Source of the DNA: Gammaproteobacteria bacterium
Lineage (GTDB): Bacteria; Pseudomonadota; Gammaproteobacteria; Pseudomonadales; Pseudohongiellaceae
Reading direction: 5' to 3'
DNA length: 64,000 nucleotides
Assembly (NCBI GenBank): GCA_030682575.1
Contig: JAUXNX010000003.1
Span: 62,001 to 126,000 of the forward strand
Part shown: positions 1 through 64,000 of the stretch, piece by piece
How positions within the stretch are numbered: the stretch's first letter is position 1
Layout of the letters: each line of letters begins with the position of its first letter
Position numbers and translations under genes: made by a program
The notes under the pieces: model-generated
Told to the model about the DNA's origin: nothing
What the model saw: the letters and a program-made list of their open reading frames with translations, nothing else
Database searches by the model: none

Positions 1-872
1 CTCTGCCAACGGTTGCGATACGCCAGGAATGCAACCAGAGCCAGCGCTGCCAGAACCGCCAGAGGCAAAACCACCGCGATTGACTCCCGCAATGCCTGCT
101 GGAGCGTCAGTGGGGCCCGGACCTCCAGCCACTGCTTGCGGAATTGATCGATTACTCCCTGCCGTTGCAGGCTCAGAATCGCCTCGTTCACTGTGGGTAG
201 AAGCTCAGGTCGTTGCGGACTGATTGCAAAGGCATAACTGACAGGCAGCAGGGGCGGACTGAGCGCCACCAAGTTGACCAGATTCTCGTCGTCGATCGTA
301 TGGCGGGCAATGCCAGCGGGAAGGAACGCCAGGTCCGCATGCCCGCTGGCAGTCATCCGCAGCGCGTCTGCCTCACTGGTTGCAGCAATGAATTCAATAT
401 CCAGATCGAGTTTTTTCAACTCCTGCATTGCATATGCCCCATCTTCCATCGCCACTCTGTAACCCACCAAGGTGTCGAAGCTGCGATGGCTAACCATGTC
501 GACAAGTCCGAACAACTGGTGGTATTCCATGTTGAATGGATCGGAGAACAGATAGCGGGCCTGCCGTTCGGGAGAAACAAACATTGGCACCATATCAATC
601 TGGCCACTTGCCAATTCCTCCTGGATTCGGGGCCAGTCGCCAAAGCGATAGTCGGGTTCCCAGCCAGCTTCCCGGGCAATCACGCGGAAAATGTCGATGT
701 CGAAGCCACCAGCCTGGTGATCATTATCCAAATAGTGAAAGGGGGGATAGTAGGCCGAACCACCAAAGGTGACCATTTCAACTTCAGCACCAGAGGAGGA
801 GATCGTTATCCAGACTGAAAAGAGAAACACCGCATACTTCGGGGCCTGCTTGCAGCATTGCAGCGAACACAT
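1..872 (-). CDS. Family 3 solute-binding sensor protein, N-terminal part (cut by window edge)
   Basis: The reading frame is open from an ATG at 872 to the left edge, so the C-terminus is missing. Residues 1-30 look like a signal peptide. They are followed by a periplasmic binding domain of the SBP_bac_3 type, with typical stretches such as YYPPFHYLDNDHQAGGFDVD near the start and GDWPRIQEELASGQIDMVP. The last visible residues (AVVLPLAVLAALALVAFLAY) form a transmembrane helix followed by basic residues. A binding domain followed by a membrane helix is the usual front half of a one-component sensor (histidine kinase or diguanylate cyclase) rather than of an ABC transporter subunit. The output domain lies outside the window, so the signalling role is inferred. 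Confidence 0.8.
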   Translation of the reverse strand, partial: MCSLQCCKQAPKYAVFLFSVWITISSSGAEVEMVTFGGSAYYPPFHYLDNDHQAGGFDIDIFRVIAREAGWEPDYRFGDWPRIQEELASGQIDMVPMFVSPERQARYLFSDPFNMEYHQLFGLVDMVSHRSFDTLVGYRVAMEDGAYAMQELKKLDLDIEFIAATSEADALRMTASGHADLAFLPAGIARHTIDDENLVNLVALSPPLLPVSYAFAISPQRPELLPTVNEAILSLQRQGVIDQFRKQWLEVRAPLTLQQALRESIAVVLPLAVLAALALVAFLAYRNRWQ

Positions 873-1039
873 GGAGACTACCCCTCTGGCCGCAGTTGTT
901 GTTTTGAGTGCCGTATCAGGCCGTGTGAGTTTAGTCACACGGGAGGGGGCAAGTAAACCAGTATATTGACGGGCAATGTTTGTTTGTGGCAAGAGATGCC
1001 GGGCCGACCTTAGTGATGGTCTTGACGTTGATGATATAG

Positions 1040-1699
<660 letters not shown>

Positions 1700-1819
1700 A
1701 TTAGCCTGCAGATGCCTGCAAATAAGGCAATAAGCGAGAATAAGTTATGCAATGACGGCTCAGTTTTAGTAGAATCGCCGGTCTCCTCAATACTACCGAT
1801 CCAATTAACAGGTGTTTTT

Positions 1820-2122
1820 ATGGCCCGTATTACCGTCGAAGATTGTCTGGACAAGGTCGACAATCGCTTCCAACTGGTGATGATCTCCAGCAAGAGAGCC
1901 CGTCAGATTCAGACCGGTGGCAAAGACCCACTGGTGCCTGCTGACAATGACAAACCTACCGTGATTGCCCTGCGCGAAATCGCTGCCGGTCTGGTCGATG
2001 CCAGCATCCTGACCGCCCGTGGTCCCGCACCGGTGATCACTCTGTCGCGTGACGAGCTGAAGGCACCACCACCCCAGATCATCGACAACGATGACGATGA
2101 TTCCTTCGGGGAAGACCTCTGA
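1820..2122 (+). CDS. rpoZ: RNA polymerase omega subunit
   Basis: Small RNA polymerase subunit that helps beta-prime fold and, in proteobacteria, forms part of a ppGpp-binding site. The 100-residue product begins [20 protein letters not shown], the standard omega N-terminus, which fixes the start at 1820 rather than at the in-frame ATG 108 nt upstream. The C-terminal tail is strongly acidic ([12 protein letters not shown]). It lies 120 nt downstream of gmk and 19 nt upstream of spoT, the conserved arrangement that links omega with the alarmone enzyme. Confidence 0.96.
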
Positions 2123-2141
2123 GTGAGGAAGGAGTCGGCTT

Positions 2142-4322
2142 GTGACCACAATCGACTCTCTTGCCACCAGCCTTTCAGGATATCTGGAAGGCGATCAGGT
2201 TAATCTCGTTCGACGCGCCTACTTCTACGCGGAACAGGCCCATGATGGCCAGTTCCGTCGCAGTGGCGATCCCTATGTGACCCACCCCCTGGCCGTTGCC
2301 GGCATCCTCAGTGAAATGCACATGGACCCCCAGTCTCTGGTCGCCGCCATGCTGCACGATGTCATCGAAGACACCGGCATCAGCAAGGCTGCCGTGAAAG
2401 GCCAGTTCGGTGATGCCATTGCCGAGATGGTGGACGGCGTCAGCAAGCTCAACAAGATCACTTTCAGCAGTCACGCCGAGGCCCAGGCCGAGAATTTCCA
2501 GAAGATGGCACTCGCCATGGCAAAGGACATCCGCGTCATTCTGGTAAAACTCGCCGACCGTTTGCACAACATGCGCACGCTGGATGTGCTCAGCCCAGAG
2601 AAAAGGCGCCGCGTGGCGCGCGAAACCCTCGATATCTATGCCCCCATCGCCAATCGTCTGGGCATGAACTCCATCCGCCTCGAATTCGAAGAGCTGGGTT
2701 TCGCCGCGCTATACCCCATGCGTTCACGCCGCATCAATGCGGCAGTAAAAAGCATCCGTGGCAACCGCAAGGAAATCGTCAAGCAGATCCAGAGCGCTCT
2801 CGAGGCCTGTTTGAAGCGGGAAGGCATGCCGAGCCGCATCTTCGGCCGCGAGAAGCATCTCTATGGCATCTACGAGAAGATGCGCGCCAAGAAAAAATCC
2901 TTCTCCGACATCATGGACGTATACGCGTTCCGTATCGTCGTCGACAAGGTGGACACCTGCTACCGGGTGCTCGGCGCCGTGCACAATCTCTACAAACCGG
3001 TGCCGGGTCGCTTCAAGGATTACATCGCGATTCCCAAGGCCAATGGTTACCAGTCTCTGCACACCACCCTGTTCGGCATGCACGGCGTGCCTATCGAAAT
3101 CCAGATTCGTACGGAAGAGATGGAGGCGATGGCGAACAACGGCATCGCTGCGCACTGGCTCTACAAGTCCCACGACGACACGCCGAGCAATGCCCATGTG
3201 CGCGCGCGGCAATGGGTGAACGGACTGCTGGAGATGCAGCAGCACGCGGGCAACTCGCTCGAGTTCATCGAGAACGTGAAGATCGATCTGTTCCCCGACG
3301 AGATCTATGTGTTCACACCCAAGGGCACGATCATGGAGCTGCCTGCCGGCTCCACCGCCGTGGACTTCGCTTATGCAGTGCACACTGACGTGGGCAATTC
3401 CTGCGTAGCCTGTCGCATCAGTCGTCGTCTCGCACCACTGAGCGAACCGCTGGAAAGCGGTCAGACAGTCGAGATCATCACTGCACCCGGCACGCAGCCA
3501 AACCCGGCATGGCTCAGTTTCGTCGTCACCGGCAAGGCGCGCAGCAACATCCGTCACTTCCTCAAGAACCAGCGTCATTCCGAGTCTGTGTCACTGGGCA
3601 GGCGCCTTCTCAACAAGGTGCTGGGCAATTTCGGCACACAACTGGACAAAATTGCGCCGGAACAAATACAGAAGGTGCTGCAACAGATCAACTGCGCAGA
3701 ACTGGATACTGTGCTTGAGGACATCGGCCTCGGCAATCGCATGGCTCACGTTGTAGCCCGCTTGATGGTGCCGGAACATGGCGGTACCGAATTGCCCGCA
3801 GAAACCAGCAAGGAAGGCAAGCATGCCTCACTCGCGATACGTGGCTCCGAAGGCATGGTGATGAGTTATGCCAAGTGCTGTCATCCGATTCCCGGTGACC
3901 CCATCATCGGTCACATCAGTTCTGGTCGGGGCATGGTGATTCACACCGACAGCTGCGCCAATATTGCGGAGATTCGCGACAATCCCGAGAAGTGCATCGC
4001 CGTGCGCTGGGATCCGAATGTCGAAGGTGAATTCTCCGTGGAGATTCGCGTGGAGTTGGAAAACGAACGCGGCATCATCGCCAAGCTTGCCACCACTATC
4101 ACTGGCACTGAAGCGAACATTGAAAAGATCAGCACTGTGGAGCGCGATGCGCGCTTCAGCATCGTCAACCTTTCGCTGAATGTGCGTAACCGTATCCATC
4201 TGGCCCGTGTGATGAAACGGATACGACTGATCAAACCCGTGAGCAAGGTCACTCGCGTCAAGAGTCGCAAGGTGGTGAAACCCATCAAAGGAAACATCGC
4301 ACCACCACCTGTATTAAGGTGA
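2142..4322 (+). CDS. spoT: Bifunctional (p)ppGpp synthetase/hydrolase SpoT
   Basis: Makes and degrades the stringent-response alarmone. The 726-residue product starts at GTG 2142, preceded by AAGGAGT. The N-terminal HD hydrolase domain carries MLHDVIEDTG (His72-Asp73). The synthetase domain has GRFKDYIAIPKANGYQSLHT around residues 289-308. Next come a TGS domain (IYVFTPKGTIMELPAGSTAV, from about residue 387) and a C-terminal ACT domain. Both catalytic halves look intact, as expected for SpoT/Rel rather than RelA. The context next to rpoZ and ridA supports the name spoT. Confidence 0.96.
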   Translation: MTTIDSLATSLSGYLEGDQVNLVRRAYFYAEQAHDGQFRRSGDPYVTHPLAVAGILSEMHMDPQSLVAAMLHDVIEDTGISKAAVKGQFGDAIAEMVDGVSKLNKITFSSHAEAQAENFQKMALAMAKDIRVILVKLADRLHNMRTLDVLSPEKRRRVARETLDIYAPIANRLGMNSIRLEFEELGFAALYPMRSRRINAAVKSIRGNRKEIVKQIQSALEACLKREGMPSRIFGREKHLYGIYEKMRAKKKSFSDIMDVYAFRIVVDKVDTCYRVLGAVHNLYKPVPGRFKDYIAIPKANGYQSLHTTLFGMHGVPIEIQIRTEEMEAMANNGIAAHWLYKSHDDTPSNAHVRARQWVNGLLEMQQHAGNSLEFIENVKIDLFPDEIYVFTPKGTIMELPAGSTAVDFAYAVHTDVGNSCVACRISRRLAPLSEPLESGQTVEIITAPGTQPNPAWLSFVVTGKARSNIRHFLKNQRHSESVSLGRRLLNKVLGNFGTQLDKIAPEQIQKVLQQINCAELDTVLEDIGLGNRMAHVVARLMVPEHGGTELPAETSKEGKHASLAIRGSEGMVMSYAKCCHPIPGDPIIGHISSGRGMVIHTDSCANIAEIRDNPEKCIAVRWDPNVEGEFSVEIRVELENERGIIAKLATTITGTEANIEKISTVERDARFSIVNLSLNVRNRIHLARVMKRIRLIKPVSKVTRVKSRKVVKPIKGNIAPPPVLR

Positions 4323-4375
4323 TGTTCCCGCTCCTGCAGGGTCTCACAGAACGAATCAACTACAAGGACGCAGCA

Positions 4376-4771
4376 ATGAGTCACAACAATATCATCGACA
4401 CGCCCCTCGCACCTGCTGCCATCGGCCCCTATTCCCAAGCGGTACGTGTGGGCAACCTGGTATTTTTCTCCGGGCAGATACCGCTCGATCCTGCGAGCAT
4501 GACCATCGTAAGTGGGGATATCGAAGCGCAGACTGTCCAGGTCCTCGACAACATGAAGGCCGTCGCTGTGGCCGCTGGCGGCAACTTGAAACACATCGTC
4601 AAACTCACGATTTTCCTCACCGACCTGGCTGACTTTGCGACCGTGAACGAGACCATGAAAAAATACTTCGACGCTCCTTACCCTGCACGGTCTACCGTTC
4701 AGGTTGCTGCGCTGCCCAAAGGCGCGGCTATCGAAGTCGAGGCCATCATGGCACTGCCCACAGCGGGCTGA
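4376..4771 (+). CDS. ridA: RidA family 2-iminobutanoate/2-iminopropanoate deaminase
   Basis: Hydrolyses reactive enamine/imine intermediates released by PLP-dependent dehydratases. The 131-residue product starts at ATG 4376 behind AAGGACG. An upstream in-frame ATG that overlaps spoT has no support from family length. Hallmarks are the N-terminal LAPAAIGPYSQAVRVGNLVF, GQIPLDP, and the C-terminal PARSTVQVAALPKGAAIEVE, whose Arg binds the substrate carboxylate. Its position between spoT and recG is conserved in many gammaproteobacteria. Confidence 0.94.
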   Translation: MSHNNIIDTPLAPAAIGPYSQAVRVGNLVFFSGQIPLDPASMTIVSGDIEAQTVQVLDNMKAVAVAAGGNLKHIVKLTIFLTDLADFATVNETMKKYFDAPYPARSTVQVAALPKGAAIEVEAIMALPTAG

Positions 4772-4780
4772 GGGGACACG

Positions 4781-6871
4781 TTGCTGGCTGAGCACACACC
4801 ACTTACTGCGCTCAAGGGCGTCGGTCCGGGCGTCGCTACCAAGCTTGCCGCCATCCACCTGCATACTGTGCAGGACCTGCTGTTTCATCTGCCGCTACGC
4901 TATCAGGACAGAACCCGTATCAGCCCCATCGGGACCTGTCGCATGGGAGCAGAGCTCGTGCTGGAGGGTGAAGTCCTCACCACCGAACTCGCCTTCGGGC
5001 GTCGCCGCAGCATGCTGTGTCGCATCAAGGACCACAGCGGCATCATTACTCTGCGCTTCTTCCATTTCAGTGCCGCACAAAAGAGTGCCCTCAAACCCGG
5101 CACTCGCATTCGCTGCTACGGTGAGGTACGCGCGGGCAAGACCGGCTTGGAACTCTATCATCCCGAGTACCAGTTCGTGACAGACAACCATGCCACACCA
5201 AACAGCACACACCTGACCCCTGTCTACCCGGTCACAGAAGGGCTGCAGCAAACACGCCTGCGCGCGTTGATTGATCAGGCACTCGCGCTGCTGGGCAACG
5301 GTGAGACTCTTGTTGACTGGATTCCAGTGCAGATTCGCGAGCAACTCGGATTCAGATCGCTGACCGACTCGATTCGTTTTCTGCACCACCCTCCAGTGCA
5401 GGGCGCCACAGATTCTGTCTTGTTTCGTCTGGCCGAAGGTCAGCACCCGGCGCAGAAGCGTCTGGCATTCGAGGAATTGTTGAGTCACCGCTTGTGCCTG
5501 CGCCGATTGCGCGAACAGGCTGAGCGTCTCAGTGCTCCAGAATTAAGAGCAACTAAGCGTCTGACCGGACAATTTCTGGACAGCCTGCCCTTCAAGCTTA
5601 CCAAGGCACAACTAAAGGTTTGTGGTGAAATTTCCAGCGACCTGGCACAGGGCAGACCCATGCTGCGATTACTGCAAGGCGATGTGGGGTCTGGCAAGAC
5701 CATCGTGGCAGCAATGTCAGCGCTGCAGGCCGTCGAGAACGGCTTTCAGGCAGCAGTAATGGCGCCGACGGAAATTCTTGCGGAGCAGCACTATCTCAAC
5801 TTCTCGCGCTGGCTCGAACCCCTTGGCCTGCAGGTAGGCTGGCTCAGTGGCAAGGTCAAGGGCAGCAAGCGCGAGGAGCAGTTGCATGACTTCGGCAGCG
5901 GTGGCGCACAAGTTATCGTCGGTACACACGCGCTTTTTCAGGAGAGCGTCAGCTTTGCGAAGCTCGGACTGATCGTGATCGATGAACAGCACCGTTTCGG
6001 TGTTCATCAACGTCTTGCACTGCGTGAGAAAGGCGCCACAGCACACTTCATTCCCCATCAACTTGTCATGACTGCCACACCAATACCGCGAACACTGGCA
6101 ATGAGCGCCTATGCCGATCTGGACTGCAGCATCATCGACGAACTGCCTCCGGGCCGCACCGCAGTGAACACACTGATCATCGCCAACACTCGCCGGGACG
6201 AGGTGATCGAACGCATTCACCACGCCTGCGCGCAGGGTAGCCAGGCCTACTGGGTGTGTACGCTGATCGAGGAATCCGAAGCGCTGCAATGCCAGGCAGC
6301 CGAAGCGACAGCGGAAACATTGCGCATGCAGTTGCCTGATATTGCTATCGGACTGATTCACGGACGCATGAAACCAAGGGAAAAGACCACAATAATGGAT
6401 GCGTTCAAGGCTGGATTGCTGCAACTGCTGGTCGCTACCACGGTCATCGAGGTCGGTGTGGATGTTCCTAAAGCGAGCCTGATGGTGATCGAGAATCCGG
6501 AGCGCCTTGGCCTGGCACAATTGCATCAGTTGCGTGGCAGAGTGGGCCGCGGCGCCATTGCCAGCCACTGCCTGCTTCTCTATCAGGCGCCACTGAGCCA
6601 GGTGGCCAGGCAGCGCCTTGCAATCATGCGTGACAGCAATGATGGTTTCCTCATTGCCGAAAAGGATCTCGAAATTCGCGGACCCGGCCAGGTACTGGGT
6701 ACCCAACAAACCGGTCTGATGAGTTTTCGCATCGCCGATCTGAGCCGAGATTCCGGTATGCTTGACCAAGTGAAGGTGCAGGCAGAGCTGATCCAGAAGC
6801 AATATCCCGAATGCGTAGAGCCGTTGATTCGCCGCTGGCTGGGTGACCGCGAGTTGTATGGCAATGTTTAG
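4781..6871 (+). CDS. recG: ATP-dependent DNA helicase RecG
   Basis: Reverses stalled replication forks and migrates Holliday junctions. It starts at TTG 4781, 9 nt after the ridA stop, with AGGGGAC as ribosome site. The 696-residue product has the expected length. It has an N-terminal wedge/OB domain, Walker A GDVGSGKT near residue 305, the RecG-type DEQHRFGV box in place of DExH, MTATPIPRTLA, and the C-terminal QLRGRVGRG motif. Probably translated from the same transcript as spoT-ridA. Confidence 0.96.
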   Translation: MLAEHTPLTALKGVGPGVATKLAAIHLHTVQDLLFHLPLRYQDRTRISPIGTCRMGAELVLEGEVLTTELAFGRRRSMLCRIKDHSGIITLRFFHFSAAQKSALKPGTRIRCYGEVRAGKTGLELYHPEYQFVTDNHATPNSTHLTPVYPVTEGLQQTRLRALIDQALALLGNGETLVDWIPVQIREQLGFRSLTDSIRFLHHPPVQGATDSVLFRLAEGQHPAQKRLAFEELLSHRLCLRRLREQAERLSAPELRATKRLTGQFLDSLPFKLTKAQLKVCGEISSDLAQGRPMLRLLQGDVGSGKTIVAAMSALQAVENGFQAAVMAPTEILAEQHYLNFSRWLEPLGLQVGWLSGKVKGSKREEQLHDFGSGGAQVIVGTHALFQESVSFAKLGLIVIDEQHRFGVHQRLALREKGATAHFIPHQLVMTATPIPRTLAMSAYADLDCSIIDELPPGRTAVNTLIIANTRRDEVIERIHHACAQGSQAYWVCTLIEESEALQCQAAEATAETLRMQLPDIAIGLIHGRMKPREKTTIMDAFKAGLLQLLVATTVIEVGVDVPKASLMVIENPERLGLAQLHQLRGRVGRGAIASHCLLLYQAPLSQVARQRLAIMRDSNDGFLIAEKDLEIRGPGQVLGTQQTGLMSFRIADLSRDSGMLDQVKVQAELIQKQYPECVEPLIRRWLGDRELYGNV

Positions 6872-6944
6872 CTTTTTCTAACACTGCCTCTGTGGAAAGA
6901 GCATCCATCTGTTTTCAGTTGTAGGCGGGGAAGATTCAGCTCGA

Positions 6945-6950
6945 TATAAT
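6945..6950 (+). promoter_or_regulatory. Candidate -10 box for the HDOD gene
   Basis: A perfect TATAAT lies 65 nt upstream of the HDOD start codon, in the 144-nt gap after recG. No good -35 hexamer is seen at 17 nt, so the promoter assignment rests on the -10 alone. Confidence 0.4.
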
Positions 6951-7015
6951 GGCGACCAGCCGGGATCAACAAGTACAAGAATTCGTCGCCCAAACCAGTT
7001 CATTGCAGGAATACC

Positions 7016-8353
7016 ATGTCGGTAATCGTACGAAGTCAGAAAAACTCCAAGGTTGAACGCCTGGTCAGAATCGTGTTGCTACAAGACTTCAAAGGCAAAC
7101 TGCAAGTGATTGTTCGTGACAATCATCTGCTCGATCTGAAATTGCTGAACAGCCTGACAGATCGCGAGTTGGCCCCCGTCCATCAGACGGAAATATTTGA
7201 GCTTACGCGTACCAGAAAACTCAAACAGCTCGATATTGCTCCCGGATTTTTCCTGTTGCCCACGATTCTCGAAGAGAATGTCGCCTCTCAACCTGATTGC
7301 TGTTTCGAGATATTCGAAACCGATGGTGTCGAAATTCAACAACTCGCGCTTGACGACTTGAGGGCCGCACTGCATGCAGCAGATTATCGAGTCAGCGTGG
7401 TGAAGTGTTCTGTTCCTGACAGTCTGCTCAAGAAGCGAGCACCTGACAACGGCTCGGATCTGGATGAAATTTTCACGTCCATCAAGAATTTCACCACGCT
7501 GCGGATCAAGCAGCGCCTTGAAGAAACGCTGGAGATTCCACCCCTGCCACAAACAGCGCGCCGCATCATCAAGTTGCGCGCCAATCCCGATGCTGCCGTT
7601 GGTGAACTCGCAGAAATCGTGGAATCGGATGCGAGTCTTGCCGCTCAGGTCGTCAGTTGGGCTTCTTCACCGTATTACGCAGCGCCGGGCAAAATCCGCT
7701 CCGTGCAGGATGCCATTGTGCGCATACTGGGGTTTGATCTGGTCAGCAATCTGGCTGTGGGCATGGCGCTTGGCAGCACCATTTCATTGCCGAAAGACAG
7801 CGTCTGGGGCATCACGCCCTACTGGGTGCAGTCGGTCTATTGCTCCACTGTTGTAGAGTCCGTTGTTCGGCAGATACCGGCAAACAAGCGCCCCAGCCAA
7901 GGGCTCGCCTGCCTGGCCGGACTTCTGCATAACTTCGGATATCTGGTGCTGGCACATACGTTCCCGCCGCACTTCTCCACAATCTGCCGTCACGTGGAAG
8001 CAAACCCGGCCATAAGTCACGTCGCAATCGATCATCATCTGTTGGGAGTCACACGCGAACAGATCAGCGCCTGGTTGATGCAGCTGTGGAACATGCCACC
8101 GGAGGTGAGCACTGCATTGCGATTTCAACACGATGCAGACTACAACGGCGAACACAGCATCTATCCCCATCTGATCTTCATTGTGATGCGTCTGCTGCGA
8201 CAGCACGGTATCGGCGACGCGCCCCCCGAAGAAATTCCTCTGGAACTCTATCAGCGTCACGATCTGGATCCGGACAAGGTCAGAGAGGCAGTGCAGCGCG
8301 TCGTGTCCTCAGGAGAAGACATCAAGCAGATTGCTGACAATTTTCACGCATAG
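7016..8353 (+). CDS. YbaK-like plus HDOD domain regulatory protein
   Basis: 445 residues. The N-terminal 120 residues (LVRIVLLQDFKGKLQVIVRD, LDLKLLNSLTDRELAPV) resemble the YbaK/aminoacyl-tRNA deacylase-like domain that some pseudomonad HDOD proteins carry. The second half is an HDOD domain (PLPQTARRIIKLRANPDAAV, VESDASLAAQVVSWASSPYY, LAGLLHNFGYLVLAHTFP). HDOD proteins are signalling and regulatory proteins related to HD hydrolases that usually lack hydrolase activity. Its place between recG and HU/ubiA is the same as in pseudomonads. Neither the ligand nor the tRNA relation can be read from sequence; the YbaK part seems degenerate. Confidence 0.8.
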   Translation: MSVIVRSQKNSKVERLVRIVLLQDFKGKLQVIVRDNHLLDLKLLNSLTDRELAPVHQTEIFELTRTRKLKQLDIAPGFFLLPTILEENVASQPDCCFEIFETDGVEIQQLALDDLRAALHAADYRVSVVKCSVPDSLLKKRAPDNGSDLDEIFTSIKNFTTLRIKQRLEETLEIPPLPQTARRIIKLRANPDAAVGELAEIVESDASLAAQVVSWASSPYYAAPGKIRSVQDAIVRILGFDLVSNLAVGMALGSTISLPKDSVWGITPYWVQSVYCSTVVESVVRQIPANKRPSQGLACLAGLLHNFGYLVLAHTFPPHFSTICRHVEANPAISHVAIDHHLLGVTREQISAWLMQLWNMPPEVSTALRFQHDADYNGEHSIYPHLIFIVMRLLRQHGIGDAPPEEIPLELYQRHDLDPDKVREAVQRVVSSGEDIKQIADNFHA

Positions 8354-8444
8354 CTTGCTGCTACACAGGCATATGGTGCCAATTCGAAAGGCACCACGGA
8401 CAAGACCTTTGTGCCCGTATGGGGAACTTCCACAGTCACATTTA

Positions 8445-8714
8445 TTACAAGGCTTCTTTGAGGGCCTTTGCCGGTCTGAATACGACCGCTTTATGAGCGG
8501 GAATGACAATCGCTTCACCTGAGGCTGGGTTAAAGCCGTTGCGGGCCGCGCGCTCTACCGGCGCAAGCACACCCAAGCCAGGCAGGCTCACGCGTTGATT
8601 GAATGCCAAGGCATTGGTGATCTCGTCCAATACTGTGTTCAATACCTCACCCGCCACCTGTCTGGAGACATCCGTCTGTAAAGCTATCGCTGCGGCCAGA
8701 TCGGGTTTGTGCAT
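8445..8714 (-). CDS. hupB: HU-family DNA-binding protein
   Basis: Nucleoid protein that binds and bends DNA as a dimer. The 89-residue product has the HU fold signature [20 protein letters not shown], and the beta-arm stretch [20 protein letters not shown]. It starts at ATG 8714 behind AAGGAGCAAAT. It is divergent from ubiA and convergent with the HDOD gene. It is HU rather than IHF, judging from the arm sequence and length; the alpha/beta paralogue assignment is tentative. Confidence 0.92.
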
Positions 8715-8725
8715 ATTTGCTCCTT

Positions 8726-8745
8726 GGCACTACGATTTCGGTGCC
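8726..8745 (-). promoter_or_regulatory. Small inverted repeat in the HU leader
   Basis: GGCAC (8726-8730) and GTGCC (8741-8745) can form a 5-bp stem with a 10-nt loop just upstream of the HU ribosome site. A related pair, TGGTGCC (8374-8380) and GGCACCA (8390-8396), lies in the gap downstream of the gene. Function unknown; could be mRNA structure. Confidence 0.25.
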
Positions 8746-8843
8746 GGTTTTTATTACCCGTCATTAAAGCATATACTGCGCCGCAAACCCCATGTTCCAA
8801 CCATGATCGTTCAGCCCGAAATCACCATCGGAGAGCAGTACAC

Positions 8844-9764
8844 TTGCAGTTTATCCTGGAAATCAAAGCAAAGCTGAGTCGCTGGCTGAGCACAAACTTT
8901 CCCAAGTTGCATGAGCGCCTGCCCGCCTTCGTACAACTGACACGTCTGGACAGACCGATCGGCGTCTATCTGTTGCTATGGCCCACTCTCAGCGCCTTGT
9001 GGATTGCCGCGCAGGGCTGGCCGGATCTCCACCTGCTTCTCATCTTTGTGCTCGGTACATGGCTGATGCGCTCGGCCGGCTGTGCGATCAATGACTTTGC
9101 CGACAGCAATTTTGACGGTAGCGTCTTGCGGACTCGTAATCGCCCGATCATTTCCGGCCGAGTAAAGCGTCATGAAGCACTCATTACCTTTGCTGTGCTG
9201 TGTGCCATCGCATTCATCCTGCTGCTCTTCACTAACACACTGACAATTCAGTTGTCTTTCTTTGCTGTTTTCATCGCAGCTCTGTATCCCTTCATGAAAC
9301 GCTTCACGAATCTTCCTCAAGTTGTGCTGGGCATCGCCTTCTCGTGCGGAATACTCATGGCATTTACCGCGCAACTTGGCGAACTGCCACCGCAGGCGTG
9401 GCTGTTGTTTGTGGCCAATTGCCTCTGGACCGTGGCCTATGACACGCAGTACGCGATGGTCGATCGCGAATACGATTTGCAGATAGGGGTCAAGTCGACC
9501 GCCATTCTGTTCGGAGATGCTGACAAGGTAATGATCGGTACGCTGCAGGGCATGTTTGTGCTGGCGATGCTGTTGGCCGCTGCACAGTTGGATCTGGGGT
9601 TGTGGTTCTATCTCGGATTGTTGGCGGCAGTGGGAATGTTTGTTTGGCAGCAGCGCCTTATCCGCGACCGCGAACCAGATGGTTGTTTCAGGGCATTTCT
9701 GAATAACCACTGGGTGGGGGCGGCCATCTTCGGCGGTATCTTCCTGCACTTCTTGTTCAACTGA
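8844..9764 (+). CDS. ubiA: 4-hydroxybenzoate polyprenyltransferase
   Basis: Integral membrane enzyme that prenylates 4-hydroxybenzoate in ubiquinone synthesis. I place the start at TTG 8844, preceded by GGAGAG with 8 nt spacing, giving 306 residues, close to the family length. An open frame extends further upstream but without conserved sequence. Both Asp-rich motifs are present: [11 protein letters not shown] near residue 85 and [13 protein letters not shown] near residue 200. Several hydrophobic helices follow the prenyltransferase pattern. Divergent from HU. Confidence 0.93.
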
Positions 9765-9770
9765 CGCACT

Positions 9771-10958
9771 TCAACTAAACGCCTGAATACCCGTCTGTGC
9801 ACGCCCCAGAATCAGCGCGTGAATATCCTGGGTGCCTTCGTAGGTATTTACCACTTCCAGATTCTGCAAATGACGCATCACCGGGAACTCATCGGAGATC
9901 CCGTTGCCACCGAGCATATCCCGCGCCTCGCGAGCCGTGTCCAGCGCCTTCAGGCAGGAGTTGCGCTTGAGCAACGAGATCAGCGGTGGCGACAGTTTGT
10001 TCTCGTCACGCAAGCGCGAACCCTGCAGACAACCGAGCAGACCAAGAGAGATGTCGGTCTGCATGACAGCCAGTTTCTTCTGAATCAATTGATTCGCCGC
10101 CAGCGGGCGATCGAACTGCTTGCGATCCAGCGTGTACTGCAACGCTGTCTTCCAGCAGGTCTCTGCGGCACCCAGGGCGCCCCACGCAATGCCCAGACGC
10201 GCAGAGTTCAGACAACTGAACGGCCCCTTCAAGCCTTTCACATTCGGCAGCATGTTCTCCGATGGCACAAAGACGTTATCCATGACGATCTCGCCAGTGA
10301 TCGATGCGCGCAACGCAAGCTTGCCCTCGATCTTCGGTGCAGACAGCCCCTTCATTCCTTTCTCCAGAATGAAGCCGCGGATCTCACCGGCATCGTCCTT
10401 CGCCCACACCACGAACACGTCGGCGATCGGCGAGTTGCTGATCCAGTTCTTCGCACCAGTCATGCTGAAGCCACCATCAACTGTGCGCGCGCGCGTCACC
10501 ATGCCACCTGGATCGGAGCCATGGTCCGGCTCTGTCAGACCGAAACAGCCGATCCACTCACCCGTCGCGAGCTTCGGCAAATATTTTTGTTTCTGCTCTT
10601 CCGAGCCAAAGGAATAGATCGGATGCATGACGAGACTGGACTGCACGCTCATCATGGAGCGATAGCCAGAATCCACCGCCTCGACTTCGCGAGCCATCAG
10701 ACCGTAACAAACGTAGTTCACTCCGGCACAACCATAGCCATGCAGTGTTGCGCCCAGCAGACCCAGCTCTCCCATTTCGCGGAAGATCGCGGGGTCGGTG
10801 TATTCCTTCCGATAGGCCTCACGCACGCGGGGCAGGAGCTTCTCCTGAGCGTACTGATGAGCCGTGTCGCGAACAAGGCGCTCCTCTTCGGTGAGCAGGT
10901 CGTTCATCAGGAAGGGGTCCTGCCAATTGAATTTGGCAGAATCTGAGCTGGCGGACAT
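9771..10958 (-). CDS. gcdH: Glutaryl-CoA dehydrogenase
   Basis: FAD enzyme of lysine/tryptophan and aromatic degradation, oxidising and decarboxylating glutaryl-CoA to crotonyl-CoA. It starts at ATG 10958 behind AGGAG; an in-frame ATG at 10991 lacks a ribosome site. The 395-residue product has the acyl-CoA dehydrogenase fold with [47 protein letters not shown] and the catalytic-Glu segment [20 protein letters not shown]. The Arg-containing N-terminal segment [20 protein letters not shown] is typical of GcdH. It ends 7 nt from convergent ubiA. Confidence 0.92.
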
Positions 10959-10987
10959 GGGAACTCCTGGTTCTGGTTGTCGTCGGA

Positions 10988-11010
10988 TCAAGGGGTCAGG
11001 TTCCTTGATC
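10988..11010 (+). repeat. Single copy of the REP-like arm
   Basis: The 23-nt string beginning TCAAGGGGTCAGG and ending TTCCTTGATC matches the left arm of the palindrome at 11094-11194. It lies in the gcdH leader region. Probably a solo half of the same repeat family. Confidence 0.6.
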
Positions 11011-11093
11011 CCTTGATCGTTAATAGAGCGGCCGTTCAGGACAGTTGCCGCATCTTAGCAAGCGCGTCCTCATAAACAAAGCCCGCCTCGGAA

Positions 11094-11194
11094 GCATGGG
11101 GTCAAAAAATCAAGGGGTCAGGTTCCTTGATCATTCCATGGATCAAGGAACCTGACCCCTTGATTTGTGACCCCTTGATTTTTTGACCCCATGC
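11094..11194. repeat. REP-like long palindrome in front of uvrD
   Basis: Left arm 11094-11132 and right arm 11141-11194 are reverse complements, apart from a 15-nt duplication-like insertion (a second CCCCTTGATT unit) in the right arm. The centre is 8 nt. The core GGGGTCAGGTTCCTTGATC resembles repeats mobilised by REP-associated (RAYT) transposases in proteobacteria. That assignment is by recollection of motif style. No transposase is nearby. Confidence 0.75.
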
Positions 11195-11200
11195 TACAAT
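11192..11200 (+). promoter_or_regulatory. Extended -10 element for uvrD
   Basis: TGCTACAAT fits the extended -10 pattern TGnTAnAAT. Initiation about 7-9 nt after the hexamer would fall at or just before the uvrD ATG at 11209, implying a leaderless or nearly leaderless mRNA. There is no Shine-Dalgarno before that ATG. No clear -35 is visible at the right spacing, and extended -10 promoters can do without one. Confidence 0.5.
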
Positions 11201-11208
11201 CCCGCGCC

Positions 11209-13401
11209 ATGGACGTCTCATACCTTCTCGACTCACTCAACGAACCGCAACGCCAGGCCGTCGCAGCTCCCGCCAACAACCTGCTGGTACTCGCCGGGGC
11301 CGGCAGCGGCAAGACCCGCGTACTCGTACATCGCATCGCCTGGCTGATGCAGATCGAGGGGGTCTCGCCCTTCAGCATTCTCGCCGTGACCTTCACCAAC
11401 AAGGCTGCCCGCGAGATGCGTCATCGTATCGAACATCTCCTGGGGCAATCGCTCGGCGGCATGTGGGTGGGCACCTTCCACGGCCTCGCGCATCGATTGC
11501 TGCGCATGCATTACCGCGAAGCCAACCTGCCGGAGAACTTCCACATTCTCGACAGCGACGACCAGTTGCGACTGATCAAACGCCTGTGCAAGAACCTCGG
11601 ATTGGACGAGGAGCGCTGGCCACCGCGCCAGTGCCAGTGGTACATCAACTCGCAAAAGGACGAAGGCCTGCGCGCCAAGCACATCGAGCACTTCGGCGAC
11701 GAATACACCCGCAACATGCTCAGTCTGTACACCGCTTATGAGGACGCCTGCCAGCGCGGCGGCATGGTCGACTTCGGCGAGATCCTGCTGCGCGCCCACG
11801 AACTTTGGCTGAACAATCCGCAGATCCTGCAGCACTACCAGCGCCGCTTTCAGCACATCCTGGTGGACGAGTTCCAGGACACCAATACCATCCAATACGC
11901 CTGGTTGCGCGTGCTCGCGGGCAAGGACAATCACCTGATGGTGGTTGGCGACGATGACCAGTCCATCTACGGCTGGCGCGGCGCGAAGATCGAGAACATC
12001 CAGCGCTTCAATCAGGATTTCCCCGGCGCCGACATGGTAAGGCTGGAGCAGAACTACCGCTCCACCTCCAACATCCTCAAGGCTGCCAACAAGTTGATCA
12101 GCAACAATCAGGGGCGTCTGGGCAAGGAGCTGTGGACCGACGGCAGCGAGGGCGAAGCGATCTCCCTCTACGAAGCCTTCAACGAACAGGACGAGGCGCG
12201 CTTCATCGTCGAACGTTTGCAGAGCTGGCTCAACACCGGCAATCGTCTCTCGGATGCCGCCATCCTGTATCGTTCCAACGCCCAGTCCCGCGAGTTGGAA
12301 GATGCGTTGCTGCGCGTGGGGTTGTCCTATCGCATCTATGGCGGCCATCGTTTCTACGAGCGCCTCGAAATCAAGAATGCACTGGCGTATCTGCGCCTGC
12401 TGGTAAATCGTCACGACGACACCGCCATGGAGCGCGTCATCAATACCCCAACAAGAGGCATCGGCGATCAGACGCTGGAGATCCTGCGCGGCGTGGCACG
12501 GAAAGAAGACATTTCATTGTGGGCCGCTTCGGAGAAATGCCTGAGTCACGGCCTGCTCACTGGCCGCGCCTCCAGTGCCGTACAGAAGTTCATGGAACTG
12601 ATCGGCCAGTTGCACCGCGAATGCGACGCCCTCGCGCTGGCGAAGAAGGTCGAGTATGTGATTACTCACAGCGGCCTGATCCCCCACCACGAGAAGGAAG
12701 GTGGCGAGAAAGCCGCGGGCCGCATCGAGAACCTGCAGGAACTCGTGAGCGCTGCCGGCGGCTTCGACGAACTCGATCCGGACGCAGAAGTCATGGCCAT
12801 CGAGTCGATGGCGTTTCTCGCCGCATTCCTGGATCAGGCCTCACTGGATGCCGGCGAAGGCCAGGCCAGCGAATCCGATGACGCCGTGCAACTGATGACG
12901 CTGCACTCCGCCAAGGGTCTCGAATTCAGATTGGTGTTTCTCGCAGGCATGGAGGAAGGCCTGTTTCCCCACAAGATGTCGATGGACGGACTGGCCGGGC
13001 TCGAAGAAGAGCGCAGGCTCTGCTATGTCGGCATCACCCGCGCGATGACCAAGCTCTACCTCACCCATGCCGAGTCGCGACGCCTGCACGGCGAAGTCAA
13101 CATCACGCGGCCCTCACGGTTCATCCGCGAGATTCCGGCAGATCTTGTCGAGCACGTGCGCATAAAATCCTCGATCATCAGACCCTCAGCATTCTATGGT
13201 CGCCCTGCTCCTTCGTTGGTGCAGGACGACATCCCTGACACCGGCATCAGCCTGGGCTCCCGCGTGCGCCACGGCAAGTTTGGCGAGGGCGTGGTGCTCA
13301 ACTGCGAAGGTCACGGTGCCAATGCCAGGGTACAGGTGAACTTCCACGATGCGGGCAGCAAGTGGCTGGCGTTGTCTTACGCTAAGCTGGAAGTGATGTA
13401 G
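11209..13401 (+). CDS. uvrD: DNA helicase II UvrD
   Basis: SF1 3'-5' helicase of nucleotide excision and mismatch repair. The start at 11209 gives MDVSYLLDSLNEPQRQAVAA, which matches the known UvrD N-terminus; an ATG at 11191 lies inside the repeat. The 730-residue product has Walker A LAGAGSGKT, VDEFQDTN, GDDDQSIYGWRGA, RLEQNYRS, TLHSAKGLEF and VGITRA in order. The C-terminal Tudor-like tail (RVRHGKFGEGVVLNCEGHG) is also present. No LexA-type box was seen upstream. Confidence 0.97.
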   Translation: MDVSYLLDSLNEPQRQAVAAPANNLLVLAGAGSGKTRVLVHRIAWLMQIEGVSPFSILAVTFTNKAAREMRHRIEHLLGQSLGGMWVGTFHGLAHRLLRMHYREANLPENFHILDSDDQLRLIKRLCKNLGLDEERWPPRQCQWYINSQKDEGLRAKHIEHFGDEYTRNMLSLYTAYEDACQRGGMVDFGEILLRAHELWLNNPQILQHYQRRFQHILVDEFQDTNTIQYAWLRVLAGKDNHLMVVGDDDQSIYGWRGAKIENIQRFNQDFPGADMVRLEQNYRSTSNILKAANKLISNNQGRLGKELWTDGSEGEAISLYEAFNEQDEARFIVERLQSWLNTGNRLSDAAILYRSNAQSRELEDALLRVGLSYRIYGGHRFYERLEIKNALAYLRLLVNRHDDTAMERVINTPTRGIGDQTLEILRGVARKEDISLWAASEKCLSHGLLTGRASSAVQKFMELIGQLHRECDALALAKKVEYVITHSGLIPHHEKEGGEKAAGRIENLQELVSAAGGFDELDPDAEVMAIESMAFLAAFLDQASLDAGEGQASESDDAVQLMTLHSAKGLEFRLVFLAGMEEGLFPHKMSMDGLAGLEEERRLCYVGITRAMTKLYLTHAESRRLHGEVNITRPSRFIREIPADLVEHVRIKSSIIRPSAFYGRPAPSLVQDDIPDTGISLGSRVRHGKFGEGVVLNCEGHGANARVQVNFHDAGSKWLALSYAKLEVM

Positions 13402-13535
13402 TAACCCTCTGGAACGTCCTGCCCGCCGAATCCCGAATCCTGATCTATATTCATATGGAGAAAAACCCGGAAAGTTTTACTCCCCTTTTTGGTAGCTGCG
13501 AGCATGCTTCCCAAATAGGGAATCTGGATGGAGTC

Positions 13536-13604
13536 ATGAAAGTCTTGGGACGAGACAAACTCAGCAAATTTCCTGCCAGGGAATCGAGCGAAATTCAACA
13601 TCAA
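13536..13604 (+). pseudogene. Remnant of a HigB-type toxin gene
   Basis: A short frame from ATG 13536 reads MKVLGRDKLSKFPARE, like the start of HigB (RelE-superfamily host-inhibition of growth toxin). About 50 nt on, in another frame (from 13591), the DNA reads FNIKGN, the conserved C-terminal piece of the same family. The middle of the gene is therefore missing and the ends are out of frame. Identification is by memory of family patterns, without an alignment. Confidence 0.5.
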
Positions 13605-13606
13605 AG

Positions 13607-13818
13607 GTAATCAAGACCGATGCCCAGCACGCAGCAGCACTTGCGCGGCTGATGACATTAATGAAGGCCGAGCCTGTAGAAGCGATCAAAAGCATGATTC
13701 ACAGGCTGAATGAAGGGTTGGGAATTCCGTTGGATTTACTGTTGCAGGAAGACCACCTGACTTCGCCTAGCGAAACACTTCCATCGACATCATCCGCGCG
13801 TGCGTCCGTTCAGTAAGC
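13607..13818 (+). pseudogene. Remnant of a HigA-type antitoxin gene (internal deletion)
   Basis: The frame without a usable start codon reads IKTDAQHAAALARLMTLMKA and, a few residues on, MIHRLNEGLGIPLDLLLQE. In intact HigA proteins the first piece is the N-terminus and the second is the end of the helix-turn-helix domain. The 60 or so residues between them (the DNA-binding helices) are absent here. It directly follows the HigB remnant, in the natural toxin-antitoxin order. The 3' end overlaps the convergent diiron oxygenase gene. Confidence 0.55.
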
Positions 13819-14753
13819 AAACCAACCGCTTTCATATTGATGAACAATTGTCGGAAGCGGTTACGATTGATCTCCGGATGACGGATGCGGTACTGACGCA
13901 AGTGGTGACGCAGAGCGGCGACATCCCAGCCGTATTTTTCCGCGATACGTGTATAAACGTTCAGGGAGTTGGCAAGACGCAGCACGTTATCAAGGACGAA
14001 GTCACTGCGCTCTGCAAGCTCCACACTGCTCAACTCCCTGAGATGTTCCTTGAGAAATTCCACGCCGAATTTGACGTGCCGTGCTTCGTCCGCTGCGATG
14101 TAATCAATGGCGAAAGCCAGCACGGGTACTCGCGTGTACTGGCGTATTTCCTGGAACTTCGCCATCGCCAGACTCTCGATCAGAATCTGACACGCGATGA
14201 ATTTCATGTCCCAGCGCGGATCGTCCACCATGGTCTGAATGAGACGTCTCAACTCGTTGCTTGGGGGATGAATCTCTCCGACGATTTCGTGCAGATAACG
14301 TGAGAAAAACTCCACATGGCGTGCCTCATCAAATACCTGAGAACTGGCAAACAGCTTGGCCTCGACCGTAGGCATGCATGACACGAGTTGCGAGGATACC
14401 AGCAGCGCGCCCTGCTCCCCATGCAGTATCTCGCTGATTTCCAGCGCGTGTCGCCACCAGCTGATGCGGCATCTGTCGCTTTCCGCGAGTGCGTCATAGG
14501 CGGAGAATCCATGCATCGGTTCGCCTTCATCCAATGTCGGAAATGGGTGATTGTGATTGGAATCCTGCCAGGGTACGTCACTACGAGCATTCCACATTCT
14601 GGCTTTGGCGAGTTCGTAGAGACTGTGTATGCGACCAGGCTCTTCTTCATATTTCCACAAAATGCTTCCATGTATCTTTGTCGAAAAATCACTGCGCTGC
14701 TGCACTGAACTTTCACTTGGTATTCGGTTGTTCCTCATATCCTTGATCATCAT
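13767..14753 (-). CDS. Ferritin-like diiron oxygenase
   Basis: 328 residues with the complete diiron ligand pattern of ferritin-like oxygenases: Glu113, Glu143 and His146 (DEARH), Glu193, Glu223 and His226 (second DEARH). This fold is shared by AurF-type N-oxygenases, R2-like oxidases and acyl-carrier-protein hydroxylases/desaturases; which reaction applies cannot be told from motifs. It starts at ATG 14753 behind AGGGAACGG. The gene is divergent from an acyl-AMP ligase/ACP operon, 132 nt away. This suggests that it oxidises the acyl chain on that carrier protein or the final product. The substrate is inferred. Confidence 0.75.
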   Translation of the reverse strand: MMIKDMRNNRIPSESSVQQRSDFSTKIHGSILWKYEEEPGRIHSLYELAKARMWNARSDVPWQDSNHNHPFPTLDEGEPMHGFSAYDALAESDRCRISWWRHALEISEILHGEQGALLVSSQLVSCMPTVEAKLFASSQVFDEARHVEFFSRYLHEIVGEIHPPSNELRRLIQTMVDDPRWDMKFIACQILIESLAMAKFQEIRQYTRVPVLAFAIDYIAADEARHVKFGVEFLKEHLRELSSVELAERSDFVLDNVLRLANSLNVYTRIAEKYGWDVAALRHHLRQYRIRHPEINRNRFRQLFINMKAVGLLTERTHARMMSMEVFR

Positions 14754-14837
14754 CCGTTCCCTGGATAGCTTACTGATGACTCCAGTATAGACAGCAACTG
14801 GAACTCTGCCATGTGCTTCCTTGTCGTTTTCCAGTTG

Positions 14838-14861
14838 TTGGTCTAAATTGAATCAGACCAA
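14838..14861. promoter_or_regulatory. Inverted repeat between the oxygenase and the acyl-ligase operon
   Basis: TTGGTCT (14838-14844) and AGACCAA (14855-14861) are exact reverse complements separated by 10 nt, in the only intergenic gap of the cluster. The spacing and position fit an operator controlling one or both divergent transcripts. No regulator gene lies next to it and no clear -35/-10 pair was found. Confidence 0.4.
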
Positions 14862-14885
14862 GGATAGATACAAGGATGTGTCGCC

Positions 14886-16562
14886 ATGCCAACCAGGGAC
14901 CGGGACCTGATATCCCTTCTCGAAACGCAAGTCACCCGTTACTCCGACAGCACACTGTATACCTTTCTGAACAAGGATATCTCCAGTGTGGCGAACCTGA
15001 CATATGTGAATGTGTACGAACGGGCAATTGTCATTGCTGCCGCGCTGCAGCAACGCGGACTGCAGAAGTCGCCTGTGGCATTGCTCTATCCGCACGGCCC
15101 GGATTTTATCGTCGCATTTCTGGCCGCCATCCTCGCAGGCGCATGGCCGATGCCTCTTACCAGACCGCGTGGTCAGGAATGGTCCAGCGTTTTCCATACC
15201 GTGGTGATCAGCGGCGCAGACACTGTCCTTACGCTCTCCAGGACGAAGAAGATGATTCCGGAAACGCTGCTGGTTGCCAGTAAAGTACAAGTCATGTGTA
15301 CGGATACTTCGGAGCTGCCCTGCGATGTGCAGAGGTGGCAACGTCCGGATGTCCAGCTCCACGACATTGCCTTCATTCAGTACACCTCAGGCTCCACGTC
15401 ACGTCCCCGCGGAGTCATCGTGACACACGAAAATGTTCTGCATAATTCCGCGAGCATCAAGCACAGTTTTGGTTGTTCCGCGCAGGAAGTCTGTGTGTCC
15501 TGGCTGCCCTTCCATCACGACATGGGGTTGATCGGGCATATCATCCAGCCCCTTTACGCCGGAATGCCCAATTATTTTCTTTCACCAGCGGATTTTCTCG
15601 GCGATCCGCAACGCTGGCTGAGCGCGATCTCCCGCTACAGAGGCACGATCAGTGGTGCGCCGAATTTCGCATATGCCCTGTGTGCCGAAAGAAACCATTC
15701 GCCAGACATCGAGAACAACCTGGATCTGAGCAGTTGGCGTCTGGCTTACTGTGGATCCGAAAGAATCGTGTCGGCTGTGCTGAAGCGATTCGCACGTGTG
15801 TTCAGAAAAGCGTCTTTCAACGAGAGCGCATTCTTTCCCTGTTATGGAATGGCGGAATCAACACTGTTTGTATGTGGCCAGCACGAGCTTTCCTCTCCGC
15901 AGGACGGACCTTACCCCGCAGTGGGAGCAGTCACGGACAACGACAGCATTGCCATCGTCGATCCTGCAACTCTGGACCGATTGCCCGAAGGTGAAACCGG
16001 CGAAGTCTGGATCAAGTCCTCATCTGTTTCACCAGGCTACTTTCGTGATCCGAAAGCGACACGAGAGATTTTTCATCAGAACCTGAATGGCATAACCGGT
16101 TACATGCGAACAAGTGACATCGGTTTTATCAGAGACAACGCACTGTATTTTGTTGGTCGTCTAAAGAACCTCATCAAGCGCCGTGGCCGCTCCTTCCATG
16201 CCGAAGACATTGAGGAGCGTGTAGAAAGCGCGCTGATTGAACGGGGAATCAAACGGTGTGCGGCATTTGCAATCGCTGGCAACGAAGAAGATGCCCTGGT
16301 GCTGCTGCTTGAGCACGATGGGTCGACCTGCGAGTCCCTGTTGACCACCGTGCCAGAGGATGCACGTGCGTTGGTATGTGATGCGCTCGGCATCGTGCCG
16401 GAGTTCGTACATATAGTCCCCAAACGGAGTCTGCCCCTGACTACCAGCGGCAAACTGCAGCGAGCAATTTGCAGGGACCACTTTCTTCAATCCAGACAGA
16501 CATTGATCAACGAGAGGGAATTCGCTCAGGCGGACAGGGAGTTGTTGCATGCATCAAAATGA
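14886..16562 (+). CDS. Fatty-acyl-AMP ligase (FAAL)
   Basis: 558-residue adenylate-forming enzyme. The phosphate-binding motif QYTSGSTSRPRGVIVTHENV is near residue 165, followed by the FAAL-type WLPFHHDMGLIGHI near 206. Others are CYGMAEST, SPGYFRD, and a C-terminal catalytic region with TTSGKLQRA. FAALs activate free fatty acids as acyl-adenylates and pass them to a carrier protein rather than to CoA. The next gene encodes such a carrier, with which it overlaps by 14 nt. It starts at ATG 14886 behind AAGGA. First gene of a five-gene operon. Confidence 0.88.
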   Translation: MPTRDRDLISLLETQVTRYSDSTLYTFLNKDISSVANLTYVNVYERAIVIAAALQQRGLQKSPVALLYPHGPDFIVAFLAAILAGAWPMPLTRPRGQEWSSVFHTVVISGADTVLTLSRTKKMIPETLLVASKVQVMCTDTSELPCDVQRWQRPDVQLHDIAFIQYTSGSTSRPRGVIVTHENVLHNSASIKHSFGCSAQEVCVSWLPFHHDMGLIGHIIQPLYAGMPNYFLSPADFLGDPQRWLSAISRYRGTISGAPNFAYALCAERNHSPDIENNLDLSSWRLAYCGSERIVSAVLKRFARVFRKASFNESAFFPCYGMAESTLFVCGQHELSSPQDGPYPAVGAVTDNDSIAIVDPATLDRLPEGETGEVWIKSSSVSPGYFRDPKATREIFHQNLNGITGYMRTSDIGFIRDNALYFVGRLKNLIKRRGRSFHAEDIEERVESALIERGIKRCAAFAIAGNEEDALVLLLEHDGSTCESLLTTVPEDARALVCDALGIVPEFVHIVPKRSLPLTTSGKLQRAICRDHFLQSRQTLINEREFAQADRELLHASK

Positions 16563-16827
16563 GATCGACATGAAATCAGATGAGATCAGGGTTGCCGTCA
16601 TGGCCCTGCTGCGCGAGGCGGGTCAGGATGAAATTGAACCTGTGCTCAGCTCACACCTGGGAGCGCTGGGCCTGGACTCATTGAAACTGGTGGAAATAAT
16701 CTTTGCTCTGGAAACTCGCTTCGCGGTCGTGGCAGACGAGGAACTGATGGCGGAACTGAACACCGTAGGAGATCTTGTCGACATGATCCAGCAGGCGTGT
16801 GCGACACGGCATGCAGGAACAGTGTGA
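16549..16827 (+). CDS. Acyl carrier protein
   Basis: 92-residue stand-alone carrier protein. The attachment site is GLDSL with Ser44, modified by 4'-phosphopantetheine in this family. It is preceded by the acidic helix I region, and ends in a short tail. The start at 16549 overlaps the FAAL stop; an alternative start is ATG 16570, which would remove seven residues. The coupling with FAAL upstream and an acyltransferase downstream suggests a dedicated carrier, separate from fatty acid synthesis. Confidence 0.88.
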   Translation: MHQNEIDMKSDEIRVAVMALLREAGQDEIEPVLSSHLGALGLDSLKLVEIIFALETRFAVVADEELMAELNTVGDLVDMIQQACATRHAGTV

Positions 16828-16837
16828 GGACAGCCAT

Positions 16838-18226
16838 ATGGACAACAGCGCACTCACTGGCGTGCCGGACGCACAGCTGGAGTGGCCCTCATGGCCAACT
16901 CCCGCACAACTCTCGTTGATAGCCCCACCCACCGTCAGGCAGATGATGATGAATGCCGGTCTCTGTCTGCAGTATGGCGAGTATTTCAGGTCCATGGAAT
17001 TCTGTTGTTCCGCGATAGAAGGACTGCTGGCGTTGCGTGTTGAATCCGTCACCCGATCCGTGCGGCAGCAGTTACCTGCGCTTGATCCGGGAGTGCGAAT
17101 CGTGCACACGGAACTGGGCTTTCGAGTAGAGCTCGTCAGAACCGAATATGGAGAACAGGAATGTGCCTCAGTGCTGCGCTACGGACTTCTGCTCCACAAT
17201 GCTCTGACGGGAACCTTCAGCACTGACTCGAAGGAGAGCCATCTGATTCGCTGCACGATCACTGAGCGGTTTCTGTTGGCATTGCAGAGTTTTTCCAGAA
17301 AGAACCTTGTCTCCTGCTATCCATTGAGCACAAGAAAGGCTGTGTTGCGTGCATTTCTGCGACTGCGCATTGCGCTTGAGAGACGCCTGCCATCGATGCA
17401 GGCGGTGGAGGTACTGCAGACAAGATTTCTCGCTCTTCTCCTTCATGAGCCTGAACAGGTTGCACGGGCAATACTGAGAGAGTTTCGTTTCCACAGCGAA
17501 TACAACTTCGCCAAGCGTCATCTTCATCTGCACGGATTGCCCGGCAGTCAACAGTATCTGGAGTCCTTCGTGTGGCCGGAGAAGGAGGACTACATTGCGT
17601 ACATCGCCGCGCAGCCGGGATCACGCGTCCTGGTTACGATTCACATGGGAGACTTTCTTGGCGCGTTCAGGTGTATCGCCGCGCTTGCCAATCCCCGGCG
17701 TGGCGCGATCTCGCTGAGACGGGAACAGGAAACCGACAGGGAGAAGGACTACCGCGTTGGCGAGCGGCTCGATCACAAGGTCTTGCGTCATGGTCAATAC
17801 AACCCGATCAGCATAGTTGGTGCGCTGCGCAAGGGCGATCACACTTTGGCAATTCTCTTCGATCTGAGAGATGAATTTGGTGAAACCGTCGCTGCCCGTT
17901 TTTTCGGTCATCAAGCGCGCTTCGTGAAGGGACCAGCCCAGCTCGCGATCATGGGCAAGGCACCCATACTCCCCTTCGTTACCTTTGAAAGGAACGGTTG
18001 CAATCACATCGAGTTGGAGACCGTCATCGATACTCGCCTGTTATCTGCAGAGTCTCTGATGGACGCTACATCCAGGATCACGCAACAACTCGTGACTCTG
18101 GCTGAAAAGTGGATCTGCCGTACGCCAGAGCAATGGAAGTACCTCAACTCCCTCCCAGGCTACTTCGAGCGTTCGGCGGACTCACCGCAACGCGATGATC
18201 TATCACTGCAAGGGAGGTTCGAATGA
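16838..18226 (+). CDS. LpxL/HtrB-like acyltransferase
   Basis: 462 residues; start at ATG 16838 behind GAGGACAG (an ATG at 16799 inside the ACP gene is less likely). The first half (to about residue 190) is unrecognised. The second half resembles the LpxL/HtrB lysophospholipid acyltransferase fold: VLVTIHMGDFLGAFRCIA (His269), AILFDLRDEFG, AARFFGHQARFVKGPAQLAI and PILPFVTFERNG. Relatives take acyl groups from acyl-ACP. The usual HX4(D/E) acid is not at the canonical spacing: His is followed by MGDFL, so the acid sits three residues away. No transmembrane helix is obvious. It probably transfers the acyl chain to an unknown acceptor. Confidence 0.65.
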   Translation: MDNSALTGVPDAQLEWPSWPTPAQLSLIAPPTVRQMMMNAGLCLQYGEYFRSMEFCCSAIEGLLALRVESVTRSVRQQLPALDPGVRIVHTELGFRVELVRTEYGEQECASVLRYGLLLHNALTGTFSTDSKESHLIRCTITERFLLALQSFSRKNLVSCYPLSTRKAVLRAFLRLRIALERRLPSMQAVEVLQTRFLALLLHEPEQVARAILREFRFHSEYNFAKRHLHLHGLPGSQQYLESFVWPEKEDYIAYIAAQPGSRVLVTIHMGDFLGAFRCIAALANPRRGAISLRREQETDREKDYRVGERLDHKVLRHGQYNPISIVGALRKGDHTLAILFDLRDEFGETVAARFFGHQARFVKGPAQLAIMGKAPILPFVTFERNGCNHIELETVIDTRLLSAESLMDATSRITQQLVTLAEKWICRTPEQWKYLNSLPGYFERSADSPQRDDLSLQGRFE

Positions 18227-19461
18227 GTCATGAATTGTTTCGCCGGGAGGCAGTGAGCGCCTGCACGGATTCGCGACATGGCCATCACATTTTCCACCAA
18301 CCAATCTCCGTGCGCATCGCGGTGATTGGCGTCACTCTGATATTCCTTGCGTTCGTTGTCTTCGCCGCACTGGCCAGGGTGAAGCAGACGGAGCTTGTCA
18401 GAGGGCATCTGACTCCTGTCGAGGGAGAGATCAAGGTCTACAGCGACAGTCCGGGAATCTTCAGAGAGATTCACGGCAATGAAGGGCAGCACGTGCACAG
18501 AGGCGACATTCTCGCTACCGTGCTCCACCCCCGACATGACGCAGGTGGAAGGCAGTCCAGTCTCGTCCTGCTGGAACACACAGACCAGCAGATCTCACAA
18601 CTGCAGGAGAGGATGATCGCTTTGAAGGAGCGCGCGTTGATCGCCGAAGAACAAACTCTCGCGCGCATTGCCGGGCTTGGCAGAGAATTGATGCTGATGC
18701 AGGAAGAGTATGAGGTTGTCCTGAAGCGTCTCGACATCGCGGAGGAGGAGTACAGAAGCAGTTTGATTCTGTTGGATCGCAATTCCATCTCAAGCCGCGA
18801 ACACAATCAGACCGCATCTGCCTGGTACTCTCTTCTGCAGATGAGCAAGGGCGCGCGATTGAACATGGAAGGCAGGAAGCTCGCTCTGGAGGAGGCCAAC
18901 CAGCAACTTTCGATGCAACCATTGACGTTGAGGGACGAACTGCTGGGAATCCAGAATGGCATCTCGCAGCTACGTGCCCATCGCGACGAACTGAGCTTGC
19001 AGGGGTTGTTCGCCATCACGGCGCCTGCAGAGGGCACTCTTGCCAATGTCATTTCCCGCGTCGGCGATACTGCTGATCCACGCATCCCCTTCGCCACTCT
19101 TGTGCCAGTGAACCATGTTCTGGAGGCACGACTGTATCTGCCGTCACGCTCGGTAGGTGAGGTGGCAATCGGTCAGGATATCCTGCTTTCCTACGATGCT
19201 TACCCTTATCAAACTCACGGTACGTTTGCGGCAACGATTGTCAGCGTCTCGACGACCACCATGGATCCCCGGGAGTTTCTGATTCCCCTGGAATTGAACG
19301 AGCCGGTGTACCTCGTCCACGCACAGATTGCACAGCAGGGTGTTGGCACCGGGATACGACTTCGACCCGGCATGCATTTCACCGCCGAGATCGTTACCGG
19401 CAGCAACAGCCTTCTTGAGCGGTTGATCGCTCCTCTGAGCAGTCTGGGTCGAAAGTTATGA
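18223..19461 (+). CDS. HlyD/CvaA-type membrane fusion protein
   Basis: 412-residue periplasmic adaptor of a type I-like exporter. A single transmembrane helix spans about residues 30-51 (IAVIGVTLIFLAFVVFAALA). A first biotinyl/lipoyl-like half follows (IFREIHGNEGQHVHRGDILA), a long coiled coil (about 115-260), and the second half with ITAPAEGTLANVISRVGDT. The N-terminus (SHELFRREAVSA) and domain layout match colicin V adaptor CvaA. Its ATG overlaps the acyltransferase stop (ATGA) and its stop overlaps the start of the peptidase-ABC gene. Confidence 0.87.
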   Translation: MSHELFRREAVSACTDSRHGHHIFHQPISVRIAVIGVTLIFLAFVVFAALARVKQTELVRGHLTPVEGEIKVYSDSPGIFREIHGNEGQHVHRGDILATVLHPRHDAGGRQSSLVLLEHTDQQISQLQERMIALKERALIAEEQTLARIAGLGRELMLMQEEYEVVLKRLDIAEEEYRSSLILLDRNSISSREHNQTASAWYSLLQMSKGARLNMEGRKLALEEANQQLSMQPLTLRDELLGIQNGISQLRAHRDELSLQGLFAITAPAEGTLANVISRVGDTADPRIPFATLVPVNHVLEARLYLPSRSVGEVAIGQDILLSYDAYPYQTHGTFAATIVSVSTTTMDPREFLIPLELNEPVYLVHAQIAQQGVGTGIRLRPGMHFTAEIVTGSNSLLERLIAPLSSLGRKL

Positions 19462-21554
19462 TTGATGCTCTCTTTCGACCCCGGCATTCACTGCCAACCA
19501 TTCTGCAATCAGAACGTGCAGAATGCGGACTGGCTTGTATCGCCATGGTGTCGAGTTGGTTCGGGCGGCGCATTGATCTCAACACCCTGCGTCGTGAGTA
19601 TCCGATCTCTGCACGAGGAGCCAGTCTCAGCGACATTCTCAACATCGCCACTGCGCTTGATCTGAACACCCGTCCTTTGAAAGTGGAACTGCAGGACTTG
19701 CAAAGTCTGCAATTGCCCGCCGTACTGCACTGGGACATGACACACTTCGTCGTTGTGAAAAAGGTCACGGCATCTGCCATCGTGATTCACGACCCTGCAG
19801 TGGGCGAGCGGCGCTACAGCATGGCTGAGGTGAGTCGTCACTTCACCGGCATTGCAGTCGAGTTCTCGCCAGGAGTTGCGTTCAAATCGCAAACTCAACT
19901 GATGCGATCCAGATTAATCGACCTGTTCGAGCGCTATCCCGGCTTCCATACCGCAGTGACCCAACTGTTTCTCCTGTCGCTGTTGTTGCAACTCGCGTCG
20001 ATCGGCAGCGCGTTCTATATGCAACTGGTTATCGATGAAGGGCTGGCAAAGCAGGATCGTGATTTTCTGACCGTGCTGGCCATAGGGTTTTTCATGCTCG
20101 GAATGACTACAGTCGCAATGACTTACGCGCGCGCCCAGGTTCAGCTCTATTTCTCCAACCAGTTGGGTTTTCAGATGGTGAGCAATGTCTTTCATCATCT
20201 GATCAGCCTGCCGGTGGAGTACTTCGAGAGGCGACATGTCGGCGATCTGGTATCACGCTTCGGTTCCATTCGCGAGATTCGCCGCATCATCACGGAGGAT
20301 TTGATCACCGTTGTGCTCGATGGTCTCTTCGCGCTGCTGACGCTGGCCGTGATGTTCTACTTCAACGTCATGCTGGCGTCAGTGGTGCTCGTGTTTGTCA
20401 CCATCGTCACTGTCTTCAAGATTGCGTTGATTCCGAAGATTCAGGTGTTGCAAGAGCAGAAGATTGTCGCGGACGCAGTGACCAGCACCAACCTCATGGA
20501 GAACATGCGTACCATCGAGATCATCAAGTTCTACTGCCGCGAACTGCCGAGGATCATGCTTTGGCGTAACTACTATGCCGATCAGATCAACACCAATGTG
20601 GTACTGACCCGCTTCACGATCAATATAGATGCCGTCTACGGCTTGCTGTTCGCACTGGAGAATGTGCTGGTCGTTTATCTGGCGGCGATGCTGGTTCTGG
20701 AAGGACAGATCACTCTCGGTTTTCTCACTGCTTTCGTTGCACTCAAGGGCAACTTCTCATCTTCTATCCGTTCCTTCATAGAAAAGATTGTGCAGATCAG
20801 ACTGGTGAAACTGCAACTCGAACGTGTCTCCGATATCACCTGCACTGAGCGCGAATTCGACAACTTGTATCTGCCCAAGCTGCGCCAACCCGTGCAGGGC
20901 GCTCTCACGTTGGAGAATGTGTCTTACACCTATCCGGGCACTACCACGCCAGTTTTGCAGAGCATCGATCTCGATATTGCCGCTGGCGAGATCATTGCCA
21001 TTGTCGGACCGTCGGGTTCGGGAAAATCCACGCTGATGAAAATCATGGCAGGGCTGTTCCGGCCGAGCTCGGGCACACTAAAGGTGGACAGCCAGGATGT
21101 GCAGCAGTTCGGCATGCGGCAATACCGCAGTGCCTGCGCTGGCATACTGCAGACCGACCAACTGTTGTCCGGCACGATCATGGACAACATCACGCTGTTC
21201 GATGAGGAGGTCGATCACGCACGACTGCAGCGCGCCGGACACATGGCCCGCATCGATCAGTTCATTCAGACACTGCCAATGGGCTACAACAGCATGATTG
21301 GAGATATGGGCTCCATCATGTCGTCGGGGCAGGGCCAGAGGATTCTGCTGGCAAGGGCGTTCTACAAAACTCCACGCATACTCTTTCTTGACGAGGCCAC
21401 CGCGAATCTTGATCCGGAGACCGAAGCTGCCATTCTGGACGAGATAGTTGCCATGAAGACCACTGTAATCTTCATCACGCATCGCAAGGCGCCGTTGGCG
21501 ATTGCGAACCGGGTGTTCACCTGCGCCGATGGGAGAATTGACGAAGTCAGCTGA
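19458..21554 (+). CDS. C39 peptidase-containing ABC exporter (CvaB-like)
   Basis: 698-residue bacteriocin-type exporter. The N-terminal C39 domain has Cys23 (QSERAECGLACIAM), His96 (LHWDMTHFVVV) and Asp112 (VIHDPAVGERR), so it should cleave leader peptides after a double-glycine site. Six-helix membrane domain follows, then the ATPase with Walker A GPSGSGKST (about 517-525), signature MSSGQGQRILLARAF (canonical LSGGQ is altered) and Walker B ILFLDEATANLD. Pairs with the upstream adaptor. The cargo is not encoded next to it. Confidence 0.9.
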   Translation: MIDALFRPRHSLPTILQSERAECGLACIAMVSSWFGRRIDLNTLRREYPISARGASLSDILNIATALDLNTRPLKVELQDLQSLQLPAVLHWDMTHFVVVKKVTASAIVIHDPAVGERRYSMAEVSRHFTGIAVEFSPGVAFKSQTQLMRSRLIDLFERYPGFHTAVTQLFLLSLLLQLASIGSAFYMQLVIDEGLAKQDRDFLTVLAIGFFMLGMTTVAMTYARAQVQLYFSNQLGFQMVSNVFHHLISLPVEYFERRHVGDLVSRFGSIREIRRIITEDLITVVLDGLFALLTLAVMFYFNVMLASVVLVFVTIVTVFKIALIPKIQVLQEQKIVADAVTSTNLMENMRTIEIIKFYCRELPRIMLWRNYYADQINTNVVLTRFTINIDAVYGLLFALENVLVVYLAAMLVLEGQITLGFLTAFVALKGNFSSSIRSFIEKIVQIRLVKLQLERVSDITCTEREFDNLYLPKLRQPVQGALTLENVSYTYPGTTTPVLQSIDLDIAAGEIIAIVGPSGSGKSTLMKIMAGLFRPSSGTLKVDSQDVQQFGMRQYRSACAGILQTDQLLSGTIMDNITLFDEEVDHARLQRAGHMARIDQFIQTLPMGYNSMIGDMGSIMSSGQGQRILLARAFYKTPRILFLDEATANLDPETEAAILDEIVAMKTTVIFITHRKAPLAIANRVFTCADGRIDEVS

Positions 21555-21610
21555 TACAGGTAATTCTAACGTGACCGACTCCGGTAAGTTGGTACTTGAG
21601 GAGAACTCCC

Positions 21611-21853
21611 ATGAAGACCATGCAGGCCACTGACGCCAAAAATCATTTTGGTGAATTGCTTGAAGATATTGCCAGCGGTCCTGTATTGATCCAGTACAAC
21701 GGTCAAGATGCCGCCGTCATCATGTCCTTCGCGGAATACGAACGTTGCTTTCTGACCGCCTCCAGCAAGGAATTCGTCAAGCGCCATCACGAAGAAAGTA
21801 TCGAACGCTTCGGCCCGCTATACGACGCCCTCAGCTCCACTTCAAAAAGTTGA
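21611..21853 (+). CDS. Phd/YefM-type antitoxin, no toxin partner
   Basis: 80 residues starting MKTMQATDAKNHFGELLEDI, the classic Phd/YefM N-terminal fold, at ATG 21611 behind AGGAGA. Antitoxins of this family bind DNA through the N-terminus and a toxin through the C-terminus. No Doc, YoeB or RelE gene follows; the convergent amidohydrolase gene overlaps its 3' end by 23 nt. It may be an orphan, or act with the RelE-like toxin 1.8 kb downstream (unlikely, since that has its own CopG partner). Confidence 0.8.
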   Translation: MKTMQATDAKNHFGELLEDIASGPVLIQYNGQDAAVIMSFAEYERCFLTASSKEFVKRHHEESIERFGPLYDALSSTSKS

Positions 21854-23291
21854 GAAACTCCCTGCGATTCTTCGGCCCGAATGTCAGGTAGTGCGGCTGG
21901 GGATCATTGCGGTAATTCTCCTTGTGACGGGCCAGCGAATCCGTGCTGGTATAAGTCCGGATCTCCTCCTCAGTGATGCCATATGGCACCGCTGCATTCA
22001 GCCCGAACACCTTGCGCCTCAGCGTGGAAGTAATCTCGGGATAGCCATACCGCTCACGGAATTCCTGCGAAATCTGGAAAGTACGAAACGCCTGAATCTG
22101 ATCCTGCGGTGAGCCGTACCAGATCGAGTCCGTCCCCCAGATAACATTGTCCTCACCCACGTAGCGGAACAGTTTGCCAAGCGCATGCGCAGCATTGTCC
22201 GGATCGCGCATCAGGAAGCGCCAGGTGCTGCCCAACTCTGCGTACACGTTGGAGTTGGTGCTGACCTCATTGTCGATCAGCGACTGGATCAGCGTGTCGA
22301 TCCCATCCCTGCCCTCGCCCTCTGCGAATGGCTGCTCGGCCACGTTGGCGACAAAGCCGGAGTGATAGATCAGGAAGTTCATGTCGGGAAACATCTTCGC
22401 CACGATGCCGACATCGGAACACTGGCTGTGCTCGTACGAGCGCGGTCCGAATGGCAGACCCTTGTGGACGCAGATATTGCGGACTCCCAGGCGCTGCGCA
22501 CGTTCGATCATGGCAATGCCGGGCGCGTCGTGCAGGAAGAACCCGACGCCCCCAGGACCGAATTGGGTGTAGGTCTTGAAGGCGCTGATATCCCAGTTTG
22601 CCGCCAGCTCGTCCATGGCCTCCAGGTCACCTTCCTGATTGGGGTTCACGCGGCCGTGGATCATCAGTCGCTTGCTGCCCTGCAGCTCGCTGACGATGCG
22701 GCGCGTGTTGTCCGCGTCCTCGATGGTGACCGGTTCGGTCTCGCGAGTAGACGGCACGAAGGAGAGCACCATGATGTCCGTGTCGCTGTCCAGAAAGATG
22801 TCCTTGATGAACTCGTCGGCAGAGAGACAGTTGAGATAGGCACGGGCGTCATCACCGGCAGCAGCCTCGCAGCTCGCCTTCTCCATCGACGCATAGGGTC
22901 GGGCAGATTCGGGCAACTGACTGAGCCAGTCGCCGTTGGGGTTCACGTAATGTCCCTGCACGTCGAAGATGAATTCGTCGCCGTCGATCTGCTCGGCGGC
23001 AGCGAAACGGTCGAGAGCACTATCGGGGGAGACAGCGAAGAAGCCGCCGGTCTTGTTGGCCAGCGCGTTCACTTCATTCATGGCGAGCAGAGTGGTGGCA
23101 GCACCGCAGCTTGACACCAGAAACTGGCGGCGGGTTTGCGCCGTGCGGCGGGCATTCAGTGTGGCCTGCTCCAGGGCAAGATTATTCGCTGCCGCATTGG
23201 CTCGGGAGATGGGGATGGGCTCGTATTCCCCGTTGGAAGTGCTGTCGATCTTGATGGGCAGACGCAGACCATCGGTGTCCACTGGCTTCAT
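21831..23291 (-). CDS. Tat-type amidohydrolase
   Basis: 486-residue member of the amidohydrolase_2 (decarboxylase-like) metal-dependent hydrolase group. It has FDVQGHYVNPNG near residue 110, MIHGRVNPNQ, NICVHKGLPFG, NFLIYHSGF, VIWGTDSIWYGSP. The twin-arginine segment RRQFLVSSCGAATTLL is at residues 54-69, unusually far from the N-terminus. The start at ATG 23291 is supported by AGGAGCCGCCCC. Substrate unknown. It likely acts in the periplasm if the Tat motif is used. Confidence 0.78.
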   Translation of the reverse strand: MKPVDTDGLRLPIKIDSTSNGEYEPIPISRANAAANNLALEQATLNARRTAQTRRQFLVSSCGAATTLLAMNEVNALANKTGGFFAVSPDSALDRFAAAEQIDGDEFIFDVQGHYVNPNGDWLSQLPESARPYASMEKASCEAAAGDDARAYLNCLSADEFIKDIFLDSDTDIMVLSFVPSTRETEPVTIEDADNTRRIVSELQGSKRLMIHGRVNPNQEGDLEAMDELAANWDISAFKTYTQFGPGGVGFFLHDAPGIAMIERAQRLGVRNICVHKGLPFGPRSYEHSQCSDVGIVAKMFPDMNFLIYHSGFVANVAEQPFAEGEGRDGIDTLIQSLIDNEVSTNSNVYAELGSTWRFLMRDPDNAAHALGKLFRYVGEDNVIWGTDSIWYGSPQDQIQAFRTFQISQEFRERYGYPEITSTLRRKVFGLNAAVPYGITEEEIRTYTSTDSLARHKENYRNDPQPHYLTFGPKNRREFLNFLKWS

Positions 23292-23361
23292 GGGGCGGCT
23301 CCTGTTCTTGTTGTGTGTCAGTCAATGACAGGCCCCGGAGGAAAAACTTTCATTACCGTCA

Positions 23362-23393
23362 TGACGCCTTGACGTCATGACGTCATGACGCTA
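23362..23393. promoter_or_regulatory. Tandem octamer operator for the CopG/RelE pair
   Basis: Four head-to-tail 8-bp units read TGACGCCT, TGACGTCA, TGACGTCA, TGACGCTA. The two central units are perfect palindromes. Ribbon-helix-helix antitoxins bind such closely spaced short repeats cooperatively. The array lies 36 nt upstream of the antitoxin start codon. Confidence 0.65.
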
Positions 23394-23428
23394 GGCTCCG
23401 GAGGCATAATGAATGAAGGAGAGTTCTC

Positions 23429-23662
23429 ATGAGTGATCAGCCCAAACGCTCGACCATCTACTTCGATGCCGCACTCCATGTAGCGTTGCGTCTGAAGGCT
23501 GCCCATTCGAATCGCTCTGTGTCCGAACTCGTGAACGACGCTGTGCGCGCCTCGCTGGCTGAAGATCAGGAAGACCTCGCCGCCTTTGAGCAACGCGTGG
23601 CAGAGCCAACGATCAGCTATGAAACCCTGCTGAATGACCTCAAAGCCAATGGCAAGTTATGA
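23429..23662 (+). CDS. CopG-family ribbon-helix-helix antitoxin
   Basis: 77 residues. The N-terminal ribbon-helix-helix (KRSTIYFDAALHVALRLKAA, NRSVSELVNDAVRASL) binds DNA and the acidic C-terminal part is expected to wrap the toxin. It starts at ATG 23429 behind GAAGGAGAGTT. It overlaps the toxin gene by 14 nt. It probably represses its own operon at the upstream octamer array. Confidence 0.88.
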   Translation: MSDQPKRSTIYFDAALHVALRLKAAHSNRSVSELVNDAVRASLAEDQEDLAAFEQRVAEPTISYETLLNDLKANGKL

Positions 23663-23909
23663 GTTGATCTTCAGAAAGTCGGTCGCACGGGACATGCGCA
23701 CAATCCCCAACCGGGATGTTGCGCGGATTCTGCATTGCATCGACGCGCTTCAACACAACCCGCGACCGGGCGATTGTGAGAAACTGTCGGGGCAGGAGAA
23801 GTACCGTTTGCGCCAGGGCAAGTACCGCATCGTCTATGAGACAAGGGATACGGATTTGGTGGTGTGCGTCGTCAAGGTGGGTCACCGCAGCAGTGTTTAC
23901 AGGAAATAG
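23649..23909 (+). CDS. RelE/ParE-family toxin
   Basis: 86 residues, MASYELIFRKSVARDMRTIP onwards, with the C-terminal pattern KYRLRQGKYRIVYETRDTDL and VVKVGHRSSVYRK typical of RelE-type mRNA interferases. The start at 23649 lies inside the antitoxin gene, 14 nt before its end; an upstream ATG at 23634 is possible. Translational coupling with the antitoxin is likely. Activity as ribosome-dependent RNase versus gyrase inhibitor is not decided by sequence, but the Arg/Tyr/Lys-rich C-terminus favours RelE. Confidence 0.85.
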   Translation: MASYELIFRKSVARDMRTIPNRDVARILHCIDALQHNPRPGDCEKLSGQEKYRLRQGKYRIVYETRDTDLVVCVVKVGHRSSVYRK

Positions 23910-23931
23910 ATCACCAATGAGAGAGACTCAC

Positions 23932-25269
23932 ATGAGATGGATACAGAAGGCAGCCAGCCGCGTCATGGCCACGGTCGTATTCGTGCTGATGGCACAGAGT
24001 GTCCTTGCCCAGGACGATCTGACCGGCATCTGGGAAGGCATGCTGGAGATCGCTCCCGGCCAGGGTGTTGGCGTGCAGTTCAATTTCGTGCGCGGCACCG
24101 ATGGCGTGTTGACCGCAACATTGAGCGCACCCGATCAACCCGGTCTGCAGGATCTGCCGGTGGAGGATGTGAGTTTCGAGCAGGGTGGCCTCAGTCTTGG
24201 GGTCAGCGCACTCAGTGGCTCCTATGCGGGCCGTCTCACTGATGGGGTTGTCGAAGGCACCTGGTCGCAACCGGGCTCCAGCATTGCCCTCACGCTGCGA
24301 CCTTACAAGGAGCCTGTACTCACAGACTCCGACAAGGCGCGTCTGCTCGGCTCATGGGTGGGCAGGTTGCGGCCTGATCCCGACAGCGATCTGCAGGTCA
24401 CTGTGGTGTTCCGCTTCGAGCGTGACGCACAGGGCGGATTCGTGGCCTTCATGGACAGCCCGGACGAAGGGGCTCCGAGTATTCCTGTCGATCGAATGGG
24501 GATGGATAACAATACGCTGACTCTCGCAGTCAATCGCGCACGCATGGAATTCATCGGCACTCTGGATGGTGACGCTCTTAATGGTGACTGGGTGCAGGCG
24601 ACTCGCTCGCTGGAGTTGAGTCTGACACGTGGGGAATATGAAGCCCCCGGGCTGCCATTGTCGGATGAACAATTCGCGCGTCTGGAGGGTCCGTGGCACG
24701 GACAGATCGGCGCCCTCACCATGGTGTTCCGTTTTGAGCGCACGCCGAGTGGTCGCGTCGCTGCCTTTATCGATACTCCTGATCAAGGCGCCAACAATAT
24801 GCCAGTGACACTGGCGCAAATGAATGGTGATGATTTGATAGTGTCAGTCGCCGTGATTGGTGGAACGTTTACCGGCACCATTGCCGAAAATGGCATCGCC
24901 GGACAGTGGCAGCAGAGAGGCCAGCAAACAGGGCTGAATCTGACACGTGGCCCCTTTGTGCCAAATCCCGATCTGTCCATTGAGGATCAGCGTTATCTGC
25001 TGGGTACCTGGCGCGGCAATGTGACGGGTGCTGATCTGGTATTCAGATTTTCCAGTGATGGCAACGGTGCCTTTGGTGCTTTCCTGGATGTCGCCAGCGT
25101 CGGCCTGAACAACATGCCCGTCAGCAGCATGACCCTGGAAGGACAAAGTCTGCGTTTTCAGATCAACGCGATCGATGCACGCTTTGAAGGTGCTCTGAGC
25201 GGCGGAGAAATTACCGGCAGCTGGACACGCCTCGACGAAACCAATCCGCTGCGACTGTTGCGAGACTAA
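23932..25269 (+). CDS. Secreted protein with four tandem lipocalin-like repeats
   Basis: 445 residues with a clear signal peptide ending MAQSVLAQ. The mature part is four copies of a roughly 105-residue unit, each opening with a variant of L-G-x-W-x-G (LTGIWEGML, LLGSWVGRL, LEGPWHGQI, LLGTWRGNV) followed by F-R-F and D-x-P-D-Q/E-G, and ending in x-G-x-W. This resembles beta-barrel proteins that bind small hydrophobic ligands, but no known function was recognised. Start at ATG 23932 (GAGAG upstream); ATG 23917 is an alternative. Confidence 0.7.
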   Translation: MRWIQKAASRVMATVVFVLMAQSVLAQDDLTGIWEGMLEIAPGQGVGVQFNFVRGTDGVLTATLSAPDQPGLQDLPVEDVSFEQGGLSLGVSALSGSYAGRLTDGVVEGTWSQPGSSIALTLRPYKEPVLTDSDKARLLGSWVGRLRPDPDSDLQVTVVFRFERDAQGGFVAFMDSPDEGAPSIPVDRMGMDNNTLTLAVNRARMEFIGTLDGDALNGDWVQATRSLELSLTRGEYEAPGLPLSDEQFARLEGPWHGQIGALTMVFRFERTPSGRVAAFIDTPDQGANNMPVTLAQMNGDDLIVSVAVIGGTFTGTIAENGIAGQWQQRGQQTGLNLTRGPFVPNPDLSIEDQRYLLGTWRGNVTGADLVFRFSSDGNGAFGAFLDVASVGLNNMPVSSMTLEGQSLRFQINAIDARFEGALSGGEITGSWTRLDETNPLRLLRD

Positions 25270-25293
25270 AGGGCTCAGAAAAGGCAGAGAATC

Positions 25294-25713
25294 ATGCTGG
25301 AAATTTCGCTGAACGTTGCCATCCCCGACGATGAAATCGAACTGACCGCCATTCGTGCCCAGGGCGCGGGTGGTCAGAACGTCAACAAGGTGTCGTCCGC
25401 GATTCACTTGCGCTTCGACATCAAGGCCTCGTCTCTACCCTACTTCTACAAACACCGCCTGCTCAATCTGCGCGACAGTCGCATCACGCGCGATGGCGTG
25501 GTCGTCATCAAGGCACAGCAGCACCGAACGCAGGAGCAGAATCGCGAGGCGGCGCTGCGGCGTCTGCAGGACATGATTCGCGAAGCCAGTGTGGTGAAGA
25601 AAGCGAGAACTCCGACAAAGCCAACCAAATCCTCACAGAGAAAGCGCGTGGAGAAGAAAGTCCTGCACGGCAGAATCAAGGAATTGCGCGGAAAAGTTGG
25701 CGATGATGCTTAG
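25294..25713 (+). CDS. arfB: Alternative ribosome-rescue factor ArfB
   Basis: 139-residue peptidyl-tRNA hydrolase that frees ribosomes stalled on non-stop mRNA. It has the class I release-factor motif [16 protein letters not shown] (GGQ) and the basic C-terminal tail ([20 protein letters not shown]) that enters the empty mRNA channel. It lies 24 nt after the repeat protein and upstream of a thioesterase gene; a shared transcript is possible. Confidence 0.92.
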
Positions 25714-25737
25714 GCAAATTCAGGAAGAGATTTCAAG

Positions 25738-26526
25738 ATGAATGAATTTGAAGAATCAATTCAACTGCACGCTCACAGCCCCAATGCCTGGCGCGGACAT
25801 GCCGATCATCGCCGCGTGGCAACCTCAGGGATGTATGGGGGCTGGACGGCGACACTGCTGCTGCACGCCATCATGAAGGATGCAGTGGAAGCAGGCAGCG
25901 TCTCGGCATTGACCATACATTATCTGCATGCGATTACACCGGGCAGTGTGCTCACAGTGAGAACTCGCAACGTCAACAGCAGCCGCTCTCTGTCTGTGTG
26001 GCACGCCGAAGTGGAAGTGGAGGGTGTGCCAGGACCAGCTGCCACAGCGACGGCCGTGTTGGCCAGACGTCGCGACAGCTTCACTTTTCTCGATGTCTCG
26101 ATGCCAGAGGTGCCCCCGCCCGATGCACTTCCAAAAATGCATCCACCTGGCACCTTTGGAGAGCGCAGTCTGGTGCGCCCTGCTATCGGCAGCACTCCGT
26201 TCAATCAATCCGACACTCGCAGCGTGGCATGGGTGCGGGAAATATCGGGCAGATCACTCGACTATCTGCAGCTCGCCTACCTCGCTGACAACTATCCACC
26301 GAAGACCTGGAGCATGCGGGCCGAACCCTCTCCTTACTCGACGATCACCATGTCGATCTATTTTCATGGCACCGACGAGGAAGTCAGCTCGCTCGGTGAC
26401 GACTACGTGCTGATCGAAGCCTATGGCACACGCGCGCAGTCTTCCACAGTCGGCGCGCAGGGACGCATCTGGAGCCGCTCAGGACTGTTGTTGGTGACGA
26501 CAGAGCAGATGGGTTGGTTTCGCTGA
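25738..26526 (+). CDS. Acyl-CoA thioesterase, TesB-like double hotdog
   Basis: 262-residue product with two hotdog domains as in TesB/ACOT8-type enzymes. Features are WRGHADHRRVATSGMYGGWT near the N-terminus, LTIHYLHAITPGSVLTVRTR, SRSLSVWHAEVEVEG, and in the second domain IYFHGTDEEVSSLGDDYVLI. It probably hydrolyses medium or long acyl-CoA in the cytosol; chain length is unknown. It begins 24 nt after arfB. Confidence 0.75.
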   Translation: MNEFEESIQLHAHSPNAWRGHADHRRVATSGMYGGWTATLLLHAIMKDAVEAGSVSALTIHYLHAITPGSVLTVRTRNVNSSRSLSVWHAEVEVEGVPGPAATATAVLARRRDSFTFLDVSMPEVPPPDALPKMHPPGTFGERSLVRPAIGSTPFNQSDTRSVAWVREISGRSLDYLQLAYLADNYPPKTWSMRAEPSPYSTITMSIYFHGTDEEVSSLGDDYVLIEAYGTRAQSSTVGAQGRIWSRSGLLLVTTEQMGWFR

Positions 26527-26535
26527 TTGACTTGA

Positions 26536-27024
26536 TCAGTCCCCCGCATGCGCAAAGTTGACCAGCCTGCTGCGAGACAGGTGCCACGTCTGCCACTGTG
26601 TATCTGCCTGAGCGCCCAGTGAGCTGTAGAAGCTCCTGGCGGCGGGATTGTCCACCAGCACCTCCCATCGCAAGCGACTGCCACCCTCCTCCACACAACG
26701 CAGCGCCGCCTCCTTCATGAGTCTTCGTCCCGCGCCCAGACCGCGTGCTGTTTCATGCACGAACAGCTCCTTGATGACGAACCACGGCGCAAGGTCGTAG
26801 GTGAATGGCTGCGTGTAGTACACGAGCATCCCGATCAGCTCGTCACCCATTTCTGCCACCAGTACGTGAAAGTCCTGATTGACGAAGCAGCGGCGCCGCA
26901 GCTCACTCTCGCTCACCTTGAAGTCAGTGATGTAGCCCTCGAACTCGGCCAACGCCCGCATGAACACCAGCAGTTGACCAACATCTTCTGGCTGCGCGGA
27001 ACGGATACTCAGCTCGCCTTTCAC
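26536..27024 (-). CDS. GNAT family N-acetyltransferase
   Basis: 162 residues with the acetyl-CoA pyrophosphate-binding motif ARGLGAGRRLMKEAALR and the beta-strand FVIKELFVHETARG. Overall pattern resembles diamine/spermidine acetyltransferase-like GNATs, but the acceptor cannot be named. Its ATG overlaps the stop of the upstream rhodanese gene by 4 nt, so they are co-translated. Confidence 0.85.
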   Translation of the reverse strand: MKGELSIRSAQPEDVGQLLVFMRALAEFEGYITDFKVSESELRRRCFVNQDFHVLVAEMGDELIGMLVYYTQPFTYDLAPWFVIKELFVHETARGLGAGRRLMKEAALRCVEEGGSRLRWEVLVDNPAARSFYSSLGAQADTQWQTWHLSRSRLVNFAHAGD

Positions 27025-27431
27025 TGCGCGAACTCCGTGGAGTCGGTCAGCGTGAAACCTTCGTCCAGCCAGCCACAGACACCGCCGATCATTTTCTTGA
27101 CCGGGCGATTCAGTTTCGCCAGTCTGATCGCGGCCTTCTCGGTCGCGTTGCAGTGCGGCCCGGCGCAGTAAACGACAAACAGCGTGTCATCCGGATACTG
27201 CGCCAGTGTCTCCATCGACAATCGCGCATGGGGAATGTTCACGGCACCAGCAACGTGGGCCTTGTTGAAGGCCTCTTCGCCGCGCACATCGAGCAATACG
27301 AAGTCCTGGCGGTCGTTGGTGAGGGCATGGTGAACATCCCAGCAGTCGGTTTCAAAACGCAGCAGGTTCTCGAAGTGGGCGAGCGCTTCGGCGTTGCTGG
27401 CGGCCTGAGGTCTGGATACGGCGGATGACAT
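27021..27431 (-). CDS. Rhodanese-like sulfurtransferase
   Basis: 136-residue single rhodanese domain. The hallmark VLLDVRGEEAFNKAHVAGAV is followed by IPHARL and the active-site loop FVVYCAGPHCNATEKAAIRL, in which the first Cys is the likely persulfide carrier. A stand-alone domain of this kind moves sulfane sulfur or acts in stress responses. First gene of a two-gene unit with the GNAT gene. Confidence 0.85.
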   Translation of the reverse strand: MSSAVSRPQAASNAEALAHFENLLRFETDCWDVHHALTNDRQDFVLLDVRGEEAFNKAHVAGAVNIPHARLSMETLAQYPDDTLFVVYCAGPHCNATEKAAIRLAKLNRPVKKMIGGVCGWLDEGFTLTDSTEFAQ

Positions 27432-27585
27432 GGTATGGCTCCTTGTGAATCGGTTAGTGAATTGACAGGAAGCAGTATTGCAGGGAACAATCTCGCCGGT
27501 AATTGGCTGGAAAGACAGATTGCGTCAAGATCAAGCCATCCGCTTTCAACCAACTGCCATCACCCGCACTTCAGGACATTACCCC

Positions 27586-28524
27586 ATGACCCGTGTTGCC
27601 ATTCTCAGCTACAACTACACCGCTTTCTTCGAGCTGGGCTGCGCCGTGGAGCTGTTCGCCCTGCCACGGCCGGAGTTTGACAACTGGTACCAGACAGAGG
27701 TCATCAGCTTCGAATCAGGTCCGCTGACCGTCACCGGCGGCATGCAGATTCTGCCCAGGGTCGTTACCTCACTGGATGATTACGACATGCTGGTGATTCC
27801 GAGCTGGTCGTCTTCGCAGCCGGAGGTGCCGGAGGTGTTGCAGCGCGAGGTGGTCAACCTGCGCGCACGGGGCGGCCGCTTGCTGTCGTTCTGTTCGGGC
27901 TCATTCCTGCTGGCCGAAATCGGCCTGCTCGACGGACTGCAGGCCACTACTCACTGGCGCTACGCGGAGAAGTTCAAGGCACGCTATCCGCGTGTGTCCT
28001 ACGTGGAAGATGTGCTCTATGTCTACGACGGACGCATCGGTTGCTCGGCCGGCAGCGCGGCGGGAATTGATCTGGGCATTGAGGTGATCCGGGGAGACTT
28101 CGGTTACGAGGTAGCGAATCAGGTGGCAAGACGTCTGGTGATTGCTGCGCACCGCAGCGGCGGGCAGGCACAGTTCGTGGAGACACCCATCATCGAGAAG
28201 CCGAATCAATTTGCAGCAGCGCTGGATTGGGCCATTGCCAATCTGGACAAGCCAATCGACATCGACCAGCTCGCCGAGCGTGCCCGCATGGCACGGCGCA
28301 CGTTCGATCGGCGCTTCCGCGCCTCACTGGGGATGACGCCCAAGGACTGGCTCACACGGCAGCGTCTGCAGATGGCGCGGGGTTTGTTGGAGTCCAGCAA
28401 TCACCCCATGGACGTGATTGCTGGCAAATGCGGCTTCGACAACGCGATGACGATGCGGCACCACTTTCGCAGATTGATGCAGCTGTCGCCTGGGCAGTTC
28501 AGGGAACAGTTCGGCAGAAATTAA
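27586..28524 (+). CDS. AraC-family regulator with DJ-1/PfpI domain (GlxA-like)
   Basis: 312 residues. The N-terminal DJ-1/PfpI-like domain has VAILSYNYTAFFELGCAVEL and the nucleophile-elbow-like SFCSGSFLLAEIGLLDG; the C-terminal AraC domain has two helix-turn-helix units (IDIDQLAERARMARRTFDRR and DVIAGKCGFDNAMTMRHHFR). GlxA-type proteins are activators of catabolic genes. Start at ATG 27586; no strong ribosome site. Divergent from the rhodanese gene, a candidate target. Confidence 0.88.
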   Translation: MTRVAILSYNYTAFFELGCAVELFALPRPEFDNWYQTEVISFESGPLTVTGGMQILPRVVTSLDDYDMLVIPSWSSSQPEVPEVLQREVVNLRARGGRLLSFCSGSFLLAEIGLLDGLQATTHWRYAEKFKARYPRVSYVEDVLYVYDGRIGCSAGSAAGIDLGIEVIRGDFGYEVANQVARRLVIAAHRSGGQAQFVETPIIEKPNQFAAALDWAIANLDKPIDIDQLAERARMARRTFDRRFRASLGMTPKDWLTRQRLQMARGLLESSNHPMDVIAGKCGFDNAMTMRHHFRRLMQLSPGQFREQFGRN

Positions 28525-28531
28525 ACTGGGC

Positions 28532-28939
28532 TCAGGCCTGAACGCTGCGCTTTGCGGCGCTGGCCAGCAGACGCTCGCGGGACACAATTACGCGCTTGTG
28601 CAGGCCACGGCCGATCTCGCCTGAAGGGTCACGTGCCACAACATCGAAGACGTAGTACCTTCCTTCCATGCCTTTGAAGAATCCTTCTGCCGTGACAGTG
28701 ACGCCCCGTGCCGTCGGTGCGAAATGCGTGACATCGACGGTCACTCCCACTGAGATCTCCCCTTCTGTCAGAAGCGGGTGAAGCGCGCGCGAGGAGGCCA
28801 ACTCCATCAGGGCAATCATGCTTGCGGTGGCGAAGACCTCGGGAAACCCGTCGCCTTCCTCCTGATTCAATGCCGAGGCCAGGTGTTGATCAAGCACCTT
28901 CAATTCTGCCCTGCCAATCGTGCCAATCTCGATGCTCAT
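28532..28939 (-). CDS. Fluoroacetyl-CoA-thioesterase-like hotdog protein
   Basis: 135-residue single hotdog domain resembling FlK: VFATASMIALMELASSRALH (Glu within the helix), SVGVTVDVTHFAPTARGVTV (His), then FDVVARDPSGEIGRGLHKRV. The real substrate is probably a general acyl-CoA. It starts at ATG 28939 behind GGAGAA; an upstream ATG at 29029 has no such site. Convergent with the AraC gene. Confidence 0.75.
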   Translation of the reverse strand: MSIEIGTIGRAELKVLDQHLASALNQEEGDGFPEVFATASMIALMELASSRALHPLLTEGEISVGVTVDVTHFAPTARGVTVTAEGFFKGMEGRYYVFDVVARDPSGEIGRGLHKRVIVSRERLLASAAKRSVQA

Positions 28940-29029
28940 GATGTTTTCTCCAGTTGCGTGTACGGCCCCATTGCGCGCGAACGCAGACTGCATGGGGCCG
29001 GTAGATTGGCAAGGAGTGTAGCACGGCAC

Positions 29030-30721
29030 TCAGACAAAACTCAGTATCAGATACACCGCCAGCAGAATGGTCACCCACTTCACCATGCTGCCAACCGGAT
29101 GCGTACTGGCGAGAAAGCCCTGCGGTCCCAGTTGTCTGGCCAGCACTGGCGAAAGCAACGCGATCCTGTCCACGAACGCAGAGTTGAGCGCACCGATGCT
29201 GCCCATGCGCGCGAATACGCCGCGCAACAGCGTCGGGCAAAGGCGACGATACACCCACTCCACATCAAGGTTTGTCGAGCGCAGCTCGGGCGGATACATG
29301 CCCCGCAGGTTGAGCCACACGAATGCGAGCGCGGAGAAGAACAACAGCTGTGTCTGCGCCAGCACGTGTGTCGCGTCGTAAGGACTGTAGCCGGTGTCGT
29401 ACGGCAACAGACCATAGAGCACTGAAGGGTACACACCAATGGTTACGCACAGCACGGCGGCGATGAACATCGCCAGCTGCATGTTCAGTGGCGGGTCGGA
29501 CACGCGGATGCCGGAGTCGTGGGCGAAGAATGCGAAATACGGAATCTTGATGCCCGCGTGGTGGAACACGCCCGCCGATGCGAACAACAGCATCAACCAG
29601 ATCCAGTCATAGCCTTCCTCGATCGCGGCACTCATCACCATCGACTTGCTGACGAAACCGCTGAACAGCGGGAACGCCGAGATCGACGCCGCGCCAATGA
29701 TGCAGAAGATCGTCGTGCGCGGCATGGTCTTGTAGAGTCCGCCGAGATCAGAGCCATTGATGCGCCCGGTCATGTGCAGCACCGCGCCCATCGACATGAA
29801 CAGCAACCCCTTGAAGATGATGTCGTTGAAAGCGTGCGACACGGCTCCGTTGATGGACAGCGCGGTGCCGATGCCAATTCCCACCACCATGAAGCCGACC
29901 TGGTTGATGAGGCTGTAGGCGAGCACGCGGCGCAGATCATTCTCGATCACTGCAAAGAAGATAGGAAAACAGGCCATCGTGGCGCCGACATAAACCAGCA
30001 GCTCCGTTCCAGGATAAGCGCGCGCCAGACAGTACACGGCGACCTTGGTGGTAAATGCGCTGAGAAATACGGTGCCGGTTGGAGTTGCTTCCGGATATGC
30101 ATCGGTGAGCCAGTTGTGCAGAAAGGGAAACGCACACTTCACACCAAACGCGAACAGGATCAGCCAACCAGCCACGCTGCCAGTGCCGATCTGTGCAAAA
30201 TCCAGAGACCCGGTTGCAGAAGCGTGAAACAGAATGCCGACCAGCAGCACAACCCCGGAGAGCACCTGAATGATCAGGTAACGAAGCCCCGCATAATAGG
30301 AGCGCGTCGTGCGCCTTGCCCAGACGAGAAACACCGAGGTCAGTGCGAGCAATTCCCAGAACACGAACAGCGTCAGCAGGTCTCCTGCGAACACCGCGCC
30401 AAGTGCGCTGCCCGCGTAAAGAAGACCGGCGAGTTGCTGCACAGTGTCGCGCACATGCAGCGCATACAGAATCGCGATGAACGCGGCAATGTGAAAGGCG
30501 AAGCCGAAAATCAGGCTGAGTTTGTCGACGCGATACGGCACCAGTTCATAGCCCAGAAACGCCAGCTGCAAGTGCGCGCCTTCGGGCACAGTCAGCAGAT
30601 GCAATCCGCCAAGCACCGGCGCAATCAGCATGATCGCATTGCGCACATTGCCGCGCGTCAACAGCGCGAGTACTGCCGCGATGAAGAACGGCACGAAGGG
30701 AGGCAGCTCAGTGGCCCACAT
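29030..30721 (-). CDS. mrpD: Mrp-type antiporter subunit D-like membrane protein (third copy)
   Basis: 563 residues with about 14 hydrophobic helices of the NuoL/M/N (proton-translocating NADH-quinone oxidoreductase) family. Landmarks are LLTLFVFWELLALTSVFLVW with the conserved Glu of helix 5, FGVKCAFPFLHNWLTDAYPE with the helix 7 Lys, and HAFNDIIFKGLLFMSMGAVL. It is the last gene of the antiporter operon and overlaps the small upstream gene by 14 nt. It is longer than the two other D-like subunits because of an extended C-terminal tail. Confidence 0.85.
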   Translation of the reverse strand: MWATELPPFVPFFIAAVLALLTRGNVRNAIMLIAPVLGGLHLLTVPEGAHLQLAFLGYELVPYRVDKLSLIFGFAFHIAAFIAILYALHVRDTVQQLAGLLYAGSALGAVFAGDLLTLFVFWELLALTSVFLVWARRTTRSYYAGLRYLIIQVLSGVVLLVGILFHASATGSLDFAQIGTGSVAGWLILFAFGVKCAFPFLHNWLTDAYPEATPTGTVFLSAFTTKVAVYCLARAYPGTELLVYVGATMACFPIFFAVIENDLRRVLAYSLINQVGFMVVGIGIGTALSINGAVSHAFNDIIFKGLLFMSMGAVLHMTGRINGSDLGGLYKTMPRTTIFCIIGAASISAFPLFSGFVSKSMVMSAAIEEGYDWIWLMLLFASAGVFHHAGIKIPYFAFFAHDSGIRVSDPPLNMQLAMFIAAVLCVTIGVYPSVLYGLLPYDTGYSPYDATHVLAQTQLLFFSALAFVWLNLRGMYPPELRSTNLDVEWVYRRLCPTLLRGVFARMGSIGALNSAFVDRIALLSPVLARQLGPQGFLASTHPVGSMVKWVTILLAVYLILSFV

Positions 30722-31031
30722 GATGATCCTCCTCGCCTGTCATGCTGTTACTGACGGACTCATCAAGGCGACGCTGCTCTTCGCGGTCGTAATAGTCTTC
30801 GTCACGCATCAGGAACGTGCGCATCCATTTGGCGATCACCACCAGTACTACACAGCCGACGAAACCATACATCGGATAGAACGCCCACAGGTTTTCCCAC
30901 GAGTGATACGTGTAGCGGTTGATCACAAAATCCAATACGACCAGAATCGCGCAGCATGCGTAAAACACGTTCATCAGACGTTTGACATTGGCGGGCTTGT
31001 CGAAGAAATAGGTTTTTTCCGAATTCATCAT
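30708..31031 (-). CDS. Small two-helix membrane protein of the antiporter operon
   Basis: 107 residues. Two hydrophobic helices (LMNVFYACCAILVVLDFVIN and MYGFVGCVVLVVIAKWMRTF) are followed by a charged cytosolic tail (MRDEDYYDREEQRRLDES). It starts with tandem ATGs at 31031/31028 behind GGAGA. It lies between two subunit D genes and overlaps the last one. I do not recognise it as one of the canonical A-G subunits; it is likely an accessory or assembly subunit. Confidence 0.75.
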   Translation of the reverse strand: MMNSEKTYFFDKPANVKRLMNVFYACCAILVVLDFVINRYTYHSWENLWAFYPMYGFVGCVVLVVIAKWMRTFLMRDEDYYDREEQRRLDESVSNSMTGEEDHHVGH

Positions 31032-31041
31032 GATTCTCCGA

Positions 31042-32514
31042 TTACTCCAGAATGGCCGAAGCAAGTTCGTACAGTGGCTGCGGATAGACGAACAGCACGA
31101 CACACATCAAGGCGGTGACCGATATCGCCAGCAGGGAAGGCAGCGGCGCTTCGTGCAACTTCGGCCTGTTCTCTCCATCAACAGGAACGGGGAAGAACGC
31201 CATGATCGGAATCGGCATCAGGTAAGCGATGTTCAGCAATGAGCTGAGCATCAACACACCCATGATGACGAGCTGACCGGAATCCAGTGCGCCGGTCAAC
31301 AAGTACCACTTGCTCCACGTGCCACCACCGGGCGGTAAACCAATGATGCTGAGGGTGCCGATCAGGAATGCGATCATCGTCACTGGCATCTGCCAGCCAA
31401 TGCCGCGCAGCTCACTCACGCGGGTCTTGTGCAGCGTGACAAGAATCGCACCGGCACAGAAGAACAGCGTGATCTTGCCGAACGCATGCATGGCGATATG
31501 CATTGCACCACCGAGCAATCCCGCTTCCGACGCCAGCAACATGCCAGCAGTGATGTAGCTGAGCTGACTCACGGTGGAGTAGGCCAACCGCTTCTTCAAA
31601 TTGTCTTGGCGCATCGCGATCAGTGACGCGATCAACACGGAGGCACCTGCGAGATACAGCAGCCACTGTGTGGTGGGCAACACGCTGAGGAAGTCCAATC
31701 CGAAGATGAACGCACCCAGCTTGAGCAGCGTGAACACCCCCGCCTTTACCACTGCCACCGCATGCAGCAACGCACTCACCGGCGTAGGCGCCACCATCGC
31801 GGCAGGCAGCCAGCGATGAAACGGCATGATCGCTGCCTTGCCGACACCGAACACAAACAACACCAACAGTCCCCCTGCGATCACGGGTGAAGTGCCAGCC
31901 GGGAACACACCACCTGGCGTGAACTCCAGAGATCCGGCCACGGCAAAGGTGCCAAGTATCGCGAACAGAAAGAACAGGATCGACGTGCTGAGCAGAATGC
32001 CAAGATACGTGCGGCCGCCACGCTTTGCTTCTTCAGTTCCTGCGTGAGTCACCAGCGGATAAGTCGAAAGCGTCAACACCTCGTAGAATATGAACAGTGT
32101 GAACAGATTCGCTGAGAACGCGATGGCGAACACACTCGCAATTGCCACTGCGAAGCAGGCATAGAAGCGCGTCTGATTCTTCTCGTGATGGCTGCGCATG
32201 TAACCGATGGCATAGACAATTGTCACCAGCCAGAGAAAGCCCGCTACCAGAGCGAACAACATGCCGAGCGCTTCCAGACGGAACGCAATCGAAAGACCCG
32301 GCAGCATTTCAATCCAGGTAACGGCAATCTGCCCGCCAGACTTGAAGCTGCCATACAGACTCAGCACCAGCACCAGGACGATCAGGCTCGCACCGATCGA
32401 TACACCCTCACGCAGGTTCGGGAAGCGATCTGCGGCGAAGATGCCGACCACTGCCAATGCGGGGATCAGCATGATCAGTTGCAACACCAGTTCGGGAGCA
32501 AACCAATTGTTCAT
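31042..32514 (-). CDS. mrpD: Mrp-type antiporter subunit D-like membrane protein (second copy)
   Basis: 490-residue NuoN/M-like subunit. Conserved pieces are NLFTLFIFYEVLTLSTYPLV (Glu), FGVGKAAIMPFHRWLPAAMV (Lys) and IAMHAFGKITLFFCAGAIL. Its start overlaps the end of the next D gene by 4 nt. Family members form the ion path of multisubunit Na+/H+ antiporters and of complex I. Confidence 0.87.
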   Translation of the reverse strand: MNNWFAPELVLQLIMLIPALAVVGIFAADRFPNLREGVSIGASLIVLVLVLSLYGSFKSGGQIAVTWIEMLPGLSIAFRLEALGMLFALVAGFLWLVTIVYAIGYMRSHHEKNQTRFYACFAVAIASVFAIAFSANLFTLFIFYEVLTLSTYPLVTHAGTEEAKRGGRTYLGILLSTSILFFLFAILGTFAVAGSLEFTPGGVFPAGTSPVIAGGLLVLFVFGVGKAAIMPFHRWLPAAMVAPTPVSALLHAVAVVKAGVFTLLKLGAFIFGLDFLSVLPTTQWLLYLAGASVLIASLIAMRQDNLKKRLAYSTVSQLSYITAGMLLASEAGLLGGAMHIAMHAFGKITLFFCAGAILVTLHKTRVSELRGIGWQMPVTMIAFLIGTLSIIGLPPGGGTWSKWYLLTGALDSGQLVIMGVLMLSSLLNIAYLMPIPIMAFFPVPVDGENRPKLHEAPLPSLLAISVTALMCVVLFVYPQPLYELASAILE

Positions 32515-34001
32515 GGCGCACCTCCGAACAGGCTCGCAGCCGCAAGCTGCGACACACCTACGGTCAATTCAGTATTGATGCCGAAGTACAGATTCGCGAG
32601 CACCAGCATCCACATCGGCAACAGCAGACCGAGCGGGGCTTCCTGCACATCAGGTGTGGTGGCTGACACGGGCTTGAAGTAAGCAACCTCGATGATCTTC
32701 CAGATGTAGATCACCGACAGCAGCGAACCGATGAGAATGAGCGCAGCCACCGGCCACCAGCCATTCTCCAGCGCCGCTGATACCAGATACCACTTGCTGA
32801 CAAAACCCACCGTCAGCGGCACACCGATCAGGCTCAAACCGCCGATCAGGAACGCCGCCATCGTCCAGGGCATGCGCGACGCCAGCCCGTGCATCTGGTC
32901 GAGCTGCGCGATGCCAAGTCGATACACGACTGCAGCAAGCGAGAGGAACAGCGCTCCCTTCATCAGCCCGTGATTGAGCATGTGCAGAAGCGTCGCCATC
33001 ACGCCGGTTTCATTCGCAAAGCTGATGCCGAGAATCAGATAACCAATCTGCGCGACGCTGGAGTAGGCAAGCAGACGCTTCAGATTGGTCTGATAGATGG
33101 CAACGATCGATGCCGCAAAGATGCCAAGCAACCCCAGCACCAGCAGGATTTCCTGCAATGGCAGATGACTGAACGAAAATTCATAACCGAATACACTGAA
33201 GACGAATCGCAGCAACACGTACACGGCCACCTTGGTCGCTGTTGCAGCAAGAAATGCCGTGACTACCGAGGGTGCAAACGCATAGGCATTCGGTAACCAT
33301 AAATGCAGTGGGAACAGCGCAAGCTTCAGACACACTCCCACCATGAAGAATGCGAACGCAGTGAATACCGTTCTGCTCGATGACACTTCCGGCAAACGCT
33401 GCGCCAGGTCAGCCATGTTCAGCGTGCCAGTCATCACATACATCAGCCCAATGCCGATGAGGATGAATGTCGCTCCGATGGTGCCCGCGATCAAATACTG
33501 GTAAGACGCCCACAGCGCGCGACGATCCTTGCCCAGCGCAATCAGTGTGTATGCAGAGAGTGACGAGATCTCCAGGAACACGAACACATTGAAAGCGTCG
33601 CCGGTGGAAAGAATGCCAAGCAGTCCCGCAGTGCACAGCAGCCATGCAATGTAGAACATGGTGTGGCGATCTGCGGGAATTTCATTCTCGATGCTGGTCC
33701 GCGCTGCCAGCAAGGCAATCGCGCTGATGCCGGACACCAGCATCAACAGCGGCGCATTCAGCAGATCAACACGATACTCGATGCCCCAGGGTGCTTCCCA
33801 GCCTCCCAGCGCATAACTGATCGCGCCGCCAGCGATCACCTGATACAACAGCGCAACACTGATGGCAAACGCCACCAGCATGGCAAGCACGGCAAACCCC
33901 CACGCCAACCCGCGCTGGCGCAGCAACAGGCAGGCAGGCGCTGCCATCAGCGGCACCACAACCTGCAGTACCGGAAAATGTATGGAAAGATTCGCTAGCA
34001 T
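32511..34001 (-). CDS. mrpD: Mrp-type antiporter subunit D-like membrane protein (first copy)
   Basis: 496 residues, NuoM/N family, closest in position to classical MrpD because it directly follows subunit C. Marks are FNVFVFLEISSLSAYTLIAL with the helix 5 Glu, CLKLALFPLHLWLPNAYAFA with the Lys, LHMLNHGLMKGALFLSLAAV, and PLTVGFVSKWYLV. It overlaps mrpC by 7 nt at its start and the next D gene by 4 nt at its end. Confidence 0.9.
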   Translation of the reverse strand: MLANLSIHFPVLQVVVPLMAAPACLLLRQRGLAWGFAVLAMLVAFAISVALLYQVIAGGAISYALGGWEAPWGIEYRVDLLNAPLLMLVSGISAIALLAARTSIENEIPADRHTMFYIAWLLCTAGLLGILSTGDAFNVFVFLEISSLSAYTLIALGKDRRALWASYQYLIAGTIGATFILIGIGLMYVMTGTLNMADLAQRLPEVSSSRTVFTAFAFFMVGVCLKLALFPLHLWLPNAYAFAPSVVTAFLAATATKVAVYVLLRFVFSVFGYEFSFSHLPLQEILLVLGLLGIFAASIVAIYQTNLKRLLAYSSVAQIGYLILGISFANETGVMATLLHMLNHGLMKGALFLSLAAVVYRLGIAQLDQMHGLASRMPWTMAAFLIGGLSLIGVPLTVGFVSKWYLVSAALENGWWPVAALILIGSLLSVIYIWKIIEVAYFKPVSATTPDVQEAPLGLLLPMWMLVLANLYFGINTELTVGVSQLAAASLFGGAP

Positions 34002-34348
34002 GACTCGTCCTTGGCGTGGATCTCATCTTCCTCCACCGTGCCGTAGCTTTCCTTGATGCGCACCACCAGCGCAAGGCCAAGTGCCGTCGTTGCAATACCC
34101 ACCACAATCGCGGTGAGAATCAGAACGTGAGGCAATGGATTCGAATACAGCGTTACGCCTTCGATCAGAATGGGAGCTGTGGCCCCCTCTATCTTGCCAA
34201 GGCTGATGTACATGATGAAAACTGAAGTCTGAAAAAGGGTCAAACCAATCAGTTTCTTCACAAGATTGCCTTGGGCAATGACGATATAGAATCCGATCAT
34301 CATCAACAGCATGACTACCCAATAATTGAACAGGCCAAATTCGCTCAT
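33995..34348 (-). CDS. mrpC: Mrp-type antiporter subunit C (NuoK-like)
   Basis: 117 residues, three transmembrane helices, with the NuoK-like pattern GLTLFQTSVFIMYISLGKIE and PLPHVLILTAIVVGIATTAL. Translational coupling on both sides (shares a base with the stop of mrpB and overlaps mrpD). Small hydrophobic subunit of the antiporter core. Confidence 0.9.
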   Translation of the reverse strand: MSEFGLFNYWVVMLLMMIGFYIVIAQGNLVKKLIGLTLFQTSVFIMYISLGKIEGATAPILIEGVTLYSNPLPHVLILTAIVVGIATTALGLALVVRIKESYGTVEEDEIHAKDESC

Positions 34349-35346
34349 CAGTCCTTTTCCCCCTCAATCTGGTTACGTCCGGAGAACGCGAAGAAGATGA
34401 TGATCATCACCGTGGTGACAGTGATACCAACGCCAAGTTCGATTGCAAGTATGCCCAGATGCTGTCCATGAACGGCATCGGCTGAAAGAGCGCTATAGTC
34501 CAGAAAGTTTTTCCCGTTCATGAGCGACACAATACCCACGCTGCCATAGAGTAGTACGCCCAGCGCAGCAAGAATCTGCACAACAACGTGGTTCACTACC
34601 TTGCGTGCTTCGCTCAGACCGAAAAGCATCGAGTAAAGAAAGAATGCAGAAGCGAAGATCACACCGGCCTGAAAACCACCGCCTGGGCCGTACTCGCCAT
34701 GAAACTGCACGTATAGCCCGAACAACAGAATCAACGGAATGAGCATCTTCGCGACAATGCGCAATACCATGTGTTCGTGCATTGATGCTGTGGGCGTCTG
34801 TGTACGCGGCGTCGGTTTCTCCGCACGCATCAGCAATGCCAGCACACCAATACCTGCTGTGAAGATCACTACCACTTCACCAAAGGTGTCGAAGCCGCGA
34901 TAGCTCGCGAGCACGGAAGTCACTGCATTGGGAATGCCGATCTCAGCGTAGGAATCATTCAAATAGCGCGGCGCGACATGCTCGTGCACCGGCGCCGCAG
35001 CAGTACCAAACGCGGGCATATCGAGTGTGCCGTAGATCAACAGCGCACCAGTCAATGCCACCAGAACCAGTGCAAGACGCGGCCGGTAGTTACCGGATAT
35101 CTTCTCGAAGCGTCCTGTCATTGCCAGCGTAGTCAGCATCAACAGCGTTGAAATGCCTGCGCCTACAGATGCTTCAGTGAACGCAACATCCACCGCGTCC
35201 ATCATCACAAAGAAGCTGGCAGAGAGAAGCCCGTAGATGCCTGCAAGCATCGCTGCCGCAAACAGATCCTTGATGCGCACAATGGCGATCGCAGTCACGA
35301 CCAGCAAACTCAGGAGCACCATATTGATGACAGTTTCCATGTTCAT
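34348..35346 (-). CDS. mrpB: Mrp-type antiporter subunit B with fused MbhD/DUF4040 domain
   Basis: 332 residues. The N-terminal half (VRIKDLFAAAMLAGIYGLLS, VDVAFTEASVGAGISTLLML) is an MbhD/DUF4040 unit, which in Bacillus-type operons is the C-terminal part of subunit A. The C-terminal half (FHGEYGPGGGFQAGVIFASA, LGILAIELGVGITVTTVMII) is a MnhB domain. No long subunit A gene is present, so this is the group-2 type of operon in which A is split and its large part is replaced by D-like proteins. Confidence 0.87.
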   Translation of the reverse strand: MNMETVINMVLLSLLVVTAIAIVRIKDLFAAAMLAGIYGLLSASFFVMMDAVDVAFTEASVGAGISTLLMLTTLAMTGRFEKISGNYRPRLALVLVALTGALLIYGTLDMPAFGTAAAPVHEHVAPRYLNDSYAEIGIPNAVTSVLASYRGFDTFGEVVVIFTAGIGVLALLMRAEKPTPRTQTPTASMHEHMVLRIVAKMLIPLILLFGLYVQFHGEYGPGGGFQAGVIFASAFFLYSMLFGLSEARKVVNHVVVQILAALGVLLYGSVGIVSLMNGKNFLDYSALSADAVHGQHLGILAIELGVGITVTTVMIIIFFAFSGRNQIEGEKD

Positions 35347-35696
35347 GCTTCGGCCTCCGACTGCTGCCCTGCCTTGTTCGATCCGCGTGCAATTTTCAAC
35401 TGCGGTTTCAGCCCGCCGTGCAACGCCGCCTTCGCCAATGCGTGACTGGCGGTTGGGCTAGTCAGCAGAACGAAAACCAACACCATGACCAGCTTGACCT
35501 GCACCATCCAGGCATCTGTCTGTAATAGAAGGCCCAGTATGATCAACGCAGTTGCAAGCGTATCCGTCACACTCGCGGCGTGCATGCGCGTGAAGAAATC
35601 AGGAAATCGCAGAAGGCCAACCGCACCGGATATGCAGAGGAATCCGCCCAGAACCAGGAAGGTCCAGCTTATGTATGTCGTGAGGATTGTCATCAC
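35343..35696 (-). CDS. mrpG: Mrp-type antiporter subunit G
   Basis: 117 residues with the family motif GLLRFPDFFTRMHAASVTDT and three transmembrane helices. The tail is basic (KAALHGGLKPQLKIARGSNK). Overlaps mrpF and mrpB by 4 nt each. Confidence 0.92.
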   Translation of the reverse strand: MMTILTTYISWTFLVLGGFLCISGAVGLLRFPDFFTRMHAASVTDTLATALIILGLLLQTDAWMVQVKLVMVLVFVLLTSPTASHALAKAALHGGLKPQLKIARGSNKAGQQSEAEA

Positions 35697-35977
35697 CGTT
35701 CCTTGATTGTCTCGTCAGCCGATTCGCTTTCAGCGGCATACTCAAAAAAACGCAGAATGCCGATCACGGTGATGAAGTTCATGAGTGCATATACCATGAC
35801 TATGTCCAGGAACTCCGGACGGCCCATCAGAAATCCGACTATGGCAATCAGCAGCACCGTCTTGGTACCAAACACGTTGACAGCCAAAATGCGATCGTAA
35901 AGCGTCGGGCCCGCAAAAGCGCGGGCCAGCGCCAGAATCATGGCTACAAGAACTGCTGCCGCAGCGACGGTGAACAT
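35693..35977 (-). CDS. mrpF: Mrp-type antiporter subunit F
   Basis: 94 residues, three helices. Family marks are ARAFAGPTLYDRILAVNVFG and MGRPEFLDIVMVYALMNFIT. Located between mrpE and mrpG as usual. Only 2 nt separate it from mrpE. Confidence 0.92.
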   Translation of the reverse strand: MFTVAAAAVLVAMILALARAFAGPTLYDRILAVNVFGTKTVLLIAIVGFLMGRPEFLDIVMVYALMNFITVIGILRFFEYAAESESADETIKER

Positions 35978-35979
35978 GA

Positions 35980-36453
35980 TTATCTATCCAGACGTCTGAT
36001 GCGCGCTTCCATCTCACCAGTGTTGAGTGCGTCAATAGAGCTGCTGCTCAACGCATGCACAGTGATCGAATCTCTGCTCACTTCCGTTGTAACAGTGCCA
36101 GGCGTCAGTGTAATGGAGTTTGCGTAGATCACTCTGTTCATATCATTGGTTTGATTGATACGAATGGTCGCCATCGCCGGACTGATACTGCCAGCCCCAC
36201 GCCAGATGCGGGTGACCACGTCAACGTTTGACAGCACCAGCTCCTTGAGTAGCCATAAATAGTAGGCAGGGATACTGGCCGCGAGATGCAACGGTTGAGA
36301 TTCGTCATCCACCACCTTCATACGCCGTGCGATCATGATGACAAGTGCAATGGATACCGCACCCAGCGACAGAATCATTGGCGTGTAGTGGCCAGAGTTC
36401 AGCAACCAGAATATAACCAACAGAATACCTAGACTGAAAGTTTGTATTTTCAC
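35980..36453 (-). CDS. mrpE: Mrp-type antiporter subunit E
   Basis: 157 residues with GTG start at 36453 (GAGAAA upstream). It has two N-terminal transmembrane helices, then the MnhE pattern AYYLWLLKELVLSNVDVVTR and NSITLTPGTVTTEVSRDSIT. First gene of the operon E-F-G-B-C-D-D-small-D, so the promoter should lie in 36454-36564, where no strong box was found. Confidence 0.9.
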   Translation of the reverse strand: MKIQTFSLGILLVIFWLLNSGHYTPMILSLGAVSIALVIMIARRMKVVDDESQPLHLAASIPAYYLWLLKELVLSNVDVVTRIWRGAGSISPAMATIRINQTNDMNRVIYANSITLTPGTVTTEVSRDSITVHALSSSSIDALNTGEMEARIRRLDR

Positions 36454-36564
36454 GATAATTTCTCAATAAAATGCCTTACCGAAACGGCATTCACGAATGG
36501 TTGGTTTATTTGCCTGTTTGTGTCAGGAAGTGTGCATCTTGTTGATTCGAGCACACACCCCTGC

Positions 36565-36789
36565 TCATGACTGGCAGGAACATTCCTGCAAGGATTCAGT
36601 GTCGACACGTTTCAGCAACTCTCCTGCACGCGTTCTCACAGCGCGATCCAGAAAGGTCTCCTGATTCCTGTCACTTGCCGGCCTTTCATCACTCTCAGCA
36701 TCGACTCGGCCATTGAAATACAGGCCGGTCAGCAGCACGATGGCGACCGTCACACACATTGAAGCTGGCAATAATTTGGTCTGCAACAT
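36565..36789 (-). CDS. Small exported protein of unknown function
   Basis: 74 residues; ATG 36789 preceded by AGGAGG. The N-terminus has a hydrophobic segment (ASMCVTVAIVLLTGLYFNG), then a charged region and a Cys-rich end (ECSCQS). It sits between the antiporter operon and the divergent two-component genes, and may belong to their regulon. No family was recognised. A real gene is supported by the strong ribosome site. Confidence 0.5.
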   Translation of the reverse strand: MLQTKLLPASMCVTVAIVLLTGLYFNGRVDAESDERPASDRNQETFLDRAVRTRAGELLKRVDTESLQECSCQS

Positions 36790-36953
36790 AGCAACCTCCT
36801 CTTGAGCTAGCGGCCCAATAATCACACCAAAGATGTGTAAAAGTTTGCCAAATATGCAAATAAGTATGCATGACGCCTGCTTTGCTACTGCATTGTTGGC
36901 GATTGTGTTATGTTCGGTGCTACATACTTTTTTGCAAAAATAGAGGATTTGGC

Positions 36954-37673
36954 ATGACGTCTAAAGTCAATGTTCTCGTCGTGGATGATGACAAGGACAT
37001 CAGGGATTTGCTCCATCAACTGTTCATTGCGGAAGGCTATCAGTGCAGGGTCGCCGCGAATGGTGACGAGATGTTTGCGCGTCTGGCGCAGGAGCGCAGC
37101 GATCTCATTCTCCTGGACGTCATGATGCCGGGCAAGGATGGATTTGAACTGTGCCGCATGTTGCAGGCCGACCCCTCCATGCCACCCGTTATCATGCTGA
37201 CAGCAAAGGACGACGAAATCGATCGCGTTGTAGGACTCGAGCTTGGTGCCGATGATTATGTCGTCAAACCATTTGGTCGTCGCGAGCTGATGGCACGAGT
37301 GAAAGTTGTGCTGCGCAGAATGCAATCCAATCGCGGCAGAGTGCGTGGCAGCAAAGGCAACTACATATTTGGTGACTGGGTATTTCGTCCCGCACAAATG
37401 GAATTGGTTGATGCCGAATCCATTGTGATTCCACTGTCATCCAGCGAATCGGAATTGCTGATGGCTTTCGTGCAGAACCCGCAGGTTCCTCTGTCCCGTG
37501 ACAGGTTGCTGGATCTCACCAAGGGAAGGAGCAGCGCCCCGTTTGATCGCAGCATCGACTCGCACATCAGTCGCCTGCGCCGCAAGTTGCGCGATGATGC
37601 CAAACAGCCTGAAATCATCAAGACCTCCTGGGGCAAGGGGTACATTTTCACCTTCAACGTAGAGCCTGTCTGA
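36954..37673 (+). CDS. OmpR-family response regulator
   Basis: 239 residues. Receiver domain: acidic DDD cluster (VLVVDDDKDIRDLL), phospho-acceptor Asp in LILLDVMMPGKDG, Thr/Lys switch residues in MLTAKDD and YVVKPFG. C-terminal winged helix (LLDLTKGRSSAPFDRSIDSH, SRLRRKLRDD) binds DNA. It starts at ATG 36954. The histidine kinase gene follows after 2 nt. It is divergent from the small gene and the antiporter operon, which may be targets (inferred). Confidence 0.93.
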   Translation: MTSKVNVLVVDDDKDIRDLLHQLFIAEGYQCRVAANGDEMFARLAQERSDLILLDVMMPGKDGFELCRMLQADPSMPPVIMLTAKDDEIDRVVGLELGADDYVVKPFGRRELMARVKVVLRRMQSNRGRVRGSKGNYIFGDWVFRPAQMELVDAESIVIPLSSSESELLMAFVQNPQVPLSRDRLLDLTKGRSSAPFDRSIDSHISRLRRKLRDDAKQPEIIKTSWGKGYIFTFNVEPV

Positions 37674-37675
37674 TC

Positions 37676-39049
37676 ATGGCTGCGCCCGTCTGGTATCGTG
37701 ATCTGTTATCCACGCTGAAGGCGCAGGCATTGCTGGTGCTCACCGGGATCTTTATCGTCTCCCATGTACTGAGCCTCATCATCTACGAGTTCAACCGACA
37801 TCATACCGTCATTCTGACCGAAGCCACTGATCTTGCGGATCGTATCATCGGCATTGTCGAGCTTGCAGAAAGCTTTCCCGACGGTGATCGTGTGCAGATA
37901 CTCACTGCTGCCCAGACGCAGTTCTTGTCAATGTATCCTGAAGTCGACCCGCCGTTGGAAGGCGAGTGCCAGCGCAACGAATTCTCTGATCGTATTACTG
38001 GTCGTCTCGTGGACTGGTTCTCCGAGTATCCAGGGCTTGATGCCTCTGTATGTGTCAGAAGCCTCAATACACCCAGCTCATCCGGCCCACCCAGTTCTGC
38101 TTCGGGATTCGATGCGCTGGTGTACATCGATTTTCCCGACGGAGAGCGATCCATTTTTCACGCCACCTTGCCAGATGCCCCTTCGCTGTTCAGCGATATC
38201 GCGCTCGCTTACATCATCCTTGTAGGTCTGATCAGTCTGCTGATCGGCTGGTTTCTCATCAGTCGCGTGTTGACGCCGCTCGGACAACTCGCTCACGCTG
38301 CCGATGAAATCGGCGTGAACATCGATGCAAAGGCACTGTCGGAAGAAGGGCCCTCGGAAGTGCGGCGCGCAGCGATTGCATTCAACAGAATGCAATCGCG
38401 CCTGCGCCGACTTGTGCATGGTCAGACTGAGATGATCGCGGCGATTTCTCATGATCTGCGCTCAGCCACAACTCGGCTGCAGCTGCGTGCAGAAATGCTG
38501 CAGGATGAGCATGAGCGGGAAGGTCTTGTTCGCGTAGTTGCCGATATGCGCCTCATGATCGAATCAGTGCTCGATTTCATCCGTGGCGTCGATCCAACGG
38601 AGAGGCCCAGAGAGGCTGATGTCATTGCGTTACTGGACAGTCTCTGCGAGGACTTGAAGGAAGAGGGCTATCCGGTGACGCTCATCGCGCCCGATGAGAG
38701 AGCGTTACTGGCGTGTCGACCTTCGGCACTCAGACGCTGTTTTCAGAATATTATCGACAACGCGATCAAGTATGGTGATGTCGCCAACATCGAGTGCACT
38801 GTGGAAGACCAGATGATTGTCGTTGCCGTTCAGGACCAGGGGCCTGGCGTTGCGGAAGCGGAGTTGCAGAATATTCTGCGCCCGTTCTACCGACTGGAAC
38901 ACTCACGCAATCGAGATAATGGTGGCGTCGGGTTGGGCCTGGCGATTGCACAAAACATTGTGCAGAGTCATGGCGGGCAACTGAAGATCAGTAATCCGCA
39001 GGGCGGCGGTCTGCGGGTAGAGATTCGCCTGCCCCGCACGGCCGCCTAG
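37676..39049 (+). CDS. Membrane sensor histidine kinase
   Basis: 457 residues: transmembrane helix near 14-38, a periplasmic loop of about 140 residues with two Cys, a second helix (IALAYIILVGLISLLIGWFL), HAMP, H-box AAISHDLRSATTRLQLRAEM, N-box CFQNIIDNAIKYG, and G boxes VQDQGPGV and GVGLGLAIAQNIV. Resembles EnvZ-like kinases in order. Partner of the preceding regulator; the sensed signal is unknown. Confidence 0.93.
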   Translation: MAAPVWYRDLLSTLKAQALLVLTGIFIVSHVLSLIIYEFNRHHTVILTEATDLADRIIGIVELAESFPDGDRVQILTAAQTQFLSMYPEVDPPLEGECQRNEFSDRITGRLVDWFSEYPGLDASVCVRSLNTPSSSGPPSSASGFDALVYIDFPDGERSIFHATLPDAPSLFSDIALAYIILVGLISLLIGWFLISRVLTPLGQLAHAADEIGVNIDAKALSEEGPSEVRRAAIAFNRMQSRLRRLVHGQTEMIAAISHDLRSATTRLQLRAEMLQDEHEREGLVRVVADMRLMIESVLDFIRGVDPTERPREADVIALLDSLCEDLKEEGYPVTLIAPDERALLACRPSALRRCFQNIIDNAIKYGDVANIECTVEDQMIVVAVQDQGPGVAEAELQNILRPFYRLEHSRNRDNGGVGLGLAIAQNIVQSHGGQLKISNPQGGGLRVEIRLPRTAA

Positions 39050-39071
39050 CAGATAGTTTTTCAGCAGCCTG

Positions 39072-39503
39072 TCAGGCCATGCCATCTCTTTTGCCTTTCA
39101 CATCAATCCGCCGCGTGCGTCCAAGGTCATCAATCGCCACGAACACAAACAGGCCTTCAGCCACCTTGCGCTGTCCGTGTTGAGTAATGGAGTTGGCAAT
39201 CCACACCTCGATACTGATATGCATTGAGCTGCGGCCTATCTCCACAATCTCTGCATAACAGCTCACGATCGAGCCAACACTCACCGGGTACAGAAAAGAA
39301 ACATTCTTGATCGCCACAGTTGCACTGCGACCCCGCGTCACCTGCTTGGTAGCAATCCCTGCGGCCAGGTCCATTTGTGATACCAGCCACCCGCCAAAAA
39401 TGTCACCATTGGCATTTGTGTCCCTTGGCATGGCAAGCGTCTGCAACGCAAGTTCACCTACTGGCCTGGGGTCAACATCCGAGTCGTCTACTTTCAAACC
39501 CAT
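39072..39503 (-). CDS. YciA-like acyl-CoA thioesterase
   Basis: 143-residue hotdog protein. Typical features: LQTLAMPRDTNANGDIFGGW (Asn-Gly-Asp active region) and SFLYPVSVGSIVSCYAEIVE. The start at ATG 39503 is preceded by GGAGG; an ATG 75 nt upstream lacks one. Family members hydrolyse short to long acyl-CoAs in the cytosol. Confidence 0.88.
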   Translation of the reverse strand: MGLKVDDSDVDPRPVGELALQTLAMPRDTNANGDIFGGWLVSQMDLAAGIATKQVTRGRSATVAIKNVSFLYPVSVGSIVSCYAEIVEIGRSSMHISIEVWIANSITQHGQRKVAEGLFVFVAIDDLGRTRRIDVKGKRDGMA

Positions 39504-39627
39504 ATAGGGCCTCCGTGAGTTGTGTTTTGGGAGAGAACCCTGCTCGCGAAAAGACGTGAACAAATCCATCGCGAGCACGACTCGCTCCCACAGGAAATTT
39601 CGGCCAGATTAGCACACTTGCCCGAAC

Positions 39628-39993
39628 TCAATACATCGTCCGCCAGGCGCCTGCCATCTGCAGGGTAGTCACCAACAGCAACAATGACACCATCGCTGTC
39701 AGAATTGTGAACATATAATAAGCGCTACGCTTGAGACGGGCTGTGAGCCGTCTGCCGAACGTCATGTCGGGTTGCACACGAGGAGGAACATGGGCAAACA
39801 GACTGAGGAATGAATGGAGCATGATGGCCCAGGCAAACAGCAACATGGTGGGGATCAATGCAATGTCTTCAGCCTGATTACTCGACATCGCAAGTATCCA
39901 GGCACCGGCACTGAAACTGAGCACGGCCAGTACCAGCAGCCATGATCTGGCTCGGACATATCGTCTCGCCAGCGCTTGCAGGCGCTCCAGCAT
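39628..39993 (-). CDS. Hypothetical membrane protein
   Basis: 121 residues with three hydrophobic helices (SWLLVLAVLSFSAGAWILAM, ALIPTMLLFAWAIMLHSFLS, YYMFTILTAMVSLLLLVTTL) and a basic loop in the middle. No family recognised. Divergent from the next gene. Codon use looks like its neighbours. Confidence 0.6.
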   Translation of the reverse strand: MLERLQALARRYVRARSWLLVLAVLSFSAGAWILAMSSNQAEDIALIPTMLLFAWAIMLHSFLSLFAHVPPRVQPDMTFGRRLTARLKRSAYYMFTILTAMVSLLLLVTTLQMAGAWRTMY

Positions 39994-40069
39994 GGTCTTG
40001 TTCCTCTTTGGTCATCGCGCTGTAAAGCAGGTTAAAATGTCGCGCATTACCGATGTATTGGATATCTCA

Positions 40070-40624
40070 ATGAGCACTTCAGATTGGCAGAATGACCAGG
40101 CCCCGGCGCCGACCTCACCTCCCTTGAGCATTTCCCTGATCGCGGGCTATCGCAGTGACGGTGAGCCGGTTATGGAGAAGATTACCGTCAGTGTCGTGGA
40201 GCCAGACCCGGCTGCAAAAAATGCAACTGGCACTCAGTACCGTCTGCTTAATTCCCCTGGCTTCATAAGAGGCCTTGCAGCAGGCGACAGGATCCGTTAT
40301 CCCGCAGAAACCGAAACCGGATATGAACTCATCAAGCGCAGTGGCAACCTGTGTATCCGCGTGCTGCGCAAGGATAACATGGAGGAGGTGGCGCAGGTCC
40401 TGACCCCGAAGCTTGAACTTATGGATGGCTCACTGGACTTGCAGTCACCACGCCTGCTGATCTACAGCATCCACGTCACCATCGGTTTCCAGCCGATTGA
40501 AATCATTCTGGACAGAGTGACCGGGCAGTTCCCCGGCACGGTCTGGTACTATGGCAATGTCTACGACCCAACCGATGGGGTGACTCCACTGGAGTGGTGG
40601 CAGGAGTTTCTTGCGCCAGTCTGA
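40070..40624 (+). CDS. Conserved protein of unknown function
   Basis: 184 residues, no signal peptide. Contains SISLIAGYRSDGEPVMEKIT, a middle part resembling a beta-rich domain (YRLLNSPGFIRGLAAGDRIR, ISCIRVLRK-like strands) and the C-terminal TVWYYGNVYDPTDGVTPLEW. The mixture of beta strands and the conserved-looking C-terminus suggests a small cytosolic domain protein. The start is uncertain: ATG 40037 is an alternative with a weak AGG upstream. Confidence 0.6.
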   Translation: MSTSDWQNDQAPAPTSPPLSISLIAGYRSDGEPVMEKITVSVVEPDPAAKNATGTQYRLLNSPGFIRGLAAGDRIRYPAETETGYELIKRSGNLCIRVLRKDNMEEVAQVLTPKLELMDGSLDLQSPRLLIYSIHVTIGFQPIEIILDRVTGQFPGTVWYYGNVYDPTDGVTPLEWWQEFLAPV

Positions 40625-40712
40625 ATCGCCAGCAGCATACTGTCTGCTTGGCTGGATGCACAGTTGACCCAGGCTTTCGCAAATCTCTCGCAACACCGCA
40701 CGAGGCAGCACC

Positions 40713-41489
40713 ATGTTAGTCGTTATATCCCCAGCCAAGACTCTGGACTATGAAAGCCCTGTGAAAATACGCAAGTTCACACAGCCGGATTTTCTGCAGG
40801 ATTCCCTGCAACTGGTCAACGGTCTGCGCAAGCTGTCCCCGGCACAAATCTCCGACCTGATGTCCATAAGCCCCGCGCTGGGAGCGCTCAACCACGAACG
40901 CTTCAACACTTGGCATCTTCCATTCGACAGAAAGAACGCGCGTCAGGCATTGTTCGCATTCAAGGGTGATGTCTACATAGGCCTGGATGCCCTCTCGTTA
41001 TCGCCCGATGACATCACGTTTGCACAGAAGCACCTGCGCATCCTCTCCGGCCTCTACGGCCTTCTGCGTCCTCTTGATCTCATACAGCCCTACCGCCTGG
41101 AGATGGGAACTGCATGGAAGGCTACCGGCACCGGATCACTCTACGAATTCTGGGGCTCAAAGATCACGGCTACCCTGAATGAGGAGTTGCGCGGTCGCAG
41201 AAAGCCCGTTCTGATCAATCTCGCGTCCAACGAATACTTCAAATCCGTTAAGGAAAAGCAGCTTTCGGCCGATGTTATCAGTCCAGTGTTCAAGGATTAC
41301 AAGGACGGGCAATACAAGCTCATCAGCTTCTTTGCCAAGAAGGCACGCGGGCTGATGAGTGCGTGGATCATCCGTAATCGGATCAGCAAACCGGCGGATC
41401 TTCTCTCTTTTGACATGGAAGGCTATTACTACAGCGAACGTGATTCGACGCCGAACACTCCGATATTTCTGCGCAACAACAGTGCATGA
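40713..41489 (+). CDS. yaaA: Peroxide stress protein YaaA
   Basis: 258 residues of the UPF0246/YaaA family: starts MLVVISPAKTLDYESPV, includes RKFTQPDFLQDS, LYGLLRPLDLIQPYRLEMGT and NLASNEYFKSVK, and ends with FDMEGYYYSERDST. In E. coli YaaA lowers free iron during peroxide stress and binds DNA. Genes on both sides look unrelated. Confidence 0.93.
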   Translation: MLVVISPAKTLDYESPVKIRKFTQPDFLQDSLQLVNGLRKLSPAQISDLMSISPALGALNHERFNTWHLPFDRKNARQALFAFKGDVYIGLDALSLSPDDITFAQKHLRILSGLYGLLRPLDLIQPYRLEMGTAWKATGTGSLYEFWGSKITATLNEELRGRRKPVLINLASNEYFKSVKEKQLSADVISPVFKDYKDGQYKLISFFAKKARGLMSAWIIRNRISKPADLLSFDMEGYYYSERDSTPNTPIFLRNNSA

Positions 41490-41528
41490 AGCCTATATGA
41501 AGCTATCCTTGAAGATCTTATACGCCCT

Positions 41529-42377
41529 ATGAAACTACGCATTCTTCTCATCGACGACGCCACCTTTATCAGGGATCTGATCAAGCGAACGTTGAAGAAA
41601 TTTCTGCCGACCAGTGAGATCATCGAAGCTCCGGATGGGCGCAAGGCCCAGGTCCTGCTCGGCAAACAGAATTTCGATCTGATTCTCAGCGATTGGGAAA
41701 TGCCAGGATTGAGCGGCGAGGAGCTGTTGATCTGGGTTCGTGCGCAGGAAAAACTCGCGACTGTTCCATTCATCATGATCTCCAGCCTCGGCGACAAGAC
41801 ACACATCGTACGGGCTGTGGAGTGTGGCGTCAGCGATTATCTGGGAAAACCCTTCACCGCCGAGGAGTTGATGCAGAAAGTGCAGAAAGCACTGCTCCGC
41901 TCCGGTCGCTTGAAGACACCACAGGCCAGTGCAACTCAGAGCACTGGCGTGTTCAGTTCGGTGGAAATCTTCAGCACCCGTGGCGAAATACCCGTTGGCA
42001 GTTCTGCCGAAACTCTCACGGCTGCGTCTGTCACAGAAACGAAGGCAGCGAAGATGAAGGGCACGGGTCTCATTCATTTTGAAGACTTGCAGATCAAGTG
42101 CATGATCAAGGCTATCGACAACGACGAGATGTCCGTCATAGCACGGCGCGGCACTCGCCACCCGGGTGTGCTGGAACGAGTGCAGATTGATCTCTCTGCC
42201 GGCAATGATATCGACTCTATTCTCACCGGACTCGCCGGATATATTCACAGCATCGCTGCCGTCGAAAAGAAACCGGATGCAGAGTTTCTCAGCGTGATTG
42301 TGCGCTTCGACACTACTCACGAACACACAAAGGAGCGGCTGTCACAGTTTCTCTCCGGCAACTCACAGGAGAACTGA
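41529..42377 (+). CDS. CheY-like response regulator with C-terminal beta-rich domain
   Basis: 282 residues. CheY-like receiver at 1-125 (ILLIDDATFIRDLIKRTLKK, Asp in LILSDWEMPGLSG, MISSLGD, YLGKPFT). A linker of about 50 residues and a C-terminal domain of roughly 100 residues (HFEDLQIKCMIKAIDNDEMS, GVLERVQIDLSAGNDIDSIL) that looks like a PilZ-type beta-barrel but lacks an obvious RxxxR motif. No kinase gene is adjacent. Confidence 0.82.
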   Translation: MKLRILLIDDATFIRDLIKRTLKKFLPTSEIIEAPDGRKAQVLLGKQNFDLILSDWEMPGLSGEELLIWVRAQEKLATVPFIMISSLGDKTHIVRAVECGVSDYLGKPFTAEELMQKVQKALLRSGRLKTPQASATQSTGVFSSVEIFSTRGEIPVGSSAETLTAASVTETKAAKMKGTGLIHFEDLQIKCMIKAIDNDEMSVIARRGTRHPGVLERVQIDLSAGNDIDSILTGLAGYIHSIAAVEKKPDAEFLSVIVRFDTTHEHTKERLSQFLSGNSQEN

Positions 42378-42380
42378 ACC

Positions 42381-43001
42381 TTGTCCCTGCCCTTCAGTCA
42401 GGCCTGCGAGAACAACAAGGATCCGATTCTCGACGTACTGAAGCGGCACTTTGTCAGCGCGGGAACTGTACTGGAGATTGCCGGTGGCACTGGACAGCAT
42501 GCGGTGTACTTCGCCACTCATATGCCGTGGTTGCACTGGCAGAGTTCGGATGTTCCCGAAAATGTGGATTCGTTGAATCTGCGCATTGCCGATGCGAAGC
42601 TCACGAATCTTCCCCTTGCAATCGCACTTGATGTGACGCAACCCGACTGGGGCGTACAACAATGTGATTATGTGTTCAGCGCCAACAGCCTGCACATCAT
42701 GGCAGAGAGCGCGGTGGTGGAATTCTTTCGACATCTGCAAGATGTCATCGCGCAAAGCGGCATTCTCTGCGTCTATGGTCCATTCAAATATGGCGGCAAG
42801 TTCACAACTGCCAGCAATGCCAACTTCGATCTCTGGTTGAAGAGCAGAAATCCGCTGAGCGGCGTGCGGGATTTTGAAATGGTGAATGACCTGGCAAAGA
42901 GTGCAGGCCTCACACTACTGGAAGACAACGCCATGCCTGCGAACAATCAGTTGCTGGTGTGGCAGAGATGTCCATCAATAACGAGTTCAGAGACACATTG
43001 A
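42381..43001 (+). CDS. DUF938 SAM-dependent methyltransferase
   Basis: 206 residues starting at TTG 42381, 3 nt after the preceding gene. DUF938 hallmarks: FSQACENNKDPILDVLKRHF, LEIAGGTGQHAVYFATHMPW (SAM-binding loop), WQSSDVPENVDSLN, FSANSLHIMAE and CVYGPFKYGGKFTTASNANF. Function of the family is not known. Probably co-translated with the response regulator. Confidence 0.88.
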   Translation: MSLPFSQACENNKDPILDVLKRHFVSAGTVLEIAGGTGQHAVYFATHMPWLHWQSSDVPENVDSLNLRIADAKLTNLPLAIALDVTQPDWGVQQCDYVFSANSLHIMAESAVVEFFRHLQDVIAQSGILCVYGPFKYGGKFTTASNANFDLWLKSRNPLSGVRDFEMVNDLAKSAGLTLLEDNAMPANNQLLVWQRCPSITSSETH

Positions 43002-43052
43002 TCGGAGTTCCCTGATAGATGTGTCAGTGACCCCGATATTCACCCTGCAGAG

Positions 43053-43598
43053 TTATTTCTTCACCCACGCGACGTAGCGATCCACCCAGCTCTGCAGGAA
43101 CTTGCGCGTGTCCGGATTGGCGATTCCACCTGCCTCATCGAAAAAGCCGTCGCGTATCTGCACGAACCCTTCCGGCTGTCCCATCGTCAGCGCGTCCAGA
43201 TGCGCGAGAATCGTGCGCAGATGCTGTTGCGCTACCGCTGTGGCAATCGCACCAGGGGAAGCTCCGATGATGCCAGTGGGTTTTCCTGCCCAGGAGTTCT
43301 TGCCATAGGGGCGTGACCCGTGGTCAATCGCATTCTTCAGCGCACCTGGGATGGAGCGGTTGAACTCCGGCGTTACGAACAGAATGCCCTGCGCGGCCGC
43401 CAGATCGCTCTTGAACTGCTGCACGGCAGAGCCTGGTGTCCCTTCATTATCCTGGCTGTAGAGCGGCAGGTCTCCGATGGACAATTGTTTGAAGCTGAAG
43501 TCTGCTGGTGCAAGCGCCGCCAGTGCGGTGGCGAGTTTGCGGTTGATGGAGTCGCGGCGCAGGCTGCCGACGATGACGGCTATGGGAATCTGGCTCAT
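43053..43598 (-). CDS. NADPH-dependent FMN reductase
   Basis: 181-residue flavodoxin-like protein: VGSLRRDSINRKLATALAAL, LFVTPEFNRSIPGALKNAID and IGASPGAIATAVAQQHLRTI match the ChrR/YieF quinone and chromate reductases. The FMN-binding loops are complete. Starts at ATG 43598; the upstream region reads AAGGACCACAGC before it. Confidence 0.92.
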   Translation of the reverse strand: MSQIPIAVIVGSLRRDSINRKLATALAALAPADFSFKQLSIGDLPLYSQDNEGTPGSAVQQFKSDLAAAQGILFVTPEFNRSIPGALKNAIDHGSRPYGKNSWAGKPTGIIGASPGAIATAVAQQHLRTILAHLDALTMGQPEGFVQIRDGFFDEAGGIANPDTRKFLQSWVDRYVAWVKK

Positions 43599-43744
43599 GC
43601 TGTGGTCCTTGTAAAAGCGTTCCTGATGAAAATTTGCTGATAGCTGTTGTCCTTGAGGCTAGCACAAAGCCCCGTGGCGCGGGAACCGCTGCCACTTGCC
43701 ACAGTCAAAGCAACACCTCTTCAAATACGTGCACAACCACTGCA

Positions 43745-44662
43745 ATGCATGAATACGCGACAGGCCGGCGGGATCAACAGTTGCCAATGTCTTCGGAGCC
43801 TGTGCTCCCGGAGGAGCTGATACTTGGCAGTATGGAGCTGGCTGAGGATCAGGCTGAGTGCCCAGTTTCGGCGCCGCAGGACCGTCAGCGTCTATTGCCA
43901 CCGTTTTTCGCAAGCCTGATTGTCCACGGCCTGGCCGCGCTGACACTGGTGTCCTTCAACTTCCAGCCCCGTACGCAGATTGTTTCGCCGGAGCCGGGTG
44001 TTATCCAGTTACGCATTCGTATTCCATCACCACGTGCGGATAACCTGCTCGCAGAAGCGCCTGCGTCGGCCATGGAGATGGAAGCACAGACCGAAGCCAC
44101 TGCACAGCCATCGATATCGGCTCCCGAAAGCGCTCCGAGGGAGACTCTGGTGGACCTGCCCAGCGTCGACCTCTCTCCCGCACCATCACCGGCAGAAACC
44201 AGTCCTGAGCGCCCGGGCCTGAGACTGTTGTCGCCACTGGACCTGCGTCAGACTATTGATGCCATTGCCGATCACCGCAGCGCCAGCAACGCGTTGATCA
44301 ATTGCACTCCTGTCCAGAGAGAGAGCGAATTTGTCGACTGTGGAGATGAAGAGCACGGGAGCGACTTCAGCCTGCTGGAACGAAACGCCACCTACGAATT
44401 TTTCACTACCGTAGAGACACCGCAACAATCCCGTACACAGCGCACAATCGGCTTCATGGTTTCTCGGACTGACGAGATCGAACAACAACTGCTGGCTTCC
44501 GGCGTTGTCGATGTCGCCGTGGAGCATTTCTTGAGGGAGTTGCGTGCAACCGCTGCGGACATTTCCGCCACCGGCAATGTCCAGTTGGAGAAATTGAAGG
44601 ATCAGATCTACTCGAATGACTCGACATATCAGCAGATGAAGAGAGTGATGAATCCGCGCTGA
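43745..44662 (+). CDS. Single-helix membrane protein, TonB-like N-terminus
   Basis: About 305 residues. One hydrophobic helix (FFASLIVHGLAALTLVSFNF) is preceded by a Pro/Glu-rich stretch and followed by a long Pro/Ala/Glu-rich linker (ESAPRETLVDLPSVDLSPAP) and a C-terminal domain of about 130 residues. The layout resembles TonB/TolA-type proteins, but the C-terminus does not match a known TonB domain. The start could be 43745 or 43787. No exbB/exbD nearby. Confidence 0.5.
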   Translation: MHEYATGRRDQQLPMSSEPVLPEELILGSMELAEDQAECPVSAPQDRQRLLPPFFASLIVHGLAALTLVSFNFQPRTQIVSPEPGVIQLRIRIPSPRADNLLAEAPASAMEMEAQTEATAQPSISAPESAPRETLVDLPSVDLSPAPSPAETSPERPGLRLLSPLDLRQTIDAIADHRSASNALINCTPVQRESEFVDCGDEEHGSDFSLLERNATYEFFTTVETPQQSRTQRTIGFMVSRTDEIEQQLLASGVVDVAVEHFLRELRATAADISATGNVQLEKLKDQIYSNDSTYQQMKRVMNPR

Positions 44663-44766
44663 TGACGACACCTGATGGTGACAAACAGATTGAGTGATGT
44701 ACACTTCAGACGCATTGCAGAAAATATTCATGACTGATCATTACACACACGCCTAGGGACGGACGC

Positions 44767-45957
44767 ATGAGTAACCGACGCCACTTGCAGATTAACTTCT
44801 TTTTATACTTGATCTTATCATCTCTCTACGGACTCACCCCCAGCCACGCGCAGGATCAGGATTTGATTCTGATTGCCGGTAGCCCTGCCAACAGTTTCAC
44901 GATCAACTTTCCGGTATTCCTCTATGAACTGATTGACCGAGAATTCAAGGAAGGACATACGTTGGTGTCTCTTGAAGAGAGCACGGTCTTCATCAGGCCA
45001 TACCATGAGCATGGACTCATATTGGTGGGTAGTCAGACTGCGGACTCGTTCTTGCTTACTGTCGTTGACACGGATTCCGTTGAGGAGCTGGTGAGCCATG
45101 AAATGGATTTCTGCAGGAATTGCATTTTCGCGTCAAACAGCTACTTGCTGGAGCTGCCGGGTAATAGATTGAATTTTGCCGTGGTCATCCTTGAGGCTAT
45201 TCAAGATCTCACGAGTCTACGTGTTCACGGTGTAGATATAGCGGATGGAACACGAACCATCCTGGAGCTGGGAGATTTGAAGTACGCTGTGAACTTTGGT
45301 TTGCCTGGGGGACGTGTCGACAGTCCTGATTTCCTGAGGGCAATTTTCGCTGCCGGAATCAAGGCAGTCTACGGCTACACACAGCAACTGGATTTGAACT
45401 GGAACCTGCCAGAGGGACTTGTGCTTGAGCCCGAAAATGCCGTGATTCAATTGGTCAACAACTCTGACATCAGAGTTATTTCAAGTTCTTTGGCAGCAAC
45501 GGAGGGGGGCGATAGCACTACACTGCATTTGTATTCCAAGCCGTCCCAGGAATGGTCCTCGCTCACGCTCAATGGTAACAGTTTGAGAGTGAGAGGTTTC
45601 GGGGAATGGATTGCTGCCGAAGAAGCTTATCGAGATGAAATTCAAACCGGTTTTGCCGGGTATGATGTAGCCCCTGGCGAATTCCTCGACGCAGACGAGA
45701 GATTCGCCTACTCAGAGTCGAGACAGACCGGACGGTTTTATTTGCACAATGCGTTCTCCAAATCAACCAGTGAGCACAACACTGGAAACCCCGACAGCGA
45801 AGTCCTGTTGATTGATGGAGATACTGTCTACATTCGTGTGGCGGACGAATTGATCAAGTCCCAAATCGTGGCGGGCCGGATTATGAATCAGGAAGTGATA
45901 CTCAAGTCTCCAGAAGTACTGCATGTGCATTGGCTTGCCCTGCCACGCAGGAACTGA
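44767..45957 (+). CDS. Secreted protein of unknown function
   Basis: 396 residues with a signal peptide (FFLYLILSSLYGLTPSHAQ). The rest is rich in hydrophobic and acidic residues, with repeated beta-like segments (LEESTVFIRPYHEHGLILVG, SLRVRGFGEWIAAEEAYRDE). No family was recognised. Visibly lower GC than neighbouring genes and it may be acquired. The TGAGC stop is followed after about 20 nt by the convergent SGNH hydrolase gene. Confidence 0.55.
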   Translation: MSNRRHLQINFFLYLILSSLYGLTPSHAQDQDLILIAGSPANSFTINFPVFLYELIDREFKEGHTLVSLEESTVFIRPYHEHGLILVGSQTADSFLLTVVDTDSVEELVSHEMDFCRNCIFASNSYLLELPGNRLNFAVVILEAIQDLTSLRVHGVDIADGTRTILELGDLKYAVNFGLPGGRVDSPDFLRAIFAAGIKAVYGYTQQLDLNWNLPEGLVLEPENAVIQLVNNSDIRVISSSLAATEGGDSTTLHLYSKPSQEWSSLTLNGNSLRVRGFGEWIAAEEAYRDEIQTGFAGYDVAPGEFLDADERFAYSESRQTGRFYLHNAFSKSTSEHNTGNPDSEVLLIDGDTVYIRVADELIKSQIVAGRIMNQEVILKSPEVLHVHWLALPRRN

Positions 45958-45980
45958 GCTGTGCACTCGATTGTGCTGAG

Positions 45981-46691
45981 TCACTCAAACGCCCGCTCAT
46001 ACCTGATCAAGACTTCGCGCACTGCCGCCGCCCAGATGTCGTAGCCCTTCTCGTTCAGATGCAGGTTGTCTTCCACGAAGATGTCTGTCATCACGGTGCC
46101 GTCGCTCTTGAGGAAAGGCGTGGCCGTGTCGATGTACGTTACCAACGGATCGGTATCGGCAATCGCCTTGTACCGCTCATTCAATGCCTGGGCCACCGGC
46201 CAGCTCGCCACACGCAGGACGCTCGGCTTCACGGCCAGCACGTAGATGCGAGTCTCCGGCAACTCGGTGTGAATGCGGGAGATGATTTTCTCCAACTGAT
46301 CGATGATGACGTCGTTGGGAATGTTGTTGCGCCCCGTATCATTGTCACCCTCATAGATCAGGATCGCTCTGGGTTTGTAGACCAGTGCCACGCGATCAAG
46401 ATAGTGCAGCACATCATTCATGACCGTGCCACCGAAGCCACGCGGAATCACTGTCAGTGGTGCAAGGTCAGCAGGAGCCTCTTCGTTCCAGTACATGATG
46501 CTGGAGCTGCCCGTGAGCACGATGGCGTTGGCCGGTGGAGGGCTAAGGCGATCCTGTTCCTCGAATTTCTGGATAGCCTCCTCGTAGCGTGCGGGGTCGG
46601 GCAATTCCTGAGCAGAGAGCTGCAGGCTGCACACAAGGAGCAGCATAAAGTGGAGGATGCGGGATGGTGATGCGAAGCGGAATGTGATCAC
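45981..46691 (-). CDS. SGNH/GDSL hydrolase, exported
   Basis: 236 residues with an N-terminal signal peptide ending LQLSAQ. The SGNH blocks are block I IVLTGSSSIMYWNE (Ser), Gly in RGFGGTVMNDVL, Asn in YEGDNDTGRNN, and block V DIFVEDNLHLNEKG (Asp/His). Likely a periplasmic esterase or lipase-like enzyme; substrate unknown. Confidence 0.88.
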   Translation of the reverse strand: MITFRFASPSRILHFMLLLVCSLQLSAQELPDPARYEEAIQKFEEQDRLSPPPANAIVLTGSSSIMYWNEEAPADLAPLTVIPRGFGGTVMNDVLHYLDRVALVYKPRAILIYEGDNDTGRNNIPNDVIIDQLEKIISRIHTELPETRIYVLAVKPSVLRVASWPVAQALNERYKAIADTDPLVTYIDTATPFLKSDGTVMTDIFVEDNLHLNEKGYDIWAAAVREVLIRYERAFE

Positions 46692-46884
46692 GGATAGCTC
46701 CTTTAATTATTCTTGTTGTGGTGCTGGATTAACTCTCAAGCGCTGTGACTATCAATAGCATTATTGAGGGGACTATCGCAATCGCCATGGTTTTCAAACT
46801 GATCATATCCAGACTCTCGAAGAATGACTCATCCTGAGAATTGTTGTTTAATCTGCCCGTCAATGAGAATTCGGGAAACAAACC

Positions 46885-47235
46885 ATGAAGTATCTGCTGT
46901 TGATCTATTGCGAGGAAAAAATCTGGGACACTGTGGATCGTCTGCCGTTCCGTGACGCCTCTGTGGCGCTTTGTCATGAGTTGGCAGAAGAAGGAAAGTA
47001 TATCGCTGCATCACCACTCAAGAATGTGGACACTGCGGTGAGCCTCCGAATCAGAGATGGCAAGACGCTGATAACCGATGGGCCTTTCGCCGAAACCCGT
47101 GAACAACTTGGCGGTTACTTTCTGATTGACGTGGCGAACCTGGAAGAGGCGAAGGCGGTGGCTGCACGCATTCCCTCGGCGGTGGTGGCTACAGTCGAGA
47201 TTCGACCGCTCGAAGTTCTCGAAGGAATGCCCTGA
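46885..47235 (+). CDS. YCII-related (DGPF) domain protein
   Basis: 116 residues, starting MKYLLLIYCEEKIWDTVDRL, with TLITDGPFAETREQLGGYFL and a C-terminal IEIRPLE-like strand (VEIRPLEVLEGMP). Family members fold like small ferredoxin-type barrels and are often near ECF sigma factors, which is not the case here. Function unknown. Confidence 0.88.
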   Translation: MKYLLLIYCEEKIWDTVDRLPFRDASVALCHELAEEGKYIAASPLKNVDTAVSLRIRDGKTLITDGPFAETREQLGGYFLIDVANLEEAKAVAARIPSAVVATVEIRPLEVLEGMP

Positions 47236-47241
47236 GGCCAT

Positions 47242-48096
47242 TCAAGATACTGACGAAGTTCGAATGCAGGTTGTCAGCTTCACATCGACGGTGACAGACA
47301 ATGATGTCAGCGCTGCGGCTCGGGCGCGCCCTTCGGCAGTGGCACGATACAGGTGAGGTGTCATTGCGAGCAGATCGGCGATCTGCTCAGTGGTTTCAAG
47401 TGTGATTGTATAGCGCACGGCAACCGTGGTTTTTCGGTCGAACCCTTCCGGCACCGGAGCAACGCCGGTGCGTTCCGGCTTCAATGTCGGGTAGATGATT
47501 TCCCGCAATTCACGCAAATGTTCCGGCCCGGAATCCACCTGCAGCAACATCCCATCCGGCTTCAGCACTCGCGCAAATTCCCCGTATACGGGAAAGCCGA
47601 ACATGCACAGCACAACATCCAGAGTGTTTGATTCCACCGGCAGATTCGCGTTGCTGCCCACGACCCAGCTCATGCGCTTGTCCTGCTTCGCTGCAGCGAG
47701 CACTGCCCATTTGGAAATGTCCAAACCCAGAACTTCAAGCCTGTCATTCATGTTGGTGACCGCAGCGAGTTCACGCAAGTAATAGCCTTCACCGCACCCG
47801 GCATCCAGACAACTGATCGTAGCTCCCGCTTGCTCACTCTCCCACACAGCACGACTGACTGCGTTTGCAATTGGTGCATAGAACCCGGCATTGAGAAAGC
47901 GCCTGCGTGCGGCCACCATTTCCTTGCTGTCGCCGGGGTCACGGGATTTCTTGTTCTGCACCGGCAACAGATTTGTGTAGCCCTCGCGCGCGATATCGTA
48001 GCTGTGGCCAGCGGTGCAGCGCCACGAGGAGCCGTCTTTTTGCAGTGGATTGTTATCAAGTGGACAGGTCAGTGCGGGAAATGGCGCGATGGTCAT
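47242..48096 (-). CDS. rlmA: 23S rRNA (guanine-N1)-methyltransferase RlmA
   Basis: 284 residues. Methylates a guanine in helix 35 of 23S rRNA (G745 in E. coli). The RlmA signature is EGYTNLLPVQNKKSRDPGDS, and SAM-binding is CLDAGCGEGYYLRELAAV. The N-terminal zinc finger should read C-x2-C...C-x3-H; here it is Cys11, Asp14, Cys27, His31, so one Cys is replaced by Asp (CPLDNNPL). This may weaken zinc binding; identity is otherwise secure. Confidence 0.9.
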   Translation of the reverse strand: MTIAPFPALTCPLDNNPLQKDGSSWRCTAGHSYDIAREGYTNLLPVQNKKSRDPGDSKEMVAARRRFLNAGFYAPIANAVSRAVWESEQAGATISCLDAGCGEGYYLRELAAVTNMNDRLEVLGLDISKWAVLAAAKQDKRMSWVVGSNANLPVESNTLDVVLCMFGFPVYGEFARVLKPDGMLLQVDSGPEHLRELREIIYPTLKPERTGVAPVPEGFDRKTTVAVRYTITLETTEQIADLLAMTPHLYRATAEGRARAAALTSLSVTVDVKLTTCIRTSSVS

Positions 48097-48119
48097 TGTT
48101 GGAACGCTTCCGTTGTCTG

Positions 48120-48398
48120 CTACTTGCTGCCCCAGATTTTCGCCACCGCGCGCTCAGTACCCAGTGCACCCACAACAAGGCAGACGGTGCTCACCACAAA
48201 GAACACCAACGTCGGCACAAATGCACCACTGCCTCCGACGGCCAGTGCGAAGTAGAGAGAGATGAACGACAGGAATAGAAACAGCGAGCCGACCGCAATA
48301 AGTATCTTGCGATGCGACGGACGATAAACGTAAGGCCCGTCACCTTTCTCAAAAATATCAAGGATAGGTGCGAAGATTTTTCTGAGAGTTGTATGCAT
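48120..48398 (-). CDS. Small two-helix membrane protein
   Basis: 92 residues with two helices (ILIAVGSLFLFLSFISLYFA and FVPTLVFFVVSTVCLVVGAL) and short basic ends. It lies 23 nt from the rlmA start on the same strand. No family recognised. Confidence 0.65.
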   Translation of the reverse strand: MHTTLRKIFAPILDIFEKGDGPYVYRPSHRKILIAVGSLFLFLSFISLYFALAVGGSGAFVPTLVFFVVSTVCLVVGALGTERAVAKIWGSK

Positions 48399-48446
48399 CG
48401 GGTCCGTACTCGTAATTCCACTTCAAGTTGAAAACATCAGGCAGAA

Positions 48447-48477
48447 AAAGAAAGGGGGCTATTTGCCCCCTTTCTTT
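48447..48477 (-). terminator. Rho-independent terminator of the NHL lipoprotein gene
   Basis: An exceptionally regular hairpin: on the minus strand AAAGAAAGGGGGC, a short loop, GCCCCCTTTCTTT, then TTC. The G:C stem of six pairs is flanked by A/T pairs and followed by a U-rich tail. It sits 31 nt after the stop of the minus-strand gene 48508-49719. Confidence 0.8.
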
Positions 48478-48507
48478 ACGTCAGTCAAGCGTGCACATCA
48501 GACACAC

Positions 48508-49719
48508 TTATCTTACTGAGTACTTCGTGAACGCACCGCCAGCCTGGCTCAACGAGTTCGGGCCTTCGGCAGCGTACACATTACCATCGGCATCCACCGC
48601 CACGCCTTCACCGGCAGTGCCCTGGTAAACGCGATCTTCACGCTCGAATGGAGGAATGAACCCCGTCACATGATCATGGTCGATGTGGCCGATGCGAACA
48701 CCATTGCGCCAGCCAACATGGTTGGTCGGGCTGGACTCGGAGTCGATTGCGTAGAGCATGTCGTCATCAGTGATGAAGATACCGCTGATGCGGCTGAACA
48801 TGTAACGCGATTCCAGGTAGTTGCCGTCCTGATCGAAAATCTCCAGACGGTGATTGCCACGGTCAGCCACCCACAGGCGGCCGCGTGAATCGAACTCCAT
48901 CGCGTGGGGTGTGCGGAACTCGCCGTGACGCACGCCAATCTCACCCCACTGCTTGATGAAGGTGCCATCCGGTGCGAACTTCATGATGCGTGCTGTCAGC
49001 CCAGCGGCTCGCCCTTCTGCCATGGCCTGGTTGGTAGTCATGCCCTGGCCGCTGTGTCCATCGGAAACATAGATGCTGCCATCCGGGCCAACGATCACAT
49101 CGTTAGGCTGGTTGAAATGGGCACTGTCGTTGCCGACCTTGCCGGGGGTACCCAGACTCAACAGCAGTTCGCCTGTGGGGCTGAACTTATGAACCTGTTG
49201 ACCCTTGGTCTCATCGGCATTGGTGGCGAAGTCTGCGATCCAGACATTGCCTTCGTTATCCACGTGTATGCCGTGGGGCGTTACCATCACGCCGGCACCG
49301 AAGTTGGCCAATACTGCACCGGTGTTGCGGTCGAATTTGAAGATCGGGTCTACAAGGTTGGTATCACAGGTTACCGGCGCACCTGCACCGAAGTTACCCG
49401 CACCACAGCGCTCATAAGCCCAGACATGGCCATCAATGGGGTCAATATCGATGCCGGCAGAAGAGCCCCATGTGCGACCTGCGGGTAACTCACCCCAATT
49501 CTGGGTCACATTCGGGTTCGGGTTGGGCATGCCTTCGCCACTGATGACATTGCCGGCTGGCATTGCTGGCGCGGCCATCGGCGTTGGAGCGGCTGCAGCG
49601 GTCGGGGTCGGCGCTTGTGCAGTAGCCGTGGGGGTTGTAGTCGTGGCCTCATTGCATCCGGCCAGCAGTGCAGTAGCACATACAATGGCCGTGGTTAGCA
49701 GTTTTCTTGACGTCGTCAT
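48508..49719 (-). CDS. NHL-repeat lipoprotein
   Basis: 403 residues. Lipoprotein signal with lipobox ATALLAGCN, then a Thr/Ala/Pro-rich linker, then six-bladed NHL repeats such as TPHGIHVDNEGNVWIADFAT, QPNDVIVGPDGSIYVSDGHS and PHAMEFDSRGRLWVADRGNH. The repeat pattern is that of peptidyl-alpha-hydroxyglycine lyase-like domains and of bacterial exported beta-propellers. Start at ATG 49719 behind GAGG; an in-frame ATG further upstream (49983) has no lipobox context. Confidence 0.82.
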   Translation of the reverse strand: MTTSRKLLTTAIVCATALLAGCNEATTTTPTATAQAPTPTAAAAPTPMAAPAMPAGNVISGEGMPNPNPNVTQNWGELPAGRTWGSSAGIDIDPIDGHVWAYERCGAGNFGAGAPVTCDTNLVDPIFKFDRNTGAVLANFGAGVMVTPHGIHVDNEGNVWIADFATNADETKGQQVHKFSPTGELLLSLGTPGKVGNDSAHFNQPNDVIVGPDGSIYVSDGHSGQGMTTNQAMAEGRAAGLTARIMKFAPDGTFIKQWGEIGVRHGEFRTPHAMEFDSRGRLWVADRGNHRLEIFDQDGNYLESRYMFSRISGIFITDDDMLYAIDSESSPTNHVGWRNGVRIGHIDHDHVTGFIPPFEREDRVYQGTAGEGVAVDADGNVYAAEGPNSLSQAGGAFTKYSVR

Positions 49720-50238
49720 GGCAGCTCCTCGTTGTAATGTTGTTATTGATACGTTGTTATTAGACTGATTGCAGAGCGCAAGCGGCTGGGGGCCAGCATA
49801 AAAGCTATCGGCCTCCAAGTCCAATCGGATGGATCTGTTGTCTGACCTGCCCGTCTGGACACGGGCTTTCAACTCGAGGTCGCACCAGTGATCATCGGGC
49901 CCGCGCCCCGCTGTCGTTCCTCCAGGTGAAGAGAACAATATCTCCCTGACCGGGACAAGAATAAGACAGGACCTTGAAACCATCGTCGATTTTTCAAAGT
50001 GGAGTCATGAGACGAACGAGGCCGGTGTACCCGACATCAAGTGCCAGTGGTTCGATCAGAATGCCGGAACCTCCTTGTGGCTGCCGCTGTGTCGACGGTG
50101 AATCCTGGACAAGTTGCGGCACAGGATTCCTTGAGCTGCGTCTTTCGACGCAAACGTCTTGCCGTGTCTGTCAGGCCATGGCTTACTGCGCGCAACTGCT
50201 CACAACCGTTCATAAAAACAATAACGAAGGAGAACCCC
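49720..50238. other. Intergenic region without a gene
   Basis: About 520 nt between divergent genes. It holds the leaders of the NHL lipoprotein and the beta-helix protein. Short open frames exist but none has a ribosome site and conserved sequence. No convincing promoter boxes or repeats were found. Confidence 0.5.
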
Positions 50239-52263
50239 ATGCGACTGCATCGCACATCATCGGTCAGCAGATTGGTACTGGCCCTGCTGACCTGCCTCGG
50301 TTCACTGCAGGCTCATGCTCAGGACACCAGCGCAATCACTCCTGGTGAGTTTCTGATCAACAACCCCACGCTGATCAATCTCGGATTCGAATGGCACGTG
50401 GCAGGTGACGACAATCGCAACGCCAACGTGGCAGTGTCCTACCGCAAAGTCGGTGATCGAGACTGGCAAGAGGGCATGCCTATGCTGCGACTGAACGGCG
50501 AGGTCACTTTTCAGGAAAACATCTGGAACATGGTGGCACCCAACATGTTCGCAGGCAGCATTCTCGACCTGGAAGAAGGCACTGCTTACGAGGCCCGCTT
50601 CGAAATGACCGACCCGGACGGCCTGAATGGCACCGCGACCCAGACCGTCACCGTCAGCACCCGGGCAGAACCCATGCCTGCCGAAGGCGGCGCCGTCTAT
50701 CACGTTTACCCTGTGGGATATGAGGGCGAGCGTGAAGAGCCTTCCTTCACCGGTCTGATGTGCGCCTACAACTATCGCTGCGGCGCAGGCGACACGGCAC
50801 CGGGCGGGCGCCCTCGCGTCAAACCGGGCGACATCATCCTGATGCACGCGGGTACCTATGCCTACTACTACGAGTTCTACGCCAATAACACCCGCTACAA
50901 CGCTACGACTACCTTTGAGGGCACTCACTACCTCACAGCCGACGGCACCGCTGAACGTCCTATCGTTATCAAGGCGGCCGGCGATGGCGAGGTCATCATC
51001 GATGGTCGGGGCGCGTTCAATCTGTTCAATGTCAAAGCGGCCGACTACAACTACTTCGAGGGCATCACCTTCCGCAATACCGACATCGCAATCTGGGCGG
51101 GTACGCAGTTCATCGCGGGATCAAAAGGCCTGACGGTGAAGAATTCGCGCTTCGAGGATGTCGGGCTTGCAATCTTCACCAACTGGTCCGGATCGAGCGA
51201 CTTCACCATTCTCGATAACACCATTATCGGGCGACATGACCCTGACAAACTCATCGGCTGGGTCGGCGCGTTCTGGCAGCAGTTCGGTGGTGTGGACGGG
51301 CAGACCTTCCCGCCAGTGATGAGTTCCTACACCGGCGTGCGACTCTACGGCACGGGCCATGTGGTGGCCTACAATCACATTCAGGATTTTCACGATGGCA
51401 TCGTGGTGGAAACCTATGGCAATCCCGATGGCTCCCATGCCGTCGAAGGGCCACAGTATCCCACCAGAGACTCGTGGCACCTTCGCCCCGTGGCAATCGA
51501 TTTCTACAACAACTACCTGAGCAACTTCCACGACAATGCCATCGAGATCGACGGCAGCCTTCACAACATTCGCGTGATGCGCAACATGCTGGTCAACTCT
51601 GCGTCGCATCCGATGTCGAATCAGCCCACGGGTGGTGGTCCGGTTTACTGGATTCGCAACATCGTCTATCACGCGCCGGGCGGTGCCACGCGCATGACGT
51701 CCGGTGCGCCGGGTGTGCTGTATTACAACAACACGATCTTCACCGAATCCGTGACCGGCTCATCGGCGAATCTGCACTGGCGCAACAATGTGATACTGGG
51801 ACAGAACTATGTGCCCGCGATTTTCAATGTCACCACGAACACCGGCTACAGCACCTCGGACTATAACGGTTTCCGTCCCAATCCAGGTGCTGAGTTTTCA
51901 TTCCACTGGAATGCACCGACTGGTGCCACAACACTCATCGACGGTGTGAATGAAACCGCTACGCGCGCGGCCTTTGCAACTCTGGAGGAGTACTCAGCGG
52001 CAACCGGACAGGATCGCAACAGCGTGCTGGTGGATTACGATGACTTCGTGAATGTGCCTGCACTGGATGCACAGGATCTGACCCGAGTGCAGCGCGTGTA
52101 TGATGCGCGCGTGCTGGATTTCGGATTGACGCGGGGTTCTGCTGCAATAGACAAGGGCGTGCATATTCCGAATGTGACTGAAAACAGCAATGGCCGTGCG
52201 CCGGATCTGGGGGCGCTGGAGTATGGTGAGCCGTTGCCAATCTACGGGCCCAGAACTCGCTAG
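50239..52263 (+). CDS. Secreted right-handed beta-helix protein
   Basis: 674 residues with a signal peptide ending LQAHAQDT; start at ATG 50239 behind GAAGGAG. N-terminal fibronectin-like strand region (GFEWHVAGDDNRNANVAVSY), then parallel beta-helix repeats (GITFRNTDIAIWAGTQFIAG, VKNSRFEDVGLAIFTNWSGS, ILDNTIIG, VAIDFYNNYLSNFHDNAIEI). Ends with PDLGALEYGEP. Comparable proteins are pectate-lyase-like or alginate-degrading enzymes; no catalytic residues could be assigned. Confidence 0.8.
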   Translation: MRLHRTSSVSRLVLALLTCLGSLQAHAQDTSAITPGEFLINNPTLINLGFEWHVAGDDNRNANVAVSYRKVGDRDWQEGMPMLRLNGEVTFQENIWNMVAPNMFAGSILDLEEGTAYEARFEMTDPDGLNGTATQTVTVSTRAEPMPAEGGAVYHVYPVGYEGEREEPSFTGLMCAYNYRCGAGDTAPGGRPRVKPGDIILMHAGTYAYYYEFYANNTRYNATTTFEGTHYLTADGTAERPIVIKAAGDGEVIIDGRGAFNLFNVKAADYNYFEGITFRNTDIAIWAGTQFIAGSKGLTVKNSRFEDVGLAIFTNWSGSSDFTILDNTIIGRHDPDKLIGWVGAFWQQFGGVDGQTFPPVMSSYTGVRLYGTGHVVAYNHIQDFHDGIVVETYGNPDGSHAVEGPQYPTRDSWHLRPVAIDFYNNYLSNFHDNAIEIDGSLHNIRVMRNMLVNSASHPMSNQPTGGGPVYWIRNIVYHAPGGATRMTSGAPGVLYYNNTIFTESVTGSSANLHWRNNVILGQNYVPAIFNVTTNTGYSTSDYNGFRPNPGAEFSFHWNAPTGATTLIDGVNETATRAAFATLEEYSAATGQDRNSVLVDYDDFVNVPALDAQDLTRVQRVYDARVLDFGLTRGSAAIDKGVHIPNVTENSNGRAPDLGALEYGEPLPIYGPRTR

Positions 52264-52272
52264 GTAGATTGC

Positions 52273-52303
52273 AGATTGGGGTCAGAGTTTCTGACTCCAA
52301 TCT
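52273..52303. repeat. REP-like hairpin between convergent genes
   Basis: AGATTGGGGTCAG and CTGACTCCAATCT pair in a 13-bp stem with one G-U pair and a loop of AGTTT. It lies between the converging ends of the beta-helix gene and the sigma-partner gene, so it could act as a bidirectional terminator. The GGGGTCAG core recalls the palindrome at 11094-11194. Confidence 0.6.
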
Positions 52304-52946
52304 ACGCTCCCGTCGCGAACGACCTCTGTCTCCTCTCCGCAATCTTCAGCAGTTCATACAACAGTTCAATGCACTCAGGATCGGTCTCGCGATCAATCAA
52401 CGCTTCGAGATATTCAATATCGTAGTACGCCTCATCAGCATACGTGATGAGATAGTCCAGATAATAAGCACGGAATTCCGCGCGCGGGTCTTCGAGCAAA
52501 CCCTGCGCGCTCGCGAGAATATTTTCATCGTCCTGACCGAGCGCGGAGAGAATGTAAAGTCCGTTGAGTTTACGCAGCGGCTCGGATGAACTCCCCATAT
52601 CCTTCGCCTGACGGTACAGTTGTGTGTGATCACCATTGCGTTCGACAAACGCTTGCAACGACGCAAGCTCAACCGCTTCAAAACTGGACAACTGATACTG
52701 TCGCCATCCTGTGAAACCAACAGCGACAACCACCAGACATGCAAAGCTGACTTGCATCAAAAGCGGGAACGAGAACCATGGCGTGCGAACAGATCGCGCA
52801 GCCTCTTCCACCGGTCTCACTTGTGATTGTGTTGAAGACCCCAACGCAATTGCCAATCGCTTGCGGCTTTGTTCTGTCGCAAATTCATCAGCGTCGATGC
52901 CTTCATACAAATTTTTCAAATCGCTTTTCAAATCTCGATGTTCCAC
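52302..52946 (-). CDS. Membrane-anchored partner of an ECF sigma factor (putative anti-sigma)
   Basis: 214 residues. N-terminal cytosolic part of about 70 residues, one transmembrane helix (LLMQVSFACLVVVAVGFTGW), and a helical periplasmic domain (AVELASLQAFVERNGDHTQL, YLDYLITYADEAYYDIEYLE). No zinc motif is present. It overlaps the sigma gene by 19 nt, which is typical of anti-sigma partners. Function inferred from position. Confidence 0.6.
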   Translation of the reverse strand: MEHRDLKSDLKNLYEGIDADEFATEQSRKRLAIALGSSTQSQVRPVEEAARSVRTPWFSFPLLMQVSFACLVVVAVGFTGWRQYQLSSFEAVELASLQAFVERNGDHTQLYRQAKDMGSSSEPLRKLNGLYILSALGQDDENILASAQGLLEDPRAEFRAYYLDYLITYADEAYYDIEYLEALIDRETDPECIELLYELLKIAERRQRSFATGA

Positions 52947-53512
52947 TTGCGGACCTCCTCGTCAGCGCGAATCTTTTCACGAGCTCGATGAATGTGTGTC
53001 TTGGCCGCGCTGAGGCTGCACTCCAGCAGCACGGCGATATCTTCGATGGACCACTGCTCCACGTAGTACAGATGAAAACCAATCTGCTGCGGGCCGGCCA
53101 GTTGCTTCTGTGCATTGGTGATCGCCTGCAACTGCGCCTTGCGCTCCCAGCTCTCATCTTCCACCGCCACATCTTCCTCTGGCTCGAAAGTCTTGCGGCT
53201 GCGAATGAAACTGATGCACTGGTTCAGCGCGATGCGATGCAGCCAGGTGTAGAACGCGCATGTCCCGTTGAATCGCGGCAGAGCGACATAACACGCTGTG
53301 AACACTTCCTGATAAATGTCGTCACGATCAAAACGATTGCCTGTGAATCGCACAATCACACCCATGACTCGTCTGTCGTGAATTTCCAGCAGACGAGTGA
53401 ACGCCTGATGATCGCCAGTCCTTGCCAGTGCAATCAGCTGAGCCTCACTTTCGCGGGGCTCAGCTGGCACCTCTCGCAGTGCTACTGAAGCAAGTGCCAT
53501 TTCTGAACTCAA
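52928..53512 (-). CDS. ECF-type sigma-70 factor
   Basis: 194 residues. Region 2: RDDIYQEVFTACYVALPRFN and FYTWLHRIALNQCISFIR; region 4: WSIEDIAVLLECSLSAAKTH and IHRAREKIR. An unusual acidic linker (EPEEDVAVEDESWE) lies between them. Start at ATG 53512. The linked downstream partner and the exported protein upstream suggest one regulated unit. Confidence 0.9.
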   Translation of the reverse strand: MSSEMALASVALREVPAEPRESEAQLIALARTGDHQAFTRLLEIHDRRVMGVIVRFTGNRFDRDDIYQEVFTACYVALPRFNGTCAFYTWLHRIALNQCISFIRSRKTFEPEEDVAVEDESWERKAQLQAITNAQKQLAGPQQIGFHLYYVEQWSIEDIAVLLECSLSAAKTHIHRAREKIRADEEVRKWNIEI

Positions 53513-53535
53513 CTCTTTCGTCCTCGGCTGCAGGT

Positions 53536-54291
53536 TCAGTTGCGGAAATTGATATTGATGTTGCCGCGTTGAACATCAAACGTCATGAAATTCTCGCCAG
53601 TACCAACGACCTGATTCACGGATACACCACGATCTCTTTCGCGTTTGGAAATATCCTGGCCGGAGAATCTCGCATCGCCCCGATGGGTTTCTCCGATCAG
53701 GGTGAAGTCAGTGGCGCCGAAAATATCGAGGCGCACATCGCTGCGCTGTGCCTCGACTTCCACATCGTGCAGCTCCATGATTTCGACATCAAAGTCGCCC
53801 CGCTGAGTGCTGATGGCAAGATCATTGCGCACCTCTCTCAACCGTCCAGTGCTACGGGTAGTGTCGATGTCAACTCGTCCGGACGGTGCAGAGATGTCGA
53901 ATCGTGAACGATGCGCCTCGACATTCAATGACGCCGCATCGGGGAGCACAATCACAAAGCGAATCTCGGGGTACACGTATTTTCTGAGACCGATGAAATC
54001 GAAATCCATGCGGTTGTCCGGGTCATCATAGATCACTTCAACTTTCACATCGGTCGGCAATTGGTCTATGTCGATTTCCACCTTGTCCGCCTCAGCCTGG
54101 TCGGGATGTTCGATGTAGGCTGTCAGCTCAATCGTATCGACACTGCCGGTCGTTATCTCCACTTCTGCCCGGTGCAGGTCGATGGAGAAACGCACGTTTG
54201 CATTGGCGGGAATCGACTCGCGAACGATACGCTCTGCAGCGCCGACATTGGCAGACAGCAGGATCGAAGAAATCAGTACAAGTGTACGCAT
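53536..54291 (-). CDS. Exported beta-strand repeat protein (DUF4097-like)
   Basis: 251 residues with a signal peptide (LISSILLSANVGAAERI). The rest forms short beta strands with alternating hydrophobics and Asp, with repeats of the R-G-D-x-x-V type (TQRGDFDVEIMELHDVEVEA, AQRSDVRLDIFGA, ETHRGDARFSG, VQRGNININ), like DUF4097/DUF4098-type adhesin or beta-helix proteins often linked to ECF sigma systems. Encoded 23 nt upstream of the sigma factor on the same strand. Role unknown. Confidence 0.7.
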   Translation of the reverse strand: MRTLVLISSILLSANVGAAERIVRESIPANANVRFSIDLHRAEVEITTGSVDTIELTAYIEHPDQAEADKVEIDIDQLPTDVKVEVIYDDPDNRMDFDFIGLRKYVYPEIRFVIVLPDAASLNVEAHRSRFDISAPSGRVDIDTTRSTGRLREVRNDLAISTQRGDFDVEIMELHDVEVEAQRSDVRLDIFGATDFTLIGETHRGDARFSGQDISKRERDRGVSVNQVVGTGENFMTFDVQRGNININFRN

Positions 54292-54397
54292 GGCAACAGG
54301 CTCCTGGATTTGGGTTCCGTGAACACGGGAAATTCGGGTTCTTTGTTACCTTGGTAGCGCGGGGTGGCAAATGGTTTACAGGCGATCTGCAAAGAGT

Positions 54398-55006
54398 TCA
54401 GATTTTTTGCACCACCAGATAGACGTGCAACTCCGGATGCTGATCGTATTCGAGATGGCGACAGACGCAGCCACACCTTGTAATGAGTTCAAGTGTTTCC
54501 GGAATGCCAAGCACGCTGTAGTACATGGTGGGCCCCATGAAGGAGTCTGTCTTTTCCGACGGCTCATCCACACCACCCGTGGTGAATATGAAGACGCCCC
54601 CCGGATTGAGTGCCTGCATGATTCGCTGCAACACTTGCCTCTGTTCGCTCAGCGGAATGTGCCAGATGCTGTCCCAGGCGGAGATGAAGTCGTAGGTCTG
54701 CGGCAGTGGCCACGCGCAGATGTCTGCCTGATGAAAGGTGATTTGCGGGTGACGCTGCCGCGCAAGCAACAGCATGCGTTCGGAGATATCGACACCCTCG
54801 ACATTTGCCTCATCGAAGCCACACTCAAGCAACAGTGCCAGGACTCGTCCGCTGGCACCGCAGCCGATATCCAGTGCACGACCTTTGTTCTTCACGAAGG
54901 CCAGTGCGCGTTCATGCTGGGCAATGCCATTGTCTTTCGGGAACACATCGCTGGCCCAGCGTTCTGCCAGCTGATCGTAACCTTTTGCGATGTCTGCGGG
55001 ATTCAC
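54398..55006 (-). CDS. Class I SAM-dependent methyltransferase
   Basis: 202 residues. SAM motif ALDIGCGASGRVLALLLECG, then VEGVDISERMLLLARQRHPQ, and ICAWPLPQTYDFISAWDSIW. Ends near QHPELHVYLVVQK. Substrate cannot be named. Divergent or separate from the sigma unit by about 100 nt. Confidence 0.85.
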   Translation of the reverse strand: MNPADIAKGYDQLAERWASDVFPKDNGIAQHERALAFVKNKGRALDIGCGASGRVLALLLECGFDEANVEGVDISERMLLLARQRHPQITFHQADICAWPLPQTYDFISAWDSIWHIPLSEQRQVLQRIMQALNPGGVFIFTTGGVDEPSEKTDSFMGPTMYYSVLGIPETLELITRCGCVCRHLEYDQHPELHVYLVVQKI

Positions 55007-55028
55007 TGATCTGCTCCCATTGATGCCA

Positions 55029-55793
55029 CTACTGTTCCATCGTCCTGCTTACGGCCAACCCACTCCACGTCTGACACGTCGGCATCACTTCCAGCGTGTT
55101 GACGTTCACGTGGGCAGGCATCGCGTTCACCCAGTATATGATCTCGGCGACATCTTCGGCGCTCAGGGGTTTGGTACCTTCGTAGACTTTATCTGCTCTG
55201 GTGTCATCGCCCTTGAAGCGCACGTTGGAGAAATTGGTTTCTGACATTCCCGGTTCGATACAGGTGACGCGTATACGCTTGCCCAGCAAATCAGCGCGCA
55301 GGCCGCGAGAGAAGTTCTGCACGAAGGCTTTGGTGCCGCCGTAGGTGTTGCCGCCCGGATAGGGCCAGTTGCCCGCAGTGGAACCGATGTTGATGATGTG
55401 GCCGGTGTTGCGCTCAACCATGATGGGCAATACGGCCCGGGTCATGCGCAGCAGTCCCTTGATGTTGGTGTCGACCATGGTTTCCCAGTCGGAGAAGTCG
55501 ACCAGATGCGCTGGCTCAAGACCAAGCGCCAGGCCTGCGTTGTTGACCAGGAGGTCGATGTTGCGGAAGTCAGCGGGCAACGACGTCATGAAGGTATCCA
55601 CCGATTCCTGCTTCGTGACGTCGAGCGCGGCGACATGTACCACACATTGTGATGATAGTTCGCTGGCCAGTGCGCGCAATTTGTCGAGACTGCGAGCGGC
55701 GAGTATCAGTTTGCATTTGTCCTGCGCGAATTTTCGTGCGGCTGCTTCGCCGAAACCTGAGGACGCACCGGTAATCAGTACCACTTTCGTCAT
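55029..55793 (-). CDS. Short-chain dehydrogenase/reductase, YdfG-like
   Basis: 254 residues. NAD(P) motif LITGASSGFGEAAARKFA, NNAGLALGL, and active site Ser-Tyr-Lys in NIGSTAGNWPYPGGNTYGGTKA. Pattern matches NADP-dependent 3-hydroxy acid (serine) dehydrogenases (YdfG). The C-terminus contains PAHVNVNTLEVMPTCQTWSG, also YdfG-like. Lies between the methyltransferase and iorB, probably its own transcript. Confidence 0.88.
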   Translation of the reverse strand: MTKVVLITGASSGFGEAAARKFAQDKCKLILAARSLDKLRALASELSSQCVVHVAALDVTKQESVDTFMTSLPADFRNIDLLVNNAGLALGLEPAHLVDFSDWETMVDTNIKGLLRMTRAVLPIMVERNTGHIINIGSTAGNWPYPGGNTYGGTKAFVQNFSRGLRADLLGKRIRVTCIEPGMSETNFSNVRFKGDDTRADKVYEGTKPLSAEDVAEIIYWVNAMPAHVNVNTLEVMPTCQTWSGLAVSRTMEQ

Positions 55794-55909
55794 TCGAATT
55801 CTCCGCTTGATCTACTGCTTGTTCTTATACCACTGCCATCCCGCAAAACAAAACAGGCGGGCACCCATAGGGAACTCGCCTGTTTTTGCTGATGTCATTC
55901 CTTGTGAGT

Positions 55910-58087
55910 CTACACCAGCTTCAACGGCAACCGTGTCAGGGTCTGGCCCGTGATTGCGGCCAGTGCATTCGCGACCGCTGGTGCAATCGGTGGAGTACCT
56001 GGTTCACCGACACCCGACGGCGGATTGGTGGAGGCGATGATGTGCGTCTCCACTTCCGGCATCGCGTCCATGCGCAACACGCGATAGGTGTGGAAGTTGG
56101 TCTGATCGACGTTGCCATCGGTCAGCGTCACTTCGTCGGCGAGTGCGGCAGAGAGACCGTAAGCGATCGCGCTTTCCACCTGCGCGCGCACCACATTCGG
56201 ATTCACCGCGATGCCACAGTCGATCACAGCCACGACGCGCTCCACCTTGAACGTGTTGCCGGTGACTGACACGTCGACGATCTCTGCCACTGTGGAACCG
56301 AATGACGTGTGTACCGCCACACCACGGCCCCAGCCTGCAGGCAACACCTTCGTGCCCCACTCGGCTTTCTCTGCGGCGAGTTTCAGTACGGCGGTTTCAC
56401 GCGGATTGTTCTGCAGAAGATCGAGACGGTACTGCACAGGATCGGCACCGGCCTTTCTCGCTAGCGCGTCGATGAACACTTCCTTGCTGAACGCCGTGTG
56501 CGTGTGGCCAACAGACCGCCACCACTGCACGGGCACGCCGTTGGTGGGCGAATGCAGTTCCACCTGGCGCTCCGGGATTTCGTAGGACAGATCGGAGAGA
56601 CCTTCGACTGAGGTGATGTCGATGCCATCGACCATCATCATCGCGGCCATCGACGTGCCCGCCATGATGGATTGCCCCGCCACACGAATCTGAATCGCAC
56701 TCGGCTTGCCGTTGCTGTCGAGCGCGGCTGTCAACTTGTGTGCATAGGCCGGGCGATAGTAACCACCCTGCATATCGTCCTCACGGGACCACACCAGTTT
56801 CACCGGCGTACCTGGCACCTGCTGCGCAATACGCACGGATTCCAGCACGTAATCCGACGCCGGATTCGCACGACGCCCGAAGCCCCCACCGGCGAACAGC
56901 GTGTTGATCTTCACATTCGCGGGAGCGATGCCTAACAACTGAGCGATGGCTGCCTGATCACCGGTGGCGCTCTGACAGCCGTACCACATTTCTGCTGCAT
57001 TGCCGTCCACTTTCGCGACACAGTTCATCGGTTCCATCTGTGCGTGCGCGAGGTAGGGGAACTCGAATACCAGTTCTTCCACATTGCTCGCCTGACTCAG
57101 TGTTGCACCGGCGTTGCCTTGCGACGCAGCAACCGCACCCTGCGTGTCCACCAAACCGCGATACTGTTCCAGAATCGTGCTGGTGCTGCGGGTTTCAGCG
57201 GCGCTGTCGTCCCACTCGATCTTGAGCAGTTCACGGCCTTTGATCGCGCTCCAGTAATCGTTCGCCAGCACAACCACGCCGGTGTCGATCTGGAACACAT
57301 TGGTGACGCCCTTGCGCGCCAGCGTCTGTGTCGCGTCAAAGGATCTGACCTTGCCGCCAAAACGCGGCGAGTGCGCGACTACTGCGGTGAGCATGCCGGG
57401 CAGCTTTATGTCCTGCGTGTAGATCGCTGTGCCATTGTGCTTGCCGGTGTCCTTGCGCAGCGTGTCGTCGCGGCCGATCAGACGAAATTCGGCGGGCGTC
57501 TTCAACGTCAGTGCATTCACATCGGGCGCGGGTTGCTGTGCGGCCGCTACGGCGAGCTCACCGAAAGTGGCTGACCTGCTGCCATGGGAGACAACGCCGT
57601 CGCGCACTGTGATCTCACTTGCAGGCACGCTCCACTGCACAGCGGCTGCAGCAACCAGCATCGCCTTCGCAGCGGCTCCGGCCTGACGCATCTGCATGAA
57701 ACTGTTGGCCATCGCGGTGCTGCCACCGGTGCCCTGTTGTCCCATTAAAAGGTTTGCGTATTTTTCGGTATTGGCTGGTGCGTGCTCACAAACCACCTGG
57801 CTCCAATCCGCGTCCAGCTCTTCGGCAACGCAAGTGGCAAGACCGGTGTAGACACCCTGACCCATTTCCAGATGCTTGATCAGCACCTTCACCGTGTTGT
57901 CCGGGCTGATGCTGACGAAGGCGTTGAATTCCATCGCATCAGTGGCGGCCTGCGCGTGCGCAGCCACCCCGCCAAAGTTCACACCGAGCACGAGGCCCGC
58001 AGTACCACCCGCGGCGACTTTCAGGAAGGAGCGGCGGCTGATGTTGGTTGATTCAGGTGCAAGACCAAGAAGACGTTGAATATTCAT
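55910..58087 (-). CDS. iorB: Molybdo-hydroxylase large subunit (isoquinoline 1-oxidoreductase beta type)
   Basis: 725 residues. Twin-arginine signal SRRSFLKVAAGGTAGLVLGV at residues 17-36, then the xanthine-oxidase-family molybdenum domain with LIKHLEMGQGVYTGLATCVA, MGQQGTGGSTAMANS, TLFAGGGFGRRANPASDYVL and, near the end, the catalytic Glu in PPSGVGEPGTPPIAPAVANA. Members oxidise N-heterocycles or aldehydes. Stop-start overlap (TAATG) with the upstream small subunit. Named iorB for family; the true substrate is open. Confidence 0.88.
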   Translation of the reverse strand: MNIQRLLGLAPESTNISRRSFLKVAAGGTAGLVLGVNFGGVAAHAQAATDAMEFNAFVSISPDNTVKVLIKHLEMGQGVYTGLATCVAEELDADWSQVVCEHAPANTEKYANLLMGQQGTGGSTAMANSFMQMRQAGAAAKAMLVAAAAVQWSVPASEITVRDGVVSHGSRSATFGELAVAAAQQPAPDVNALTLKTPAEFRLIGRDDTLRKDTGKHNGTAIYTQDIKLPGMLTAVVAHSPRFGGKVRSFDATQTLARKGVTNVFQIDTGVVVLANDYWSAIKGRELLKIEWDDSAAETRSTSTILEQYRGLVDTQGAVAASQGNAGATLSQASNVEELVFEFPYLAHAQMEPMNCVAKVDGNAAEMWYGCQSATGDQAAIAQLLGIAPANVKINTLFAGGGFGRRANPASDYVLESVRIAQQVPGTPVKLVWSREDDMQGGYYRPAYAHKLTAALDSNGKPSAIQIRVAGQSIMAGTSMAAMMMVDGIDITSVEGLSDLSYEIPERQVELHSPTNGVPVQWWRSVGHTHTAFSKEVFIDALARKAGADPVQYRLDLLQNNPRETAVLKLAAEKAEWGTKVLPAGWGRGVAVHTSFGSTVAEIVDVSVTGNTFKVERVVAVIDCGIAVNPNVVRAQVESAIAYGLSAALADEVTLTDGNVDQTNFHTYRVLRMDAMPEVETHIIASTNPPSGVGEPGTPPIAPAVANALAAITGQTLTRLPLKLV

Positions 58088-58563
58088 TATGCGGCCCCTC
58101 CGGTGTTCTTCAGTTGCGCGGCAGCCATGTGGATGCCGGCCTTGATGCGCGAGTAGGTGCCGCAGCGGCAGATGTTGCCCGCCATGGCGGCTTCAATCTC
58201 GGCGTCGGTGGGTGCGCTGTTCTGCTCCAGCAGCGCGGTCGCAGACATCACCTGACCGGACTGACAGTAACCGCACTGCGGAACCTGCAGTTCTACCCAC
58301 GCAGCCTGCACGGCTCGTGCCTGGGGTGACTGCAACCCTTCGATCGTCGTGATGTTCCGGCCAACGGCATTGGCAACCGTCAGCACACAGGTACGTGTGG
58401 CCACACCGTCTACTTGCATTGTGCAAGCGCCGCACTGGGCAACGCCGCAGCCAAACTTGGTGCCGGTGAAATTGAGGTGGTCGCGTACTACCCATAGCAA
58501 GGGCATGTCGCCCTCGACATCCACTTCGTGGGTTTGTCCGTTGATTGTTAACTGATAAGCCAT
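58087..58563 (-). CDS. iorA: Molybdo-hydroxylase small [2Fe-2S] subunit
   Basis: 158 residues; start ATG 58563 behind CAGGAGGACCT. Two [2Fe-2S] clusters: KFGCGVAQCGACTMQVDG near residue 40 and QCGYCQSGQVMSATALL with NICRCGTYSRIKAGI. Forms a heterodimer with IorB. Promoter and operator are just upstream. Confidence 0.92.
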   Translation of the reverse strand: MAYQLTINGQTHEVDVEGDMPLLWVVRDHLNFTGTKFGCGVAQCGACTMQVDGVATRTCVLTVANAVGRNITTIEGLQSPQARAVQAAWVELQVPQCGYCQSGQVMSATALLEQNSAPTDAEIEAAMAGNICRCGTYSRIKAGIHMAAAQLKNTGGAA

Positions 58564-58611
58564 AGGTCCTCCTGAGGCTGAGGTGTAAATTGTGTGCGAG
58601 CTTGGGGGTGA

Positions 58612-58640
58612 CTTATATGCCCGCCTTGACAAATTGTCAA
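58612..58640 (-). promoter_or_regulatory. Promoter of iorAB with operator-overlapped -35
   Basis: On the minus strand the -35 hexamer TTGACA (58635-58640), a 17-nt spacer and TATAAG (58612-58617) form a near-consensus sigma-70 promoter. The -35 box is inside the palindrome bound by the divergent regulator. The start codon is about 42 nt downstream of the predicted transcription start. Confidence 0.7.
58626..58640. promoter_or_regulatory. Palindromic operator for the TetR regulator
   Basis: TTGACAAATTGTCAA is a perfect 7-bp inverted repeat around a central A. It lies between tetR (58661) and iorA, covering the -35 of iorAB and lying close to the regulator's own start; it therefore suits repression of both. 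Confidence 0.65.
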
Positions 58641-58660
58641 ATTCTGTAAAGATGCCTGCC

Positions 58661-59221
58661 ATGGAAAGCAGAGAAGAAAAGATCATAGAAGCCGCGTTTC
58701 GCATGATCCTGCGCTACGGAATGGCCCGCACAACCATGAATGACGTGGCTCAGGAAGCCGGTATTTCGCGGCAGACGCTCTATGCCAGCTTCGCCAACAA
58801 AGAAGACCTGCTGCGCGCCACCATCCGCTTCCTGGCCGACCGCAGTGTCGCTGACATCCAGGCCGATTGCGCCAGGACTACCAACCTTGCCGAGCAACTG
58901 GACTCGGTCATCCACCACACCGCCGTCAAGAGTTTCGAGCTGCTGCACGCATCGCCGGACGCCGACGACATCGTGAGCGGCTTCAACAGTGCCTGCAAGG
59001 AAGAACTCGTCGAAGCCTCGGCGCGCTATCGCGGATTGATCGAGGACATCCTGCGGCCGTACCAAGAGAGCATTGAGGAGTCCGGCATGTCGTTGACGCA
59101 ATTGGCCGACTTCATCCAGAAGTCCACGCTGACACTCAAGCATGAGGCTCGCGACATCGAGCATCTGAAACTGCTGGCGCAGGCGTTGAAGGTGATGGTG
59201 TTGAGGTTGGTGGGGAACTAA
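58661..59221 (+). CDS. TetR-family transcriptional regulator
   Basis: 186 residues. Helix-turn-helix: AAFRMILRYGMARTTMNDVA and QEAGISRQTLYASFANKEDL. The C-terminal domain is a ligand-binding helical domain. The start at ATG 58661 gives MESREEKIIEA; ATG 58652 three codons upstream is possible. Divergent from iorAB with a shared operator, hence a likely repressor of those genes. Confidence 0.9.
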   Translation: MESREEKIIEAAFRMILRYGMARTTMNDVAQEAGISRQTLYASFANKEDLLRATIRFLADRSVADIQADCARTTNLAEQLDSVIHHTAVKSFELLHASPDADDIVSGFNSACKEELVEASARYRGLIEDILRPYQESIEESGMSLTQLADFIQKSTLTLKHEARDIEHLKLLAQALKVMVLRLVGN

Positions 59222-59293
59222 CAACTCGGCAGCCTGCTTTGAATTTCCACGCAACATTGACATTAGTCGTGGCTGGCGCATAGACTTCAGTCA

Positions 59294-59360
59294 TGGATCT
59301 GACCTGGAGCCCGACTCCACAGTAGGATCCACCGGGCCCGGCAACGGGCCCTTTCTTTTT
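59294..59360 (+). ncRNA. Structured terminator region or small-RNA candidate
   Basis: Nested pairing TGGATC (59294-59299) with GATCCA (59326-59331) encloses GGAG/CTCC (59306-59309/59315-59318). A strong terminator hairpin GGGCCCG (59334-59340) / CGGGCCC (59345-59351) with a U-rich tail TTCTTTTT follows. The 3' hairpin by itself is a clear terminator for tetR. The extra upstream stem suggests a small RNA or processed 3' end. No known RNA family matched by memory. Confidence 0.4.
59334..59360 (+). terminator. Rho-independent terminator after tetR
   Basis: GC-only 7-bp stem GGGCCCG, loop GCAA (a GNRA-type tetraloop), CGGGCCC, then TTTCTTTTT. It lies about 113 nt after the tetR stop. Confidence 0.85.
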
Positions 59361-59373
59361 GTGCAAATTCCAT

Positions 59374-60135
59374 TTATCTAAAAACGATTCCTTCTGGATC
59401 TTTTTTACTGGCAACTGTACACAACACTGGTTGCAGTCGACTGAAGTAGTTTCTCCCTCCTTTTCTCTTGATGTAACTGCAAGGTTCCAACTTCTGATAC
59501 AGAAAGTAGGCGTTTACATCTGCCAATTGAATGAAGTACGAATGCAGCGAATCCCTGTGCACAGCGTCCTCCACCAGAGTCGTGATCGGCACCGCCAAGG
59601 AGTGTCCGCCATACAGACTTGGAACCGGGTTGTATCTTCGCATTCGACGAGTCACATTTCTGAGTTTCAACTCATCAGTTCGATCAACAATCAGCATGCC
59701 CCGGTCGTCTGCATTTTGCGGGCCCGGAAAGCGCTTATACGAGATTGTGTTGTGAAATCTCTGAATCAGTGTCGTCCACGCAATGTCGAATATGTCCGTT
59801 CCTGGCGGCTTGTTCGACTTGTCGACAACAATATTGACTATGTTGACATCGGGTAATTCGGATTGGAAGTCGATGGCTTCCCGTAACAACTTCAAGCGCA
59901 ATGACTTGGCGATTCGCTGCAGTTCGCCAGGCTTATGCAGGTAATGAGCCGCGTGAATTTCTTCTCGGAGCTTAAGTCCGTATTTCTTTTTCAGGTTTTT
60001 CCTGAATTCAATTATGGCTTCCAATGTTTCATGCCATCGCAATTCGTGAACAACGAATCCACTCAAACAAAAGTATCTGGTTGGACTATTGAGGATACCT
60101 GTGTCACCGCTTTCGTCTGCATACAGGAAGTACAT
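59374..60135 (-). CDS. DUF3800 domain protein
   Basis: 253 residues; start ATG 60135 behind AAGGAG. Hallmarks: FLYADESGDTGILNS at the N-terminus, LIVDRTDELKLRNVTRRMRR, and SYFIQLADVNAYFLYQKLEP. The family is RNase H-like in fold and common in mobile and defence-associated contexts; its biochemical role is not settled. The gene is visibly more AT-rich than its neighbours and its 5' neighbour shares no function, so it may be acquired. Confidence 0.85.
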   Translation of the reverse strand: MYFLYADESGDTGILNSPTRYFCLSGFVVHELRWHETLEAIIEFRKNLKKKYGLKLREEIHAAHYLHKPGELQRIAKSLRLKLLREAIDFQSELPDVNIVNIVVDKSNKPPGTDIFDIAWTTLIQRFHNTISYKRFPGPQNADDRGMLIVDRTDELKLRNVTRRMRRYNPVPSLYGGHSLAVPITTLVEDAVHRDSLHSYFIQLADVNAYFLYQKLEPCSYIKRKGGRNYFSRLQPVLCTVASKKDPEGIVFR

Positions 60136-60221
60136 CGCACGCTCCTTGTGCTTGTTTTGAAATTTCCAGGGTTGTTCATAAAATTCGAAATTCTTCATGA
60201 CATAGCAACGAGTTCGTTTCG

Positions 60222-61157
60222 TTACTGCTCTACACTCAACTTTGTCAGCCTGAAACGAATCATGAATTTCGATTGCGAACTCTGAAGGATGTTGAAAGCA
60301 CCGTGCAGGTATGTGTCTGCATCGGGGATCTTGATCCAGTTGCCGCTCGCGCTGAGCTGGCCGCTGGCTTCACTATCGAGCGCCCAGCCCTGGGTGCCGA
60401 TCTGCTGGGCAAAGTGCTGATAGAGTTGCGGGATGGTCATATCGCTGCCGAACTCGGAGCTGGTTTCGTAGGTGGCTCCTCCTGAGATCCATGCTCTCGA
60501 AGAACTCCCTCCACTCATCCCCAGATAGGATTGACGCGAGGTGTCCACATCAGCTGGCAATGCCATAACCGGCATGTGTTGGCTCAAATTATCAGTCATC
60601 GTTCCCGGTCGGCCAGCCACAAATCCGGGAGGTTGTCCTATATCAGCGCATGATGAAAACCCACTTCCTTGCACGGGTCCAGTCGCATTGAGAATCACCT
60701 GAGCGCCACCGCCAAACGTCACGTACGTCACACCGAACATGCCAGCGTCGTCGCGGCAGAATGTTCGTACGGAGAGATCTCGCTCACCAAGAAACCCTGC
60801 ACGGTTTCTCCCAGTCAGCGCCTCAACATCGAGGAAGCCGACGCTCGTCAGTGCTCCCGACAAGATATCGAGCGCCTCATCCCGTCCTGCATCTGTCCGC
60901 AGTACCAATTGCCTGGAGTGGCCGCGTTCGACACCACCCTGCACAGTAAACTCTGGTGGAATTACCATCTGCGGGAAATCTTCAGGAATACCATTGTAGA
61001 GGAGAGGCTCTGTCGCGTTGTGAACCCAGAGAAGCGCTTTGGCAAGGGAGAGCGGGACACCTTCTTCAAAGTCCGCCGCAAGAGCTGGCAGAACGTAGGC
61101 ACATGCCGCAGCAACAACAAGAGATAGAAAGCGTTTACTCGGTCTGGCTGTTCTCAT
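60222..61157 (-). CDS. Exported protein of unknown function
   Basis: 311 residues; ATG 61157 behind GGGATCG. Signal peptide RFLSLVVAAACAYVLPALAA. Two Cys (TFCRDDAGM, GFSSCADIG) may form a disulfide. The C-terminal region (TIPQLYQHFAQQIGTQGWAL, GNWIKIPDADTYLHGAFNIL) resembles the end of small periplasmic proteins. No known family. Confidence 0.6.
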   Translation of the reverse strand: MRTARPSKRFLSLVVAAACAYVLPALAADFEEGVPLSLAKALLWVHNATEPLLYNGIPEDFPQMVIPPEFTVQGGVERGHSRQLVLRTDAGRDEALDILSGALTSVGFLDVEALTGRNRAGFLGERDLSVRTFCRDDAGMFGVTYVTFGGGAQVILNATGPVQGSGFSSCADIGQPPGFVAGRPGTMTDNLSQHMPVMALPADVDTSRQSYLGMSGGSSSRAWISGGATYETSSEFGSDMTIPQLYQHFAQQIGTQGWALDSEASGQLSASGNWIKIPDADTYLHGAFNILQSSQSKFMIRFRLTKLSVEQ

Positions 61158-61273
61158 GATCGATCCCTTTCTGGTTGTGTCTTCATCCATTGACAGCGCC
61201 CCTCTACACTGACGGGTATACCCCTCTGGCAGAGACGTGTCAATTTCAGAACTCACGGGAAGGGAGCGCGCTC

Positions 61274-61960
61274 TTACACGAGACTCTGCGCCGACGCAGT
61301 TCCGGCAAAGATGCTGGACGACATCCAGTTCTCCACATTGCGGGTCAGACGTGCGGGGCCGACAAGTATCAAGCGTTTGTCGTTTATGGCGGCTTTGTAA
61401 GAGCAATCGCCCATCCAGATCTGTGTCATTGTGCGCAAATCAGTGGTGAACCACACGCTCACCTCGCGGCCAGGATCATCAAGACAGACATCCACATCGT
61501 TTTGCTTCACGACCAGCCACCACTTCGAGAGCTTGTCCAGATCCGTGAAGTTGAACTGAATCGTGGTTTCGTTGCCACCGAGATTGTCTGGTTTGATGCT
61601 GCGGGAGAGATAGAGGATCAGTAGTTCCACATCCAGATCATCATCAGCCATCTGCCCTCTTGCCCAGCGCATGCCCCACTCGCCAAGCTGTAGCACCACG
61701 GGAAACAACTCCTTGCCAGCCGGGCTCAGAAAATACTCGTAGCCGCTTTGGTCAGGAATCTTGCGGCGCTCCACGAGACCATTCTCGGCCAGGTCATTCA
61801 ATCTCTTGGAGAGCATGGTGGGCGATATCTGCTTCATGCCCTTTTGAAAATCGGAGAAACGACTGCCGCCCATCGCCAGCTCTCGAATCAACAGAAAAGT
61901 CCATTTCTCGCCTACGAGTTCCGAGGCCTTCGCGATAGGGCAGAATTGTTTGTAACGCAT
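61274..61960 (-). CDS. HxlR-family transcriptional regulator
   Basis: 228 residues. N-terminal winged helix: CPIAKASELVGEKWTFLLIR, FQKGMKQISPTMLSKRLNDL, NGLVERRKIPDQSGYEYFLS. The Cys near the N-terminus (Cys7) is often redox-active in this family. A C-terminal extension of about 110 residues, longer than typical HxlR proteins, resembles an SCP2-like or ligand-binding domain (IKPDNLGGNETTIQFNFTDL, VDVCLDDPGREVSVWFTTDL). Divergent from the tautomerase gene. Confidence 0.85.
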   Translation of the reverse strand: MRYKQFCPIAKASELVGEKWTFLLIRELAMGGSRFSDFQKGMKQISPTMLSKRLNDLAENGLVERRKIPDQSGYEYFLSPAGKELFPVVLQLGEWGMRWARGQMADDDLDVELLILYLSRSIKPDNLGGNETTIQFNFTDLDKLSKWWLVVKQNDVDVCLDDPGREVSVWFTTDLRTMTQIWMGDCSYKAAINDKRLILVGPARLTRNVENWMSSSIFAGTASAQSLV

Positions 61961-61988
61961 AGGGATTCCAGCGACACCAATGATTGTT

Positions 61989-62036
61989 TTTATAGTAACT
62001 ACAGAATGCGTAGTGGATTACTACAGTTTGCGGAGT
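61989..62036. promoter_or_regulatory. Paired 17-bp direct repeats and -10 box between hxlR and tautomerase
   Basis: ACTACAGAATGCGTAGT (61998-62014) and ACTACAGTTTGCGGAGT (62020-62036) differ at three positions and start 22 bp apart, i.e. two helical turns. TATAAA on the minus strand (61989-61994) could be the -10 of the regulator gene. Typical layout for an HxlR operator. Confidence 0.55.
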
Positions 62037-62118
62037 AGAGCCTGAACCGATCGATTTTTAGTATATCGCCTCCCCCATCGTTCGGGGTAGTTCAACTTTT
62101 ATCTACAAGGAAACCGAT

Positions 62119-62337
62119 ATGCCGATTATCAATGTGAAGCTGATTGAAGGTGTTTTCTCCAGTGCGCAGAAGAAGACAATCATTGAAGACCTGACGGAAG
62201 CGATGGTCGCCATCGAAGGCGAGAACCTGCGGGAGTTGACCTGGGTGTACATCGAGGAGATCAAGCAGGGCGACCTGGGAATTGGTGGAAAGACCTTGGG
62301 CGCGAGTGATGTGCAGAAGGTGCAGCGGGGTCAGTAG
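62119..62337 (+). CDS. 4-oxalocrotonate tautomerase family protein
   Basis: 72 residues starting MPIINVKLIEGVFSSAQKKT; Pro2 becomes the catalytic N-terminal proline. The rest (LTEAMVAIEGENLRELTWVY, IEEIKQGDLGIGGKTL) matches the small tautomerase subunit. It starts behind AAGGAAACC. Probably regulated by the divergent HxlR protein. Confidence 0.9.
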   Translation: MPIINVKLIEGVFSSAQKKTIIEDLTEAMVAIEGENLRELTWVYIEEIKQGDLGIGGKTLGASDVQKVQRGQ

Positions 62338-62355
62338 CTGTGAGACAAGCAGTTA

Positions 62356-63210
62356 TTAGGAATTTCTGGTAGCTGCTTCCGCTGTTACAAGACGAGACGT
62401 TTCGACGTGCTCCAGCTTTCCGTCTTCATCCACATGCATGGCTGCAGCTTCAAGGAATTCGTTCTTCACGATCTCACGATCCGAAGCAGCCAGAAGATAC
62501 AGATCATACATGTCCGAGAAGGAGGCCCAGAGCTCGTCAGGTGTCAATTGTCTGATGCGGGTGATCTCGGCGATCTCGATTTGTTTGAAGTCGGTCGCCA
62601 GTAAAGACTGGATGCCATCGCAGGTGCGCACACGGCGATCACCGAACCTTACGTTGGAGTATTGCTCCAGGCGAGCGCAGCGTTTCAGTGCTTCAATATA
62701 AGCGACGAATGCAGGAGTCTGCGATGGACGCCCTCCAACAATGGCTGCGAATACGCCGCCCGATTTCAGGACGCGTCGCACTTCCTTCAACACTATTTCC
62801 ACTTCATCCATCAGCATCAATGCAAAGTGACACAAAACAAAGTGGTACGTGTCTGCAGGAACTGGAAGGCTCCGGGCGTTAGCGTGATGAAGTGTCGCTC
62901 GGGTAGTGAGCCGAGCCGCCGCGATTGCGAGTTCGGAGGCGCACATGTCGACTCCGTGAAGAGTCATCTTGCTGTCATTGCGCTCGGCCAACATCGACAG
63001 AAGAAATCCATCGCCACACGCGAGATCCAGAATAAATCGCGGAGCGTTGTCTTGCGGAATAATGTTCGTGAGTATGGCGTAGGTGGAGGGAAATTCTCGG
63101 CCGCAATACTCCACTTGCAGGTTGCCGAGAGATCTGGAAGTCACGCCGGGATTGGTGCTGTGGAATTCGTTGAGGAAAGACTCGGTGGGTGACTGCTGCG
63201 TTTTCAGCAT
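62356..63210 (-). CDS. Class I SAM-dependent methyltransferase
   Basis: 284 residues: SAM-binding ILDLACGDGFLLSMLAE, GVDMCASELAIAAARL, NARSLPVPADTYHFVLCHFA, VRRVLKSGGVFAAIVGG. The general form is that of UbiE/MenG-like or small-molecule methyltransferases; the substrate is unknown. It stands alone between the tautomerase and the FMN protein. Confidence 0.85.
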   Translation of the reverse strand: MLKTQQSPTESFLNEFHSTNPGVTSRSLGNLQVEYCGREFPSTYAILTNIIPQDNAPRFILDLACGDGFLLSMLAERNDSKMTLHGVDMCASELAIAAARLTTRATLHHANARSLPVPADTYHFVLCHFALMLMDEVEIVLKEVRRVLKSGGVFAAIVGGRPSQTPAFVAYIEALKRCARLEQYSNVRFGDRRVRTCDGIQSLLATDFKQIEIAEITRIRQLTPDELWASFSDMYDLYLLAASDREIVKNEFLEAAAMHVDEDGKLEHVETSRLVTAEAATRNS

Positions 63211-63339
63211 GTTGGAGTTCGCGTGAAATAGTTTTGTGCACTGCTTTTCCCTTTTTCAGATACACCACCGCTTGCGGGCAAGATAAAAGAGGACAAACAA
63301 GCCATTTCAGAATCGTCCGTTGCGTGAAGCGTCCTGTGA

Positions 63340-63954
63340 CTATTTCTTGATGTAGGCTTCCGTCACCGCTCTGACAGTCTGTCGCACACCCCTGGACATC
63401 GCACCGGAGGAAATCGTCGCTCCGGCAATGGCGTCAATATCACCGTTCCTGCCAATCGCGAATTTGTTGGTGGCCTTCATGCCAAGGAACTGGGCCACGT
63501 ACCACTTTTCATCGCTGAAGAAGTCGCCAATGATGTAGCGCAGGGACTCGCGGTGATATATCACCTCCAGCCCGACGATCACTCCTTCGAGATTCATCCC
63601 GATCAAGGTATCGACCGGCCCGTTATAACCGGAAGGCTCCGGCGGGAAGTCGGACGTGACAAAGGCATATCCGATCAGGACTTTCTCACCACTGGCAGGG
63701 TCGGTGCGATAGGCCTTGTACACCGGGGGCTCGCCTTCCTTTTCGGAGAAGCTGTCCGCGCCGGGCATGACCTGCTGGAGCAATCGCGGCGTAGTGTGGT
63801 CGGAGTTGGCAGCCTGAATGTCGACAAACAGCCCTGACTCGCCGAGAACGACTTCGATGAAATGACTGCCTCTGTCGAATCCCGCGACCAGCACGAGGAC
63901 GAAGGTGGCAGTAAGCACTTTAAGGGAGGACTTGTAGCGGCGTTGAAGTGTCAT
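63340..63954 (-). CDS. FMN-binding RnfG-like protein
   Basis: 204 residues, N-terminal membrane anchor (VLTATFVLVLVAGFDRG), then an FMN_bind domain with DTLIGMNLEGVIVGLEVIYH and the flavinylation-type motif IDAIAGATISSGAM (Thr is the expected FMN attachment residue). Similar to RnfG/NqrC or the N-terminal part of NosR. No other rnf/nqr genes are in the window; partners may lie beyond the right edge. Start at ATG 63954. Confidence 0.82.
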   Translation of the reverse strand: MTLQRRYKSSLKVLTATFVLVLVAGFDRGSHFIEVVLGESGLFVDIQAANSDHTTPRLLQQVMPGADSFSEKEGEPPVYKAYRTDPASGEKVLIGYAFVTSDFPPEPSGYNGPVDTLIGMNLEGVIVGLEVIYHRESLRYIIGDFFSDEKWYVAQFLGMKATNKFAIGRNGDIDAIAGATISSGAMSRGVRQTVRAVTEAYIKK

Positions 63955-64000
63955 CTTGGTGTCCGATCTTGTGGCGTGTTCGAATTCGTTGGATTTGGTG

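Follow-up and report, generated by a model that had tools for sequence, protein, structure and literature searches.

A block of six genes in the window

The window, a 64,000-nucleotide stretch of contig C31 in a 3.7-Mb genome (G000), carries a block of six genes that opens with a ferritin-like, PF11583-related diiron oxygenase (13767-14753, minus strand; AurF, 44.9 bits), from which a 132-nt intergenic region (14754-14885), the presumed site of both promoters, leads to five genes on the plus strand. These encode a stand-alone fatty acyl-AMP ligase (FAAL; 14886-16562; PF00501, with NCBIfam FAAL models and FAAL crystal structures among its best matches), an ACP with the phosphopantetheine site LGLDSLKLVE (16549-16827; PF00550, 38.5 bits), an acyltransferase of the LpxL/PatA fold with an extra helical N-terminal domain (16799-18226; PF03279 together with alignments, a predicted model and a fold search), a HlyD-family periplasmic adaptor (18223-19461; Pfam HlyD_3 and NCBIfam), and a C39 peptidase ABC exporter (19458-21554; Peptidase_C39 at 118.5 bits, ABC membrane and ABC ATPase domains). 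The plus-strand genes overlap, in order, by 14, 29, 4, and 4 nt, the second overlap falling to 0 if the acyltransferase starts at the internal ATG at 16841, which is as plausible as 16799, and these overlapping ends suggest a single transcript. Promoter and terminator scans of the block performed no better than shuffles, and the divergent gap held a single weak promoter-like match, on the minus strand and not above shuffle level. No GNAT, HlyC, PKS, or NRPS was found among the six genes. The preliminary description had placed the same six genes at these coordinates, and all of the open reading frames were found there with their families matched by Pfam or NCBIfam; the 132-nt separation of the oxygenase and the tight coupling from FAAL to exporter were likewise confirmed, while the adaptor that it had called CvaA-like held at the level of a HlyD/type I adaptor and not as CvaA-like specifically. 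Directly 3′ of the exporter lies a Phd/YefM-type antitoxin gene (21596-21853, plus strand) with no evident toxin, and further along the window a minus-strand cluster of membrane proteins (29030-35346) resembles an Mrp-type Na+/H+ antiporter and coincides with a strong AT skew (0.24-0.26) at 30-34 kb.

At the level of sequence, the product of the first plus-strand gene fits a FAAL, an adenylate-forming enzyme that works with a free ACP, as its NCBIfam and PDB relatives include FAALs and a free ACP gene overlaps it downstream. The oxygenase has the ligand set E113, E143xxH146, E193, and E223xxH226, and such a set of 2 His and 4 carboxylates is the usual one of diiron hydroxylases. Its AlphaFold2 model (pLDDT 82) was nearest in fold to R2lox (R2-like ligand-binding oxidase), followed by CmlI, ADO (aldehyde-deformylating oxygenase), and stearoyl-ACP desaturase, with TM-scores of about 0.5 that make the superfamily alone certain. 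An AurF N-oxygenase (3-His/4-carboxylate) was rejected on account of an invariant Ile219 where the third His would be expected, four residues before the last Glu. A CylC-type dimetal halogenase, whose signature is QExxH and HxxDExxH (PMC12101540), was rejected as well, since the oxygenase homologues have DEARH and IxxDEARH, that is, D for Q and I for H.

The acyltransferase matches PF03279 (Lip_A_acyltrans, 33.2 bits) over residues 338-450 only, in its last third. Its AlphaFold2 model (pLDDT 85) assigned the C-terminal part of about 250 residues to the family fold, with Foldseek matches to PatA (E 1.6e-9) and LpxM (2.3e-7), and the N-terminal helical domain of about 200 residues gave no significant fold match. 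The HX4(D/E) catalytic motif is established for LpxL, LpxM, and PatA, and an LpxM E127A "catalytic residue" structure was among the fold-search matches. In place of this motif the acyltransferase has HMGDF(L/V/F) and variants in which the His and the Gly are invariant (19 sequences), and the fifth position after the His is L, V, F, or R and never D or E in 19 of 19.

The exporter is a peptidase-containing ABC transporter (PCAT) in which PF03412 (118.5 bits) is fused to the ABC domains, and the catalytic Cys, His, and Asp of its C39 domain align with those of PCAT1 (4ry2). It is the only C39-ABC exporter in its genome. Weak C39 domains in frames of about 340 residues also occur in this genome on contigs C8 (87031-87408) and C26 (41076-41456), and such frames are seen in many genomes of the family.

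Conservation of the block and detachability of the acyl module

A genome-neighbourhood search, which the preliminary description had proposed as a check, recovered all six genes in identical order and orientation in 17 genomes of aquatic, Pseudohongiellaceae-related gammaproteobacteria, the window's included (G000, G004, G005, G007-G011, G013, G016, G027, and G032, 12 in all, plus L079, L080, L081, L085, and L086), with the divergent oxygenase kept in 17 of 17. Among these genomes the identity of the acyltransferase to that of the window drops to 33-36% at the extremes and that of the exporter ranges from 58 to 85%; the same block persisting despite such divergent acyltransferases indicates a maintained unit, and the block is not a chance association. 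Close relatives of the acyltransferase were present in 10 of the 14 genomes of the genus (counting the window's own) and in 3 of the 22 other genomes of the family, and the nearest relatives that bear a name are genomes of gammaproteobacteria, Pseudohongiella among them (e.g., RIFCSPLOWO2_02_FULL_57_10, the isolate LSUCC0112 (L084), and the isolate Pseudohongiella sp. O18 (L085)). A search of genome contigs yielded 16 loci when the alignment served as query and none when a single sequence did. Wider spread was not upheld: across 369 genomes of the class, all matches were weak and resembled generic lipid acyltransferases, and no match occurred among 72,556 plasmids. One of the recovered loci (L087, CAMCRC010000081.1) is titled as a Klebsiella pneumoniae MAG; it has the locus of this lineage and groups with the window's genus, and the label is almost surely wrong.

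Three other arrangements bear on how the parts of the block belong together. G019, a fourth genome among those 22, has a more distant relative of the acyltransferase together with an oxygenase, a FAAL, and an ACP, all on one strand in the order oxygenase-FAAL-acyltransferase-ACP (L030), an arrangement that links the oxygenase with the acyl module. In L091 (ETNP8_MAG_37, 9488-13993) an operon made up of acyltransferase, HlyD, and C39-ABC lacks the FAAL, the ACP, and the oxygenase and has no recognised precursor nearby, suggesting that acyltransferase and exporter form a functional pair for which FAAL, ACP, and oxygenase supply a special donor. Lastly, four sister species of the same genus (G001, G003, G006, and G012) have HlyD and C39 beside the same carbonic anhydrase, with an exporter 57-60% identical and none of FAAL, ACP, acyltransferase, or oxygenase at the locus; these bare exporter loci are L159, L160, L161, and L162. 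The four species group as a single clade in trees of the exporter, the adaptor, and the carbonic anhydrase, and as the module is found in other genera of the family, their condition is most simply explained by one loss. The module is thus a detachable add-on to a peptide exporter. Two of the four (G003 and G012) share a double-glycine (GG) peptide family of their own (GG-RFxDxxPxFT...RD) elsewhere in the genome, and the retention of the exporter without the module implies that it has a use of its own, which argues against a mere lipid pump.

Double-glycine precursors and a candidate acceptor

Six genomes (L076, L083, L084, L087, L089, and L090) had precursor open reading frames with GG leaders at most 1.5 kb from the block, two of them in L083 and two in L084; the leaders follow a class II-type pattern, mostly E[I/M/V]xx[V/I][S/A/G]GG. 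Eight were counted in 45.6 kb of block flanks against 0.04 expected from dinucleotide shuffles, and none in the 125 kb further out in the same loci; one block-adjacent peptide, in L084, scored above the NCBIfam cut-off for class IIb bacteriocins. Next to the block of the window itself, neither strict nor relaxed leader patterns turned up a GG precursor. In L076, the nearest relative, the exporter is followed by a longer spacer with a second GG precursor, whereas the window has a shorter spacer and the Phd-type antitoxin gene instead.

A scan of the window's genome returned one convincing precursor, ...LTCEEIEQVSGG/LPFAIAPLAIGAAKVFGVSFVGAIGGAAGMSAYNYFTEDYEACSM, on contig C8 (214,643-214,900, minus strand; L092:9643-9900). 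A second leader pattern added no further convincing precursor, and matches to EIYYVSGG were rejected as precursors, being ATP synthase epsilon. The C8 precursor belongs to a family, preLPF, that is homologous to the block-adjacent precursors of G004, G005, and G007, in which membrane protein(s), precursor, and oxygenase are followed by the divergent run of FAAL, ACP, acyltransferase, HlyD, and C39, and then by carbonic anhydrase. Contig C8 repeats this layout of membrane genes, precursor, and carbonic anhydrase with no block between them, the block lying on C31 instead. The same split of precursor locus and block occurs in G010, whose precursor is 72% identical to that on C8, so that preLPF is unlinked to the block in the window's genome and in its nearest relative, in both of which the two membrane genes and the carbonic anhydrase accompany it. 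The interval from precursor to carbonic anhydrase (L092:9900-10648) has the appearance of an empty or vacated site of the six-gene block. Directly after the C8 precursor come two paralogous membrane proteins of 197 and 218 aa (L092:8505-9636, minus strand), homologues of which follow the precursor in L087, L089, L090, and L138; neither had a family match above cut-off, and they are candidate immunity genes.

Other module-bearing genomes carry other GG peptides, such as the EWWDPAGYY family of G008, G011, and G013, and the cores vary greatly in sequence, no one acceptor residue being invariant among them. Of 9 core families from genomes that have the module, 7 end in Ser, compared with 8.4% of 407 open reading frames from the same loci, and 8 of 9 have Ser or Cys within the last three residues against a background of 23%, an enrichment that is a post hoc observation. 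The two cores of the module-less sister species end in RD and the candidate core of the window's genome in ACSM; one family of peptides with a terminal Ser is found also in G023, a genome without the module. From these sequences, a Ser at or near the core C-terminus may be the acyl acceptor. Lys acylation was rejected as a general rule, since most cores have no Lys, and the same lack argues that acylation of the selidamide type on Lys is not general here.

Proposed pathway, rival readings, and known systems

We consider the block to be, with a probability of roughly 58%, a unit for the biosynthesis and export of a fatty-acylated GG-leader peptide resembling class II microcins and bacteriocins. 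The chemical steps, their order, the acceptor, the lipidation, and the activity are ones that we infer from gene content, homology, linkage, and residues. The FAAL would adenylate a fatty acid to acyl-AMP and load it onto the dedicated ACP; the divergent diiron enzyme would oxidise the chain by hydroxylation or desaturation, probably on the ACP; and the LpxL/PatA-fold acyltransferase would shift the acyl group from the ACP to a side chain in the precursor core, with a Ser near the C-terminus as the leading candidate. Next, the C39 domain would cleave the leader after the GG, and the ABC/HlyD pair, together with a housekeeping outer-membrane channel, would secrete the product, which in the window's genome may derive from the precursor on contig C8, unlinked to the block. 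The preliminary description had envisaged a fatty acid activated, oxidised on its carrier, joined to an acceptor, perhaps a peptide, and exported. This scheme fits the comparative evidence, and a peptide partner gains from the GG precursors near orthologous blocks and on contig C8, while acylation of that peptide, carrier-bound oxidation, and a lipid on the product keep their conditional standing.

In favour of the acylated-peptide reading we counted the synteny across 17 genomes, the clustering of precursors, preLPF, the sole C39-ABC exporter, the class IIb match, the module-less clade, L091, and the C-terminal Ser; against it we counted the lack of a precursor at the window's block, the diversity of the cores, the post hoc nature of the Ser enrichment, and an acyltransferase without the HX4(D/E) acid. 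Going further, these systems could constitute a new class of Gram-negative lipidated RiPP, in which an oxidised fatty acid from a dedicated FAAL-ACP-diiron set would be placed on a Ser at or near a microcin-like C-terminus by a repurposed lipid-A/PIM-type acyltransferase whose active site is altered and whose N-terminal domain would bind the peptide, and in which a general GG-peptide exporter would gain or lose the module as a cassette, the module acting in trans on unlinked precursors; we offer this fuller proposal tentatively and put it somewhat short of even odds.

The chief rival holds that the acyl module remodels lipids or lipid A of the producing cell, for instance as self-protection, and that bacteriocin peptides of the same operon leave through HlyD-C39 unmodified. 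Since both exporter and peptides exist without the module, its link to the peptides could be one of co-regulation only; LpxL/PatA relatives do acylate lipids, four sister species keep the exporter without the module (two of them with GG peptides), and the cores share no clear acceptor. We nevertheless regard lipid remodelling as unlikely, given that the acyltransferase gene overlaps that of the adaptor by 4 nt and in L091 accompanies HlyD-C39 alone, and that its large N-terminal domain and altered HxGxxx motif set the enzyme apart from its lipid-acylating relatives. Less probable by far is a small oxidised lipid or lipoamide, secreted by the exporter with no link to a peptide and with the nearby GG peptides incidental: several lipid natural products do start from a set of FAAL, ACP, and diiron enzyme (PMC8406957), but this reading has to contend with a C39 domain that has its catalytic residues, an exporter that persists where the module is missing, and a clustering of GG precursors at the block far in excess of chance. 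That the chain is halogenated rather than oxygenated, by a CylC-type enzyme acting on acyl-ACP, is most improbable, for the FAAL-ACP-diiron trio recalls cyl/noc clusters but the QExxH/HxxDExxH signature is absent from the oxygenase homologues.

Lipidation of ribosomal peptides, to return to the acylated-peptide reading, is reported to be very rare (PMC9505594), and the lipidated RiPPs found in the open-access literature are the GNAT-dependent selidamides, the lipolanthines and goadvionins, which are polyketide hybrids, and the nostolysamides (PMC9505594, PMC13060382). Selidamides and nostolysamides share with the proposed product a fatty acyl group on a GG-leader ribosomal peptide, and selidamide clusters include a peptidase-containing ABC exporter (PMC9505594, PMC13060382). 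Selidamides, however, rely on GNAT acyltransferases that act on Lys or ornithine, draw their fatty acids from primary metabolism, and involve lanthionine synthetases, whereas the block has neither GNAT nor LanM, most cores lack Lys, and a dedicated FAAL-ACP-oxygenase set stands beside an LpxL/PatA-fold enzyme; in place of a GNAT maturase, the acyltransferase is a PF03279 protein of the PatA/LpxM fold. The preliminary description had not recognised the gene combination as a known class, and we found no described system with it in the open-access literature, no mention there of "fatty acyl-AMP ligase" together with "double-glycine", and, in titles and abstracts, no FAAL and RiPP precursor in one pathway. 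The fatty-acylated RiPP examples found in that literature depend on GNAT enzymes or PKS/FAS hybrids, so that a route through FAAL, ACP, and an LpxL-fold enzyme would amount to a distinct solution and would offer genetically encoded attachment of a chosen fatty acid to a peptide. The six-gene combination provides a marker set for genome mining, and because species of a single genus naturally carry the same exporter with or without the module, acylated and unacylated bacteriocins could be compared directly.

Class II microcins and class IIb bacteriocins of the MccV and cerein 7B type resemble the system in their GG leaders, small hydrophobic cores, HlyD and C39-ABC proteins, and membrane proteins beside the precursor; a precursor accompanying the exporter, typical of class II, is found beside the block in relatives and on another contig in the window's genome. 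We know of no class II microcin with a FAAL, ACP, diiron oxygenase, or LpxL-type enzyme, and in MccE492 the C-terminal Ser is modified with a siderophore and not with a fatty acid. The RTX haemolysin system HlyC-HlyB-HlyD also brings acyltransferase, ABC exporter, and HlyD together, with acyl-ACP-dependent acylation before type I export. Its own features are a HlyC-family acyltransferase, a large RTX protein, and a degenerate C39-like domain, whereas the block has a C39 domain with catalytic residues, small GG peptides, and another acyltransferase fold, and none of the six proteins matched the HlyC family in Pfam or NCBIfam. Modules of the CylA-CylB-CylC type share a FAAL, an ACP, and a ferritin-like diiron enzyme with the block but are PKS-linked, and the block is without their halogenase signature. 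LpxL/LpxM and PatA share the fold of the C-terminal ~250 residues of the acyltransferase, which differs from them in having no acid five residues after the His, an extra N-terminal helical domain, and a peptide-export context.
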